DNA of 64,000 bases from Diphasiastrum complanatum (lineage: Eukaryota; Streptophyta; Lycopodiopsida; Lycopodiales; Lycopodiaceae), in assembly GCA_029204225.1 (NCBI GenBank), contig CM055097.1, positions 3,814,620 to 3,878,619 on the forward strand, read 5' to 3'. Within the stretch, counting starts at the first letter, position 1; each line of letters starts with the position of its first letter. The notes beneath the pieces are model-generated. The model saw only the letters and a program-made list of their open reading frames with translations, ran no database searches and had not been told where the DNA came from. Shown one piece after another: positions 1 through 64,000 of this stretch. A program made the position numbers and the translations under genes.

Positions 1-700
1 AAATCAAAACCTCTCTCAATATTGTCCTCATGCAAAGAATCATTGTTGTCCTCTTCATCATCTGAGCTGTCAAAATCATGTGATTCAATTCTCGGGTTTT
101 CAATATTTATAAAACTCCAACGTATATGTACATCTTCATCAGAATTACTTGTGTTGCCCAAATTTAGATCTTCCATTTCATTCTCAACATATGCATTTTC
201 GAATACATGTCTTGAGCATGGCTTAATTTGAACAACATACCACCCCTGGTTGAAAAAATACCTGCACATTTAGCAATGTTAGAATTAGATATTTGTTATG
301 CTCACATTTTGATTCACAATAAATAGATGTAATGAAAAAGTAGTGTAGATGATTAATATAACATTGATCAAAATTGACAAAAGAAAAAAATGTGAAATTC
401 ATGCACACTTGTTCACAATGACGAGGCAACACCAATGTGTCTGAAAAGTCCATGCTTAATGTCTTGGTTGAATCAATAGCAAAAAATCCACTACGATCTT
501 TTTTTACAGTTGCATTTGATCCTCTATAGTTGATTTCGAACCATTTCACGTCAAACAACAAATATTTACCCATTTCACCAAAACACACCTCATATATGGC
601 TTGTATGGTTCCTACATACTCAAGCTCTCCAGAAATTGGACTTTGATCTCGAGCACTACTCCAACTTCCTTAATGGAACGATGCCATCACACCACAATCA
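1..700 (-). CDS. CACTA transposase C-terminus, DUF4216 domain (partial)
   Basis: The minus strand encodes GELEYVGTIQAIYE, then KYLLFDVKWFEINYRG, ATVKKDRSGFFAID and LPRHCEQV, which is the DUF4216 signature found downstream of TNP2 in plant CACTA elements. Removing an intron from 406 down to 262 (donor GTGCAT, acceptor GTGCAG) joins HCEQV in frame to YFFNQGWYVVQIKP, the expected end of the domain. An acidic Asp/Glu/Ser-rich tail follows and stays open to the window edge. The 5' border near 700 is approximate. Role: part of the transposase polyprotein; the function of the domain itself is unknown. Confidence 0.75.
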
Positions 701-854
701 TAAATTCGTCGTTTCATATCAATTGATTCAATGCGATGATGACAACCATGTGCCCACATTGCACTGTACTTTCGATATTATCACATGTTGATTATAATTA
801 AAACAATAATCAATCATCGTACAAATTAAAATTGTTCACTTAAAAAAAATAGAG

Positions 855-1076
855 TTATAAACAAACCTTCCAATCACGTCCTCTTGCAAATTCCCGTTCT
901 GTGTCAGATAAGAATTGTCCATTTAATCTTGCTTGTTGGAGTGTATCAACCATCCAGTCTATAGTGCATTGGTTGGGCAATGGCTCAAGATCATGTGAAG
1001 GTGTAGCTTGACCTCTACGCCTATTGTGTCGATGTCGATTTCTAGTCAATACCCTTTTTTTTTTTTTCTTCTTCAT
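855..1076 (-). CDS. CACTA transposase, linker exon between DUF4218 and DUF4216
   Basis: This 73-residue open segment lies between the DUF4218 and DUF4216 segments on the same strand. It begins with a Lys run, then a basic His/Arg stretch (RNRHRHNRRRG), then DWMVDTLQQARLNGQFLSD. It is probably one exon of the same transposase, because its position and strand fit and no other gene intervenes. No conserved motif was recognised, and its exact splice sites were not resolved. Confidence 0.45.
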   Translation of the reverse strand: MKKKKKKRVLTRNRHRHNRRRGQATPSHDLEPLPNQCTIDWMVDTLQQARLNGQFLSDTEREFARGRDWKVCL

Positions 1077-1176
1077 ATAATTCCAACCATTTATCCATTA
1101 CTCCTGAATTATATAGCATGAAGGTTGAAATTTTTTTTCTCAAACTAGGTGTCATTTTTTTAAGACTACGTATACC

Positions 1177-1645
1177 TTAAGGTTTTTTACCTTTCACCTC
1201 ATCATAACATAGTCGTGGAGCAGATGGATCTATTTGAAACAAAACTTCGGTAACATAAAATAGAGATTCTTGCACTAACCATCCCTCTGACATGCTTCCC
1301 TCTGCCTTGCCTTCTGATGCACAAAATCTTTCAACACTTTCATGAATCTCTCCAAGAAAAACATCCACCTACAGAAAATTTTAACACATCAATGAGAACA
1401 TTCTATTATTTATAATTTGAAAGAATCACACTACATTTATTGAAACTACTAAAATCAAATTCAAGTCTATTATACCTGGAGTGCACAGGACCGACAATAC
1501 CAACTTCTTGGACCAAGTGCGCAAGCAGATGCACCTGTATGTCTAGGATAGAAGTTGGAAAATCCCTTTCAAGCATACATACAGCCTCCACCATATCTTC
1601 TTGCTTTGTTTGCACGTCTATCTCATGAATCTCCTTACCACACAT
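1177..1645 (-). CDS. CACTA transposase, DUF4218 segment (two exons)
   Basis: The upstream exon (1645-1476) reads AVCMLERDFPTSILDIQVHL then LAHLVQEVGIVGPVHS, matching the DUF4218 pattern LCxLExxFPPSFFDxMxHLLxHLxxE...GPVHxRWM. An intron from 1475 down to 1369 (donor GTATAA, acceptor CTGTAG, phase 2) joins HS to RWMFFLGEIHESVERF and then EGSMSEGWLVQESL, exactly the expected continuation (RPEGSxAEGY). The second exon ends around 1177 with DPSAPRLCYDE. The domain is typical of En/Spm transposases and follows TNP2, as expected. Confidence 0.75.
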
Positions 1646-1768
1646 CCATCTACATCATGTTTGTAGTATAACTAGATTTTAGTATGTTCATATTATTTCA
1701 TCAAACTTGTATTAGAAAAAAAACACGAAATTTTGTAAGATATCGATGTAAACAAAAAAAATTGAGTA

Positions 1769-2479
1769 TCAAACAACGGATGCTAATTTGTAAATGGCTT
1801 CACGAAGTTGATCAGTTAGACAGCCATGAATGCACATTGGAAATATGTACTCGACCATCTTCAACCAATCGTGAGATTTTAGACCATGGAGTTTTCCTTC
1901 AGCTGTGAATGATGTTCGTAGTGAATGAGCAAAACTCGTTGGTGTTCTCATCTCGCAAATGACTGACCGCACGTACTTATACTCTTCTTTCGTAAGAATC
2001 CAAGGGGCTCTTGAAATATTATAGGCATTTCCATCAGTACATAATTTTGGCCAATACTCTTTTTTTGTTTTTGGAGAAATACTGTCTTTGTCGCCCACCA
2101 AGTTTTTACATATTGATTCACCCATATTTTTTAATATGTTCATAGGATCAAGCAAGTGATTGATCAAAAGGTTATTCCAATATGGTAAACAATGAAAGAT
2201 GGATAGTCTTTTCATACCATTGATTGGCTTAGTCTCGGATTCAATCCAAAGTTTGTGCCAATTTGCCACGGACATTCTCTTTAGAGGCATTCTTGTTTCT
2301 GATCTTCCTCCAAAGCCTCTTCTATGAGCATTTCTAAATGGATGATTTTCATCATGCAAGTATTTGCGATGATTTTCATATACAACTTTGTTTAAATGAC
2401 GTGAGTGGCGAGCATCAATATTTGGTCCACAAATGAGACACGCGTGATATCCAAAAGTTGTAAAACCTAAAAGAATCAA
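1769..2479 (-). CDS. TNP2-like transposase core (Transposase_21)
   Basis: The segment encodes FGYHACLICGPNIDARHS, KVVYENHRKYLHDENHPFR, then MSVANWHKLWIESE, RLSIFHCLPYWNNLLINHLL and DPMNILKNMGESI. These match the TNP2 transposase of CACTA elements (zinc-binding CxxCGP, YxxHRxxLPxxHPFR, LPYWxxLxIRHNLDVMHxEKN). A later part, GLKSHDWLKMVEYIFPMCI, matches the conserved GLKSHDxHxLLQ region. Length about 236 residues without internal stops. TNP2 catalyses cut-and-paste transposition in the nucleus. The frame looks open, but the whole gene cannot be judged because both ends are incomplete or outside the window. Confidence 0.8.
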   Translation of the reverse strand: MILLGFTTFGYHACLICGPNIDARHSRHLNKVVYENHRKYLHDENHPFRNAHRRGFGGRSETRMPLKRMSVANWHKLWIESETKPINGMKRLSIFHCLPYWNNLLINHLLDPMNILKNMGESICKNLVGDKDSISPKTKKEYWPKLCTDGNAYNISRAPWILTKEEYKYVRSVICEMRTPTSFAHSLRTSFTAEGKLHGLKSHDWLKMVEYIFPMCIHGCLTDQLREAIYKLASVV

Positions 2480-2579
2480 ATCCCATTCGTGTTATAAATA
2501 AAATTCTTTTAAAGCATAAATAATCATCATGTTATAGAGATATGGCTGAGAACAGCGTACAAAGAAGGCCACAATGACG

Positions 2580-3511
2580 TCAGGAGGATCCTTCCTTTCC
2601 ATTGGTACATTCCTCGAAATCACAATTAGTTAATGAAGGGTGCCCAATGGAACTATTTATATACGCAACAATATTGCCATATTTTTCTGGACGCCCATCA
2701 ATGTTCATACGATGTGATTTCGAAACATTCTCTCCTTGCACACGTCGCTCTTCCAAAGAACAATCATTGGCATTCAAGCCATAAACCTGCATTCTCCATT
2801 GGTCCCCGACATCAAGCATGCCAATCACCCCAATTGTATTGAGGTCATGTATAAGGCATTAATGTGACAACACTATTCAAGGGGACATCAATGCTAGTCA
2901 AAGAGAATAAACCCAATCTCGCATTAGGAAAGTGCTCACTTGGCTTGATCATGTACATATGACCCGAAAATGATGTTCCACACAATGGTAGTGGTACTCT
3001 ATCAGGCCAACATGAATATTTCTTTCTATCAAAGGGCTTAACCAATGCTTCTAGGTAGTGAGGAAGGATAGACTCAGTCAATGAATTTTAAACATTCTTG
3101 GATAAGTCAACAATACGTAAATTTGGTTGTTCATTTTCAAATCTTGTCAAAATGCGTCCAAGTCGTGTTCTTTTTTTTTAATGGAGTAAATATAGATGGA
3201 ATAGGAAGAAGAGGATATTCTACACAAGGTATGTGAGGTGATGTGGGATGGATAGAATCGATGTGAGGTGTCGTGGGATGGATAGAATCGATGTGAGGTG
3301 TCATGAGATAGATAGAATCGATGTGTGGTGATATCGTGGAATGAATAGAATCCATAGTAGAATTTGCGTGAGATGCCATGAAAAGATCTATGTGAGCTGT
3401 GGTGGAGTGAGTGACGTGCGAAATGAAAAGATGCGTAACTTCCACATCATGAGGTGTGAAGTGACTAGTGACATCATTATGATCATCAACAAGATCTTCG
3501 TCCAATGCCAA
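2580..3511 (-). CDS. Upstream exons of CACTA transposase gene, unrecognised, with a coding minisatellite
   Basis: Three open segments (3511-3137, 3081-2845, 2828-2580) precede TNP2 on the same strand. The first contains at least three copies of a 10-residue unit PHIDSIHPTT produced by a 30-bp repeat at about 3216-3340. The second contains RVPLPLCGTSFSGHMYMI. I recognise no domain. Position and strand suggest N-terminal exons of the same transposase, but they could also be captured sequence. Exon joins were not resolved. Confidence 0.35.
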
Positions 3512-3689
3512 AGATGATCCAAAATTGATATTTTTTTATCTTGTTGAAAAGATTGTCAATCGACATGTTATAAGACATTGACATCAATGTATTATTCTGC
3601 AAGAGTGAAACATTACACAAGCATTAGTTTTATTTTTTTCAAAAAACTTATAAATATGTGTATGATAAGAACAGTACTAGATTGTCAAA

Positions 3690-4230
3690 ATGTACCTCCA
3701 AATCCACATTGAGCTCCTCAATGTGCTTTCCAAACTTCCACAGATGTTGCGCCACTATTCGTCTTTCTCAAATTTTCAATCCTTTGCATTGTTTGCACTC
3801 GCAATATATCTTTTCATTATACCTCTGTTGATACTAATTTCATTTTACAATTACAAAAATGATTAGCTTAATGTTACAAGCTAATTTATATGTGTATAAA
3901 TACAGTCCTAAGTTTTAAACAAATAATTATATAGTACCTACAATTTAGCTCGAGGCTGGGCACCAGAACTTGATGACGATGATGTTCCACTAAGTCTTTG
4001 CTCAAGCATTTGTGCTCTTTTTCGTGATTTCATTTTGTAATAATATTGCATTTTCTTTAACTTTTTGCTATCTTGTGGAGGCGTCGTGCTTTAAACAATC
4101 GTAAAAAAAAAAACAAAAAAGTTATATTCAACACACATTGCTGCAAATCCAAATGTTAAGTACATAATATCTACTATACATTTAATAAATATACTTGTTT
4201 CGAGACATTTCCTCAGTAGAAGACATATTC
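3690..4230 (-). CDS. Possible 5' exons of the CACTA gene (transposase-associated zinc motif)
   Basis: A short first exon could start at an ATG near 4225 (MSSTEEMSRN); splicing from AA|GTATAT to the acceptor before CACGACGCC near 4088 keeps the frame into TPPQDSKKLKKMQYYYKMKS, a basic, NLS-like stretch, followed by a Ser run. A further segment at about 3830-3690 reads EKIYCECKQCKGLKI then ERRIVAQHLWKFG, resembling the transposase-associated domain (CPCxKCxN...HLxxxGF), but it has one in-frame TGA. This is tentative. Confidence 0.3.
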
Positions 4231-5224
4231 GCTAATGAATGATTAAATTTTATCTACAATTTTTTAACAAGAATGTTAATGATATTGACAAAATACACTT
4301 GTCAAAATATACAGTTAAAATTGATATGTACACACAAATTTAACAAGATCCACAAATATCTTTATCACTAAAACATTTAGATACCTTACCAATGTCAAGT
4401 TGCTTGAACGAATATGACATTGTCTAATTCATGAAGAAAAGAAGCAGATTCAAACAAACTATGAAATAGAAGTGTGATTTCTTTTAACTATTTAGAAAAC
4501 TAAGCAGTAATTAATACATATTTGTCATTTTTAAAAAATCATCAAAATCTTCAAAATCCCGAGTTTGAAAAAATCAAGTAACTTGAATTTGATACTTACA
4601 TGTGAAACAACTCTATTTTGGTCCCTATCGCTTGACATAGCCCATTGAATAATCATAATTAACCAGCATCACATGAGATAGCTCAAACAGCTTGATGTCT
4701 ATCAATGTAAAAAGTCTCATTTTGGCACTTCTCACCTGAGGCTCCTCATAGAGTGATCAACTTTGAGGGATTTCATCCAAATAATATAATTTGTTGCCCA
4801 ATGTGTAATTTTTTTTCTTATCACCCAACATGGCTCATCAAGTTATTAGAATCAACTACTTTCAAATCTAGTATATTTTGTTGCACCAGTTATTGTTGAC
4901 ATTTGATCCCTATCACATCAGATAGCTCAAATTTGCTATCTACCATTGAAGATAGTTGTATTTTTGGCCTTTATCACTCGAAATTGTCTATTGAGTGACG
5001 AAACCAATAGAATAGTGACTTCAAGACATTGAAATATTTGGTACCTATCACTTGGAATAGTTCAAATTTGATGCCTAACATGTGGTTTTGATGTTGATCA
5101 CTCGACATGGCCAATCAAGGGATTAGACTCAACTAGTTTCAAATCTACTATAAATGAGATCTAATGACTTAAAAGATCTAGTAGAAGAGTTAGCAAATGG
5201 TTGCTTGCGAGCCTTTGAGAATAG

Positions 5225-5720
5225 CCTCCTTTGCTTAAATCCGTTTACAATGCAAGCATCATATTAGAGCAAACACCTTCCTTAAAATGAACATCTAAAC
5301 CGCTATCCACTAGTTGCCCAACACCAAGCAAGCTCCTAGTAAGATTAGAAACATAGAGTACATTTTCTATATCCAATCTTTTAGAGGATCCAAGACTTTA
5401 AGAAATCCAAGACTAGCCTCACTCTCAATCCACCATGTGTCATTGGAGTAGCTCTTGCTTGTTAGTGTAGATGCCATCAAGGATGAATCAACTTCATCCT
5501 CATAATCCTCAATGGTAAGGTTGTCTTGCTTACTCTCATCCTATGCATTCTTCTTTTTGTAGCACTGGGATGCAAAGTGCCTTCCACAAAAGAAGCACTT
5601 TTGTTTGGCTTTGTCTTTCTTCTTTCCTTTAGAGCTTAATTCTTGATCATCATCACTTTTGCCATGCTTTGGATTTTCTTCTTGGACTTCCATCATGCAA
5701 TACATTTAGATTGATTGTTT
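5225..5720 (-). pseudogene. Copia gag-protease fragment
   Basis: The minus strand encodes KQKCFFCGRHFASQCYKKKN, a CCHC zinc knuckle shortened by two residues, then further down NDTWWIESEASLG, the Copia aspartic protease site (normally DSGAS, here ESEAS), and then ENVLYVSNLTRSLLGVGQL and DSGLDVHFKEGVC, typical of the region after the protease. Several frame breaks and stops show it is dead. The fragment sits inside the repeat field and has no visible LTR. Confidence 0.65.
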
Positions 5721-5956
5721 TTTATCGCTCATCAATGGAATTGACCCCTATCATGCGATATAGCTCAAAATTATTGTCTATCACTTGAGATAAGGCATTG
5801 AGTGATCAAGTTAGAGTAATTTTGAGTTTACGACATTCATGTAACTTTGAATGTTGTGCTTACATGTGAGACAACTCAATTTTGGTCCTAATTACTCATC
5901 ATTGTTCTTTGAGTGATCATAATTGACCAACATCACATCAGATAGCTCAATCTTGG

Positions 5957-6256
5957 TGTCTATCAATGTAAATAGCCCCATTTTGGTTTCTCTATCACTC
6001 AAAAAAGTCAAAATACCTAACATATGATTTTGTTGCTTATTACTTGACATGGCTCTATCAAGTGACTAGACTCAACAAGTGATATATTAATACAACTCAA
6101 GTTCAACCCCTTGTCAAACCCCTATTACATGTGATGACTTAAATTTTATGTCTATGCGTGGCTTTGTTGCTTATCACTCGACACGGCTCATCAAGTGATC
6201 AGACTCAACCAATCCCAAGTCTAATATACTAAGATAGATCATATCACATGAGATAA
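5957..6256 (+). repeat. Direct repeat, copy 1 (partner 7283-7583)
   Basis: This stretch of about 300 bases, from the phrase TCTATCAATGTAAATAGCCCC to the GATCATATCACATGAGATAA end, recurs almost unchanged 1.3 kb downstream. It contains two of the inverted TCACT/AGTGA modules. Confidence 0.75.
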
Positions 6257-6559
6257 CTAAAATTTGATGTGTATATTTTGGAATAGCGCACTTTTGGTGC
6301 ATATCACTAAAGGCTTCTCATAAAGTGACCAAATTCAAGAAATTGTGTGCTCATAAAATAGATTAAAGTCGATTCCCATCACTTTAGATAGTTCAAATCT
6401 AATGTCCAATACAAGATCTTGGTCCTTATCACTTAACATAGAAGATCGAGTGACTGAACTTGGTCAATCTATGATTTGGAACAATCAATTTTGGCCCCTG
6501 ATAGATTGAATCTAGTCCTTGGGCAGGATGATTAGTTTGCTGCTTGGAAAGACAAGAGA

Positions 6560-7282
6560 GCAATAGTTTTAATCTAAGAAGAGATTACAGTAGCAGAGAT
6601 CTAATATAGGAGCATGAGCACTTCAACAAATGGACATTGCAAATGCTCAATTTTTTCTTGTCCCCTATCACCATCTCAAGAAAAACCCATTTTACGCTCT
6701 CAATGATCTTTTGAAATCAAATTCAACTATGATATAATCAATTAGTCATGGCGATCCTATTAGCATTACTGATAGCACCTCTGCACAAGACCACAACCAA
6801 GGATTTCACAAACAAAGATGTTTGATCCATTTCTCAATGCTAGCAATCATCTAACAACGTCCGCCGAGTTATTTCCTTTCCATCCACTCAACACAAAATC
6901 CGAAAACACCCGACCACATTCCCCTGCGCTCTTGTCAATTGCTCTCATCTCCATCCATCAACAATCCATTCACAAAAAAAGCCCACCTCCAATCCCTCGG
7001 ATTCCACCCACATAGATTTCAGATCTCTTCTATCCTTAATCTTCCTTCAACTGGCTTTAACCGCACAGCACACAACCATGTTCCTCGAAATCTATTAGCT
7101 CATTGGTACCATACTTCATGGAAGTAGTAATATATCTAGCGTCCCTCAGAGTATTACAAAAAAAAAGAAGGAAGATTGCGCCCAGCTTAACACATGTTAT
7201 TTTATTTTTTAAAAATGCTCTGACCCAGTACGTTCTGATCCAAAAGGGTCGGAAAGAGTTTCTAAGGGACACATATATAAAT
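6560..7282. other. No gene recognised
   Basis: Short open frames on both strands show no recognisable motif and no family resemblance. The sequence is unremarkable intergenic DNA between the repeat field and its downstream duplicate. Confidence 0.5.
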
Positions 7283-7583
7283 ATGCCTATCAATGTAAAT
7301 AGCCCCATTTTGGTGTCTCTATCACTCAAAAAAGTCAAAATTTGCTACCTAACATATGAATTTGTTGCTTATTACTTGACATGGCTCTATCAAGTGACTA
7401 GACTCAACAAGTAATATATTAAAACAACTCAAGTTCAACCCCTTGTCAAACCCCTATTACACGTGATGACTTAAATTTTATGTCTATGTGTGGTTTTGTT
7501 GCTTATCACTCGACATGGCTCATCAAGTGATCAGACTCAACCAATCCCAAGTCTAGTATATTGAGATAGCTCATATCACATGA
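7283..7583 (+). repeat. Direct repeat, copy 2 (partner 5957-6256)
   Basis: Second copy of the 300-base unit. The flanking phrase GGGTTTCTAAGGGACACATATATAA occurs both before it (7254) and, slightly changed, after it (7599), which suggests a local duplication or an insertion flanked by a longer duplication. Confidence 0.7.
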
Positions 7584-8070
7584 GATAAGGGTCAGAAAGG
7601 GTTTCTAAAGGACACATATATAACAAATTAATTAATACTTTATAAACTAAATAATGTTCACAACTTATATGCGCAATCAAACCACCTATTTACATGTCAT
7701 TTTTTTTAAATTACAAAATTCTCTTAAATACATGGTCATTTTGTACCAACCATATCAAATCATCTACTTGTCTTATATCAAATCAAAATACAATTAATAC
7801 TCATTTGTCCTTTTCAAAAAATCATCAAAATATTAAAAAAAAAACATGGTCCTCTTGTACTCATAATATGTCATATCAATCACATGCTTTTGTCCTTATA
7901 AATTCATGCTAAAAAATATGTCATATCACCCACATGCTTTTGTCCTCAAATAATATTTATAAAATTAGAGTCAAATCATTTTTTTAGTTCCATAATTTGT
8001 CATTTTGACAAACCACTCGCCATATGACACATACCAAGCCATAATTACGGATTTCCATGGAAAAAAAAAT
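7584..8070. other. AT-rich intergenic sequence
   Basis: No coding signal. A phrase TGTCATATCA.TCACATGCTTTTGTCC is repeated twice (around 7868 and 7919). Confidence 0.4.
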
Positions 8071-8071
8071 T

Positions 8072-8083
8072 GCCACGCGTGGC
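8072..8083. promoter_or_regulatory. 12-bp perfect palindrome upstream of the first accessory gene
   Basis: GCCACGCGTGGC is perfectly palindromic and occurs three more times downstream of the gene (10330, 10416, 10551). A half copy (TGCGTGGCAGAGCCACAC) follows immediately. Such repeated sites near both ends resemble subterminal binding sites of DNA transposons (inference). Confidence 0.6.
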
Positions 8084-8133
8084 AAAATAATGCGTGGCAG
8101 AGCCACACGACACTTAAAATCTGGAAAATGAAT

Positions 8134-8141
8134 ATAAAGGG
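8134..8141 (+). promoter_or_regulatory. Possible TATA box of the first accessory gene
   Basis: AATATAAAGGG sits about 650 bases upstream of the ATG at 8790. Everything between is a pyrimidine-rich leader made largely of microsatellites. Only the motif supports it. Confidence 0.35.
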
Positions 8142-8234
8142 CCTCATTCATTATTTCTCCACGCTTTCTTGTGGATTTTTTGAGGGTCTCAATCTCTCAC
8201 ACTCAAGCTCTCACTTTCAAGCTTTCAATCTCTC

Positions 8235-8720
<486 letters not shown>

Positions 8721-8789
8721 TTTTTCATTTTTCACATTTGATATCTTTCCAAGTTCTTTTCACAACTTCATATCTTTCTCTCAATAGTC

Positions 8790-9382
8790 ATGTCTACTAG
8801 TGGTAGCCGAGCATCAAGGAGGAGGCCAAGATCCTCTTCTGGTGGAAGAGGACAAGCCTCGAGATCGAAATCCGATCGAGTGCGATATTTTTATACTATG
8901 CTATCTCCCAAGGAAAGGCAAAGGATGAAAGCCCTTTGTCTTTCCGAAGGAGAATCCGATCAACAAGATCGTGGATTCCTTCCGACGGACATGGCGTCGA
9001 AATAATCCACGAATATTTTCTATGACCTTGATGAGGATGGTTCCATCATCATGGACAATAGGGGTAAGGTCGTCATCAATAGATTGCATGACCTTACTCT
9101 TAAATACTTTGGTCACAATTTGTTTAACCCTTGGGAGCAACAAGACCAAGGGGACAAAGACAAGATACTTGATATCGCCAATCATTGAGACAATTATGTA
9201 GTAAAGGCAAGAAGAGGTCGGGATGGGCATCTAAAAAAGATTGGGGAAAAGTTGTTTATGAATCCAAGCATCCTAATCTCGAGCCCTTTAAGCAACAAAG
9301 AGAGGCAACTAAATCAAGGCTTAATCTTTTAGGCCAATCTCACCTTGGATCGGGAGGCAAGGCCAATATGCATGCCCAATTT
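8790..9382 (+). pseudogene. Accessory protein gene of a probable DNA transposon, copy 1 (broken)
   Basis: The ATG at 8790 opens a Ser/Arg-rich start (MSTSGSRASRRRPRSSSGG) followed by LSPKERQRMKAL; the frame then stops at 9003. Homology to the second copy (24620) resumes in other frames: YDLDEDGSIIMDNRGKVV then RLHDLTLKYFG (9018-9185), then SGWASKKDWGKV and GQSHLGSGGKAN..AQF (9200-9382), ending at a conserved GTAAGC donor. At least two frameshifts make it dead. The pattern W.SKKDW..V...LG.GG resembles the plant Ptta/En/Spm (Transposase_24) type, but this is only a resemblance. Palindromes on both sides suggest a mobile element. Confidence 0.5.
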
Positions 9383-10129
9383 GTAAGCAATTCCCTTTTA
9401 GCTAATTGCATTTCATATGTTTATTGTTTATCAATATCTTTTTTGCTTTTTTTCTAATCATCGATTTGTGTTGATTTGTATTTGATCATCTCTATCTCAT
9501 TATGTATGGAATGATTGTTCATTGTTTATATTTTTCTATTTCATCTTGTATAAATTTGTTGTAAATATATACAAACAATAAAAAACAAACAAAACATCAA
9601 TTTAAAATGATAAAAACATACCTCATCTATTGTTTGGATGATCTTTAATTCCTTCTAAGATGCATCTCTTTTTTTCTCCATAAAAGCAAACAACGCAAAC
9701 CAAATCATTGTTAGATTACAAATCAATCAACAAAATGATAATTATTAGAATACAAATCATAGATACATTGTTAAATTAAAAATCATTAATCATTGTTACA
9801 TCAATCTCACCATGTTCAAGATACTATGAAAATGCACTTTATGACTCAAATGTAATCCATCAAAATTTAGAATGCATAATATATCTCATGAATAAACAAT
9901 GAAAAACTAACAAACAAAATTATCTCTCACTCTCTCTCTCTTTCTCTCTCTCTCCCTCTCTCAAAAAAATTTTCTTCAAAATTTAGAATGTCTAACATAC
10001 CTTATGCATTTCCTTGGATTGTCTCATTTCCTTCAAAATTGCATAGCTTTCTTCTACAAAAGCCAACAATAAACAATCATTCACTAACCAATCAATAAAC
10101 AATGAAAAACTAACAAACAAAACTATCTC

Positions 10130-10130
<1 letters not shown>
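9383..10130 (-). other. Intergenic stretch with two related antisense exon-like segments
   Basis: On the minus strand, 10060-9998 reads LKEMRQSKEMHK and ends at a GTATGT donor; 9690-9618 reads MEKKRD..KELKIIQTIDE and also ends at GTATGT. The two look like duplicated small exons of a coiled-coil protein convergent with the gene at 8790. No larger gene could be assembled. The remainder is AT-rich with no signal. Confidence 0.3.

Positions 10131-10131
<1 letters not shown>

Positions 10132-10222
<91 letters not shown>
10132..10222 (+). repeat. (CT)n microsatellite
   Basis: About 90 bases of uninterrupted CT dinucleotides ending in a C run. Confidence 0.9.
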
Positions 10223-10224
<2 letters not shown>

Positions 10225-10320
10225 CCCAAAGCTCTTCTTCACGAAATTCATTTTGGAAATGCAGTCAAGGTCCCCACTTTTTTCATTTCACGGGTTTTTT
10301 TTTTTGTTGATATATTTCTA

Positions 10321-10790
10321 CATGGCACTGCCACGCGTGGCAAAGCCACACCCTAAAAAAAAATTGCAATAAAGTTTGCCACGGTGTGGCATAATTGCAC
10401 TTGCTGGAAAAATTTGCCACGCGTGGCAAACTTCAGAAAAAAATTTAAAATTTTGGCCACGCATGGCAAATTTTGGCATTCTAGAAAAAATCTGCCACAC
10501 GTGCCACTACTACGCGTGACAATTTTCAATATTTTTTTCATCGTGGCAGTGCCACGCGTGGCACTACCATGCGTGACAGTACCACGTAGATTTAAAATTT
10601 GAATCTATCCGAGCCCCCTCCCCTCCAATTTGTTCGGAAGAAGAGCCGGTGACGGAAAACTTAGGCAGTGTGGCAGTGCCACGCGTTCATTGCCACGGAC
10701 ATTGCCACCCGAGGGCCGTCGGGTCAAATCCGGTTCTCGTCTTATGTGCATGGCAATGGGCGTGGCAATGGGCCTATCTTTGTAGTTGTG
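10321..10790. repeat. Palindrome array GCCACGCGTGGC and possible transposon end
   Basis: Three perfect 12-bp palindromes (10330-10341, 10416-10427, 10551-10562) and several one- or two-base variants (10378, 10456, 10494, 10570) are packed into 250 bases. The sequence then ends in CTTTGTAGTTGTG at about 10775-10787; its reverse complement CACAACTACAAAG looks like a CACTA-type terminal repeat, and the same end recurs at 36216. I read this as the right end of the element carrying the gene at 8790. The left terminal repeat was not found. Confidence 0.6.
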
Positions 10791-11575
10791 AGACATCCTC
10801 TGAACTACAGATAACTACTTCTAATCTGATACTAATTTATGAATAATAAATAATGTTAAATGACAATGGAAGTATATCTACATATGAATTGAGCAAGCAT
10901 CACAACATTCAGAGATTGCATACATTGAGCAGAAGAACTATTACTTGTCTATATTACCAAAATCAAGTATATATCAATGATCCTTTTTAAGCGTTGTCTG
11001 TTTTCCAGATCAGCGCGCGGAGGTAAGAGATGTATTTTCCCTTAACAGGAACTAGCTACTTCTAGCACGAAATCATTGGTTTGATAATATGCATAAGCTA
11101 CTACAGGACTACATTCATCGACCTCTTTCTCTCATACATGCTTTGTGTATGCTTCTTACTTTTTCTCCTGTTCTATTTGTATTCGACCTCGTATAGCATG
11201 CTTGGTCTGATTACAAGAACTAAATTAGCTAAGCATTACAAGATAGTTTAAGTAAAAACATCAGCTAACTACATCTTGCTACTTTGCTTAACTACAAGGC
11301 CTTAACGGTTGAGCCGTGACATTCAAACTGTCACGCTTGTCAACCTTTGATGAAGTACTCGACGTTTGACGTGGCTGGCTCGACTTTTGGCTTTGGCACA
11401 TTTCTAGGGTTGAGTCCTCGTCGATCACTTCGATGACTTCAGACACTTCGGGGACTTCGGCTTTTGGGGACTGGTTTGCCTTCATTGCCTTTGTTGTCTT
11501 TGGCCATTTAGGCCACTTCAGCTGAGTCTTGACTTCGGTGTCATCGATGACTTTGGTTGAGATTGGTAATGAGTT
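10791..11575 (-). mobile_element. LTR fragment, Copia family D, inverted copy
   Basis: This is the reverse complement of 27040-27790 with scattered differences; for example CAAGTATATATCAATGATCC here matches GGATCATTGATATATACTTG there. Near 11300-11560 it carries the same short repeats of GACTTCGG type. It has lost the end nearest the primer binding site. Confidence 0.65.
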
Positions 11576-11942
11576 TTTCATATGATTTACATTGAAATGA
11601 TCAAGTGATTGTTGAATACAATTTAAAAAAAAAATTGTTCCACATAAAACAAGTATAAAAAGGAGTGTAATAAATATTGGAATCGAAGATTTGTTGGAAT
11701 GCGAAATGCAATGTGCAACTGCAAATTTCGATCTTCAAAGTTCAAATTTTATTCAAGAGATAGGCATAATCTCCTAGTTTATATATCTTGGAAGGAAATT
11801 GCCACTTCCATGACAACTAACTCAACTGACAACTAACACATATTTTCAACAAATTTCCGTTTCCAATTTTTAATCACATTAGACAAAAAGCATTTAAAAA
11901 CAATCATAAAAAATGCAGGGAAGCAATGTTAGGAGAAACAAA
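11570..11942 (+). repeat. Direct repeat of 22865-23240
   Basis: From GAGTTTTTCATATGATTTACATT to GCAGGGAAGCAATGTTAGGA the sequence matches 22865-23240 in the same orientation with few changes. No coding potential was recognised. Confidence 0.75.
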
Positions 11943-12189
11943 TACTGAATACTCTATTGAATATGTTTTTGAAACTATAAGAAATATACTAGGAACAAGA
12001 AATGCTAAACTAAAATATTCATATGCTGAAAAATTGCCAATTTCTGAAATTCGTTTTTGCTTAGTATATGAATGTTGGCGCAATTGTTGTATATGAAGAA
12101 ACTTAATGTTTCTACCCACAAGGCGCTTTTAGCTTATGAGCCTTTACCTATAGAAATACACGAGACTACATAGAAATACCACAAATCTA

Positions 12190-12254
12190 CATAGGTAGCA
12201 ACCGAAGTCATCGACTCAACCGAAGTCATCGACTCGGCCGAAGTCCCCGACGCC
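12190..12254 (+). repeat. Copia D LTR edge fragment
   Basis: Three close copies of CGAAGTCATCGACTC-type units end in CGAAGTCCCCGACGCCAATTAGTTGCC, matching 27036-27062 at the LTR start. It lies opposite in orientation to the LTR fragment at 10791-11575. Confidence 0.55.
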
Positions 12255-12840
12255 AATTAGTTGCCTTTACATTTTCACTAGTGTCTATTTTTTTTGTTGG
12301 TATATTTTGAATTCCTATTACAAATCATTATTTGCATTTTAAAACACACACATTTTTTCAAAAACGATAAATTTTGGACATTAACATTTTCAAGAGAACA
12401 ATGTTAAAATAGATATGGCAATACAAGAAAATGAATCCATAGATATAATCATTTCTATAATATTGGTATTCCATTCAAATTCTAAGTTATTGTATGCATA
12501 AAATAGATCCCAACATGAATATCACATTGCACATGAAATTAGAATTAGTACATACCTTTTTTTGCAGCTTCTTGCTAATGCTAACAATAGAGAACGAGGA
12601 AACTTCGACACTCCTATTATGTACGAAATTCAAGGAGTTTTAAGGCATGCCTACAAAACCAAGTAATTCGGAAAATAAAGGTCAAAATCAATTTCTGAAA
12701 CATCATAAATCTACCCATAATCTCTAAAGCATACCCTTTAGATGCAAGCATTTTGTCATACCTTATTGAACAACATTCCACCTTAAGATTTATGAGCCTT
12801 ATATCATACACGGTTTGCATACCTTGGTAAAGACGCGTAA
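12255..12840 (-). repeat. Inverted copy of 22265-22850
   Basis: The segment is the reverse complement of 22265-22850, including GGTTTTGTAGGCATGCC here versus GGTTTTGCAGGCATGCC there. An open frame of 118 residues on the minus strand (12973-12617) spans most of it; no family was recognised. Confidence 0.7.
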
Positions 12841-12984
12841 GAGGAGAGGACAAAACAAAAATAGTCAACACTACATCAAGATTGAAAGTATATGTGAATG
12901 CAGCTCCCATGAAAGCTTGAAAAAATGGATAGATTGTTTTTACAAATACCTTTTCACGATCGACGATGATCAAAGGATGAGCTG

Positions 12985-14905
12985 GAAAATGGGATTTTGG
13001 GAGGCCTGGATTGCACGGCTGCTACTGTTGCCACAACTGCTGCAGCCAATGACATCTTCCTACTGCTTCTAACTTGCAATTGAAAATAAATAACTTGCAG
13101 GCGTAGTTGAAGGAAGATTTAGATGTCAACTCTGGAACGTCAGCATAGGTGTGTCCATTCCAGAAGCCACTGCTTCAATATTTCGTGGTTGCATTTCACA
13201 AACACACGATTTCAGATGTCTGAAACATCTGATTGGAGAAATGACTCTTAGCTGGATCAGGAAGGGATTTGGATGAGATTAGATTTGTTTCCACATCAAA
13301 GTTCATGCCTGGCACACAACTATCTGTGGGGTGATCAAAGCTTTGCCATATTGCTCTCCCTGTTATGTGGGCGAGAATAAGATTCTCGCTTTCTTCCATC
13401 AGCATTGAGGTGATGTTCATTCCACTTGTACCACTCATCCAGACAATTGTTTGATCAAGATTAGAGATGAATAAGTTGCCATCTCTGGATAATCTAAAAA
13501 ATGCACCATCCTTGGCGAGCTTGTTTTTGTTAGCCACCCAAACATGTGCAGTGATCGGAATTTTGAAATAAGATATTCCCAAATAATTTCGATGGCACTT
13601 GCTCTGAAGCAAAACCAGAATCCACCAGAATCCAGCAATACATTTCCAGCCACCGCCAGAACCAGCAAACTACAGACGTTGCCACTTTCATGGATCATTG
13701 ATGCAGGTATTAGTTATATTTTTAAGGAAATAGTCTCAAGAAAACATCATCATGGATTATCTATATTGGATCTAAGAAGTTATTTTTTTACCTACTAATC
13801 TGCACTCTTAAAGTCTACAGCTTTGTGCTCTTATTGTCTACATATATACACTGATAATAGACAGTGTGGCTGCACGAAGTCCTATCACTTCAAACAAACA
13901 GTGACAACCTCAGAATGCTGCAAACCGAGGAGAGGACTTGTTTTTGCGCTCTAATTGTCTACATATATGTGCTCTTGAGAGGATCTGTTTTTGTGCTCTT
14001 ATTGTCTGCATATATGCGCTCTTGATGATGAACATCATGGTTGCATAAAGTACCTTCACTTCGAACACTTCAAACAAACAGTGAAGGCCTCACAACTCTG
14101 CAAACCAACGAGAGGATGTTTTGATCACAAAATCAAAAGCCAAGAAATGAGAGTAAAAGCAAGCAGCAGATGGAATCCCTCGTAAACGTGACCCCTGATC
14201 CACGAGGCTGACATGCACAACTTCCACGTATTAAATCATTATTTCTTATTCTCCAAATAAAACCAATATAAGTTTGAAACATGGTTCGTTTTGCTCTCAA
14301 AAAGGGCATAACACAGTTGTAGGGTAAAATTGTAAAGATGAAATGGTCGTGGGATTGGAAATTTTTTTATACTTACCTGTGCAAATGATTTCTTTATCAT
14401 CTTAACATTGTTGCATATGCTTCTCTACTGATGCTAAGAAAATTACATGCCCTTTAAACCAATGTAGTGTCCAATATTTTTCCAACTTCATTCATAATGC
14501 TATCAATAACTGAAGCCTTAATCTTTTTCATTTTGTTATTGTTTAATATTAATTTCATAGATTTAGAAGCTAAAATAGTATCTAGTGAGTTTCCAATGGA
14601 AATCTCGGTCTTCAGCAACCAATGTTGATCTGCATTGCAAATATAATGTTCATAAAAAAGTCAGTAGAGATTAGGACACTCATAGTATTTACGGTAGCAT
14701 AATAACCTAAACTGTGAGTGGAAATTAATAAATAACAAAACTAGTAATTATGATTGAATCAAAAAGTTCAACCAATATTAAACCAAATAAGTTATAACTT
14801 ACTTGAATGCATGAATTCTTCTTTTTCGACAACCTCCTCTGGATGATAGATCACATATATCCTTGGTAACCAGTCTTTTCCTCGTGTTGTTTTTTACCTT
14901 TCTGT
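12985..14905. repeat. Segmental duplication block 1, left part (partner 28586-31440)
   Basis: From AAATGGGATTTTGGGAGGC onwards the sequence is collinear with 28586-31440, apart from the 928-bp insertion in the partner. It carries the lectin-kinase pseudogene and exons of an unidentified gene. The left breakpoint is sharp in both copies: different sequences abut it. Confidence 0.8.
13196..13700 (-). pseudogene. G-type lectin S-receptor-like kinase, B-lectin fragment, copy 1
   Basis: The minus strand reads HVWVANKNKLAKDGAFFRLS, then RDGNLFISN, IVWMSGTSG, ESENLIL, GRAIWQSFDHPTDSCVPGM: the bulb-lectin (B_lectin) hallmarks WVANRxxP, DGNLVL, VWSSNTS, GNLVL and WQSFDHPTDTLLPGM. An upstream piece (13698-13600) is in another frame. 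No kinase domain, S-locus or PAN domain follows, so only the extracellular lectin part was captured. The normal family are plasma-membrane receptor kinases. Confidence 0.75.
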
Positions 14906-15317
14906 TGAGCAAATCATATCTTTAACAAGAGACAAATATGAGATACACATGGAATGCAATTTTTATTTCATCATTACTAGTTGTAAAATGACGCAAAGAA
15001 GATTTCAATGTATGAATCTCTTTCTTGAACATCTCATTTTTTTCCAAACAAGTTTTCAACTTTGTAGATTTTTTTTCACACTCCTTTGATATTTTCCTTA
15101 ATTCCTCTTCCAAATAATGTATTCTTTGCATTGAATGTGCATTCCCATAGAGTTTCAAATTCTCAAAATAACCCAAAAGGCCATTTTTGCCATGACACAT
15201 ATAGATTATCAATTGAGTTACCAAATGAAAATCCGGATGTTGCAATGAATATGGAAATGTCACTCCTAATCTAAATTTTTGAGTGTTCCCAACTATTCGG
15301 AGATAATACTTCAGCAT
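14375..15317 (-). pseudogene. Remnant exons of an unidentified multi-exon gene, copy 1
   Basis: Three exon-like segments run on the minus strand. 15317-14922 encodes a likely coiled coil (YLEEELRKISKECEKKSTKL...). About 14885-14812 reads KDWLPRIYVIYHPEEVVEK and ends near a GTAAGT donor. About 14640-14378 includes NEVGKILDSTLV-type sequence (frame broken here) ending at a GTAAGT donor at 14377. The partner copy at 30876 keeps the last exon open. I do not recognise the family. Confidence 0.35.
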
Positions 15318-15593
15318 TTTGAAAATTAGACTTTAACTGTTGTTAAGCACCCATGACGTTTGATGTGACTAAAATAAGGTAGATTCATTTTCATGGAAAG
15401 TAGTGTGGGAAGATGCATAAAGAAGTTAGAAAATAAAATTTTAATTACTTTATAGTTATTTCTCTCTCTCCTACATGGCATTTCTTATAGGGACCTCTTT
15501 GGGCCCATATTTTCTCTAATGTGAGTCACTTCCACTTGCTTACCCTTCTCATCATATGTAAGCGTAGATGGCTTTTGTCTTTCCCTTGAGGAT
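15318..15593. other. Unassigned junction sequence
   Basis: About 275 bases between the unidentified exons and the inverted Copia A segment. It has no match elsewhere in the window and no coding signal. Confidence 0.4.
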
Positions 15594-17880
15594 CTTCTTA
15601 GAAAATTTCATAAGATTGTAGGTTGATCATTTGTTGATAAAGTACCTTCCATGTTATGTGTTGATTTGCTAGGTTTGGTGCAAGAAAGAGATTTGAGAGG
15701 TTCCATATCTTTGTGATGTCTTCTTGAGTTAATTTGTTGACATTCAAGGGAGTGATTTGTGCATTGTAATAGGTTGAAAGAGAAGATTGTAACATGGCAA
15801 CATCAAGTGGCTTCATGTTGGAAGGCAATGATAGGCTTACCTCAACAAATTATTCTACCTGGAAGGTGAGAATGGAGTCTCTCCTTGAGATGAATGATTT
15901 AATGGACATTTTTGTAGGTGTGAAGGAAAGACCTTTGGCATCTCAAGAACAATTGAGGTATGACAAGATGGAAAAGAAATCTCTACATGTGATCAAGATG
16001 AATGTTACGAATGAACTTCTCAAGGAAGTTGGTAAGTGTACTTCATCAAGTGAGTCTTGGGAAGCTTTGAAGAAGCTTTTTGAATCTAAGTCTACATCAA
16101 GGATACTAACCCTTAGGAGGCAAATCTTTAAAATTATGCAAAAGAAGGATGAAACTACTCATGCTTTTGTTTTGAGGGTTAAGGCATTCAATGATGAGTT
16201 AGCATGTATTGAGGAAAACATTAAGGAAGTAGAACTTGTTCAAGTTGTTCTTCTTAATGGCTTGTTGGATGATCATGCTAATCTTGTTCAAAATTTTGCT
16301 ATTTAAAAGAATTTTCCAAGTATGGTGGATTTGCAAGATATCTTGGTGAATGAGGAGTTTAGGCCTCTATCAAGAGGAGGTGCATCTTCTACATCTCAAG
16401 TTGGAGAGGAGGAAGCTATGTTCATCAAGGGCAAGTGGTCTAAAGGGCAAGATCAAGGTGAGGCTTCTACTTTTGTTGGCAAGAGGAAAGATAGAAATAA
16501 GCTAAAATGTTTCTACTGTGGAGTCAAAGGACATTTTGCTAGTGAGTGCTTCAAGAAAACTAGAGATCAAGATGAGAAGAAAGGCAGTTTCACTTTTGAT
16601 GAGGATGGTGTTGGTGATCAAACCCCAAATTATGATATTTTTTGGATGTCTTCTTGTTTGCTAACCAATGATTGAGATATTGATCCATGGTGGATTGAGA
16701 GTGGAGTAAGCTTTCATATGACATGTCACAAGAAGCACTTTACTTCTTTGGTGCCTTATGAAAGAGAAAAGAAGGTCATCAATATGGCCAATGGTGGTAA
16801 AGGTGTTATCAAGGGCATTGATAATTTTCCTATTTTTCTCTCATCTACAAACAAGAATGTTCATTTGAAGAATGTCTGGTTCATACCTTCCATTACTAAG
16901 AATGTGCTTAGTGTGTGTCAAATGGTTGACAAAGGGCTCAAAGTGAAATTTGTTGGTGATTCTTGTTTGATAAAAAAGAATGGAGTCTTGATTGCTCAAG
17001 GCAAGAGACAAGGTGAGCTCTACAAACTTGATGGATATGTTGTTTCTAATCATGGTGGTTTGAAGGAAAAGAAGCAAGTTGGTGAGCTTTGTTCAATGTC
17101 AAAGTCAGAAAGGTTGTCTTATTCTAGATCTAGCTGAAGATGTAAGATGCATTTTCATTCAGTACATTTGGATGTACATTGTACTAGTTCTTTGAATATT
17201 GGAGGAGCAAAGATGTTTGTGACTTGAATTGATGACTTTAGTAGATATTGTTGGACTTATCTTCTAAAGGGTGAGTATTTCATATTTGATGTCTTGCACA
17301 AGTTCAAGAATGTTGTGGAAAGTCAATTCAACATGAAGATCAATTGCTTAAAGTTGGCAAATGAAAACCTATCAACAAATTTCAAAGAGGTTTGTGTGGC
17401 ACATGGGATTAAGAGGGAGCTTTCAAACTCAAAGGTTCTACATGGAGTGGAACAGAGGAAGGTCAATCTTTTTGAAAGAGCTAAACCCATGAGGGTGAAT
17501 GCAAATCTTCCTAAGTCATTTTGGGGTGAAGCTTTGATGTGTGCTAACTTTGTTTGCAATAGGTACTCAAATGAAGACTTGGATGGTAAGAGTTCATTTG
17601 AGGTTCTTTTGGTAAAAAGCCAAGGATGGAGCATTTGAAGATCCTTGGTAATACTTGTTATCTCAACTCATCTTTTAAATTCTTGAAGGGAATATTTGTT
17701 GTCTATACTAAAGTAAGGAAATCTTTTAGGGTTTACATTCCTAAATCAAAGAAAGTTCACATTTCTAAGGATGTTGTCTTTGAAGATGAGAATGTGGTCA
17801 AGCTTGATGTTGTTGCTGTTGATCAATCTAACATTTTTGGTGGTGATGAGGATGGTTCTTTGGATGGTGATTCTGGAGAT
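15594..17880 (+). pseudogene. Copia family A gag-protease-integrase, copy 1, inverted segment
   Basis: ATG at 15794 starts gag (MATSSGFMLEGNDRLTSTNY, then STWKVRMESLL: UBN2-type Copia gag). The zinc knuckle CFYCGVKGHFASEC is intact at about 16507-16548. The protease-like region reads DPWWIESGVSFHM; the pre-integrase segment and the integrase C-terminal part (PKSFWGEALMCANFVCNR, then KKVHISKDVVFEDE) follow. In-frame stops at about 16303, 16672, 17135 and 17225, with further frame changes, kill it. Both edges are breakpoints: at 15594 and 17880 the 5' leader is split, and its other half (17881 on) lies in the opposite orientation. Confidence 0.85.
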
Positions 17881-18265
17881 TGAAATACACTCTTGAAAAG
17901 TCCAGCAACTCCAAACACAAGAGATCCAATTAGAAATAGGATTTCTACAAAAGTACAAAAAATTGAATCATTCACTTTCTATATGCAAATGCTACAAAGT
18001 TAATATAGGTTTTTGAAGAGTGCAATAAGACCTATTCAATGCAATTAAAGTCTCCGCATTCCACCAAGTATGGAGTGACATCGGCCTACTTAAAGTATTT
18101 TGCCCTATATTGAGTTTTGATCTACAAAAAATCAATTCTACACTTGAAAAATGCTTGATTTTTTAGTAGAAATCAATTTAGCTTGCTCTAGAATTGGTAA
18201 CTCCTCCAAATCCTTTGCTAAATCTGGATACTCCATCAATAACCCGCACCAAATCTCCGATACCA
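17881..18265 (-). mobile_element. Copia A 5' leader with primer binding site, copy 1
   Basis: Collinear with 33109-33493 (minus orientation). The primer binding site at 18254-18265 is the reverse complement of TGGTATCGGAGA, a two-base variant of TGGTATCAGAGC, complementary to the 3' end of initiator methionine tRNA. Confidence 0.7.
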
Positions 18266-18552
18266 TGTGAAGAAAATCAAATCACTAAGATCCAATTTGC
18301 CTCTTGCACAATTAACAATGTAGACATCTAGCATCTACTTGCATAAAAGCTATAAACTCGATAAGAACTTGACCAAATAGCATATAAATGATAAAATGTT
18401 GTTTTGTCCATACAATGGCTGTACCATACCACCTTTCAAACGTGTGTATCCAATACACCACCGAAAATAGCATTCTACACACAAGAATTTAAGATATCAA
18501 CAAGACAATGCACATATGAGTATAGAAATCCAAAGAGATCACTTTCATAAGC

Positions 18553-18596
<44 letters not shown>

Positions 18597-18893
18597 CTCT
18601 TCCCACGCTTGTACACTATATATAACAAGTCCTTGACCTATTTGTATGTGCTTGTTAGAAAGTTCTAGATCTATTCTACCAATGGACTAGATTCAATGCA
18701 TCTAAATATTCAAATTTGAATTGGTTCAAACTCGACCTAAATACATTTCCCACACTTTTCAAAAGTGGTCATTCAAATAAACTTAGGCCTAAACAACTTT
18801 AAAAAGTTTATCTCTAAATCTAAAATGCATATTATTGGCCAAAATTGCCAATTGAACTAAACATGACTCAATTAAACTAGTTGATATTTCTCA
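18266..18893 (-). mobile_element. Copia A LTR, copy 1
   Basis: On the minus strand the LTR starts TGAGAAATATCAACTAG and ends TTTTCTTCACA directly against the primer binding site. Length 628. It holds a GA microsatellite (about 18557-18590) and a TATATATAG-type box near 18613. Its upstream edge cuts the gag of Copia B. Confidence 0.75.
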
Positions 18894-19480
18894 CATGCTC
18901 CACCTCTTCTCATCTCTTCTTGAAGCAATATTGAAATCAACTTTGACAATCTCATATTAGTTTGTGTAGTCACAAACATAGTCTGATGCTCATAAGTTTT
19001 AGGCAAGCTTGATAACATCGCCATAAATGCATCTTCATTTTCCACAATAGATCCTATAGAGGCCATCTTCTCAGAAGAGCCTTAAAGTCATTAATATTTT
19101 CTAACATACTAGTGGTTTCATTCATCATGAATGAGAAACAAACTTTTCTCAAAAATAATTTGGAGGTGACATCTTTATTTTTATATTGGTTAGTGAGAGA
19201 ATTCCAAGCTTCTTTTGAAGACTTGGCCAAACTAATGTGGAAGATCAATGAATCTTTCAGATTGAATGCTATGAAGCCTTTCCATCTCTTTGCTTCCATT
19301 TAGCAATGCCAAACAATATCAACTATGGGCATAAGCTTAGTCCCATTCACCACTACCCATAGACTCATTGCTAATAACATAATCCTCAACTTAAATCTCC
19401 ACATATGGAGATTACCTCCATCTAAATTCTCTACAATAGTTGAACTTGATTCCATAATTCTAAAATCGATATACACATAA
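18894..19480 (-). pseudogene. Copia family B gag, copy 1
   Basis: The minus strand begins MESSSTIVENLDGGNLHMWR, then FKLRIMLLA, SLAKSSKEAWNSLTNQYKN, SMLENINDFKALL and AFMAMLSSLPKTYEH, the Copia gag (UBN2) pattern. A stop near 19300 and a frameshift near 19075 break it. The sequence is cut at 18893 by the Copia A LTR, at the same base as in copy 2. Confidence 0.75.
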
Positions 19481-19512
19481 CAACTAAGAATGAAACTGAA
19501 CATCGATATCAA

Positions 19513-20427
19513 ATCGACTCTAGAAATCTGTCACTTCAAAAAATGCATACAAACAATTTAATTATAAATTAAGTGTGCTACAATGATCAATCTCGATGGA
19601 TTTGCACACATACAGAACCTACGGTCCAGTATATACTACCTTTTCTCTGCCATAAAATGAGTGTGCTACAATAATCTCAATTGACTTGCACACGCCATAT
19701 TTTTTCTCTACATTTTTTAGCATCTATATATACAACTTTAAGTACTAATCAAAAGAAACTTGAGTAACCTAGCATTAATTCAGTTTACTATAATCGACAG
19801 GCATTGATTGTCTAATATGATTCTGTCATGAAGAATGATCATGAAAATCGAAATTTGTTATTTTGATCATGACAGTCAAATTTCGATCTTGGGTCGAATT
19901 GAACAGAATTAATGTAGGTGTTTTGGTATCAATTCAAGTTCGATATCGAGCCGACCAAAGCTTATTTTCGACCCAAGGCTAATTTTAATCCAAAGCCTAT
20001 TTTGACCCAAAGTCGATTTGGACCCTATTTTTTTTATCTTCACTCGCTACTCTGCAAACTATCAAAATTTTAAAGTATTTCTGAGATTTGTCCTATGTGC
20101 ATAATTTGTGAGTAATTCTATAGTGTCTCAAAAATTGTCCAAAAACAAAGAACATGTACATTCGAAGAGGGACTGTACAACACTAACCAAATTCCAACAT
20201 ATCTTATGGCAAACTCAAGCAAAATCTCAATAGTCCGCAAAACCAAAAATACTAGTAAAAGGCCAAAGTCACTAAGGATACTTAGAATGGAAATAAAAAA
20301 ATGCAAAAGAAAAGCTGTGTAAAATTTTTTAACAAATCTTTCAAATGGCCTTCATCATTTCACTTTTCAATTGAAATGAATATGGCCTTAAGTACATAGG
20401 ACAACTTTACAAAACTAAGGCACCCTT
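19513..20427 (-). mobile_element. Copia B LTR, copy 1 (internally deleted)
   Basis: Collinear with the Copia B LTR at 34796-35939, but about 370 bases next to the primer binding site are missing between ACTTCAAAA and AATGCATACAAAC. It retains the phrase GCTACAATGATCAATCTC and a TATATATAC box at about 19726. It ends six bases short of the LTR terminus at the join to Copia A integrase. Confidence 0.7.
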
Positions 20428-21201
20428 TATAGAATGGAGTGGCCGAGAGGAAGAATAGAATCCTTTGTGAATGTGCCAAGGCAATGAGACTACATGCAAA
20501 TTTTCCTAAGTCTTTTTGGGGGGAATCTTTAGCATGTGCTAACTATCTTTGTAACTGGACAAGTGCCTACTTGGATGGTAAGACTCCTTTTGAGGTCCTT
20601 CATGGTAGAAGGCCGAGTGTCAAGCATTGTAGGATCTTCAGTTGTACTTGTTTTGTCAACATCACTCTTGATGATAGAACTAAAGAAGATCCTTCATTGA
20701 AAGAAAGGTGTGTTTGTTGGCTATAGTGAAGTAAGCAAGGCTTACAAGGTTTACATTGCTTCAACAAGAAAATTTCTCATTTCTAGAGATGTCATATTTG
20801 AAGAAGGCAATGTACCAAAGAAAGTTGGTGTTGATGAAACTAACAATCTTCATGTTATTTCTCCTAACTTTCTTGATGGTGATGGATCTATGGATGATGA
20901 TGGTGGAGATGCCTCTCCAAGTCAAGTTCTAAGAATATTCTCAAGGCAAAGTGAAAAGCCAACAAGACTTACATATGATTGGAAGGGTATGCAAGTTGTG
21001 GAAGGTACAAACACGGCTTTACTCACATGTTTTGGTACATCTTCTTGTGTAGATAATGTTATGCAAATGGATGGTTGCCTTCATGAAATGGATGTCATTT
21101 ATGGTTCTGGAAAACAGGTTTTGGTCAGTGGTTTTGATTGTCAAAAGGAAGATCAAGAGGTTGATCTTAATGTGCTTCATCAACACCTTGGAAATTGGTA
21201 A
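20428..21201 (+). pseudogene. Copia A-like integrase C-terminus, copy 3
   Basis: The frame reads GVAERKNRILCECAKAMRLH, PKSFWGESLACANYLCN, KTPFEVLHGRRPSVKHCRIF, then after a frameshift near 20710 GYSEVSKAYKVYIAS, RKFLISRDVIFEEGNV. This is the Copia integrase C-terminal region, related to 17480-17880 but reaching further. It is plus strand and runs into minus-strand gag at about 21300. Confidence 0.8.
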
Positions 21202-22265
21202 TTTGAAGCTAGTCAAGAGCATCAAAGAAGGATCAAATGGCCAAGTCACTAAGGATCTATTTCTACAGGCTATTGAAGACTCAAGTAAAGGCAAAAGGCT
21301 TTTTCAAAGCTTCCCAAGACTCACTTGATGAAGTACACTTACCAACTTCCTTGAGAAGTTCATTCGTAACATTCATCTTGATCACATGTAGAGCTTTCTT
21401 TTCCATCTTATCATACCTCAATTGTTATTGAGGTGCCAAAGGTCTTTCCTTCACACCTACAAAAATGTCCATTAGATCATTCATCTCAAGGAGAGACTCC
21501 ATTCTCACCTTCCAAGTAGAATAATTTGTTGAGATAAGCCTATCATTGCCTTCCAACATGAAGCCACTTGATGTTGCCATGTTACAATCTTCTCTTTCAA
21601 CCTATTACAACGCACAAAGCACTCCCTTGAATGTCAACAAATTTACTCAAGAAGAAATCACAAAGATATGGAACCTCCCAAATCTCTTTCTTGCACCAAA
21701 CCTAGCAAATCAACATATAACATGGAAGGTACTTTATCAACAAATGATCAACCTACAATCTTATGAGATTTTGTACTTTCTATGATTGAAATACACTCTT
21801 GAAAAGTCCAGAGACTCCAAACACAAGAGATCCAATTAGAAATAGGATTTCTACAAAAGTACAAAAAATTGAATCTTTTACTTTCTATATGCAAATGCTA
21901 CAAAGTTAATATAGATTCTTGAAGAGTGCAATAAAACCTATTCAATGCAATTAAAGTCTCCACATTCCACCAAGTATGGAGTGACATCGGCCTACTTCAA
22001 GTATTTTGCCCTATATTGAGTTTTGATCTACAAAAAATCAATTCTACACTTGAAAAATGCTTGATTTTTGAGTAGAAATCAATCTAGCTTGCCCTAGAAT
22101 TGGTAACTCCTCCAAATCCTTTGCTAAATCTGGCTACTCCTTCAATAACCGACACCAAAGCTCTGATACCATGTGAAGAAAGCATCTAAAAATTCAAATT
22201 TGAATTGGTTCAAACTCGAGCTAACTACTTTTCCCACACTTTTCAAAAGTGGTAATTCAAATAAA
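21202..22265 (-). pseudogene. Copia A gag start, 5' leader, PBS and LTR stub, copy 3
   Basis: From about 21300 the minus strand holds the gag N-terminus (ATG near 21580) in reverse, then the leader (to 22159), the primer binding site GCTCTGATACCA at 22160-22171 (perfect complement of the tRNA-iMet PBS), and about 90 bases of LTR after an internal deletion. The opposite orientation to the integrase piece at 20428 makes a head-to-head join. Confidence 0.7.
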
Positions 22266-23240
22266 CTTACGCGTCTTTACCAAGGTATGCAAACTGTGTA
22301 TGATATAAGGCTCATAAATCTTATAGCAAAGGTGGAATGTTGTTCAATAAGGTTGAATGTGTGTTATAGGTATGACAAAATGCTTGCATCTAAAGGGTAT
22401 GCTTTACAGATTATGGGTAGATTTATGATGTTTCAGAAATTGATTTCGACCTATATTTTCTGAATTACTTGGTTTTGCAGGCATGCCTTAAAACTCCTTG
22501 AATTTCGTACATGATAGTAGTGCTAAAGTTTCCTCGTTCTCTTTTGTTAGCATTAGCAAGAAGCTGCAAAAAAACGATATGTACTAATTCTAATTTCATG
22601 TGCAATGTGATATTTATGTTGGGATCTATTTTATACATACAATAATTTAGAATTTAAATGGAAAACCAATACTATAGAAATGATTATATCTATGGATTCA
22701 TTTTTTTGTATTGCCATATCGATACAAGCATTATTCCCTTGTAGATGTTAATGTCCAAAATTTATCTTCTTTGAAAAAATGTGTATGTTTCAAAATGCAA
22801 ATAATGATTTTTAATAGGAATTCAAAATATACCAACAAAAAAAATAGACACCCGAAATGTAAAATGAATGAGTTTTTCATATGATGTATATTAAAATGAT
22901 CAAGTGATTGTTGAATACAATTAAAAAAAAAATTGTTCCACATAATACAGGTATAAAAAGGAGTGTAATAAATATTGGAAACGAAGATTTGTTGGAATGC
23001 GAAATGCAATGTGCAATTGCAAATTTCGATCTTTAAAGTTCAAATTTTATTCAGGAGATAGGCATAATCTCCTAGTTTATATATCTTGGAAGGAAATTGC
23101 AACTTCCATGACAACTAACTAAACTGACAACTCACACATATTTTCAACAAATTTCTTTTTCCAATTTTTAATCACCTTAGACTAAAAGCATTTAAAAACA
23201 ATCATAAAAAATGCAGGGAATCAATGTTAGGAAAAACAAA
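22266..23240 (+). repeat. Uninterrupted version of the segments at 11570-11942 and 12255-12840
   Basis: 22265-22850 is the reverse complement of 12255-12840, and 22865-23240 is a direct copy of 11570-11942. Here the two parts are adjacent, so this is probably the older arrangement. No gene was recognised. Confidence 0.65.
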
Positions 23241-24600
23241 TAAATTCATGTTCAAGCTCTTCTATCAGTCGACGTAGACCACCTATTGATCCATCACATG
23301 TATGTATATTGATTTATGTCATAATTTTTATTTGTAATAGTGATGTAATCCGATTTGCTCTTTGGATATAGTATATTGCTCTTTGGAAAGCCAAGACACC
23401 ATTCCATCACAAATGAAGGTTGAAAATGCACTAAATGTACAAAGACTATTTTGTCAATTTTTGTCACATGTTACAATACGTCACATCACGTGGAGGTACG
23501 ATAATTTCCCTAGAATTCATAATTCCAATCAAATGTCATTGTAAGAATAAATTTGCAAGAAAAATTATACACTCATATTCAAATAACAAATAAAGTGCAA
23601 TTGATGTCAATATCAATAACAATATATACCTGTTGTTGCGATCATGAGATGAATCGCTATCTGATGATGATGACATCGTCGATGACATATACACACTGTA
23701 GCCAACTACTCTATACCACATCATAAGTAATCATTATGAGACCGTATGTTCTGAACAAATATAATAAAATTTGTTAAAGACATGCCAACATCTAATCCAT
23801 GTATATTCTACTTATGCTTAATGTAAATCTAATATTCTAGTAACATTGCTATCAGGAAAATTGCTTGGGTGGGGCAACACATGACGAGCAATCAAAATGA
23901 GGTTCATACTGAAAAATGTTAGACATCAGTAGATAGTGCGTGCAAGCCTATCTCAACTAATTTAAAGGCCACATAGCAGTCAATGTTCGAAGCTCTCAGT
24001 TTAAACTCTTGTCTAAGATGAGTGATGATCTCAAGGTAAATCTCTTTGGATTGGCCTAGTGTGCCATGGTATCTCATGACGAGCAATATGCATTCGCCCT
24101 TTCTATCTATGGTTGCTTTGTATGCAAGAAATCACACCATTGATCAACATCTTTATTACAATGCTAAATGATATTTCAACTAATTACTATGATTTCATAT
24201 AAGGTTATATAGGTCACACACCAACAATTAAAAATATTTATCATATAGGTCACATATCACTAAGGTCCTCAATATAACATAAATGCTTTTGATCATGAAT
24301 CTAAATGACCCCAATAAAATGGCATTTCCGCGAGCATTCTTGCTCCTCTTCTTTTGCTTTCAAGTTTTATAGGTTTTCTATTCTAGTGTTTAGTGCCCTT
24401 GCTTGCTATTGCTCTTCTAAGCTCTATAGATCTTGCTTGCTTGCTTTTGGTTGCTCTTCGTTGCTAGTGATCTTGCTCTTGCTTTTGCTTGCTCTATTGA
24501 TCTTCTTTGTTCTTGTTTACTATTAGTCTATTGCTTACTCTTCTAATCTAAAAGTCTTCAATACTCGTTCACTCCCATTCTCCACTACTTTCTAACTTTT
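23241..24600. other. No gene recognised; upstream region of the second accessory gene
   Basis: No homology or motif was recognised. Pyrimidine-rich GCTTGCT-type sequence (24340-24530) precedes the gene and may be its leader. Confidence 0.4.
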
Positions 24601-24619
24601 AAAGTTTTTCTTTGATACA

Positions 24620-25739
24620 ATGTCTTCGAGTGGTAGGTCAAGTGAAAGGTCAAGTGGGAGACCATCTAGGAGAAGAGCTCGTGAGGAGCCCGAAGAATAT
24701 AATCAAGAGTGGTTTGAGAATCTATCTCCTCAACAAAGAGATAGAATAAAAAATCTTGTGTTATCTTCTTCGGGTGAATCATCCGAGAGAAGAGCTTCCG
24801 AAGATGCCCTTTCCCAAGAATCATGTAGTGTGTATTATGATCTTAATCCACGTGGTGGAGTTATAAAAAATATGCGTGGCAATGTAGTTCATGCCCGTTT
24901 GCGTGATTTAGTTGCTCTATATTTTGGTAAAGATTACATGATCGATTGGTCCTCCCAATCGCTTGAAGACAAAAATGAAATAATAGAGACTTTGTATTCT
25001 GAATTCCCTCAATCCAATGCTTTTAGTAGGACTTGGGCCTTGAATACAATGTGCCTTTGGATTCGAAACAAAAGGCAATTGATGAGAAGAGCCGTGAGGA
25101 ATCCCAAGAATCCCACAAAGCCTGGATGGTGTTCCAAAAGGGATTGGAGGAAGGTGAAAGAGGAATTGTTGCAAAACAATCCCCAAAATATGAACAACAA
25201 CGTAGGGCCGCCGCCGAAAAGCTTTTAAAACATGGCCAAAGTCACTTGGGATCAGGAGGAAGGGGCAATCTAGAGGCCCAATTTGTAAGTGCAATATTTT
25301 TTAATATGATTCTATTTTTGTAGTGAGATTGTTAATGTTTTTTTATTGCTAAACTATGTTTTTTTGTTGAATGTAGCTTAGTGATTTTGGAAGACACATG
25401 ACCGTCGCGGATTACAAGCAAGGTTACGATCATGGATATGCCGGCCTTAAGGCTTTTATGGAATCCCATGGATTGTTTCCAATCTTAAAATCTTAACCTT
25501 TATTGTTTTGTGATTGTTTATTATGTGGTTTACAAGTAAGTTTAATCTCAATTTAATTAAATCTTTGATTCTATTTTGTAGAGAGGCTCTACAACTTCAA
25601 GTGTTCGTGATGTGGAAGAAAATGTGGAAGATAACGTGGAAGAGTACGTGAATGAAAGCGAAGGGGAGTTTGAAGATGTGGACACCAACGTACACCTACA
25701 AGATGAAGGAGGCGAGGAGGGAAGAAGTGATGATGAGTA
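24620..25739 (+). pseudogene. Accessory protein gene of a probable DNA transposon, copy 2 (one frameshift)
   Basis: The ATG at 24620 gives a Ser/Arg/Glu-rich start, then QEWFENLSPQQRDRIKNLVL, YYDLNPRGGVIKNMRGNVV, LVALYFG, ALNTMCLWIRNKRQLMRRAV and GWCSKRDWRKVKEELLQNNP. A one-base indel near 25185 shifts to KYEQQRRAAAEKLLKHGQSH then LGSGGRGNLEAQF, the frame supported by copy 1. An intron 25285-25376 (GTAAGT...TGTAG) leads to exon 2 (LSDFGRHMTVADYKQGYDHG...) with a stop at 25494. A later segment (25583-25739), after a TTTTGTAG acceptor, encodes an acidic tail ending DDE-stop and may be exon 3. The function is probably DNA binding for transposition (inference from the palindromes beside both copies). 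Confidence 0.55.
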
Positions 25740-26490
25740 GAGGTTCTTAAATTAAATGTAAGGCCTTGTAGAAGGCAATGTAGGAAGAGAGAATTTATTC
25801 TCTCTTCAATGTACTTGTTTTTTAATCAATCAATATAATGTTTTGGCATCACATCATTCTTGCAAAATTTTTGAATGCATATATTTTTAATCCATGAATG
25901 CAAATGTATAGTCTATTGAATGCACATCTATTGATTGCAAATGTATCTATTGATGTATTCAATGCAATGTATAGTGCACATCTATGCAATGCAAATGTAT
26001 CCATTGATGAATTCAATGCAATGTATCTATTTTAGCACATGATTTGCATGCTAGAATGCACAATAAAAAGTAATGGAAAGTAATGGAAATAGATAACACA
26101 TTAAGTTATCAACTAAATATCAAATGAATCAAAATAAATGTGAATTTACCTTTACTATTGTATCTCCATTGTTTTGCAATCTTTGCTTTTCCTTTTGCAT
26201 GCACTTGATCTTTGAATCTTTTGCAATGAAAGCTCATTTTTCATATCCACACCTACATCACAAACAAAAAAGGTCTTAAAACTTATGATGACAAAACACA
26301 TACTATTAACATCTATCAATGAACTAAAAATCCTAAACACTATCAATCTTCTCACTCACATTTATCCTCATCTCATTCTCACTCCCATCTATACTCTCTT
26401 TTTCTCTCTCTCACACAACACAAAAATAAAAAGTCACCTCTATTTTCGGAGCGAACCACATTTTGGTTCGCGCCAAATGTTTTTTGTTTG
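25740..26490. other. Intergenic with antisense exon-like segment
   Basis: 25860-26060 has several copies of AATGCAAATGTAT/CATCTAT-type words. On the minus strand 26258-26155 reads DMKNELSLQKIQRSSACKRK, a basic stretch beginning after an AG and ending near GTAAAT; it may correspond to the antisense segments at 9618-10060. No complete gene is visible. Confidence 0.3.
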
Positions 26491-26493
26491 GAC

Positions 26494-27025
26494 AAAAAAT
26501 TTTGCGTGGATTATTCACACGTGGATAATCCATGCAAATTCTAGAAACCTTTCCGCGTGGATATAAAAAAAAATTTTATCCACACGGTATCCACAGCCTC
26601 AGCTCTCTGGATTTTGCGTGGATAAAGCAAATTTTGCGTGGATAATCCACGTGTGGATAATTATCCACACAATATCCACATAGTATCCACGCAAAAACCA
26701 AGCCTTTTTTATTCTATTTTTACTATGGCGTGGATTATCCACGTGAAATTAGAATTCCTATTTCCGGCTCCTGGTGTCGGAGGTTTGCCCGGCTGCCGGT
26801 AGTCGGACTTGGCATGGATAATCCACGCATTTTGAATTTCACAACATCCGGCCGATCTGTTGCCGAAAAAGACATTTGCGTGTAACATCCACACGTGGAT
26901 AATCCACGCGCTCGTATCCACGCGTATATCCACGCCAATCCATGGATATATCCACACGAATTTGTTTTTGCCCGCGCATCCTCCTTTGTATTGTGTGTGG
27001 ATATTTGCGTGGATATTTGCTATAT
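26494..27025. repeat. Palindrome array GTGGATA/TATCCAC
   Basis: GCGTGGATAATCCACGC-type inverted repeats recur at least eight times. A perfect 20-bp palindrome lies at 26651-26670 (GTGTGGATAA/TTATCCACAC). Others lie at 26504-26533, 26728-26743, 26813-26829 and 26888-26910. The array lies 3' of the accessory gene just as the GCCACGCGTGGC array does in copy 1, but the word is different. Confidence 0.7.
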
Positions 27026-27032
27026 GTGTTCT

Positions 27033-27927
27033 TGTGGAAGTCCCCGACGCCAATGAGTTGCCAAGGCACCAATCTCAACCGAAGTCATCGATGACGCCGA
27101 AGTCAAGACTCGGCTGAAGTGGCCGAAATGGCCGAAGTCCCCGAAGACAACAAAGGCAACGAAGGCAAAGCAGTTCCCAAAAGTCGAAGTCCCCGAAGTG
27201 TCTGAAGTCATCGAAGTGACCGACGATGACTCAACCCTAGAGATGTGCCAAAGCCAAAAGTCAAGCCAGCCACGTCAAAGCGTGACAGTTTGAATGTCAC
27301 GGCTCAACCGTTAAGGCCTTGTAGTTTAGCAAAGTAGCAAGACATAATTAGCTAATGTTTTTACTTAAACTATTTTGTAATGCTTAGCTAATTTAGTTCT
27401 TGTAATTAGACCAAGCATGCTATATGTATTGGAGGTCGGATACATATAGAACAAGAGAAAAAGTAAGAAGCATACACAAAGCGTGTATGAGAGAAAGAGG
27501 TCGATGAATGTAGTCTTGTAGTAGCTGATGCATATTATCAAACCAATGATTTAGTGCTAGAAGTAGCTAGTTCCTGGTAAGGGAGAATACATCTCTTACC
27601 TCTGTGCGTTGATCTGGAAAATAGACAACGCTTAAAAAGGATCATTGATATATACTTGATTTTGGTAATATAGACAAGTAATAGTTCTTCCGCTCAATGT
27701 ATGCAATCTCTGAGTGTTGTGATGCTTGCTCAATTCATAAGTAGATATACTTCCATTGTCATTTAACATTATTTACTATTCATAAATTAGTATTTGATCG
27801 CGGAATGAAGCAATAGCTTCTCCAGACAGATCGGCTCCATATGAGCTCATATCAGTGAATCATGACTAGCTCCGACTTCGAAGTTCTTGAAGTTTCCGAC
27901 TTCTTAGAATTTCAGGATCCACATCAG
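27033..27927 (+). mobile_element. Copia family D 5' LTR
   Basis: A sequence starting TGTGGAAGTCCCCGACG and carrying many GAAGTC/CCGAAG words (27036-27240) runs to the primer binding site at 27928. An inverted partner lies at 10791-11575. Exact LTR ends are uncertain because no 3' LTR is present. Confidence 0.6.
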
Positions 27928-28140
27928 TGGTATCAAAGCTGCTCGGAGAACCGAAGTCGTCGAAGCCGACATCAGATTCACAACAATGGTATCAAAGCTG
28001 CTCGGAGAACCGAAGTCATCAAAGTCGACATCAGATTTACAACAGTGGTAATAGAACTACTCAGAGAACCGAAGTAATTGAAGTCGACATCAGATTCACA
28101 AAAGTGGTATTAGATCCCGGTTCGCTCCTATTAGAGCCTC
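27928..28140 (+). repeat. Four primer-binding-site copies in a 59-bp tandem repeat
   Basis: TGGTATCAAAGC at 27928, TGGTATCAAAGC at 27987, TGGTAATAGAAC at 28046 and TGGTATTAGATC at 28105 are spaced by exactly 59 bases. Each of the first three is followed by (T/A)GCTCGGAGAACCGAAGTC-like sequence. The word matches the initiator-tRNA-Met PBS (TGGTATCAGAGC) with one or more changes. Confidence 0.8.
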
Positions 28141-28152
28141 GTCACTGAGACT

Positions 28153-28586
28153 ATGGCATCCATTAGCAGCATCCAATCGAAGATTTGCACAGTACTTTAA
28201 GCAGACATGTTGAATTTCTTGGTTTGGAAGGTAAATACTTCACTCATACTCAAAGGAGAAGCACTATGTCCATGGGTTGACAGCACCAAAAGATGCCAGC
28301 CAGCACAAGCAAGGAACTTCTAGAGTGGAAGGAGAAGAATGACAAAGCATGAGCTGTCATCTCCTCTTCCATCAAAGACAGCATTACCCTTGACCTTCTA
28401 TCAATCTCCAATGCTAGAGAGATGTGGGATGCACTCACAAGCAGATTTCAGACCAAGTCACAAAATCAAATTATGCATCTAGGAGATCAACTCACCTATG
28501 TAAGATGGGATGGCAAAGATCTCACCAGCTTCATCAAAAAAATGAAGAACCTGTTCTTGTCATTACACAATGCTAGAACAAAGCAG
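28153..28586 (+). pseudogene. Copia D gag fragment
   Basis: ATG at 28153 (MASISSIQSK) is soon followed by stops, but family sequence continues: LVWKVNTSLILKGEALCPWV, then EMWDALTSRFQTKSQNQIMH, then LTSFIKKMKNLFLSL, the Copia gag UBN2 pattern. It is cut at 28586 by the segmental duplication block. Confidence 0.65.
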
Positions 28587-28865
28587 GAAATGGGATTTTG
28601 GGAGGCTTGGATTGCACGTCTGCTACTGCTGTCACAACTGCTGCAGCCAATGACATCTTCCTATTGCTTCTAACTTGCAACTGAAAATAAATAACTTGCA
28701 GACATAGTTGAAGGAAGAGTTAGATGTCAACTCTGGAACGCCAGCATAGGTGTGTCCATTCCAGAGGCCATTGCTTCAATATTTCGTGGTTGCATTCCAC
28801 AAACACATGATTTCAGATGTCTGAAACATCTGATTGGAGAAACGACTCTTAGTTGGATCAGGAAG

Positions 28866-28870
28866 GGATT
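28866..28870 (+). repeat. Target site duplication, left (GGATT)
   Basis: GGATT before the TRIM and AGATT after it (29799-29803) flank the insertion. The uninterrupted locus in block 1 reads AAGGGATTTGGATGAG, showing a single GGATT. Confidence 0.8.
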
Positions 28871-29798
28871 TGTTGCGGAATATTTAGTTGCAAGCCACAC
28901 ACAGGAAAGTGTCGTGGGCTTGAGCGCCTAGTGAAGGCCTTGAGAATTCTGAATATCCCATAAGTAACTACTTGCCTTGAAATCTCCCATATATAAGTTG
29001 CGGCTTCTCTATATCCTCTATCCCCTAGTACCAGCCCTTTTGGGGGTTAGACAGATGGCAGGTGACTAGGCGACTGGGGTTGGGATCCCTATACGCGGCT
29101 CGCGTTGGTACATGTGTGTGCGTGGCCCTGAGGCCCAAATTCTTTACATGGTATTAGAGCCAGTGGGGGTTCCTTTGCCTGTGCTTGCTTGAGTGGGGGT
29201 GTTGCGGAATGTTTAGTTGCAAGTCACGCACAGTGCTGTGGGCTTGAGCGCCTAGTGAATGCCTTGAGAATTCTGAATATCCCATAAGTAACTGCTTGCC
29301 TTGAAATCTCCCATATATAAGTTGGGGCTTCTCTATATCCACTATCCCCTGATACCAGCCCTTTTGGGGGTTAGACGGATGGCGGGTGGCTAGGCAACTG
29401 GGGTTGGGATCCCAGTACGCGGCTCGCGTGGGTACGTGTGTGTGTGTGGCCCTGAGGCCCCAATTCTTTACATGGTATCAGAGCCAGTGGGGGTTCCTTT
29501 GCCTGTGCTTGCTTGAGTGGGGGTGTTGCGGAATGTTTAGTTGCAAGCCGCGCACACGAAAGTGTCGTGGGCTTGAGAGCCTAGTGAAGGCCTTGAGAAT
29601 TCTCAATCTCCCATAAGTAATTGCTTGCCTTTAAATCTCCCATATATAACTTCGGGCTTCTCTATATCCTCTATCCCCTGGTACCAACCCTTGTGGGGGT
29701 TAGACGGATGGCGGGTGGCTAGGCGACTGGGGTTGGGATCCTTGTACGCGGCTCGCATGGGTACGTGTGTGCGTGGCCTTGAGCCCAAATTCTTTACA
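28871..29798 (+). mobile_element. Tandem TRIM retrotransposon: three LTRs, two 51-bp internal domains
   Basis: LTRs at 28871-29148 (278 bp), 29200-29472 (273) and 29524-29798 (275) each start TGTTGCGGAAT and end TTCTTTACA. The two 51-bp spacers (29149-29199, 29473-29523) start with TGGTATTAGAGCC / TGGTATCAGAGCC, the tRNA-iMet primer binding site, directly at the LTR edge, and end with GAGTGGGGG, a polypurine tract directly before the next LTR. There is no coding sequence, so mobility must have depended on another element's proteins. It splits the lectin pseudogene, and the empty site is visible in block 1. Confidence 0.9.
29149..29160 (+). promoter_or_regulatory. TRIM primer binding site 1 (second copy at 29473-29484)
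   Basis: TGGTATTAGAGC here and TGGTATCAGAGC at 29473 match the complement of the 3' end of plant initiator tRNA-Met; the second is exact. Confidence 0.85.
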
Positions 29799-30130
29799 AG
29801 ATTTGGACGAGATTAGATTTGTTTTCATATCAAAGTTCATGCTTGGCACACAAGTATCTGTGGAGTGATCTAAGCTCTGCCATATTGCTCTCCCTGTTAT
29901 GTGGGCGAGAATAAGATTCTCGCTTTCTTCCATCAGCATTGAGGTGATGTTCAATCCACTTGTACCACTCGTCCAAATAGTTGTTTGATCAAGATTAGAG
30001 ATGAATAAGTTGCCATCTCTGGATAATCTCAAAAATGCACCATCCTTGGCAGGCTTGTTTCTGTTAGCAGCCCAAACATGTGCAATGATCGGAATTTTGA
30101 AATAAGATATTTCCAAATAGTTTCAATGGC
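29799..30130 (-). pseudogene. G-type lectin S-receptor-like kinase, B-lectin fragment, copy 2 (split by TRIM)
   Basis: The minus strand reads HVWAANRNKPAKDGAFLRLS, DGNLFISN, TIWTSGTSG, ESENLIL, GRAIWQSLDHSTDTCVPSM, the same B-lectin region as at 13196-13700. The continuing part of the frame is displaced to 28586-28870 by the 928-bp TRIM. Residues WVANRNKP are nearer to the family consensus here than in copy 1, while the DHPTD motif is worse. Confidence 0.75.
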
Positions 30131-30869
30131 ACTTGCTCTGAAGCAAAACCAGAATCCAGCAATACATTTTCAGCCACCGCCAGAACCAGCAAACTACAGA
30201 CGTAGCCACTTTCATGGATCATTGATGTAGGTATTAGTTAGATTTTTAAGGAAATAGTCTCAAGAAAACATCATCATGGATTGTCTATGGATCTAAGAAG
30301 TTATTTTCTTACCTACTAATCTGTGCTCTTAATGTCTACAGCTTTGTGCTCTTATTGTCTACATATATACACTGATAATAGACAATGTGGCTGCACGAAG
30401 TCCTATCACTTCAAACAAATAGTGACGACCTCAGAACGCTACAAACCGAGGAGAGGATTTGTTTTTGCGCTCTAATTGTCTACATATATGCGCTCTTGAG
30501 AGGATCTATTTTTGTGCCCTTATTGTGTGCATATATGCGCTCTTGATGATGGACAGCATGGTTGCATGAAGTACTATCACTTTAAATACTTCAAACAAAC
30601 AGTGAAGGCCTCACAACGCTGCAAACCAACGAGAGGATGTTTTGATCACAGAATCAAAAGTTAAGAAATGAGAGTAAAAGCTAAACGTGACCCCTGATCC
30701 ACGTGGCTGACATGCACAACTTCCAAGTATTAAATCATTATTTCTTATTCTCCAAATAAAACCGATATAAGTTTGACACATGGTTTGTTTTGCTCTCAAA
30801 AAGGCCAGAACACAATCGTAGGGTAAAATTGTAAAGATGAAATGGTCGTGGGATTGGAAATTTTTTTAT

Positions 30870-31165
30870 ACTTACCTGTGCAAATGATTCCTTTATTATC
30901 TTAAACATTGTTGCATATGCTTCTCTACTAATGCTAAGAAAATCACATGCTCTTTGAACCAATGTACTGTCCAATATTTTTCCCAATATTTTTCCAACTT
31001 CATTTATAATGCTATCAGTAACTGAAGCCTTAATCTTTTCATTTTGTTATTGTCTAACATTGATTTCATAGATTTAGAAGTTAAAATAGAATATAGTGAG
31101 TTTCCAATGGAAATCTCATCAGCCAAACGGTCTTCAACAACCAATGTTGATCTGCATTGCAAATA
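30870..31165 (-). pseudogene. Unidentified exon(s), copy 2
   Basis: After a TTTGCAATGCAG acceptor the minus strand reads TLVVEDRLADEISIGN, then (with a frame change) ASVTDSIMNEVGKIL- and STLVQRACDFLSISREAYAT, ending ESFAQ at a perfect GTAAGT donor (exon end 30876). Counterpart of 14378-14640. The family is unknown. Confidence 0.35.
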
Positions 31166-31440
31166 TAATTTTCATAAAAAAGTCAGTAGAGATTAGGACA
31201 CTCATAGTATTCACAGTAGCATAATAACCTAAACTGAGAGTGGAAATTAATAAATAACAAAACTAGTAGTTATGATTGAATCAAAAAGTTCAAACAATCA
31301 TGATTAAACCAAATCAGCTATATAACTTACTTGAATGCACAAATTCTTCTTTTTCGACAACCTCCTTTGGATGATAGATCACATATATCCTTGGTAACCA
31401 GTCTTTTCCTCAAGTTGCTTTTTACCTCTCTGTTGAGCAA

Positions 31441-32878
31441 ATCCATATAAGTCCAACAATATCTACTAAAGTCATCAATTTAAGTCACAAACATCTTTGC
31501 TTTTCCAATATTCAAAGAACTAGTATAATGTACATCCAAATGTACTAAATGAAAAGGCATCTTAGATCTTCAGCTAGATCTAGAATAAGACACCTTTCTG
31601 ACTTTGACATTGAAGAAAGCTCACCAGCTTGCTTCTTTTCCTTCAAACCACCATGGTTAGAAACAGCATATCCATCAAGTTTGTAGAGCTCACCTTGTCT
31701 CTTGCCATCAAGACTCCATTCCTTTTGTCAAACAAGAATCACCAGCAAATTTCAATTTGAGCCCTTTGTCATTTATTTGACACACACTAAGCACATTCTT
31801 AGTAATGGAAGGTATGAACAAGACATTCTTCAAATGAACATTCTTGTTTGTAGATGAGAGAAAAATAGGAAAAGTAACAATGCCCTTGATAACACATTTA
31901 CCACCATTGGCCATGTTGATGACCTTACTTCTCTCTTTCATAAGGCACCAAAGAAGTAAAGTACTCTTTGTGACATTTCATATGAAAGCTTACTCCACTA
32001 TCAGTCCACCATGGATCAATATCTCCATCATTGGTTACCAAACAAGAAGACATCAAAAAAATATCATAATTTGAGTTTTGATCACCAACACCATCCTCAT
32101 CAAAAGTGAAATTGCCTTTCTTCTCATCTTGATCTCTCATTTTCTTGAAGCACTCACTAGCAAAATGTCCTTTGACTCCACAATAGAAACATTTTAGCTT
32201 AGTTCTATCTTTCCTCTTGCCAACAAAAGTAGAAGCCTCACCTTGAGCTTGCCCTTTAGACCACTTGCCTTTGATGAACATAGCTTCCTCCTCCCCAACT
32301 TGAGATGTAGAAGATGCACCTCCTCTTAATAGAGACCTAAACTCCTCATTCACCAAGATCTCTTGCAAATCCACCATACTTGGCAAATTTTTTTGAAAAG
32401 CAAAACTTTGAACAAGATTAGCATGATCATCCAACAAGCCATTAAGAACAACTTGAACAAGTTCTACTTCCTTAATGTTTTCCTCAATACATGCTAATTC
32501 ATCATTGAATGCCTTAATCCTCAAAACAAAAGCATGAGCAGTTTCATCCTTCTTTTGCATACTTTGAAAGATTTGCCTCCTATGGGTTAGTACCCTTGAT
32601 GTAGACTTAGATTGAAGCTTCTTCAAAGCTTCCAAAGACTCACTTGATGAAGTACACTTACCAACTTCCTTGAGAAGTTCATACATAACATTCATCTTGA
32701 TCACATGTAGAGCTTTCTTTTCCATCTTCTCATACCTCAATTGTTCTTGAGGTGCCAAAGGTATTTCCTTCACACCTACAAAAATGTCCATTAAATCATT
32801 CATCTCAAGGAGAGACTCCATTCTCACCTTCCAAGTAGAATAATTTGTTGAGGTGAGCCTATCGTTGCCTTCCAACAT
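31441..32878 (-). pseudogene. Copia family A gag-protease-integrase start, copy 2
   Basis: From the ATG at 32878 an open frame of 317 residues covers gag (MLEGNDRLTSTNYSTWKVRM), the zinc knuckle CFYCGVKGHFASEC and the protease motif DPWWTDSGVSFHM. It is thus better preserved than copy 1, which has ESG. Beyond 31925 frames are broken, and the sequence ends within the integrase start at about 31441, so RT, RNase H and the 3' LTR are missing. Orientation matches its LTR and leader. Confidence 0.85.
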
Positions 32879-33493
32879 GAAGCCACTTTATGTTGCCATG
32901 TTACAATCTTCTCTTTCAACCTATTACAACGCACAAAGCACTCTCTTGAATGTCAACAAACTAAATCAAGAAGAAATCACAAAGATATGGAACCTCTCAA
33001 ATCTCTTTCTTGCACCAAACCTAGCAAATCAACACATAACATGGAAGGTACTTTATCAACAAATGATCAACCTACAATCTTATGAAATTTTGTACTTTCT
33101 ATGATTGAAATACACTCTTGAAAAGTCCAGCAACTCCAAACACAAGAGATCCAATTAGAAATAGGATTTCTACAAAAGTACAAAAAATTGAATCTTTCAC
33201 TTTCTATATGCAAATGCTACAAAGTTAATATAGATTCTTGGAGAGTGCAATAAGACCTATTCAATGCAATTAAAGTCTCCACATTCCACCAAGTATGGAG
33301 TGACATGAGCCTACTTCAAGTATTTTTCCCTATATTGAGTTTTGAATCACAAAAAATCAATTCTACACTTGAGAAATGCTTGCTTTTTGAGTAGTCTAAA
33401 TCAATCTAGCTTGCTCTAGAATTGGTAAATCCTCCAAATCCTTTGCTAACTCTGGCTACTCCTTCAATAACCCGCACCAAAGCTCTGATACCA
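32879..33493 (-). mobile_element. Copia A 5' leader and primer binding site, copy 2
   Basis: A leader of about 600 bases separates gag from the PBS at 33482-33493, the exact complement of TGGTATCAGAGC. This is the intact arrangement against which copies 1 and 3 can be judged. An antisense 70-80 residue open frame in it is present in all copies but is an artefact of the leader. Confidence 0.8.
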
Positions 33494-34126
33494 TGTGAAG
33501 AAAATCAGAACTGAGATCCAATTTGCCCCTTTGATCTTTGGTTACTAAAGAAAGCAAGTCTAGCACCATTAACAATGTAGACATCTAGCATCTACTTGCA
33601 TAAAAGCTATAAACTCGATAAGAACTTGACCAAATAGCATATAAATGATAAAATGTTGTTTTTGTTCGTACAATGGTTGTACCATACCACTTTTCACACG
33701 TGTGGATCCAATACACCGCCTAAAATAGCATTCTACACACAAGAATTTAAGATATCAACAAGACAATGCACATATGAGCATAGAAACCCAAAGAGATCAC
33801 TTTCATAAGCATGAGAGAGAGAGAGAGATGCCCTCTTCCCACGCTTGTACACTACATATAGTAGGTCCTTGACCTATTTGTATGTGCTTGTTAGAAAGTT
33901 CTAGACCTATTCTACCAATAGACTAGATTCAATGCATCTAAAAATTCAAATTTGAATTGGTTCAAACTCGACCTAACTACTTTTCCCACACTTTCCAAAA
34001 GTGGTAATTCAAATAAACTTAGGCCTAAACAACTTCAAAAAGTATATCTCTAAATCTAAAATGCATATTGGCCAAAATTGCCAAGTGAACTAAGCATGAC
34101 TCAATCAAACTAGCTGATATTTCTCA
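33494..34126 (-). mobile_element. Copia A LTR, copy 2
   Basis: 633 bases; on the minus strand TGAGAAATATCAGCTAG at the start and TTTTCTTCACA at the end, abutting the PBS. It has a shorter GA tract than copy 1 (about 33812-33830). It is inserted into Copia B gag at the same base as in copy 1. Confidence 0.8.
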
Positions 34127-34695
34127 CATGCTCCACCTCTTCTCATCTCTTCTTGAAGCAATATTGAAATCAACTTTGACAATCTCAAAGTTAGTTTGTG
34201 TAGTCACAAACATAGTCCGATGCTCATAAGTTTTAGGCAAGCTTGATAACAACGCCATAAATGCATCCTGATTTTCCACACTAGATCCTATAGAGGCCAT
34301 CTTCTCAAGAAGAGCCTTAAAGTCATTAATATTTTCTAACATGCTAGTGGTTTCATTCATCATGAATGAGAAAGAATAATTTCTTAAAAATAATTTGGAG
34401 GTGACATCTTTATTTTTATAATGATTAGTGAGAGAATTCCAAGCTTCTTTTGAAGACTTGGCCAAACTAATGTGGAAGATCAATGAATATTTCAAATTCA
34501 ATGCTATTAAGCCTTTCCATCTCTTTGCTTCCATTTAGCAATGCCAAACAACATCAATGGGCATAAGCTCAGTCCCATAGATTCATTGCTAATAACATCA
34601 TCCTCAACTTAAATCTCCACATATGGAAATTACTTCCATCTAAATTCTCTACAACAGTTGAACTTGATTCTATAATTCTAAAATCGATATACATA
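34127..34695 (-). pseudogene. Copia family B gag, copy 2
   Basis: Frame 34534-34127 encodes SLAKSSKEAWNSLTNHYKNK, SMLENINDFKALLEKMASIG, AFMALLSSLPKTYEHRTM, the UBN2-type Copia gag. Codons before 34534 are shifted. It is truncated by the Copia A LTR. The primer binding site GCTCTAATACCA lies upstream at 34783-34794. Confidence 0.75.
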
Positions 34696-34795
34696 GAACG
34701 ACTAAGAATCAAACTGAACGTCGATATCAAATCGACTCTAGAAATATTTCACTTCAAAAATTTCAATGGAGGTTTGAACTCTGCTCTAATACCAT

Positions 34796-35939
34796 TGTTG
34801 AAAAAAGTCCTAATCTTCACTCTACATATCAATGTTGGAAAAAACCAGGAGATAAATGAACTAAGGATTTCCTAAGGTGCAAAAATTAAGGAATAGCAAT
34901 CCTCCTAGGATCTTAGCAATCCTATGAGGAGGATGACATATTTCACTAAGATGGATAGAGACGAATGAATTAGAGCTAACATAAATGGATGAGCAGGTAG
35001 ATTGAAAAGGGCTCATTAATGTACTTGGCAGACACCACACGTCCATACATTGCTTATGCAGTATTCAGAATGAGCCAAGATCGATTCACGAACAACATTA
35101 TAGCTTAATTGAAACTTTAACTATTGATAAAAATGCATACAAACAATTTACTCATAAATCAAGTGTGCTACAATGATCAATCTCAATGGATTTACACACA
35201 TACAAAACCTATGGTGCAGTATATACTACCTTTTCTCTGCCATAAAAGGAGTGTGCTACAATAATCTCGATTGACTTGCACACACCATATTTTTTCTCTA
35301 CAATTTTTAGCTTCTATATATACAACTTTAAGTAGAATCCAAAGAAACTTGAGTAACCTGGCATTAATTCAGTTTACTATAATCGATAGGCATTGATTGT
35401 CTGATATGATTTTGTCATGAAGAATGATCGTGAAAATTGAAATTTGTTATTTTGATCATGACAGTCAAATTTCAATCTTGGATTGAATTGAATAGAATCG
35501 ATGTAGGTGTTTTGGTATCAAGTTCGATATCGAGCCGACCAAAGCTTATTTCGACCCAAGGCTAATTTTAATCCAAAGCCTATCTTGACCCGAGGTCGAT
35601 TTGGACCCTGTTTTTTTTTATCTTCAGTCGCTACTCTGCAAACTATCAAAATTTTAGAGTATTTCTATAGATTTGTCCTATGTGCATAGTTTGTGAGTAA
35701 TTCTACATGTCTCAAAAATTGTCCAAAAACAAAGAACATGTACATTTGAAGAGTGATTGTACAACACTAACCAAATTCCAACATATCTTATCGCAAACTC
35801 AAGCAAAATCTCAATAGTCCGCAAAACCAAAAGTACTAGTAAACGGCCAAAGTCACTAAGGATACTTAGAATGGAAAAATGAATATGGCCTCAAGTACAT
35901 AGGACAACTTTACAAAAACTAAGACACCCTTTAGCAACA
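34796..35939 (-). mobile_element. Copia B 5' LTR
   Basis: On the minus strand the LTR begins TGTTGCTAAAGGGTGTC and ends TTTTTTCAACA next to the primer binding site; the ends TGTTG...CAACA are inverted. Length 1144. A TATATATAG box lies near 35315. The copy at 19513-20427 lacks about 370 bases of it. Confidence 0.7.
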
Positions 35940-36056
35940 CATAAGAGGAGAGGGAGGATATGTGAAGGCATCGAGAATGATAAGCTTGAAGTTGCTATGT
36001 TTTCTGAGTAGTCATTGCATTACTACATTCTTTAATTTTGTTACAAAAATCTCAAA

Positions 36057-36216
36057 TTTAAAGTTGTCATCAATTGAAAATTTTGGCAACATGGCACTAC
36101 CACTCGTCTGTTGCCATTGATTGCCACGAAAACTACCACGCTAGGCCTTACAGGCCAAACATGGGCCGCGTCTTATGTGTGTGGCAAAGGTGCCAGCCCC
36201 ATATTTGTAGTTGTGT
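36057..36216. mobile_element. Orphan end of the GCCACGCGTGGC palindrome element
   Basis: GGCAACATGGCACTACCACTCG, TTGCCATTGATTGCCACG and CGTCTTATGTGTGTGGCAAAGG, ending ATATTTGTAGTTGTG, parallel 10672-10787 in order and sequence. It confirms CACAACTACAAA as a reusable terminus. It has no gene and lies about 535 bases upstream of the methyltransferase TATA box. Confidence 0.55.
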
Positions 36217-36640
36217 TTAAGATAGCTCAATAGTTCATTTTAGACTTATTTGATGAAAACCCTCTTAAGTTAAAAGAATGAAGATAAATTTTTACAAGGT
36301 AAAGAACAATACTTATTTTATCCCAATGCACTTGAGTGGTGAGTTGGACAAGGGCATTATTTGCAAAGTTGATGAGCAAGGATTAAATTATTTTCTAGGT
36401 AGACACAAGAGACACTAGGAGCTTGCTTCAAACCTAGGAAATTAGTTATGCTTGTTGTGTAACTTATACATATAACTAACTAGTTGCTCTAGTGGCCAAA
36501 AAAGAAACCAAGTGAAAAGAACTATGGCTGAGGTCATAGGTGCTTAAATTGTTCAGCCTTTAGATATTGTCCTAAGATTCCTTTGAGAGAAAGAGAGAAA
36601 AACAAGTAACTATTGCTTGAGGTGGTTAAATTGTTTAGCC

Positions 36641-36643
<3 letters not shown>

Positions 36644-36672
<29 letters not shown>
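36644..36672 (+). repeat. (GA)n microsatellite in the methyltransferase promoter
   Basis: A GA tract of 29 bases lies about 80 bases upstream of the TATA box. GAGA tracts can be plant promoter elements, but no function is shown here. Confidence 0.7.
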
Positions 36673-36677
<5 letters not shown>

Positions 36678-36749
36678 GTGTCCTTGTCCTGGCCACAAGC
36701 AAAGGAAAGCAGTAGGTGTACCTATTCTAACTTGACGTTTTCTAAATTC

Positions 36750-36757
36750 TATATAAT
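36750..36757 (+). promoter_or_regulatory. TATA box of the O-methyltransferase gene
   Basis: TATATAAT lies 159 bases upstream of the ATG. A transcription start near 36780 would give a leader of about 135 bases, ordinary for a plant gene. Confidence 0.6.
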
Positions 36758-36915
36758 TCGCGCTTCTCTTCTTCGAGTCTCACAGCAGCTCACGTTTTCT
36801 TTTGTGCTCCATCTCTGTTATCAGAGAGAAAGAGAGCGACTTTTTTCGGAAGGCTGCAGAGGAACTTCGAAGCACAAAATAATTTCACAGATAGAGAGGA
36901 AAAGGGCGAGGAGAG

Positions 36916-38164
36916 ATGGGTTCTGACAAGATTGGACTGGTGGAAGAGAATGGGGCAGCTTCCAAGGTGGAAGAGAAAGAAGCAGAGCCCACCAAGGTAC
37001 AGAACTTGGAGAGAATGAAGGTATTGGAGCTGGGCACTTTGAGCACAGTTCCCATGGCTCTCAGAGCAGCCATTATTCTGGATGTGTTTGAGATCATCAA
37101 CAAAGTGAGCCCTACTGAACCCATCTCTGCAAAAGACATTGTTGCTCACATTCCTACCACTACGACCAAATCTGCTGTCTACCTTGACCGCATCCTTAAG
37201 CTTCTTGCATCCAGAGAAATTCTCAGTGACACAATTGTGGAGGTAGATGGTAAGAAAGAGAGCAGATATGGACTCACTCCTCTTTGCAAGTATCTAATCA
37301 AGGATGAGATGGGCATGTCATTGGCACCTCTGGTTGTGATGAACCAGGATAAAGTGTTCATGGCCTCATGGCAGTACCTTCCTGAGGCAGTGCTGGATGG
37401 AGGAGAGCCTTTCTTCAAAGCTCATGGCAAGAATGCATTCCAGCTGGGGACAGAAGATCCTCGCTTGGACAAGCTCTTCAACACCGCCATGGGAAGCCAC
37501 TCAACACTCTTCATGAAAGCTACCCTTGATGCATATGATGGCTTTAAGAACATCAGCAAACTGGTTGATGTAGGGGGAGGATTCGGATCATCGCTCAACA
37601 TGATTGTGTCGAAATATCCCCACATTCAAGGGATAAATTTCGATCAGCCTCATGTTGTGGCTCTTGCCCCACAATATCCTGGTGTAGAGCACGTTGGTGG
37701 GAACATGTTTGAAAGCGTGCCTTCAGGAGAAGCCATCTTCATGAAGGTACTAAAGCTTTTTTTTCTATAAAGCATTTGAGCTAGTCCTTTTATCGAATCC
37801 TTTTCCCCTGGACTTTTTGGTACTGTGGAGATTGACTACTTGCGGGTTTTTGCAGTGGATCTTGCACGATTGGAGCGATGATCACTGCCTCACAATCCTC
37901 AAAAATTGCTACAAGTCTGTTCCCGACGCCGGCAAAGTGATTGTGGTAGACGCTGTGTTGCCTGCTACAGTAGATCATAGTCTTGCTGCCAAAGTTGGCT
38001 ACAGCGTAGATCTGCTCATGCTGGCCTACAATCAAGGTGGAAAGGAGCGCACCGAGGAAGAATTCAAGGATCTGGCCCTTGCTGCTGGGTTTGCAGGGAT
38101 TAAAGTGATCTGCACTATTGATTCCATGTCTGTTTTAGAATTCTACAAAGTTCTAGAACTCTGA
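36916..38164 (+). CDS. COMT-type O-methyltransferase (two exons)
   Basis: Exon 1 36916-37746, intron 37747-37855 (GT...TTTTTGCAG, phase 0), exon 2 37856-38164; 379 residues, usual for the family (about 360-380). It is a soluble SAM-dependent class II plant O-methyltransferase acting on phenolics such as caffeic acid derivatives or flavonoids. The N-terminal dimerisation domain (about 35-130) is followed by VMNQDKVFMASW (142 on), SAM loop LVDVGGGFG (216-224), INFDQPHVV, GVEHVGGNMFESVP, HDWSDDHC and NQGGKERTEEEF. The intron after FMK is at the position conserved in COMT genes. Catalytic His281 and Glu341 are present, but the usual middle Glu is Asp309. GGGTG reads GGGFG, GGDMF reads GGNMF, and the substrate-pocket stretch FEYHGTD reads FQLGTED with one residue lost. 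The substrate therefore cannot be assumed to be a lignin precursor. Confidence 0.9.
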
Positions 38165-39955
38165 ACGGCTTGACATAAGCCCAGCAGCAATCTCTTTCCT
38201 CATATAAATCAAGAATGCAGGAGCTCTGATGGATCCAACACAAGCAAGACTTGCTATCAATGCAAGGTATCCTGTCCTATGCCATAATTTATAGCAGAAC
38301 ATTTCTCTGTGCTCCCACGGGTTGATATTACCAAAAAGCGTTACAGCAGAACAGTTTAGCAATAGATTGAGGTTTTGTATAGCAAAATTTGTTAGCTTAT
38401 ATTATATAGTAACCCTGATACATAGCAACATTCACCTATATCAGGGGATATGCTTGATTCACCTTGTGGCTTTTAGCCAATTTCAGTGCAAAGAGTATAA
38501 TTTTTTCAAATAATCATTTAGCTGCATGCAATGTTGCTGGCTAGAATGCCCCTGGTGCAATGCTGAGTCTGTGTTCTGGAATTGTTTAGAACTGTAACTT
38601 TTCTTTTCAATTTTGATGTTACGTGAATGAAATTTATGAATCGTGTTACTGATCTGTCATAGAAGAATCTTAGCAATGTGCATGAATTAACCACATAGAC
38701 TTGATTTCCATATTAATATGCTAACCAAAATTTGTAATGAAAATTTATCCAACAGGATTCAGTGTTTTCACTTTTGGCTTATTATTTTGCTATACACACT
38801 CTGAGGCTCTTTCGGCAGGGCAGGACCTGCTGCCTAGGGCGGTAACCCAATGCAAAGCTCATCCAACGATGGAAGGGCTGAGAAGGCAAACCTTACCAAA
38901 CAAGAAAATAGTTGTTTTTTTTCCATAAATTGTGTTTTACATGGACCTTAAAAAAAATGCAAAAAGAAAACATATTCCCCCGAAGGATATGAATGTGTTT
39001 TATTCATCAAAGAAGCTGAAACTTATTTTACGACAAAAGAGTGCTACAAATGTGATTGCACTACAAGTACATAGACAAGATTAACACGTTGATCTAAGAA
39101 GATCCTGAGATACTATGCCTCTGGAAGAAAAATAAGAAAAGCTTGACTTGAAAGTTTTTCCTTGCTTTCAATGTAAATGAAACCCTATAAAGGGTACAAG
39201 TTCAAACCAATGATGGCTTTATAGCAATATGATGTTTAGCACAATCTCATAAATAGCCAATAAAATGTAGAGAAGTTGGAGGAATAAATGAATGTGGAAA
39301 CATCGTATACCTATAAACAAATTTTGAGGCCATACTTCGATGAGAATGTTGCATCAAATATAAGATCAAAAACTATAAAGTACACCAAATTTGAGACATG
39401 CTTTGTAAGTCAATTATGTCATCCATGTATTATTTACATGTAAAACCTATTCTTAAGGTCGTTAAATTTATTATGCATTTCAATATCCTCAAATAGTAAT
39501 CGATAAACAAATATTTGGCAAACAATTCAAAGACCTAGAAATTGTGATAATTTCGTTTCTGAGATGTTTCAACATTTTTTTCAAAGCATAAAAGAACTCT
39601 TTCTTCAATGACATATGCACCTATGAAGTTGCTCCTAATGCTATTCCAGCAAAGAGCCTACTATTTATAGCTAAAAGTGATGACTCTCTTTCTCCTTTCT
39701 CTAGAGTCATTTGGCCTAGCTTATCCAAAACTTAACCTAAACTAGTCATATTGGCCAAAATTGCCAAGTAAACCTAAAAATGAACTTTTGTGTGTACAAA
39801 ATAATTTGGCCTCATTTAGGCTCAAATTGCAAAACTAACTAAAAAGCTAGAAAAGTAGTTGACAATTTTCAGAAAATAGTTATTATACTTTTCTTTAAGC
39901 CTGTCACAAAAAACACATTCAAGATATTCCTTACCTTTCCGCTCAAAAATGATGG
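38165..39955. other. 3' flank of the methyltransferase, then decayed LTR-like sequence
   Basis: No clear AATAAA follows the stop; an AATGAA lies at about 38627. From about 38970 to 39900 the composition and words such as TTGGCCAAAATTGCCAAGT resemble Copia A LTR sequence, but ends could not be defined. No gene was recognised. Confidence 0.35.
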
Positions 39956-40330
39956 GTACTTTTATTTGGGGTGCAAGTTTAAGATTTTATCCCCATTAAA
40001 CGCTTGCGCTACATTGTCACCAATGGAGTGAATTGGAGAAACCATTGTCAATTGTCAATCATGTGTTGTGTTGCCCCTAAATCAATTATTGTCATTGTCT
40101 TGTGAAGCCAATGCAACAACAAACACATTTAATTGATTGCTACTTTAGTTTGCCTTCATTGATATATATCCTTTATTTTGACAATCTTTGGCCCAAGGCC
40201 CATTCTTATGTCAGTCACAGCATTTTTTATTTTTCTTCTTGTTGTCTAATGTTCTACTATAGGGTTTCTTTGTTAGCAATGCTTGCTCTATTGAAGATAA
40301 GGCCTAGTTGTTTGATAATTCACTACAAGC
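39956..40330 (-). pseudogene. Copia gag-protease scrap
   Basis: The minus strand reads a degraded knuckle CCD-stop-HKNGPWAKDCQ (normally CxxCxxxGHxxxxC) and then IIDLGATQHMID, the Copia protease motif (normally IDSGATxHM). Gag-like sequence precedes it. Several stops; no LTR assigned. Confidence 0.5.
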
Positions 40331-41078
40331 TTTTACAACCTCTCACTTCTATTCTACGTGTAGAAAAATGTTGTATATATCCTCATAGGTTGTTAGTTCT
40401 TTTTCATAAGTATACCAGTGCTCAAAACATTTCACTTTTGATTGGTCACATGACTTCATGACAACACATAGGAAAGTGTCACTAGCCCTCTACTATCATG
40501 CCATGTGTAAGAAGCCTAGCCTACCTCGAGCTACATCACACACCAAAGTTGGACTAATCACCTACTAACATGTGTGAATGGGGTAGAAAAGTCAAAGTAC
40601 CCCCAAACTCAAGATTAAGGCCTATTGACTATTCAAACTCTTCATAAATGAATTAAAAAGATTATGGCTACCCTCCACACGTGGGAACATGCTCCACACA
40701 TGTGAAATTTCACTGTGTACATGATATTGCAAAAGATCAAGCTAGATTTTGCCTATTTTTCACAAGTAGCTATTTTCCAAAAAAAACATGATTCAACCAC
40801 CAAAAACTCACTCACAAGCCTTAAATAACACGAAGACCTTCAAAAAAACTATGTGAAGAACCAATCAGCCAAATCACCCTACAATCGATTAAATATACAT
40901 TTACCAATAGAGGACTAACTATTGGATTTATATAAAAACTAAAAGTCCACTACAATTGTGTCTCCTATAAAAGTTTGTACATACCTAAAAAAATTCAATT
41001 TGTAGATTAGAAACCAAAGGTCAAAATGGAGTTTGAATTGACCTTAGATTGATATTAGCTCTAGGTCAATATTATACT
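40331..41078. other. No gene recognised
   Basis: AT-rich sequence up to the target duplication of Copia C. The last bases, AGCTCTAGGTCAATATACT-like, are mirrored right of the element by GGTCAATATCAGCTCTAG, suggesting an older local repeat at the insertion site. Confidence 0.35.
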
Positions 41079-42154
41079 TGTTATGGAGAGAGAGGGGGGG
41101 GGGGGAGAATAAATGACGAACATGAACAAGAAACAAACGAGAAGCGAACTCGAACAGAAAATGTTCGTGCGCAGCGGAATGAATTATTTAACTCTCTCCG
41201 TAAGCATGACTACGCCTATCAGAATGAAGAGAACTTTAGTGATAGAAATCACAGTGATTCTAGATTACGTAGCCAAACATTTAATGGATGAAGCGCTAGA
41301 TGAATAATTTGTCGCAAATTGCAAGACAAATTATTTGTCGTGAATGATTTGCGAAGAGCTAGACAAATAATTAGTCACGAATTATTCATGAAAGACAAGA
41401 CTAAAAGTTGATCGTCTATTACCAGAAAGAGCAACTAGAAAGATCAGACCAAATGAAAACAAGCATAGCAATATTAACACAGGATCTGAATGCAAAACAA
41501 AGAGCTGTATCAGATTAAGTATATCATGTATACAAGTTAATAATGCGGCAGAGCACAATACAATAGCGGACAAAACTGCATGCCCTACGAAGCTTATTTT
41601 GTCTGTAATGAGGAATGAAACCTCTTCTCTTTGTCTCTTCTTCTCTCGCTTCTCATCTAACTCTCTCTCTATGTGTATGTTGAATACACGAATGGTATCC
41701 AATATATATGCATAACATTACAGGTGTGCAGATGTGAAAGTACAGAGTGGATGTGATGTCTGTAGAAGATCGTGGGTGGCTACAATTGTTGTCCAATTTG
41801 TTAGCGGCAACTGCATGGAGTGAGCGTAAAAAGGGTGTAACGTCAACCAGTGTTGAAGTGAAAGTTGGTGATGATGCAAAAAGTGGATCACTCTTACGAA
41901 TGGCCTTAGGATAAGATTTATAGGGTGCCTTAGCTTTTAGGGCACCTTCGGCATTCGGTAGGATAGTGTCCCCTTTTCGCCATAACATGTGTAAAAACAT
42001 AGTGTTTGTGATTCTTTCATCTTTTATTCGTCTATGCAAATTTGCGTGTAAATATGCAGGCTGCGTGACAACGTTAGTAAATATGCAGGAAAAATGGAGG
42101 CAAATTAAAAAAAAAAAAAAAGGATTTAGGAGAGTAGAAGGAGTAAATCCAACA
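41079..42154 (-). repeat. Copia C 3' LTR
   Basis: 1076 bases. Near the end that corresponds to its PBS side it has a short GA stretch followed by about 13 G (41086-41105), in place of the long GA tract in the other LTR. It shares tandem words of AATTAGTCACGAATTATTC type with its partner. Confidence 0.85.
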
Positions 42155-42163
42155 CCCCCCCTT
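42155..42163 (-). promoter_or_regulatory. Copia C polypurine tract
   Basis: On the minus strand AAGGGGGGG sits directly before the 3' LTR start TGTTGGATT, the expected plus-strand primer. Confidence 0.75.
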
Positions 42164-42225
42164 AATCTGGATCCGTGAATGCCTTGATTTTCAAACTGAG
42201 CAATGCACAAAATTTGTTTTGTGCA

Positions 42226-43640
42226 TTAATACTGAGTGCTTTTGTGAAAATGTCTGCAACCTTGTCCTGCATTCTGCAGTATGTTAAGCTTACCTCCCTT
42301 CAAGAACCTTGCCCCTGATGTAGTGATATCTGATCTCAATGTGCTTACTCCTAAAATGAAATCTAGGGTTGGCCGATAAGGCAATAGTACTTTGTTATCA
42401 CAAAACAAAATTGTGGGGCTGTCCTGATACAGATTGATGTTTGACAACAAATTTCTCAATCAAAACACTTCCTTAATAGATTGAGAAGCAGCAATGTATT
42501 CTGCTTCAGTAGAAGAAAGTGCGATAGAGGTTTGCTTATGACTGTTCCATGAAATAGGACCGTCGTTGAAGAAGAATGTAAATCCAGATGTGGATTTACG
42601 ATTGTCTGCATCTCCTCCCGAGCTTGCATCAGAATAGCCACTGAGCTAATGAAGATTGTCGTTGTTGACATCTCCATAGCAGATGCACTGGTCCATGGTA
42701 GCTCGAATATATCTCATGCTCGAATAAGAGCCTTCCAATGGGTAATGCCAGGATTAGCCATACATTGGCTGAGTGAGCTTACAACAAAAGAGATATTTGG
42801 TCTTGTACAGACCATTGCGTACATGAGAGATCCAAGTATCGATCGATACGGATATTCTCTCATCTGCTCCTCTTCCTGCTTGGTCTGGGGAAATTGGTCC
42901 TTTGACATATGCAAGCTTGGATCCATTGGTGAGTGAGCTGATTTACAGTTCGTCAAATTGTATTTGTTAAGAACATTGTGAAGATACCTTTGTTGAGTGA
43001 TATGAATCAGTCGATTTGCTCTGTCTTTGTGGATTTGAATTCCAAGACATAAGTGAGCTTCGTCCAGATCAGTCATGTCGAATTCTGAGAACAACATTTG
43101 TTTTGCATCCTTGACCATTTCGGTATTGTTGCTGAAGAGCAACGTATCATCAACGTACAAGGTGATGATAATGAAGGATTGCTGCACTGACCTTGAATAA
43201 ACGTTGCAATCAGCAGTGCTTGGTTTGAATCCTTGTTCAATGATGAATGTGTTGATCCTCTGAAACCAAGCTCTGGCAGACTATTTTAAGCCGTATAGTG
43301 CTTTGTGGAGTTTACAGACATGATTCTTCATGCCTTCCAGAACTTATCCTTCAGGCTGGATCATTTAGATATCTTCTTGTATGACTTCGTTTAGATAGGC
43401 TGTTTTTACATCAAGTTGATGTACTTCGAGGTCGGCAGTTGCAGCATAAGACAAGAGCATTCTGATCGACGAATGTTTGATGACTAGACTAAAAGTCTCA
43501 CTGTAGTCGACATTCGGGATCTGGGTGAATCCTCGTGCTACTAGTTTAGCCTTCCTTCGATCAATTGCGCTATTGGCATTATATTTGATCTTAAAGATCC
43601 ATTTGCAATCAATAATATTGCATCCAATAGGAGCTTCAAC
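42226..43640 (-). pseudogene. Copia C reverse transcriptase and RNase H
   Basis: RT: IIITLYVDDTLLFSNN (catalytic YVDD intact), then FDMTDLDEAHLCLGIQIHKD and YRSILGSLMYAMVCTRPNIS. RNase H: GYSDASSGGDADNRKSTSG and ALSSTEAEYIAAS across frames, with CDNK following. Upstream RT parts to about 43640 (DVKTAYLNE-like, KALYGLK-like) are readable but broken. A stop just before DIRGYS-type sequence and frameshifts near 42480 and 42680 inactivate it. Confidence 0.85.
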
Positions 43641-43663
43641 TGATAACCATGTCTGATTCTATA

Positions 43664-44700
43664 TCAGAGAGGAATACTCTCTGTCCATGGCTTCTCTCTA
43701 GAGATCAGAGTCTGGTTGCTAAGTGCCTCTTCGACTGTCGTCGGTTCCTGCATTAAGAGACAAGCAGACTCAGGAGTATACCTTGTGGGCTGTGTGCGCA
43801 CTCGGCTTGATCTTCTGGGATGATTCGACTGATGAACCGCTCTTGGGACTTGTTGCTGGGTAGCAGCAACATCTTCGTCTGATTCGCTATCTTGAAGTGG
43901 GTTGACAATAGACACGCATGAGCCAGAAGCACGGACTATCATGTCAATGGCATGATATGTAGGTTCTTCTTGAGCAATATCCTTGCCTTTGAGGTCGACG
44001 AATTGATCCTCGATAAAGACTGTATCTCGGCTATATAATATTTGCTGGATATCAGGATCATACAACTTGTAGGTATTATTAGACAAAGTATATCCGATCA
44101 GGATGGTCTTGAGACCTTGGAAGTCCAATTTCTTCCTTGTGTCTTTTGGGATCTACGCGTAGAACATGCACCCGAACACTCTTAGGTTCTTCAAAGAAGG
44201 CTTAGAGCCTGTCCACACCTCGTGGGGTGTCTATTCTGAGAGGGCCTTGGTCGAACATCTATTCTGGAGGTAAGCTACAGTGGATACAGCTTCAGCCCAG
44301 AATCTCTTGGACAACGATGCATGCGATAGCATACACTTAGCAGATTCGACCAAAGTACGGTTCTTCCTCTTAGCTAAGCCATTAGACTGAGGACTGTAAG
44401 GAGTGATGAATTGCTGCTCGATGCCTTGGCTTTGATAGTACTCCTTAAACTCGACAAAGATGTATTCTCCACCATTGTCTGACCTTAGGGCCTTGATCGT
44501 CCTTCCAGTGTCCTTTTCTGCACGCTCCTTGAATATTCTGAAGCAGTTGAAGGCTTCTGATTTCTTCTTTATGAAATACACCATCGTCCTTTTGGAGAAT
44601 TCATCAATAAAGGTTATAAAATACTTGGCATCCTTCAACGAAGGATTTTTCATCGGGACACAAATATCTGAATGTACAACATCTAGCAATCCTCTAGCAA
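43664..44700 (-). pseudogene. Copia C integrase
   Basis: The core reads LDVVHSDICVPMKNPSL, TIKALRSDNGGEYIFVEF and YSPQSNGLAKRKNRTLVESA. The D,D,E triad has both Asp, but the Glu of the usual GVAERKNR is Lys here, so the enzyme would be inactive. The C-terminal part (44128-43664) has VDLKGKDIAQEEPTYHAID- and RRSSRVRTQPTRYTPES, the usual lead into RT. Confidence 0.85.
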
Positions 44701-44825
44701 CATGGTGATGGCTTGACTTAAAATGGTTTCCTAGTCAGTATACCAACTAGATAGTCTTGACAGATAGGTAACTCGACTTTTTCGCGAGGATAGTCGAGAT
44801 CAAGAACAATAGATTGTCTAGACAT

Positions 44826-46169
44826 TCATTGTACAGCAGCATGATTTAAATGACCAAGTCTATAATGCCAAAGTAAATCTTTATTTGTATGAATTGAAGT
44901 ACTGAGAGCCTGACTAGAAGCAAAAAAACAATGACTTAATTTATACAAGTATCCATGCCTCTTTCTGAGTGCTAGGATCTTGCTAGTCCTATCAAATACT
45001 TTACACTGATCACATTCAAACTCTACTCTATGTCCTAAATCTATGATTCTACTTACAAAGAGCATATTTGTAGATAAATTTGGTACATATAGGACTTTAG
45101 AGAGTAGCTTAGATTGATGATTTGCAAAGCTTAATCTTACAGTGCCTTCACCTTTGATAGCTTGTGTGATATTGTCACCAAGGTACTGTAAGGTGTATAG
45201 GACTCGAAACAGCCAATGAGGCTAGTCATGTGCTGAGTGGCTCCAAAATCCAGAAACCAAGAACTGTCGCCAGATGCTTCTTGATGGTTGGTCATGAAGG
45301 CATCATGATCTGCTTCTTGAATAGGTTGTGGAGCTTCTACAGTTGCATTTGCCACTTGATTCGACTGTCCCTTGCTATTGTTCTTCGCTTGAAGTATTCG
45401 GTAGTCTTGAATTTTGTGGTTGTTTTGTTTGCAGTATCTACAGAACAACTTCTTCTTTGTCTGTGGATTCAACTGTTCCTTATGCTGAGCTGGTTTTTGG
45501 TCTGGCTTTGATTGCTTCGGGCCTTTTTTCTTCTTCTACTTTGTCATGCTCTTGTTGGTGTACAAGGTGTCAGAATCAGCTGAGGAACTCGAGGCTTCGT
45601 TCCTTCGCGTGTCTTCCTGCAACAACATAGTAATGACTCTCGAAAGAGTCAATTCTGGATGAGTCGTTATGATCATCACCCAGCTGTCGTAAGAACTTGG
45701 CAAGCTTGTAAGCAGTTGCATCATTGCGTCTTGATCGTCTATGACAGATCCGACAGTGGCCATTTGTCTTAGCAGGTTCTTGAATTGATTAATGTAATTC
45801 TGCAGAGAATCACCATTCGTCATCTTGAGGGAGTAGAATTTCTTCCTGAGATGTAGCTTAGAAGCTATATCTCGCACTTCATATAGTGTGCTCAAGATGT
45901 CCTAGACTTTTTTCGATGTCTGAGCCTCACATACATGGCCAATCTGGGTATCCATGATGTTGAGGATGATCAGCGCAAAAGCTTTTCTATCCTTACAGCT
46001 TGCATCTAGCGATTGTCACGTCATTTGCTTCGGGTTTCCCTTCTGCACCTGTAAAAACGTCGAACAATTCTTTTGCCATTAGTATAGTTTTCATCTTAAA
46101 TTTTCACAGATGGTAATTGGCTCCATCAAGCTTGTCCATGATAGGACTGGCTTTCCCTTGGAAATCCAT
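44826..46169 (-). pseudogene. Copia C gag, protease and pre-integrase
   Basis: ATG at 46169 (MDFQGKASPIMDKLDGANYH) starts gag; a stop follows soon. 45895-45536 has FYSLKMTNGDSLQNYINQFK and LLTSLPSSYDSW. The knuckle reads CRYCKQNNHKIQDY with the last Cys replaced. The protease motif is SSWFLDFGATQHM (DSG to DFG, active site lost). The pre-integrase segment ends LLWHYRLGHLNHAAVQ. Confidence 0.8.
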
Positions 46170-46308
46170 GTGGAAGAATTAGTCTAAGTGATAGGAAAAA
46201 CTATCAGTGACTTAAGTATGAAAAGCTGATATTTACTAAACAAGAAAACAATTACTCTATCGGCTAGTAGAGTCTTGTACTGTGGAAGCTAACCAAGCTA
46301 TGAAGATA

Positions 46309-46320
46309 AGTCTGATACCA
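46309..46320 (-). promoter_or_regulatory. Copia C primer binding site
   Basis: TGGTATCAGACT on the minus strand directly abuts the LTR end CCACAACA; complementary to initiator tRNA-Met, with GC replaced at the far end. Confidence 0.8.
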
Positions 46321-46325
46321 TGTTG

Positions 46326-46414
<89 letters not shown>

Positions 46415-47476
46415 GAACATGAATGAGAAACGAACTCGAACAACAAACGAACAAGAAGCGAACTCGAATAGAAAATGTTCGTGCGCAATGGAATGAATTA
46501 TTTGACTCTCTCCGTAAGCATGACTACGCCTATCAGAATGAAGAGAACTTCAGTGATAGAAATCACAGTCATTCTAGATTACGTAGCCAAACATTTAATG
46601 GATGAAGCACTAGATGAATAATTTGTCACGAATTGCAAACAATTTATCTGTCATGAATGATTCGTGAAGAGCTAGACTGTGCTCGACTAATAATTAGTCG
46701 CAAATTATTCGCGAAAGACGAGACTAAAAGTTGATCGTCTATTACCAGAAAGAGCAACTAGAAAGATCAAACAAAATGAAGAACAAGCATAGCAATATTA
46801 ACACAGATTTGAATGCAGAACAAAGAGCTATATCAGATTAAGTATATCATGTACACAAGGTAATAATGCGGCAGAGCACAATACAATAGCGGACGAAATT
46901 GTGTGCCCTACGAAGCTTATTTTGTCGGTAATGAGGAATGAAACCTCTTCTCTTAGTCTCTTCTTCTCTCGCTTCTCATCTAACTCTCTCTATGTGTATG
47001 TTGAATACACGGATGGTATCCAATATATATACATTATATTACTGGTGTGCAGATTGTGAAAGTACAGAGTGGATGTGTTGTCTATAGGAGATCGTGGTGG
47101 CTGCAATTGTTGTCCAATTTGTTAGCGCAACTGCATGGAGTGAGCATAAAAAGGGTGTGACGTCAGCCATTGTTGAAATGAACGTTGGTGATGATGCGAA
47201 AAGTGGGTCACTCTTACGAATGGCCTTAGGATAAGATTCATACGGTGCCTTAGCTTTTAGGGCACCTTCGGCATTCGGTAGGATAGTGTCCCCTTTTCGC
47301 CTGTCACCATAACATGTGTAAAAACAAAGTGTTCACAATTCTTTCGCCTTTTATTCGTCTGTGCAAATTTGCATGTAAATATGCAGGCTACGTGACAACG
47401 TTAGTAAATATGCAGCAAGAATGGAGGCAGATTAAAAAAAAAGGGCTTTAGGAGAGTAGAAGGAGTAAATCCAACA
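46321..47476 (-). repeat. Copia C 5' LTR with GA microsatellite
   Basis: 1156 bases. A perfect GA tract of about 82 bases (46328-46409) sits 7 bases from the LTR end next to the PBS. Otherwise collinear with 41079-42154. Confidence 0.85.
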
Positions 47477-47689
47477 ATACCTTGGTCAATATCAGCTCTA
47501 GTTGGGTTGATATCAAACTCAAATCGACTCAAATTTCAATTTAACCTAGGATCAAGACTTTATTAACTTTGATTACATTAAACTAGATTATCTTTAGAAT
47601 ACTAAATCTTCTTTCAATCACTAGTTAAAGTTGTGTATATACATGCTCAAAATAGACTATGTGAATGGATCTAGATTGCACAAGGCTCT

Positions 47690-48475
47690 ATGTGGGTAAA
47701 GCAGTCCACTAGAGCATCAATATAGAATATAAATCAACATCTTGGTCATAATGATTTCAGGCAATTGCTACATCCTTCATTATTATCACATTATTTGTAG
47801 ATAATAATTTAATATTCAGCAACAATCTATAATTTTTGAAAGATGTCAAAGCTATCTTGTCATATAAAAAAATGGAAGACCAAGTACCAGCACATTTTGT
47901 CTTAGGATTCAAATATACAAAGATTGAGCTGATAGAATAATCCAACAAAGATATGTTCGTAATGTGATTCAAAATTTACAATTTGCAAAATGAGCTATGT
48001 CATTTGGATCCAACATTAAAATTTTCAAGAAATCAGTGTACATAAACTAATGCTGAAAAGGAACGTATGAACCACTATTCTTTTTATTCCATTATTGGTT
48101 CATAATGTATGCAATGTTTTGCACTATATATGATTTAGCTTATTCTATCCATACATTAGATGAATTTATATTAGATCCCAATTTGACACATTGGAAAGCA
48201 CTTCTAGAAGTCCTGAAGTATCCACAAGTCACAAAGAATTTATGCATCTAACATGGAGCCAGCCAGACTACCAATGTTTCCAAAGGATTTACAGATGTTG
48301 ATTGGGCTGGGGATGTTGACACTAGACACTTTGTATCTGGCTTTGTCGTCTTGTTTAACAAAGGATGGAACAACACAAAGCAAACATTTATGGAAATATT
48401 GTCTACTAAATTTGAATACATTGTTGCCACTAATGTTTTAAAAGAAGCCATCTTGCTGAGAAACTTCCCACATTT
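47690..48475 (+). pseudogene. Copia reverse transcriptase-RNase H fragment
   Basis: Plus-strand frames read ERMNHYSFYSIIGS, MYAMFCTIYDLAYSI, LTHWKALLEVLKY, DVDWAGDVDTRHFVSGFVVL and LSTKFEYIVATNVLKEAILL, the end of Copia RT and its RNase H (normally ADWAGD..RRSTSGY, LSTTEAEYxA). Several frame breaks. No LTR is recognised nearby, and it is in the opposite orientation to Copia C. Confidence 0.7.
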
Positions 48476-48489
48476 CCCGTATCATCATG

Positions 48490-50160
48490 TCTCTGATTAG
48501 CATGCTCATTAGGCATGTCCCCAAATTGCTTGAGCTTTAACCATTTGGTGACTCTTTGTCTTTGATAATGTAGGAGTAAACTAGCAACTAATCTCTTTCA
48601 ATTGTAAGTCCATAGGTAATAAAGTTCCATGATCTTTCTACAAAACATCATATCTATATCTTCAAATGTCACAACCAATAAAAGTTTGTCATCAATCAAA
48701 AGATTTCCACAATGATCACTTAAAAATGTTTAAGCGATATGTCATTTCTATCTACATATTGATGGCCTCCCAAATTGCAAACATTGAACATTCTCATAAG
48801 AAAATATGGAAATCATGAAGTAAGTACCCAATTATCTCTCTTGTGTTACCCTTTGTTATGATTCTCCATTATTAAAATACCCACCTGGAATTTTTTTTTA
48901 ATGCTAATCTAAAGAGCCATACATTCCAATCATCCTTCATCTTCCACTTGAAATATACCAATCCTACATGTAATATTGACCTTTACTAATAGTAAAAGCA
49001 ACGTCATAGCTAAATTCTTGTAATCTTTTTTTATGGTCCATATCCAAAGAAAGTTGTTTTTGGTTGAGTTTATAGATACACTAGAGTTGCCAACATGATG
49101 ATGCAAATCAGGAATCAAACATATATATATTATTAGGTTTCAAGGAATCCCTAATAAACAAATGACCACTCAAAGGTTAGGTTGTTTCTGGCTATTGCAC
49201 AAGCAGCAACATGATCAATCAACATCCAACTTTTGTTGTTATTGCCAAAGCAGTCTTGAAGATCTAATTCTATCTTTATGGTTGATCTTCAATATGTTTT
49301 AGAAATAATATGCTTTTTTATTGTATTGATATAGGCCATGATCTTTTCTGTATTACACACCCTTTCATCTACATATCACGATCAACAACAATCCAATCCT
49401 TTAAGCTAAAATTGTCTCATTTTCCTTATATTGAACAACAGAATAGGACATAACAAAGAAAACAAGATACTTTAGCAACAAATCTTTGTCAGCAAATGAT
49501 AGAAAGGGTGTATCCCATTTAGTTAATATATTTTGAAATATTGTCAAAATCCAATGAAATCTATGTTTATTAGATACTGAAGTCCAATAGTAATCTCCAA
49601 GTGTGTGATTAACTCACCAGTTTTGATCCAATGAGCATAAATTCCATAAGCTAGTCCAAAATATCTAGAGGACCAACATAGAGTGCGTAAGATTTTGTCC
49701 AGTTTATACTCAAACCAAATATGCTACAAAATCGATCAAAGATACCACACATGTTTGCTAGGTCCTTTTTCAAAGCTTAAAGGAAAAGAGTGATGTCATT
49801 GGTGAACACTTGATGTGAAATTACTTTTTGATAGAGGCTTCATACCAAAATGTTTTCCTTTGTTTGGTGCTTCTTTAAAATCACTCATTAAGAAAAGGGC
49901 CACTATGGTGTAAAGAAAAGAGACAATGACTCCGCTTCTCAAGTTCATTATGCTAGACACTATCTTTCCATTGATGTTGATAACACTTGAAGCTCTTTTA
50001 TTGATTGATACTCCTAGATTCTTGTAGCAAGAAAGAAAACTATAGCTCAAGTTAAGTTACATTAAATACTTTTTTAAGATCTAGCTTCATGACCATTAAA
50101 GGAGTGTATTGAAGCAATGCATTTCCAATGGTAGTAACAATATCAAAACCTTGTCAAAAA
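48490..50160 (-). pseudogene. LINE fragment (non-LTR reverse transcriptase)
   Basis: The minus strand near 49800-49640 reads FTNDITLFL, DLANMCGIFDRFCSIF and GLSINWTKSYALYVGP, matching the LINE RT block FADDTLLF...L..F...SGLxINxxKS. Upstream (50050-49800) is consistent with the preceding RT block but badly decayed, and 49118-48930 (NNFLWIWTIKKDYKN-like) with the part after RT. The frames are full of stops. Confidence 0.6.
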
Positions 50161-50840
50161 TGTGCCTACCCTTAATAAATTCATATTGTTAAGATCTATA
50201 TACTTTTTGAGCAAAGGATGAAGTCTTCTTGTTGGGCTTTTATCAAGGTAATCAACAATTTCAACAATCTAAATCCCTTCATGAATTTAGAGGTTTTTTT
50301 TTTCTAAGAGACTAGAATGATCAATCCTTTGCGAGTGCTTTAAGTCGAGGAAGGGCCACAACCTCTAGCCTTCCTCATTTTAGGCACCCTTGTCTTGGGC
50401 TAACGAGTCAAAACCCTTAGGGGGTCAATCGCAGTGGGGTGTATGTGTTGACTGTGACCAGATAGGCACAGGCTCGATTTTTGACCGCTGTGAAGTTATA
50501 TCTTAGGGGCTTGCATCTCACATGGTATTGTTCAAACCTCGTAGCTTATTATGACGGAGTCGATAACTCCTGACATGTGTCGATCATCGTCGTGTGTCCA
50601 GTGTCGCTCAGATGTTGCCCGGCCCATTGCCCGTACCTGCTCCTGCCCGGTACCCCCAGCGCCTGCACAATTGTGGCTCACATTAGTTTCATTGTAGGCC
50701 ACATGGCATTTACAGATTATTCCATAAGTTTTCTGAAAAACTTTCCACAACTGCATGTGTGTGTGGGCGTGAGGTGGTCTGGTGCCCATCAAAATTGGGG
50801 TCTCCTGCGGCCTCACGCACGTGTGCTAGGTGAATCTTAT
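50161..50840. other. GC-richer sequence without a recognised gene
   Basis: Open frames on both strands around 50530-50990 lack recognisable motifs. CCGTGCTCGAACGCACCCGAG at its end recurs at 53199 and marks the start of the tandem duplication. Confidence 0.35.
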
Positions 50841-50849
50841 TGGGTGCCC

Positions 50850-53120
50850 AAAGATTCGGGACCCGTGCTCGAACGCACCCGAGAAAAAGACTCGGCAGTG
50901 CCCGAACAAATCAAAATCCGTCCGGGCATTTTATCCAAGCAACAGCGCCACATGTCATGGGAGCAGGAATTTACTTCGCTCACTTAAAACGTGGAAGGTC
51001 CCAACCTGTGTATCTCCGAAGTGTGAGCTTATATTTCATAGAAATCTATAGAAAACTAAACCCTATGTTAGAAATTTGATGTGAACAATTAATGATTGAC
51101 TCCAACATAGCATTTGGATCTTCTCTGGGGAAATAGTTTATTGGTTGTCCACTTGAACATTCTGGCATAAAATTTAGCGATAGGAATCAATCCTTCATTT
51201 GTTGTCCACATCAACATTTTGGTAGGAAGTCTTAATCTTTGACAAACACATCCAGATATTTAACATGGCCTCACATTGCAAAGAAACATCAAGCATGTGG
51301 CATCACGTACACTATGTATATACACAATTTATCCTCAACTTTGCACGGCCGTGTTTCAAGGCCAACGACTCTAAGGGGTCTCATGTCCACCCACAACAAG
51401 ATTTGAGCCTTGGTCTTCAATATCTAAAGGAAAGACCTTATCCAACTATTATCAAGGGAATTGATTTTTCCCTTAAAAGTTAATCTTGGATTTAATCATT
51501 TTTTCTCTTTGCCTTGCTTTGTGTAGATGTAAGGCCTTTGTGGATAGAATGTCATAGAGCTACTCAAGTGATGCTAGACATTAAAAACAAAGTAGGAGAC
51601 AATATTTTCTTAGTTGAACTCTAAGTGGAACCTTTTGTATTCCCCTCATCTTTGGAAGGACCAATTTCTCCACACCATAAAACCAGACATGGTAAATATA
51701 GATTCTTCTCTTGTAATATTCTCCTACTTTTTCTTCTGGTTCGTGCTAGTTATAGGGGCAATGTGTCGCATGTCTGCTCTAAATGCAAACATCTAATGAG
51801 GACGTGATACATTTTCTTTTTTATTGTTATGCCTCATTATGGAAATCAGTGACTAACCTTTTCACGGTGTGCTTGCATGTCAGATTCAAGAGGTTTAGCC
51901 ACATGGATTTACTGTTGAATGATATTACTTTTGATTATGCTTATGTAAATGCTTTTTGGTAATGTATTAGAGTTATTACACTTTGGAACATTTGGTTAGA
52001 TAGAAATAGCAGGGAATCTGGGATTGGTGATTTTGTCATCTCCCTCTTGCTTCTTTTTAACGAGGTTAATAAACTATTGCTTCTTTAAGTTTTTGCTATC
52101 TTGCCTTGTACTTTGTAAAAAACTAAGTCCATAATCTAAGGTTAGCTTTTCGAGACAAAAAAAAAAATTCATTAACATTCACGAGATATTAGCCATTCAA
52201 TGTACACCACATGATATGTAAAGTTTCTCATGATTTAATTTTCGTCCTCTCATGTTTAAACAGCAAGAACTCTGGATTAAAATAGACAATTTTAGAGTTC
52301 ATGAGAGCCTTTTAACTATAATGGATCACCAAGGAGGCTATAAGTCTTGAGAATCCTTGACACAGTTAAAACACAAGTTGGTCGAAAATAACACCAAGTA
52401 ATAGGGGCTTCAAAAGGAACAAGTATGGAGTGACAACAAGTTAGAACTTGCCAAATTTTATAGCCATCATTATGTTTTTTTTAAATTGAAATGTAAAGAT
52501 CTAAATGTTTGCTTACAATTCCTCAAGAAACGTTAAAGATGAGTTAAGAAAGCAATAAATCTTATGAAATGGATTTGAATCAAAGCACAATCAATGACAT
52601 TCATGATATCAAGCTTGAAACTAGAGTATGAGAAAACTCACGTTTGGAAACAAAGGCAACTGAACCAACAAAAAAAAGGCTCCTCTCAAGCTCCAAATTA
52701 TTCACTTAAATTAGATTTGTTAACGATAGCCTCCATGTAGAAAAATGCCCAACTTCATGTAAGAAGTAGGTAAACAATTCTACTTGATTGGGTCCAACTA
52801 ACTCTTAACAAGGCCCACCAATATAATATATAATTGGATGTATTTTGGCCCATTTATTGCACTATATATTTTTAATGACTTTCATTCATAGCAAGCACCT
52901 AACACCTCCTCTAAAACTTTTTTTCCCAAAAAATGGAAAGGCAACTTTTGGATGTTGAGTAGTCAATCTTGCTTGAGTTGAAATTTTAGAACCAAGGCAT
53001 TGTGAATGACACATTGTGTTACCTCTTAAACCAAATTTATGCCCTTGCGAGTTTAAGAAGACGCACAACGAAGATGATGATTCTCAATAATGTATATCAA
53101 GGTGTTCAAATAATTAAGGG
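50850..53120 (+). repeat. Tandem duplication, unit 1
   Basis: 50860-50985 matches 53200-53325; 50985-52228 matches 54530-55742; 52830-53120 matches 55848-56135, all in the same order and orientation. The second unit lacks the equivalent of 52229-52829 and gained about 1.2 kb. Confidence 0.8.
51480..52165 (+). pseudogene. LINE 3' end, copy 1
   Basis: Frames read HVCSKCKHLMRT, IFFYCYASLWKSV and VITLWNIWLDRNSRESGI: the zf-RVT type ending of plant LINEs (CxxC...H.f..C..a..lW, then xIWxxRNxR). An A-run at 52157-52168 is the probable poly-A tail. Confidence 0.55.
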
Positions 53121-53417
53121 TTGAGAGAACATGACATAATGGTATCCTCAATTTCCCTCCTCAATCTCTTTTCTCCTTGTATTGCTCATCCCCAATGCAC
53201 CCGTGCTCAAACGCACCCGAGAAAAAGACTTGTCTGACAGTGCTCGAAAAAATCAAAATCCGTCCGGGCATTTTATCCAAGCAACAGCGCCACGTGTCAT
53301 GGGAGCAGGAAGTTACTTCTGCTCCCGTGCTAATAAGTGACTTCTGCGACCAATTAAAGTTGCTAGGTTGTATATATGTTGTATATAAATAACCGACCAC
53401 TAGTTGCTTCAGACGCT

Positions 53418-53419
<2 letters not shown>

Positions 53420-53448
<29 letters not shown>
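53420..53448 (+). repeat. Poly-A tract
   Basis: An A-run of nearly 30 bases following GCTTCAGACGCTGC. It could be a retroposon tail, but no body was recognised. Confidence 0.8.
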
Positions 53449-53451
<3 letters not shown>

Positions 53452-53803
53452 CAGGTGCCTCCAAACGATGATGGTGAGAGAGGGACATTTATGCAAAACG
53501 TGGAGGTGACTATTACCATATCCAAAGGGCCCATGCCCCCATCAAAATGGGGAGGAGGAATCTGCCTTAGGATTCGGTGACTGGTAGCACTTGTAGACTG
53601 TTAGGTGCAACGCCCAGTCAACATGATGACTCTAAAGGCACAACATCTATACCATATGAATTCCGGCTACCACACATTTACATTTACATTTATTTTATTT
53701 GTATATATTATTTTTTGCATATTTTGCATTATGTCACCAGATTTGTTTCGGACTCAACAACCAAACTCCAACTCTCACCTACCCTTCTTTAGCTTCTCAA
53801 CCA

Positions 53804-53899
53804 ACTTCCTACTTCGTTTCCAAGCAGACAGTCAATGCTGCAGGTTGACGGGCATCAACCTGTAGCATTGACTGCCTGCTTTGAAACGAAATAGGAAGT
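53804..53899 (+). ncRNA. Long hairpin, candidate miRNA-like precursor or foldback
   Basis: Arms 53804-53848 and 53855-53899 (45 bp each, loop CGGGCA) pair with four differences, one of which would be a G:U pair in RNA. Pairing stops abruptly at both ends. A TATA-like TATATAAAT lies at about 53383. It may be a miRNA-type precursor or a small foldback element; transcription is unknown. Confidence 0.5.
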
Positions 53900-54068
53900 A
53901 CAACACTCTTGAGTCCGCCTCCCACGCAGTCCACAGAGAAATTTGGAAGCCCAACGACTCCATGTCAGGTGACTCGTGGGGGCTCCCTCAAGTTTTAAAA
54001 GGATGGTTCCCATAAAATAAAGGATTGTCCTTTTATCAAACTCTGTTGAGACTACACAATAGAAACCA

Positions 54069-54072
<4 letters not shown>

Positions 54073-54110
<38 letters not shown>

Positions 54111-54120
54111 GGGGGGGGGG
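54073..54120 (+). repeat. (GA)n followed by G20
   Basis: About 28 bases of GA run directly into 20 G. A similar GA-to-G transition occurs at 41086-41105. Confidence 0.9.
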
Positions 54121-56135
54121 ATTTGTTCATTTCCGCAATTCCATGTAATATCATGTAATGGTTGTTCATTTCCACAATTCCATTGGATGACATTGATATA
54201 CATTTGAGTGAGGTTCAAAACATTGAACCTAAGCATTCAATTCATCCTATCATCCTAGAGAACGGATAGCTATCCCTTTTATGTCGAGAATTTAATTTGC
54301 ATGCGAAATTTGCAACTTAAGCATTTTTTGAACGCCTTTGCAATCTAAAATTATGGTCTTTTCTTTGACCCATCAGTTAATGATTTTTCTTTCTGAAAAC
54401 CAAACACATAAATTTTTAAAAATTGCGGCCAACTTTGACGGGCACATTAGAAATTCAAAATATCAAAAAGTTAAAAAAAGGGCTAGAAATTTGAAAGGCT
54501 AATATAAACTCTCATTTTTTTTTTAAACTCAAACTCACTTAAGACATGGAAGGTACCAACTTGTGTATCTTCGAAGTGTGAGTTTATATTTCATAGAAGT
54601 CTATAGAAAACTAAACCCTATGTTAGAAATTTGATGTGAACAATTAACGATTGCCTCCAACATAGCATTTGGATCTTCTCTGGGGAAATAGTTTATTGGT
54701 TGTCCATTTAAACATTATGGCATAAAATTTAGTGTTAGGAATCAATCCTTCATTTGTTGTCCACATCAACATTTTGGTAGGAAGTCTTAATCTTTGACAA
54801 ACACATCTAGATATTTAACATGGCCTCACATTGCAAAAACACATTAAGCATGTGGCATCATTTTGCACGGCCGTGTTTCAAGGCCAACGACTCTAAGGGG
54901 TCTCATGTCCACGCACAACAAGATTTGAGCCTTGGTCATCAATATCTAAAGGAAAGACCTTATCCAACTATTATCAACGGAATTGATTTTTCCCCTAAAA
55001 GTAATTTGGATTTAATCATTTTTTCTCTTTGCCTTACTTTGTGTAGATGTAAGGCCTTTGTGGATAAAATGTCATAGTGCTACTCAAGTGATGCTAGACA
55101 TCAAAAACAAAGTAGGAGACAATATTTTCTTAGTTGAACTCTAAGTGGAACCTTTTGTATTCCCCTCATCTTTGGAAGGAACAATTTCTCCACACCCATA
55201 AAACCAAACATGGTAAATATAGATTCTTCTCGTAGTATTCTCCAACTTTTTCTTCATCGTGCTAGTTATAGGGGCAATGTGTCGCATGTCTGCTCTAAAT
55301 GCAAACATCTAATGAGGACGTGATACATTTTCTTTTTTATTGTTATGCCTCATTATGGAAATCAGTGACTAACCTTTTCACGGTGTGCTTTCATGTCAGA
55401 TTTAGGAGGTTTAGCCACATGGATTTACTCTTGTATGATATTACTTTTGATGATGCTTATGTAAATGCTTTTTGGTAATGTATTAGAGTTATTACACTTT
55501 GGAACATTTGGTTAGATAGAAATAGCAGGGAATCTGGGATTGGTGATTTTGTCATCTCCCTCTTGCTTCTTTTTAAGGAGGCTAATAACTATTGCTTTTG
55601 TAAGTTTTTGCTATCTTGCCTTGTACTTTGTAAAAAGCTAAGTCCATAATCTAAGGTTAGCTTTTCGAGAGAAAAAAAAAAAGATTCATTAACATTCACG
55701 AGATATTAGCCATTCAACGTACACCACATTATATGTAAAGTTTCCAATTGTTGAAAATGAGTTCTGCATTGAGAATACAAAAACAATAGTCCCTTTGAGC
55801 ATGACAAGGTAACTAACATAATTGCACTCATCTTAGGACATTTGATTGGTTGTATTTTGGCCCATTTATTGCACTATATAATTTTAATGACTTTCATTCA
55901 TAGCAAGCACCTAACACGTCCTCTACTTAAAACTTTTTTTCCCAAAAAAATGGAAAGGCAACTTCTGGATGTTGAGTAGTCAATCTTGCTTGAGTTGAAA
56001 TTTTAGAACCAAGGCATTGTGGATGACACATTGTGTTACTTCTTAGACCAAATTTATGCCCTTGCGAGTCTAAGAAGACGCACAATGAAGATGATGATTC
56101 TCAATAATGTATATCAAGGTGTTCAAATAATTATA

Positions 56136-56390
56136 AAAACGACATAAACATTGAAGTATGGAAAGAGCATGTATATTTGCATAGTCCAATATAGATGCAA
56201 TTATACACTGGAACAATGGCTTACGCCATCTCCTCTAGCAACAACCATACGATTTTGAAAACACTATAAAATGAGGACTAAGTGAATTTTTTTATATTGA
56301 ATTCACGACCAGAAATGTGTTTTTATACTCTTGCTCCCCTCCAAGAGAAACACTAAGATGCATTCCTATATGTTGTGGCCCAAAGCACCA
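56136..56390. other. No gene recognised
   Basis: Short AT-rich stretch between the tandem duplication and the LTR-like sequence. Confidence 0.4.
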
Positions 56391-57615
56391 TTGTTGTTAG
56401 GCATGAAAGTGTTGTCTGATTCTGACGAATCCCCAAGATACTCGGACAGAGCAACTCAAGAGCACCTCTCACCTTAGACCGAGGAGGTCTCTGAGAAGAT
56501 GAGAATTATGAAGACTGAGAGCCGAGTATGGGAGCCAAGAAATGCTAGTTAGGAATGGCAAGCAAGAACTGTGTAAGCCTCATAGTGAATCCCGGAAGAT
56601 GGAATGACCATGTAGGAACTAGTATTTCTAAGCAAATGTAATAAATGCAAGTAGACCCCTCTTAAAGAAAGTAGAGTGAGCCACCTTTTGATGGTGACCT
56701 CTAGTGGAGAGCATTATTCCACTTGTGATTTGTGAAATGTGGAAATTCCACTAGGATGCCACCTAGGGAGCTCTCTTGCTTATTTAAGAGACTCCCTCTT
56801 TGTGAAGAGGAGCTTTTTGTGAATTGTATCAACTCCATGCTGAAATGAGAAGAGCCTTCACGAGTTTGGTGCATCCATTGAGCTCCTTGATCATTCTTGT
56901 CTCTTGAGTGATGCATTTATGATCTTGCCCTTCCCTCCTTTTGTGTGTGGTTGTGGACTGTAGAATGGATTAGAATTGCTACTTTTGTAGAGTGGATTAG
57001 CTTCTTTTCTTGTTTGTGGATTAATGTAGGAACCAGCATTCAGGTAAACTAAATAGGCTGGATCTGTGGTGTAATTCTTGCATATCTCTTTACAATCCAG
57101 TTCTTGATGTTCTTGGGATGTCCAAGAATCAAAAAACTGGTTGGTTTCTTGATTCTTGGACTAACATGTTGTAGATTAGTTCTTGTTTCTTGTTTTGTCA
57201 ATTTATGCAAGTGTAGTTCAGTTTAGTAATACTTAGGATCTGATTCAGTTCGTTTTATGAGTAGATAGCTATAGAATCTTTTGAATGTTCATATGGGCTA
57301 CACTCTGATCTGTGAATGAGCGTTCTTGGCTTGCATCTCTATTAGAATGCAAGTGCGTTCAAGAGAGTTCGACCCTGAGTAGTCCTCTGACAGGCAGGAC
57401 AAAAATATACTACAATGAGAATCTGTTCCCTTCTGCCTGGTTTGGCATTGTAATATCAAGAACACATATAAGGAATGCCCTGAAAGCCTAGTAACAGGCA
57501 GAATACCAAGCCGTAGAAGTTGTAAGCAAGGATCAAAAGAACCGTAGTAAACAGATGCTCTAGATCCTTTGATCTGTAAACATTTGTGTAAACATTTGGC
57601 ATTGTTGCCCATTGA
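56391..57615 (+). mobile_element. Possible Gypsy LTR with degenerate primer binding site
   Basis: A sequence beginning about TGTTAGGCATGAAAGTG, with a TATTTAAGAGAC box at about 56782, runs to ...TGTGTAAACA at 57594, followed by TTTGGCATTGTTGCCCATTGA. The latter resembles the TTGGCGCCGTTGCCGGGGA PBS common in plant Gypsy elements. No coding region follows. Confidence 0.4.
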
Positions 57616-57799
57616 ACTCCAACACCTTCTACATCAGAAACCCACAACCTTGTCCACGCTCCGCCCGTCCCCTCACGATCACATCTCAATCGGAGCCCCC
57701 CCTGTGTTGAAATCTCAACCGGAGAGCTCGTGTCTTAGAAAACCTGTGCATGGCATGCTTGATGCTTGCAAATATGCTCCATATATAGGTTATCAAACA

Positions 57800-58405
57800 T
57801 ATATGTTGCCAAATCCATAAAGGATCTTTTTATACAAAAGAAGCTACTCTACCAATCTTGCCAATGTAGAAAAATCAGCATCTACACACAAAATGAGATG
57901 CAAACTCTAATAGAACTTGATCAAACATGTATCAAAACATAAAGTACTGTTGTTGTCCGTACAAAACTAGCAAGCTACTGTATTTCACATGTGTGGATCC
58001 AAAATTTGCAAATATAGATCATTCTACACAAAATTGCAAGCAATCACAAGTATAGTGCACCAATGGATAGTAGAACCCAAGAGAACCATGTATAAGCATG
58101 AAATGAGATAGAGAAGAGAGAAGATATGCACATCCTTTTATAATAGGTCCAAACCCTATTTGGCCACTTGGCTTTCCCTCCAAAATGTAAACCCTACTAT
58201 TTTGGGTCTAGATTCAATGTACCCAACATTTAAATTTGAATCTACTCAAAATTGACTTCTAACTTTCTCACACTTTCAAAAAGTGTTTATTCAAATGAAA
58301 TTTAGACTAATGAACTTTGAAAAGTCAAACTCTAAGTCTAAAATAAAGTTGGCCTCAATTTGCCAAATATAAAAATGTAGCAAATATGATCAAACTAGTT
58401 GGTTC
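57800..58405 (-). mobile_element. Diverged LTR related to Copia A
   Basis: It follows the order of the Copia A LTR: CAATGTAGA..CAGCATCTAC, GTTGTCCGTACAA, ACATGTGTGGATCC, AAGCATGA..AGAGAG, TTTATAATAGGTCC, TTTAAATTTGAAT, CACACTTTC, AACTAGTTGGTTCTTTCACA. No internal region is attached on either side, so it is a solo or truncated LTR. Confidence 0.6.
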
Positions 58406-59194
58406 TTTCACATAATGTATATAGGATTAGACAAAATGATTGACTGGAGTGTGAAAAAGAAATCAAAATGTTGCTCCAAGTCAAGAATAGAGTTCATGAT
58501 TTTGGTGTAGGCATTAGTTCCCCCTAGATTTAGGGACATATTTATCGAGTTTAAGGGTTAGGATATGTGCATGATACACAATACTTCATGATGTAGAAGG
58601 TGAACAAAAGGAGCACCTTCTTAGCCATCTTAGTGAAAAACTTACTATTTCTTTGGAGTCATTAACACACGTCCTGGAATTCCTATCCACATTGTCAAAA
58701 GCCTTAGTATGTGATTCTATCAAATTTATTTTTGCATTAGCTAGGCTCGAATTTGAATTGAGAGATGCTCATCATGTTAATTGTTTTAAATATAGCATGC
58801 ATTCTTCTAAGAGGTGGTTATCAAAGACTTCTTGCCATTTCCTTTGCTTTGAGGGCATCCGATCAAAAAGTATAAAAACATTAAATTGAAAAGATTTGTT
58901 TTTAGTATGTGAAAGAGCTATACAAGACAATGTGCTATTTGCTAGTGAAGTATGAATTCAGAATGATGAGATCTTTGAACCGCTCATATGTTGAAATGTT
59001 AGCCTATGTTTTTTCTAGTGCTTTCTTTTGTTGAGAAAATTTGTCTAATCTAATTCAGAGTTTTTGATACTCTTGTTAGTTTTATGAATTTGTTGTTGTG
59101 AATGTGATTAGTAAAATTGTTGGAATTGGTTTTGGAGCCCAAGTGGGTGCAAAAGATTTTTGTTAAGGCTAGAATTTCCAGGCAAGAATTGTAG
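58406..59194. other. No gene recognised
   Basis: Open frames such as 58653-58889 show no recognisable motif. Confidence 0.35.
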
Positions 59195-59979
59195 TTGAGG
59201 AATGAGAGAATGGATCGGCGATGGTCATTTTCCTTCATTTCAATGGCTATCATCTATACAGAGATTCCAAACATTCATCATCATAAAATTTATGAATTTC
59301 TTTTGCAACAAGATATTCAACCCCTCAGCAACCATGTCCTTATTTTGCTTTTATATGCTATAGCCATAGTTCCCATGAACCGTGGACGGTTCACCACGGT
59401 TCTTGGAAGCGTACGGTTCACAAAGTTTGGTTCCAAGAACTTTGGTAATTAATTAATTGATTTTTTTTTTTTTTACTTCCTACCCCAAAAACAGCCCAAA
59501 AAAAAGCCAAAAAAAATCCAAAATGAGGGCATAAAACAGAGAAATGAGGACCCAAAACAGTGAAATGAGGGCCAAAAATCCGTGGGAAGGGTTTTCGGGG
59601 GAAAAGGATCAAAAAGAAAAATTTAATTAATCACTTAATTACAAGGACCGTATCACGGTTCATGAACCATGGTACGGTTCAACCCGCAGTTCTTGGGACC
59701 CACGTGGGTTCTATGGCTATAGCTCATGCATTTGTTTTGCAGGAGCGGTTACTTTATGACATGTAGATTTTCATTGACATGATCTACAACTCTCCACCAT
59801 TTTTTTTTACAAGCAGTGTGAATGCTGTCTTTCATAGGATGAGGGAGAGTTCCCCTCAACTTAGTGTGAAACCACAATTACTTGAATCTTGGGTCCACAG
59901 TTATTTTATTGCCTTTCGTATCTGTAAGTTTCTGCATTTATTTATTAAGTTACTACTTTTTAAAATTGAGAAGAAATAG
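59195..59979 (+). pseudogene. Unidentified protein fragment split by a MITE
   Basis: Before the insertion the frame reads IYEFLLQQDIQPLSNHVLIL then LLYAIA; after it, HAFVLQERLLYDM-stop-IFI then DMIYNSPPFFFTSSVNAVFH, RMRESSPQLSVKPQLLESWV and HSYFIAFRICKFL. Removing 59365-59723 restores one continuous frame with a single TAG. The low-complexity-free, conserved-looking sequence suggests a real single-copy gene was the source, but I do not recognise it. TTTTGCAG just after the insertion could be an intron end. Confidence 0.5.
59365..59715 (+). mobile_element. hAT-like MITE with 8-bp target duplication
   Basis: 351 bases flanked by GCTATAGC at 59357-59364 and 59716-59723. Ends are CATAGTTCCCATG and (reverse complement of the right end) CATAGAACCCACG. 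Inside are many ACGGTTC/GAACCGT words near both ends. Eight-base duplications are typical of hAT elements. No coding capacity. Confidence 0.7.
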
Positions 59980-61500
59980 GACATAAACTTTTTGTCAAAA
60001 TCATTCAGGTTATGGGCCCCAAAGACCAAGTACTTGGTAGGCCAACAAGCCTCATTTTTTTGGTTCATTCAGTGTTTAGAGGTAGCTTAAGACGGGCATA
60101 TCACAGTGAAGGCAAGTAAATGGTTAAATTCAGAATCTTGTGCCAGGAGGTCTTTATTTTGTCAGTGGTGTGCATTTATTTGATCACTAAAGTTCAATTT
60201 CCTCCACTTCTTTCAGCTTTCAGTGTATGATTTTGGTCATAACACATCACTCTTTAGAATCTGGAATGTTTGGAGAAACCAAGTGATGGCTTCATTGCAA
60301 GCACTTCGCAGTTTGGTTCTTTCTGTATATTCTTTGGTTTCTTGGTACTTTTTTATGGGGCCAACCGTCAACCTGCAAACAACACTCCAATGCCATAAGC
60401 AAGTAATTGGCACAACAATAATGTAGCTTGTAAGAATGTGCTTATTCAGCTTACATCGTGGAGCACACAGTTGCTATCCTTTAGTTTTCAATATGCATCA
60501 CAGCAACAGTAGGTTTGAAGATTTGCAACAATTTGAAGACGGAATTCTTGTTTCCTATTGCAGAACATTGAGCTCTGACAAATCACAGCAAATCTTGTCA
60601 GTTTGATGCAAAATATCGATGTTATGTCTAGATAATATCCACCCAACATAACAAAGGAGATGCACAATTTTCAACGCTATGGAGTCCCACCAGAAAGTCT
60701 TAGATCATCAACTTTGTCATGCACGACACCCGTACTCACATTATCGGTTTGATGAGATCATACACTCATATGCCTTCAAAGGCAAAGAAACGGCCACAAA
60801 TCCATCATCACTTCCGTAGATGGTCGAATATGGTCTGAAAAAAGAATATGTCAAACAATGATACCACCACTTATAAAGCCGTCCCAACAATATTGCTAGT
60901 CACACTCAAAACAGCAAGTTCATAGAAATGACACGAGTATCAATAAATTTGAATCAATTTTGACATACTTTCTCAATATAGGCACATTAAAATCCTAGAA
61001 AGATCTCATCATTCCAAGTAGCAAATTTGTACTTTACTGACAAGCAGCACATTGTCTTGTAAAGCTCTTTCACGAATTACCACTAATCTTGTCAGTTTAA
61101 CGTGTTACATAGTCTGTTCTGATGCCTTAAAAGAAAAATAGTTTACAAGAAATCCATCATAACTTCAGAGGGCGTGTAGCAACGATGACCAAGCATACTC
61201 TGAGAAGGCGAAAGATGAGACTACCTCCTATAAGGCTCACACTTACATCAGCAGGCTCATAGGAATGGTACTTTCACTGGCGCAAGAGTATCAGGCATTC
61301 GCAAATTTTCTCAAGAAAAAGCACCAGAAAATATCATGTAATCCACAAGCTCAAAGATCACATCATTCAAAATTTTATAGTAAACACATCAATTCCAAAA
61401 CTAATTCTTCTTTCAGTCTGATTCCCAGTTTGAACTTAGTAGTACCTTAAAACTGTTTTGTGACATTGGCCATGATACTCTGGAGATCATGCTTGTATCG
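59980..61500. other. No gene recognised; downstream of the PPR gene
   Basis: Short frames only. Part of the right side may be the PPR 3' untranslated region (minus strand), but no polyadenylation signal was identified. Confidence 0.35.
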
Positions 61501-61504
61501 GCTG

Positions 61505-61790
61505 AAAAACTTGCTGAATCCATGAACAGATCCAAATTTGAGGATGGATACCTAATGCTTCCTTTTCCAATGCGGATGGCCCCCTTACTGCAGGGCTTCA
61601 ATGCAGGCATTCCAAACAATAGCCGGCTTACTCTAGCCTTGAATTCAAGAAATACAATTTATCACCAACAGTTTCAGAAATGCTGAATCCAAGAACAGTT
61701 CCAAATTTGAGATAGCTAATGCCTCATTTCCCAATGCGGATGGCACCCTTATTGCAGGACTCCAATGCAAGAATTTCAATCAAATAAAGT
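61505..61790 (+). repeat. Two-unit tandem repeat (period about 168)
   Basis: TTGCTGAATCCATGAACAGATCC...CAATGCGGATGGC..CCCTTACTGCAGG (61510-61622) recurs in diverged form at 61678-61782. It lies 130 bases 3' of the PPR stop codon, perhaps within its 3' untranslated region. Confidence 0.65.
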
Positions 61791-61918
61791 AAATGATAGA
61801 ATTCTTGCTCCGACCTTGAATTCCATGCCTATATATTATTACTGCCCTTCATGTGAGCCCACTTTTAGATTGGCAAAGAGATGTGTGCCTCCCTGATTCC
61901 CACGTCACCATGAACATA

Positions 61919-64000
61919 TTACCAAAAGTTTCCACAAGAACACATGCCATCTTTAAAACGATGAAAGCGATGAGTATCTCTAAGCACAATTTCTCGTCGA
62001 GTTACCACAGAAATGAATTTAACAGCATTATGACAGTCTTCACAGACTCTAAGGTTTTTGACAACTTGGATGGGAGTTTGAGGAGGTGTGTTAATGATTC
62101 CAAAGGTGACAGCCAGTTTTTCACTATGATGGCTAAGAAGGTGTTCCTTTTGTTCACCTTCTATATCGTGAAGTACTAACTGTGTATCAGGCACATATCC
62201 TAACCGCTTCATCTTCCTAGTCAGGGTCTCAAGCTCAACAAATATATCCCTAAATCTAGGATGGGAACTCTTGCCTACAACGAAGTCATGAACTCTATTC
62301 TTGACCACAATGGAGCTGCATCCTGGTTCCTTCTTCACACCCCTGTCAATCATTTTCTGTCTGACCCTGTATACATCATCCCATCTGCCAGTTGCAGCAT
62401 ATATGTTTGATAACACCACATATGGAGCAGATTTACGAGCATCAATCTGAAAAAGGTGCTCTGCAACTCGTTTACCTCGCTCGACATCTCCATGCAATCT
62501 GCATGCGCCAAGCAAGGTCATGTATACAAGAGAATCAGCTGGAAAGGGCATTTGTTTTAAAATATTCTCTGCTTCATCTAATTGGCCTAATCGTCCAAGC
62601 AAGTCGACCATGCAACCATAATGCTCCAATGCAGGTGGAAGGCCATAATCTGCACTCATGGAAGAAAAAATTTTATGCCCCTCATCTAACAAACCTGCAT
62701 GACTGCATGCCGAGAGAATGTTAACGAAAGTAATTTTACTGGGAAGCACATGGCTTTTCTGCATAGAACGAAAAAGTTGAAGTGCTTCTTCCCCATAGCC
62801 ATGCTGGCCATAAGCTGCTATCATGGTATTCCAGCTGATCACATCTCGCTCAATCATGCTATCAAATACCTTGCGAGCATTTTCCACGCTTCCACATTTT
62901 GCATACATACTAATAAGAGCATTTCCTATGGTAAGATCTGTTTGTAATTTACCAGCTTCAATGAGAGAATGGATGTGCTTGCCATATCGTAAGGCTGATA
63001 GATTGCCGTAGGCATCAAGAACATTCAGAAAAGTAACCTTGTCTGGTTTCATGTCCTTTTGCATTTGTTCAAAAAGATGAAGAACCTCTCTGTCATTCCC
63101 AGATTGCGCATAGACAGACAACATTGCATTCCAGGAAACCACATTCTTTTCTGGCATTCTATCAAAGACATATCGAGAATCCTCTAAACTTCCGCACTTG
63201 CCATACATATTCACAAGTGCAGTCCCCACAAAAACATCCTCTTCATAACCTGCTTTCGCAATGTGAGCATGTAATAGTGCACCCTCTGCTACATCATCAG
63301 GAGCTGAAAACGTACCAAGAATACCGATGAAGGTAATTTGGTTTGGAATTGTGCCTTCTAGCTGCATCTGCCCAAAGAGCTGCACGGCCTGCTTGCTATG
63401 CTCATGTTCGATGCACGCTGCAATCATAACATTCCAAACAATTACATCGCGTTCATGCATTTTGGTGAATATTCCCCAAACATCCTCAAGGCTTCCACAT
63501 CTACGATACATGTTCAGAAGCCCGCAAGCCACAACTATATCCGACTCCAAACCACTCTCCATAACCTGAGAGTGGATTAGCACACCTTCCTTTTTGGCTT
63601 CCTGATTGCAGCACGCATTAAGAGCAGTAACTAGGGTTACCTTATCCGGCCGCACACATGCATTCTGCATTTGCCTGAACAGATTCAAAGCTTCATTCCC
63701 ATACCCATGATGAGCATATGCTCCAATCATTGAGGTCCACGAATAAACGTTTGGATCACAGATGCTATCAAACACTGCTCGTGCATCTTGTAAACTCCCA
63801 CATTTTCCATACATATGGACAAGATGGTTGGCTAAGAATCTGTTCGACTCCAAACCCACCCTGATAATGTCTGCATGGACTGCCTTACCCTCAGCCACAT
63901 CCCTTCTGTCTGCACAACCCTGCAGGAGATCTGCATACTGGGCTGTAAGTGTGCCAAGGCTGAACCGACTGGGAGGATCCTTTATGTCTTTGCTTAGCTT
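61919..64000 (-). CDS. PLS-class pentatricopeptide repeat protein with DYW domain (5' end outside window)
   Basis: A single open frame runs from the stop at 61919 to the window edge, so the N-terminus and any targeting peptide are missing; reading through VAEGKAVHADIIRVGLESNR, the frame continues upstream as QYADLLQGCADRRD. Repeats recur about every 100 residues (NHLVHMYGKCGSLQDARAVF, NVYSWTSMIGAYAHHGYGNE, RPDKVTLVTALNAC) as P, L and S motifs. E and E+ motifs follow (EPGCSSIVVKNRVHDFVVG), then a DYW deaminase domain with HSEKLAV, CEDCHNA and MCSCGNFW. The HxE and CxxC zinc residues are intact; the last three residues are NFW instead of DYW. The family edits C to U in chloroplast or mitochondrial RNA. 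No intron is seen, as usual for these genes. Confidence 0.92.
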   Translation of the reverse strand, partial: KLSKDIKDPPSRFSLGTLTAQYADLLQGCADRRDVAEGKAVHADIIRVGLESNRFLANHLVHMYGKCGSLQDARAVFDSICDPNVYSWTSMIGAYAHHGYGNEALNLFRQMQNACVRPDKVTLVTALNACCNQEAKKEGVLIHSQVMESGLESDIVVACGLLNMYRRCGSLEDVWGIFTKMHERDVIVWNVMIAACIEHEHSKQAVQLFGQMQLEGTIPNQITFIGILGTFSAPDDVAEGALLHAHIAKAGYEEDVFVGTALVNMYGKCGSLEDSRYVFDRMPEKNVVSWNAMLSVYAQSGNDREVLHLFEQMQKDMKPDKVTFLNVLDAYGNLSALRYGKHIHSLIEAGKLQTDLTIGNALISMYAKCGSVENARKVFDSMIERDVISWNTMIAAYGQHGYGEEALQLFRSMQKSHVLPSKITFVNILSACSHAGLLDEGHKIFSSMSADYGLPPALEHYGCMVDLLGRLGQLDEAENILKQMPFPADSLVYMTLLGACRLHGDVERGKRVAEHLFQIDARKSAPYVVLSNIYAATGRWDDVYRVRQKMIDRGVKKEPGCSSIVVKNRVHDFVVGKSSHPRFRDIFVELETLTRKMKRLGYVPDTQLVLHDIEGEQKEHLLSHHSEKLAVTFGIINTPPQTPIQVVKNLRVCEDCHNAVKFISVVTRREIVLRDTHRFHRFKDGMCSCGNFW

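Follow-up and report, generated by a model that had tools for sequence, protein, structure and literature searches.

In the genome of Diphasiastrum complanatum, a family of miniature LTR retrotransposons (TRIMs) with a very short interior is repeatedly joined to foreign sequence at its primer-binding site (PBS). At 19 of the 53 loci with a PBS-reaching internal domain (spacer), foreign sequence abuts the spacer PBS in place of the family's own LTR, and the same arrangement was found at 5 of 9 further loci read upstream of LTR-PBS junctions, giving 24 in total. In 11 of these 24 chimeric loci, the TRIM LTR is in turn followed by a foreign PBS, and in three of them Copia gag lies further on. These recurrent PBS chimeras with other LTR families were unforeseen by the preliminary description of the window, the 64,000-nucleotide stretch analyzed here (contig CM055097.1, positions 3,814,620 to 3,878,619), which had singled out one tandem copy of the family.

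The three-LTR element of the window and its family

The window copy is a tandem TRIM, LTR-spacer-LTR-spacer-LTR (L-s-L-s-L), of 928 bp at 28871-29798. Its features, together with the target-site duplication (TSD) and the neighboring open reading frame, are as follows:

13265..13269, + strand: empty target site GGATT, in a paralogous block without the element
28866..28870, + strand: 5' TSD GGATT, same as the empty site
28871..29148, + strand: LTR1, 278 bp
28988..28997, + strand: TATA-like stretch in LTR1, read from the sequence
29149..29199, + strand: spacer 1 (internal domain 1), 51 bp, recurring at other loci
29149..29163, + strand: PBS of spacer 1, TGGTATTAGAGCCAG, read from the sequence, with a presumed length
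29191..29199, + strand: G-rich polypurine tract (PPT) 1, GAGTGGGGG, with 91 genomic occurrences of its PPT-LTR junction
29200..29472, + strand: LTR2, the middle LTR, 273 bp, with private changes over its entire span
29473..29523, + strand: spacer 2 (internal domain 2), 51 bp, with PBS at 29473-29487 and PPT at 29515-29523
29524..29798, + strand: LTR3, 275 bp
29703..30122, - strand: B-lectin open reading frame (Pfam B_lectin, 2.3e-17), the end of which reads into LTR3
29799..29803, + strand: 3' TSD AGATT, one mismatch to the 5' copy

Both spacers begin with a PBS (TGGTATYAGAGCCAG), which we take to be of the tRNA-iMet type, and end with a G-rich PPT; they are unlike at 1 of 51 positions, and all three LTRs have the ends TGTTG...TTTACA. 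Chance is excluded for the array because it has the highest score of the 32 rows returned by Tandem Repeats Finder (1544, period 324 bp). The element combines TG...CA direct terminal repeats, a short non-coding interior and a length under ~1 kb with a PBS beside the 5' LTR and a PPT beside the 3' LTR, both in junctions that recur genome-wide, and, as in TA-TRIMs of the L3I2 form, it has three LTRs, two internal regions and one TSD (1 mismatch). The 928-bp repeat is a genuine miniature retrotransposon with three LTRs and belongs to a type, TRIM L3I2, that is ordinary in plants. The lengths, the PBS-to-PPT layout of the spacer (with a presumed tRNA identity) and the tandem L3I2 anatomy given in the preliminary description are thus borne out. 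The TATA-like stretch of LTR1 is a putative promoter, and LTR2 and LTR3 contain a comparable stretch. A search of Rfam over 28700-30000, up to E=1, returned 0 matches, and neither a 5S rRNA nor a tRNA was found within the LTR, as would mark a Cassandra or Helenus element; a structured RNA in the window LTR, of the Cassandra type or otherwise, is rejected on this basis.

The insertion can be read directly from two paralogous blocks, 12987-14919 (element absent) and 28588-31448 (element present), in which the pairs 12987-13271/28588-28872 and 13266-14919/29800-31448 align without the element, the flanks having diverged by K2P 0.061. The empty site at GGATT and the near-perfect TSD show that the TRIM integrated later than the local duplication, upholding the earlier claim of insertion from the empty paralogous site. 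The element broke the 3' side of the B-lectin open reading frame, which in translations of the empty paralog extends just ~23 codons beyond the site. Relative to the flanks, the window LTRs carry an excess of transversions (Fisher p = 0.025; all changes, p = 0.074), a weak suggestion that they were non-identical at integration or mutate faster. The window also contains large, partly inverted paralogous blocks (10829-22867 and 22266-35877) with B-lectin and Copia gag fragments, and a Copia-like element at 41116-47476 with terminal repeats of ~1.04 kb.

The family was searched for in the source genome (1.745 Gb in 5176 contigs). The window LTR has at least 72 matches (517 first-look candidates, 40 scored); the 51-bp spacer plus five LTR bases, at exact length and with up to 3 mismatches, occurs 46 times, and LTR-PBS junctions number 269, with places for about the first 100. 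Reversed-pattern controls gave 0 for these two patterns and for the PPT-LTR junction. Reading extended to 4-6 kb at 32 of 112 planned loci, to 1 kb at 20 spacer sites and to 251 bp at 19 LTR-PBS junctions, in addition to 10 short upstream pieces and 20 earlier loci. Full annotation covered 73 loci (L001, L009-L080), reduced to 57 by removing 16 copies of the same insertion, recognized by eye from common flanks.

The family occurs in the forms L, LsL, LsLsL and LsLsLsLsL, so that the solo, two-LTR and multi-LTR copies for which a genome search had been proposed were all found. Two solo LTRs (L009 and L032) have a perfect TSD. Both outer LTR ends are present at 15 loci, 10 of which have a TSD with at most one mismatch, against a chance expectation of 0.029; none was found at L012, L017, L018, L021 and L067. 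An ordinary satellite without target duplications, one of two cases that would have spoken against the preliminary description, is ruled out by these TSDs. The other, a long relative from which the short form was derived by deletion, was likewise not found: among the loci read, L105/L097 aside, no long element, such as an autonomous helper would be, carries the TRIM LTR on both sides. In the stretch read of L105/L097 (C19:11.12 Mb), a TRIM LTR without a spacer upstream is followed by a different internal domain, and this LTR may belong to the 5' end of a longer element.

In 56 full spacers, the length was 51 bp (n=32), 52 bp (n=19) or 53 bp (n=5). The short spacer, described earlier as a feature of the window copy, is characteristic of the whole family as far as it was sampled. 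Packaging signals may, as was proposed, lie in transcribed parts of the LTR, which would involve no paradox. At one locus (L081, C4:41525118), the interior between two TRIM LTRs is just 18 bp. Inverted pieces of the TRIM LTR adjoin or lie near TRIM copies at L035, L036, L068, L099 (C16:31.175 Mb) and L027/L028.

Foreign sequence at the spacer PBS

The 57 annotated loci contain 67 spacer hits, of which 66, at the 53 loci counted above, reach the PBS and one (L059) starts inside the spacer. The family's own LTR precedes 43 of the 66 and is missing before 23; L033, L039 and L054, in which by eye the family's own LTR is present but damaged, were set aside from the latter, as was L075, an ambiguous case. 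The foreign tails end in CA in 15 of 19 cases, and in that of L080 too if a small PBS deletion is allowed; two end in TA (L046, L071) and one in AA (L079). Comparison of their last 200 bp sorts them into 11 groups by similarity. Among the 20 spacer sites, out of 46, that had been left unread (L061-L080), 16 are distinct and eight have a foreign 5' end, L075 uncounted. On the PPT side, 63 of 65 spacers lead into the family's own LTR, two into a truncated own start and none into a foreign LTR, a count that is partly conditioned by spacer and PPT-LTR probes that include LTR start bases.

Ordinary insertion of TRIMs into other elements was considered too, nesting being widespread in plant genomes. 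However, the unit starts at the PBS, not at the LTR, in 19 of the 19 foreign junctions kept, which already contradicts simple nesting and leaves it a negligible probability. Nesting is also reported in PMC1950507.

Three of the foreign groups are shown to be LTRs: X-A by its repeat family and a partner LTR in L043, X-C by two LTRs with a TSD, and X-F by a TSD and a repeat family (43 genome matches, 3 of which, beyond L045/L055, cover the full 358 bp). The X-B and X-D tails, in which ~140-153 bp are common to several loci right up to the PBS, are likely LTRs as well. The single tails of L030, L042, L044, L046, L060, L064, L071 and L079 are putative LTRs, judged by their place and ending. ARAGORN placed a tRNA-like sequence in or at the edge of X-D/X-B tails in 2 of 5 loci scanned (L080, 462-534; L068, 496-568), and X-D/X-B may represent TRIMs resembling Helenus, in which the LTRs derive from tRNA.

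X-A-like tails occur at L010, L043, L066 and L078. The plain host junction, X-A-tail|PBS-CCAAGTACAAGG without a TRIM unit, is present 4263 times at up to 3 mismatches (control 0), and a host-type junction resembling it lies inside L047. X-A is a very abundant young Copia family. A first look gave 1458 LTR candidates for it (an example element being C3:58834098-58838320), and the 40 that were scored were all at 98-100% identity.

Downstream, a second, foreign PBS directly follows the TRIM LTR at L010, L024, L030, L078, L079 and L080. Beyond it lies Copia gag at L010 (Retrotran_gag_2, 9.1e-24) and L030 (4.3e-7), and at L024 a gag match below the curated cut-off (3.6e-4) with a zf-CCHC match above it (3.2e-4). 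The second PBS of L080 opens an internal domain of 116 bp, after which come a purine tract and a further LTR-like start. A Pol_BBD match lies downstream of the TRIM LTR at L043, and L066 has a further ...CA end and PBS ~95 bp past it. At L079 (C23:22.64 Mb), the second PBS is followed by a 44-bp internal domain, a purine tract and a different LTR-like start.

The 19 LTR-PBS junctions read comprise eight with the spacer (one cut), one 18-bp form and ten with another internal domain. Upstream sequence was obtained for nine of these ten, the pieces being paired by coordinates. An X-A-like tail, identified by eye, meets the spacer PBS on C5, C6, C7:10.79 Mb and C12:38.92 Mb, and a tail like that of L046 does so at C12:0.96 Mb. 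Two C20 loci, probably related copies, have an X-A-like tail fused within the spacer, and one piece has a spacer without a PBS. These three of nine, with a switch inside the spacer or no PBS, count against pure PBS joining.

Perfect 5-bp TSDs surround four chimeras, one of them weakly supported. L045/L055 reads GAAGT, X-F LTR (358 bp), spacer, TRIM LTR, GAAGT. L061 reads AGTTT, TRIM LTR, 139 bp, PBS-spacer, TRIM LTR, AGTTT; its 139-bp piece opens with a PBS, and only the last 81 bp were matched, to the X-D tail at 85-92%. L041/L053 reads GTTCC, X-C LTR (480 bp), spacer, TRIM LTR (1-272), ~750 bp, purine tract, X-C LTR, GTTCC, its two X-C LTRs being 98% alike. L042, with AAAAC at 209 bp, is the weaker case because of its atypical LTR start. 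No convincing TSD was found at L044, L046, L060, L066 and L068.

The chimeras could descend from one chimeric Copia lineage with a spacer and LTR in its leader, the TRIM being born from that lineage or a mere fragment of it. X-A-like tails do recur, at the four loci named above and, by eye, at the four upstream pieces on C5, C6, C7 and C12, and L043 sits inside a two-LTR X-A element (LTRs 98% alike, 3.65 kb start to start). Against a single lineage, the foreign ends belong to 11 groups, the hybrid TRIM LTRs are dispersed among the free ones and show several marker haplotypes, and free L, LsL and LsLsL copies have their own TSDs; we consider this reading improbable. K2P between TRIM LTRs is 0.096 for hybrid-hybrid, 0.099 for hybrid-free and 0.100 for free-free pairs (17 hybrid and 47 free rows), and since the hybrid LTRs form no clade by distance, capture probably recurred. 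L043 and L066 have the same marker haplotype, and the X-A chimeras could in part come from one capture copied afterwards.

Origin of the tandem and chimeric elements

The comparison of the three window LTRs that had been called for gave K2P values of 0.082 (1-2), 0.093 (1-3) and 0.091 (2-3). Each LTR has private changes, and those of LTR2 are scattered over its full length; the patchwork of LTR3 and LTR1 that a late unequal crossover would leave in LTR2 was not seen in this comparison. The near-equal divergence of the three LTRs and the private changes throughout LTR2 make it probable that the unit was tandem already at or near integration. The window LTRs have the subfamily haplotype C-T-T-x-T-A-A in common, LTR3 being off at one marker, and by these comparisons the tandem appears to belong to a single subfamily and to be roughly of the insertion's age. 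Within loci generally, transversion markers agree (11 mismatches in 140 comparisons, against a shuffled mean of 0.382; 0 of 2000 shuffles as low), so mixed parentage of the LTRs is rejected as a general rule. One exception is the tandem L020 (C8:40.07 Mb), whose LTRs 2 and 3 are unlike at 4 of 7 subfamily markers, which suggests two parents.

The window copy fits both an origin in reverse transcription and an unequal crossing-over soon after a two-LTR element had inserted, the latter because its LTRs share subfamily markers, as LTRs within loci generally do. No sign of a reverse-transcription origin was found in the window sequence itself. The pattern of Sabot and Schulman, a TSD with outer LTRs highly alike, is missing there (1-3 at 0.093, not below 0.082 and 0.091), although age may have erased it.

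The window tandem may instead stem from a two-LTR TRIM whose LTRs underwent unequal crossing-over or gene conversion after insertion, with the chimeras arising separately; we rate such an origin as less likely than not. It would preserve the TSD, agrees with the subfamily markers common to the window LTRs, and is the explanation given for Wukong tandems (PMC4528315) and one of two proposals for Cassandra (PMC7215508) in the portions of those papers available. However, the near-equal pairwise K2P and the private changes throughout LTR2 would make the event nearly as old as the insertion, and hybrids between unrelated LTRs with flanking TSDs, as at L045 and L061, cannot result from crossing-over.

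Our preference, held at slightly better than even confidence, is that the tandems and the chimeras both arose by intermolecular plus-strand transfer at a common PBS within the particle of a Copia helper. We infer the transfer step itself because the switches at the PBS, the complete LTRs on both sides and the TSDs of the hybrids all fit it. In the particle, minus-strand cDNAs would be co-packaged, and plus-strand strong-stop DNA (LTR-PBS) would pair with the PBS complement of another cDNA rather than its own. The transferred strand would then copy through the spacer and LTR, and renewed copying of the tRNA 3' end would create a new PBS, making further transfer possible. With two TRIM templates, this would produce L3I2 and longer arrays; with one template from Copia or another TRIM, it would produce X-LTR|PBS-spacer-LTR or X-LTR|PBS-spacer-LTR|PBS-X-internal. 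Both of these structures are present in the source genome.

The second structure is also predicted if TRIM DNA in the form of a small circle, with one LTR and a spacer, underwent recombination at the 12-15 nt PBS with Copia DNA, either integrated or extrachromosomal. The six loci with a second PBS and five further upstream-read loci agree with this, and recombination with a circle would keep the TSD of X, as at L041. It cannot, however, give an X-LTR-spacer-TRIM LTR with its own TSD (L045/L055; L042), nor L061, and a homology of 12-15 nt is very short for DNA recombination; such an origin seems unlikely.

Intermolecular plus-strand transfer is itself weighed down by work on HIV-1. In the available text of PMC5651808, plus-strand transfer is given as generally intramolecular in HIV-1 studies, a picture that would count against our proposal; the same paper argues that the second transfer in HIV-1 can be intermolecular.

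A wider process of PBS hopping can also be envisaged, to which we give a little less than an even chance: minimal TRIM cDNAs would act as intermolecular acceptors and donors for the plus-strand strong-stop DNA of many LTR families with the same tRNA primer. Tandem TRIMs and insertions with hybrid LTRs would repeatedly result, as would Copia elements whose leader holds an additional spacer-LTR module, together with a genomic record of co-packaged RNAs. PBS joining is one possible source of both tandem and hybrid elements. The junctions suggest that in a plant the second strand transfer can take place between molecules, even those of unrelated families. This bears on how TRIMs find their helpers: in the part of PMC4717578 available, 278 of 289 TRIM subfamilies are without a larger coding relative. 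If PBS chimeras record co-packaging, the foreign LTRs would name the particles in which a TRIM travelled, in any sequenced genome.

Comparison with known systems

Published work already describes TA-TRIMs and short internal domains, as well as recombination or template switching as routes to tandems. Recurrent PBS-joined TRIM chimeras with several LTR families were not reported in the literature searched, which covered few subscription journals. Statements on PMC4717578, PMC4528315 and PMC7215508 below refer to the portions of those papers available.

In maize, L3I2 is the commonest tandem form, with 63 of 93 arrays (Gao et al. 2016, PMC4717578), and an array with two inverted TRIMs is mentioned. 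Tandem TRIMs are common by this account, and the preliminary description was in this respect overstated. The window family is set apart from these TA-TRIMs by its spacer of 51-53 bp and by the chimeras joined at the PBS to other LTR families, of which no description was found in that portion of the paper.

Wukong, a maize TRIM, has an LTR of 230 bp, an internal domain of 72 bp, a PBS and a PPT, and 8 of its 89 intact elements have three LTRs (PMC4528315). It is like the window TRIM in its short LTRs, PBS and PPT and three-LTR forms, although its spacer is longer, and its tandems are ascribed to recombination between intact elements. With internal domains of 77-80 bp in biv-TRIM and 85 bp in Helenus-1_SMo as well, the 51-bp interior had been rated too highly as a near-minimal oddity, as far as the available portions of the sources go. 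Among plants, only Selaginella has a characterized family of Helenus-like tRNA-derived TRIMs (PMC10886601). Cassandra arrays have LTRs with the internal domain as spacer, and both recombination and template switching have been proposed for them (PMC7215508); the window element is like them in array form but is without a 5S or other Rfam match.

Three-LTR complexes of Angela, Squiq and Opie, each with one flanking TSD, were ascribed to reverse transcription (Sabot and Schulman 2007, PMC1950507). That model invokes a switch between R regions and predicts chimeric LTRs. In contrast, the chimeras described here join whole LTRs of unrelated families at the PBS, which points to the second (plus-strand) transfer. 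The same paper cites a long form of Veju as apparently made by a template jump. The long form may be close to the PBS chimeras of this family. Veju itself is a wheat TRIM.
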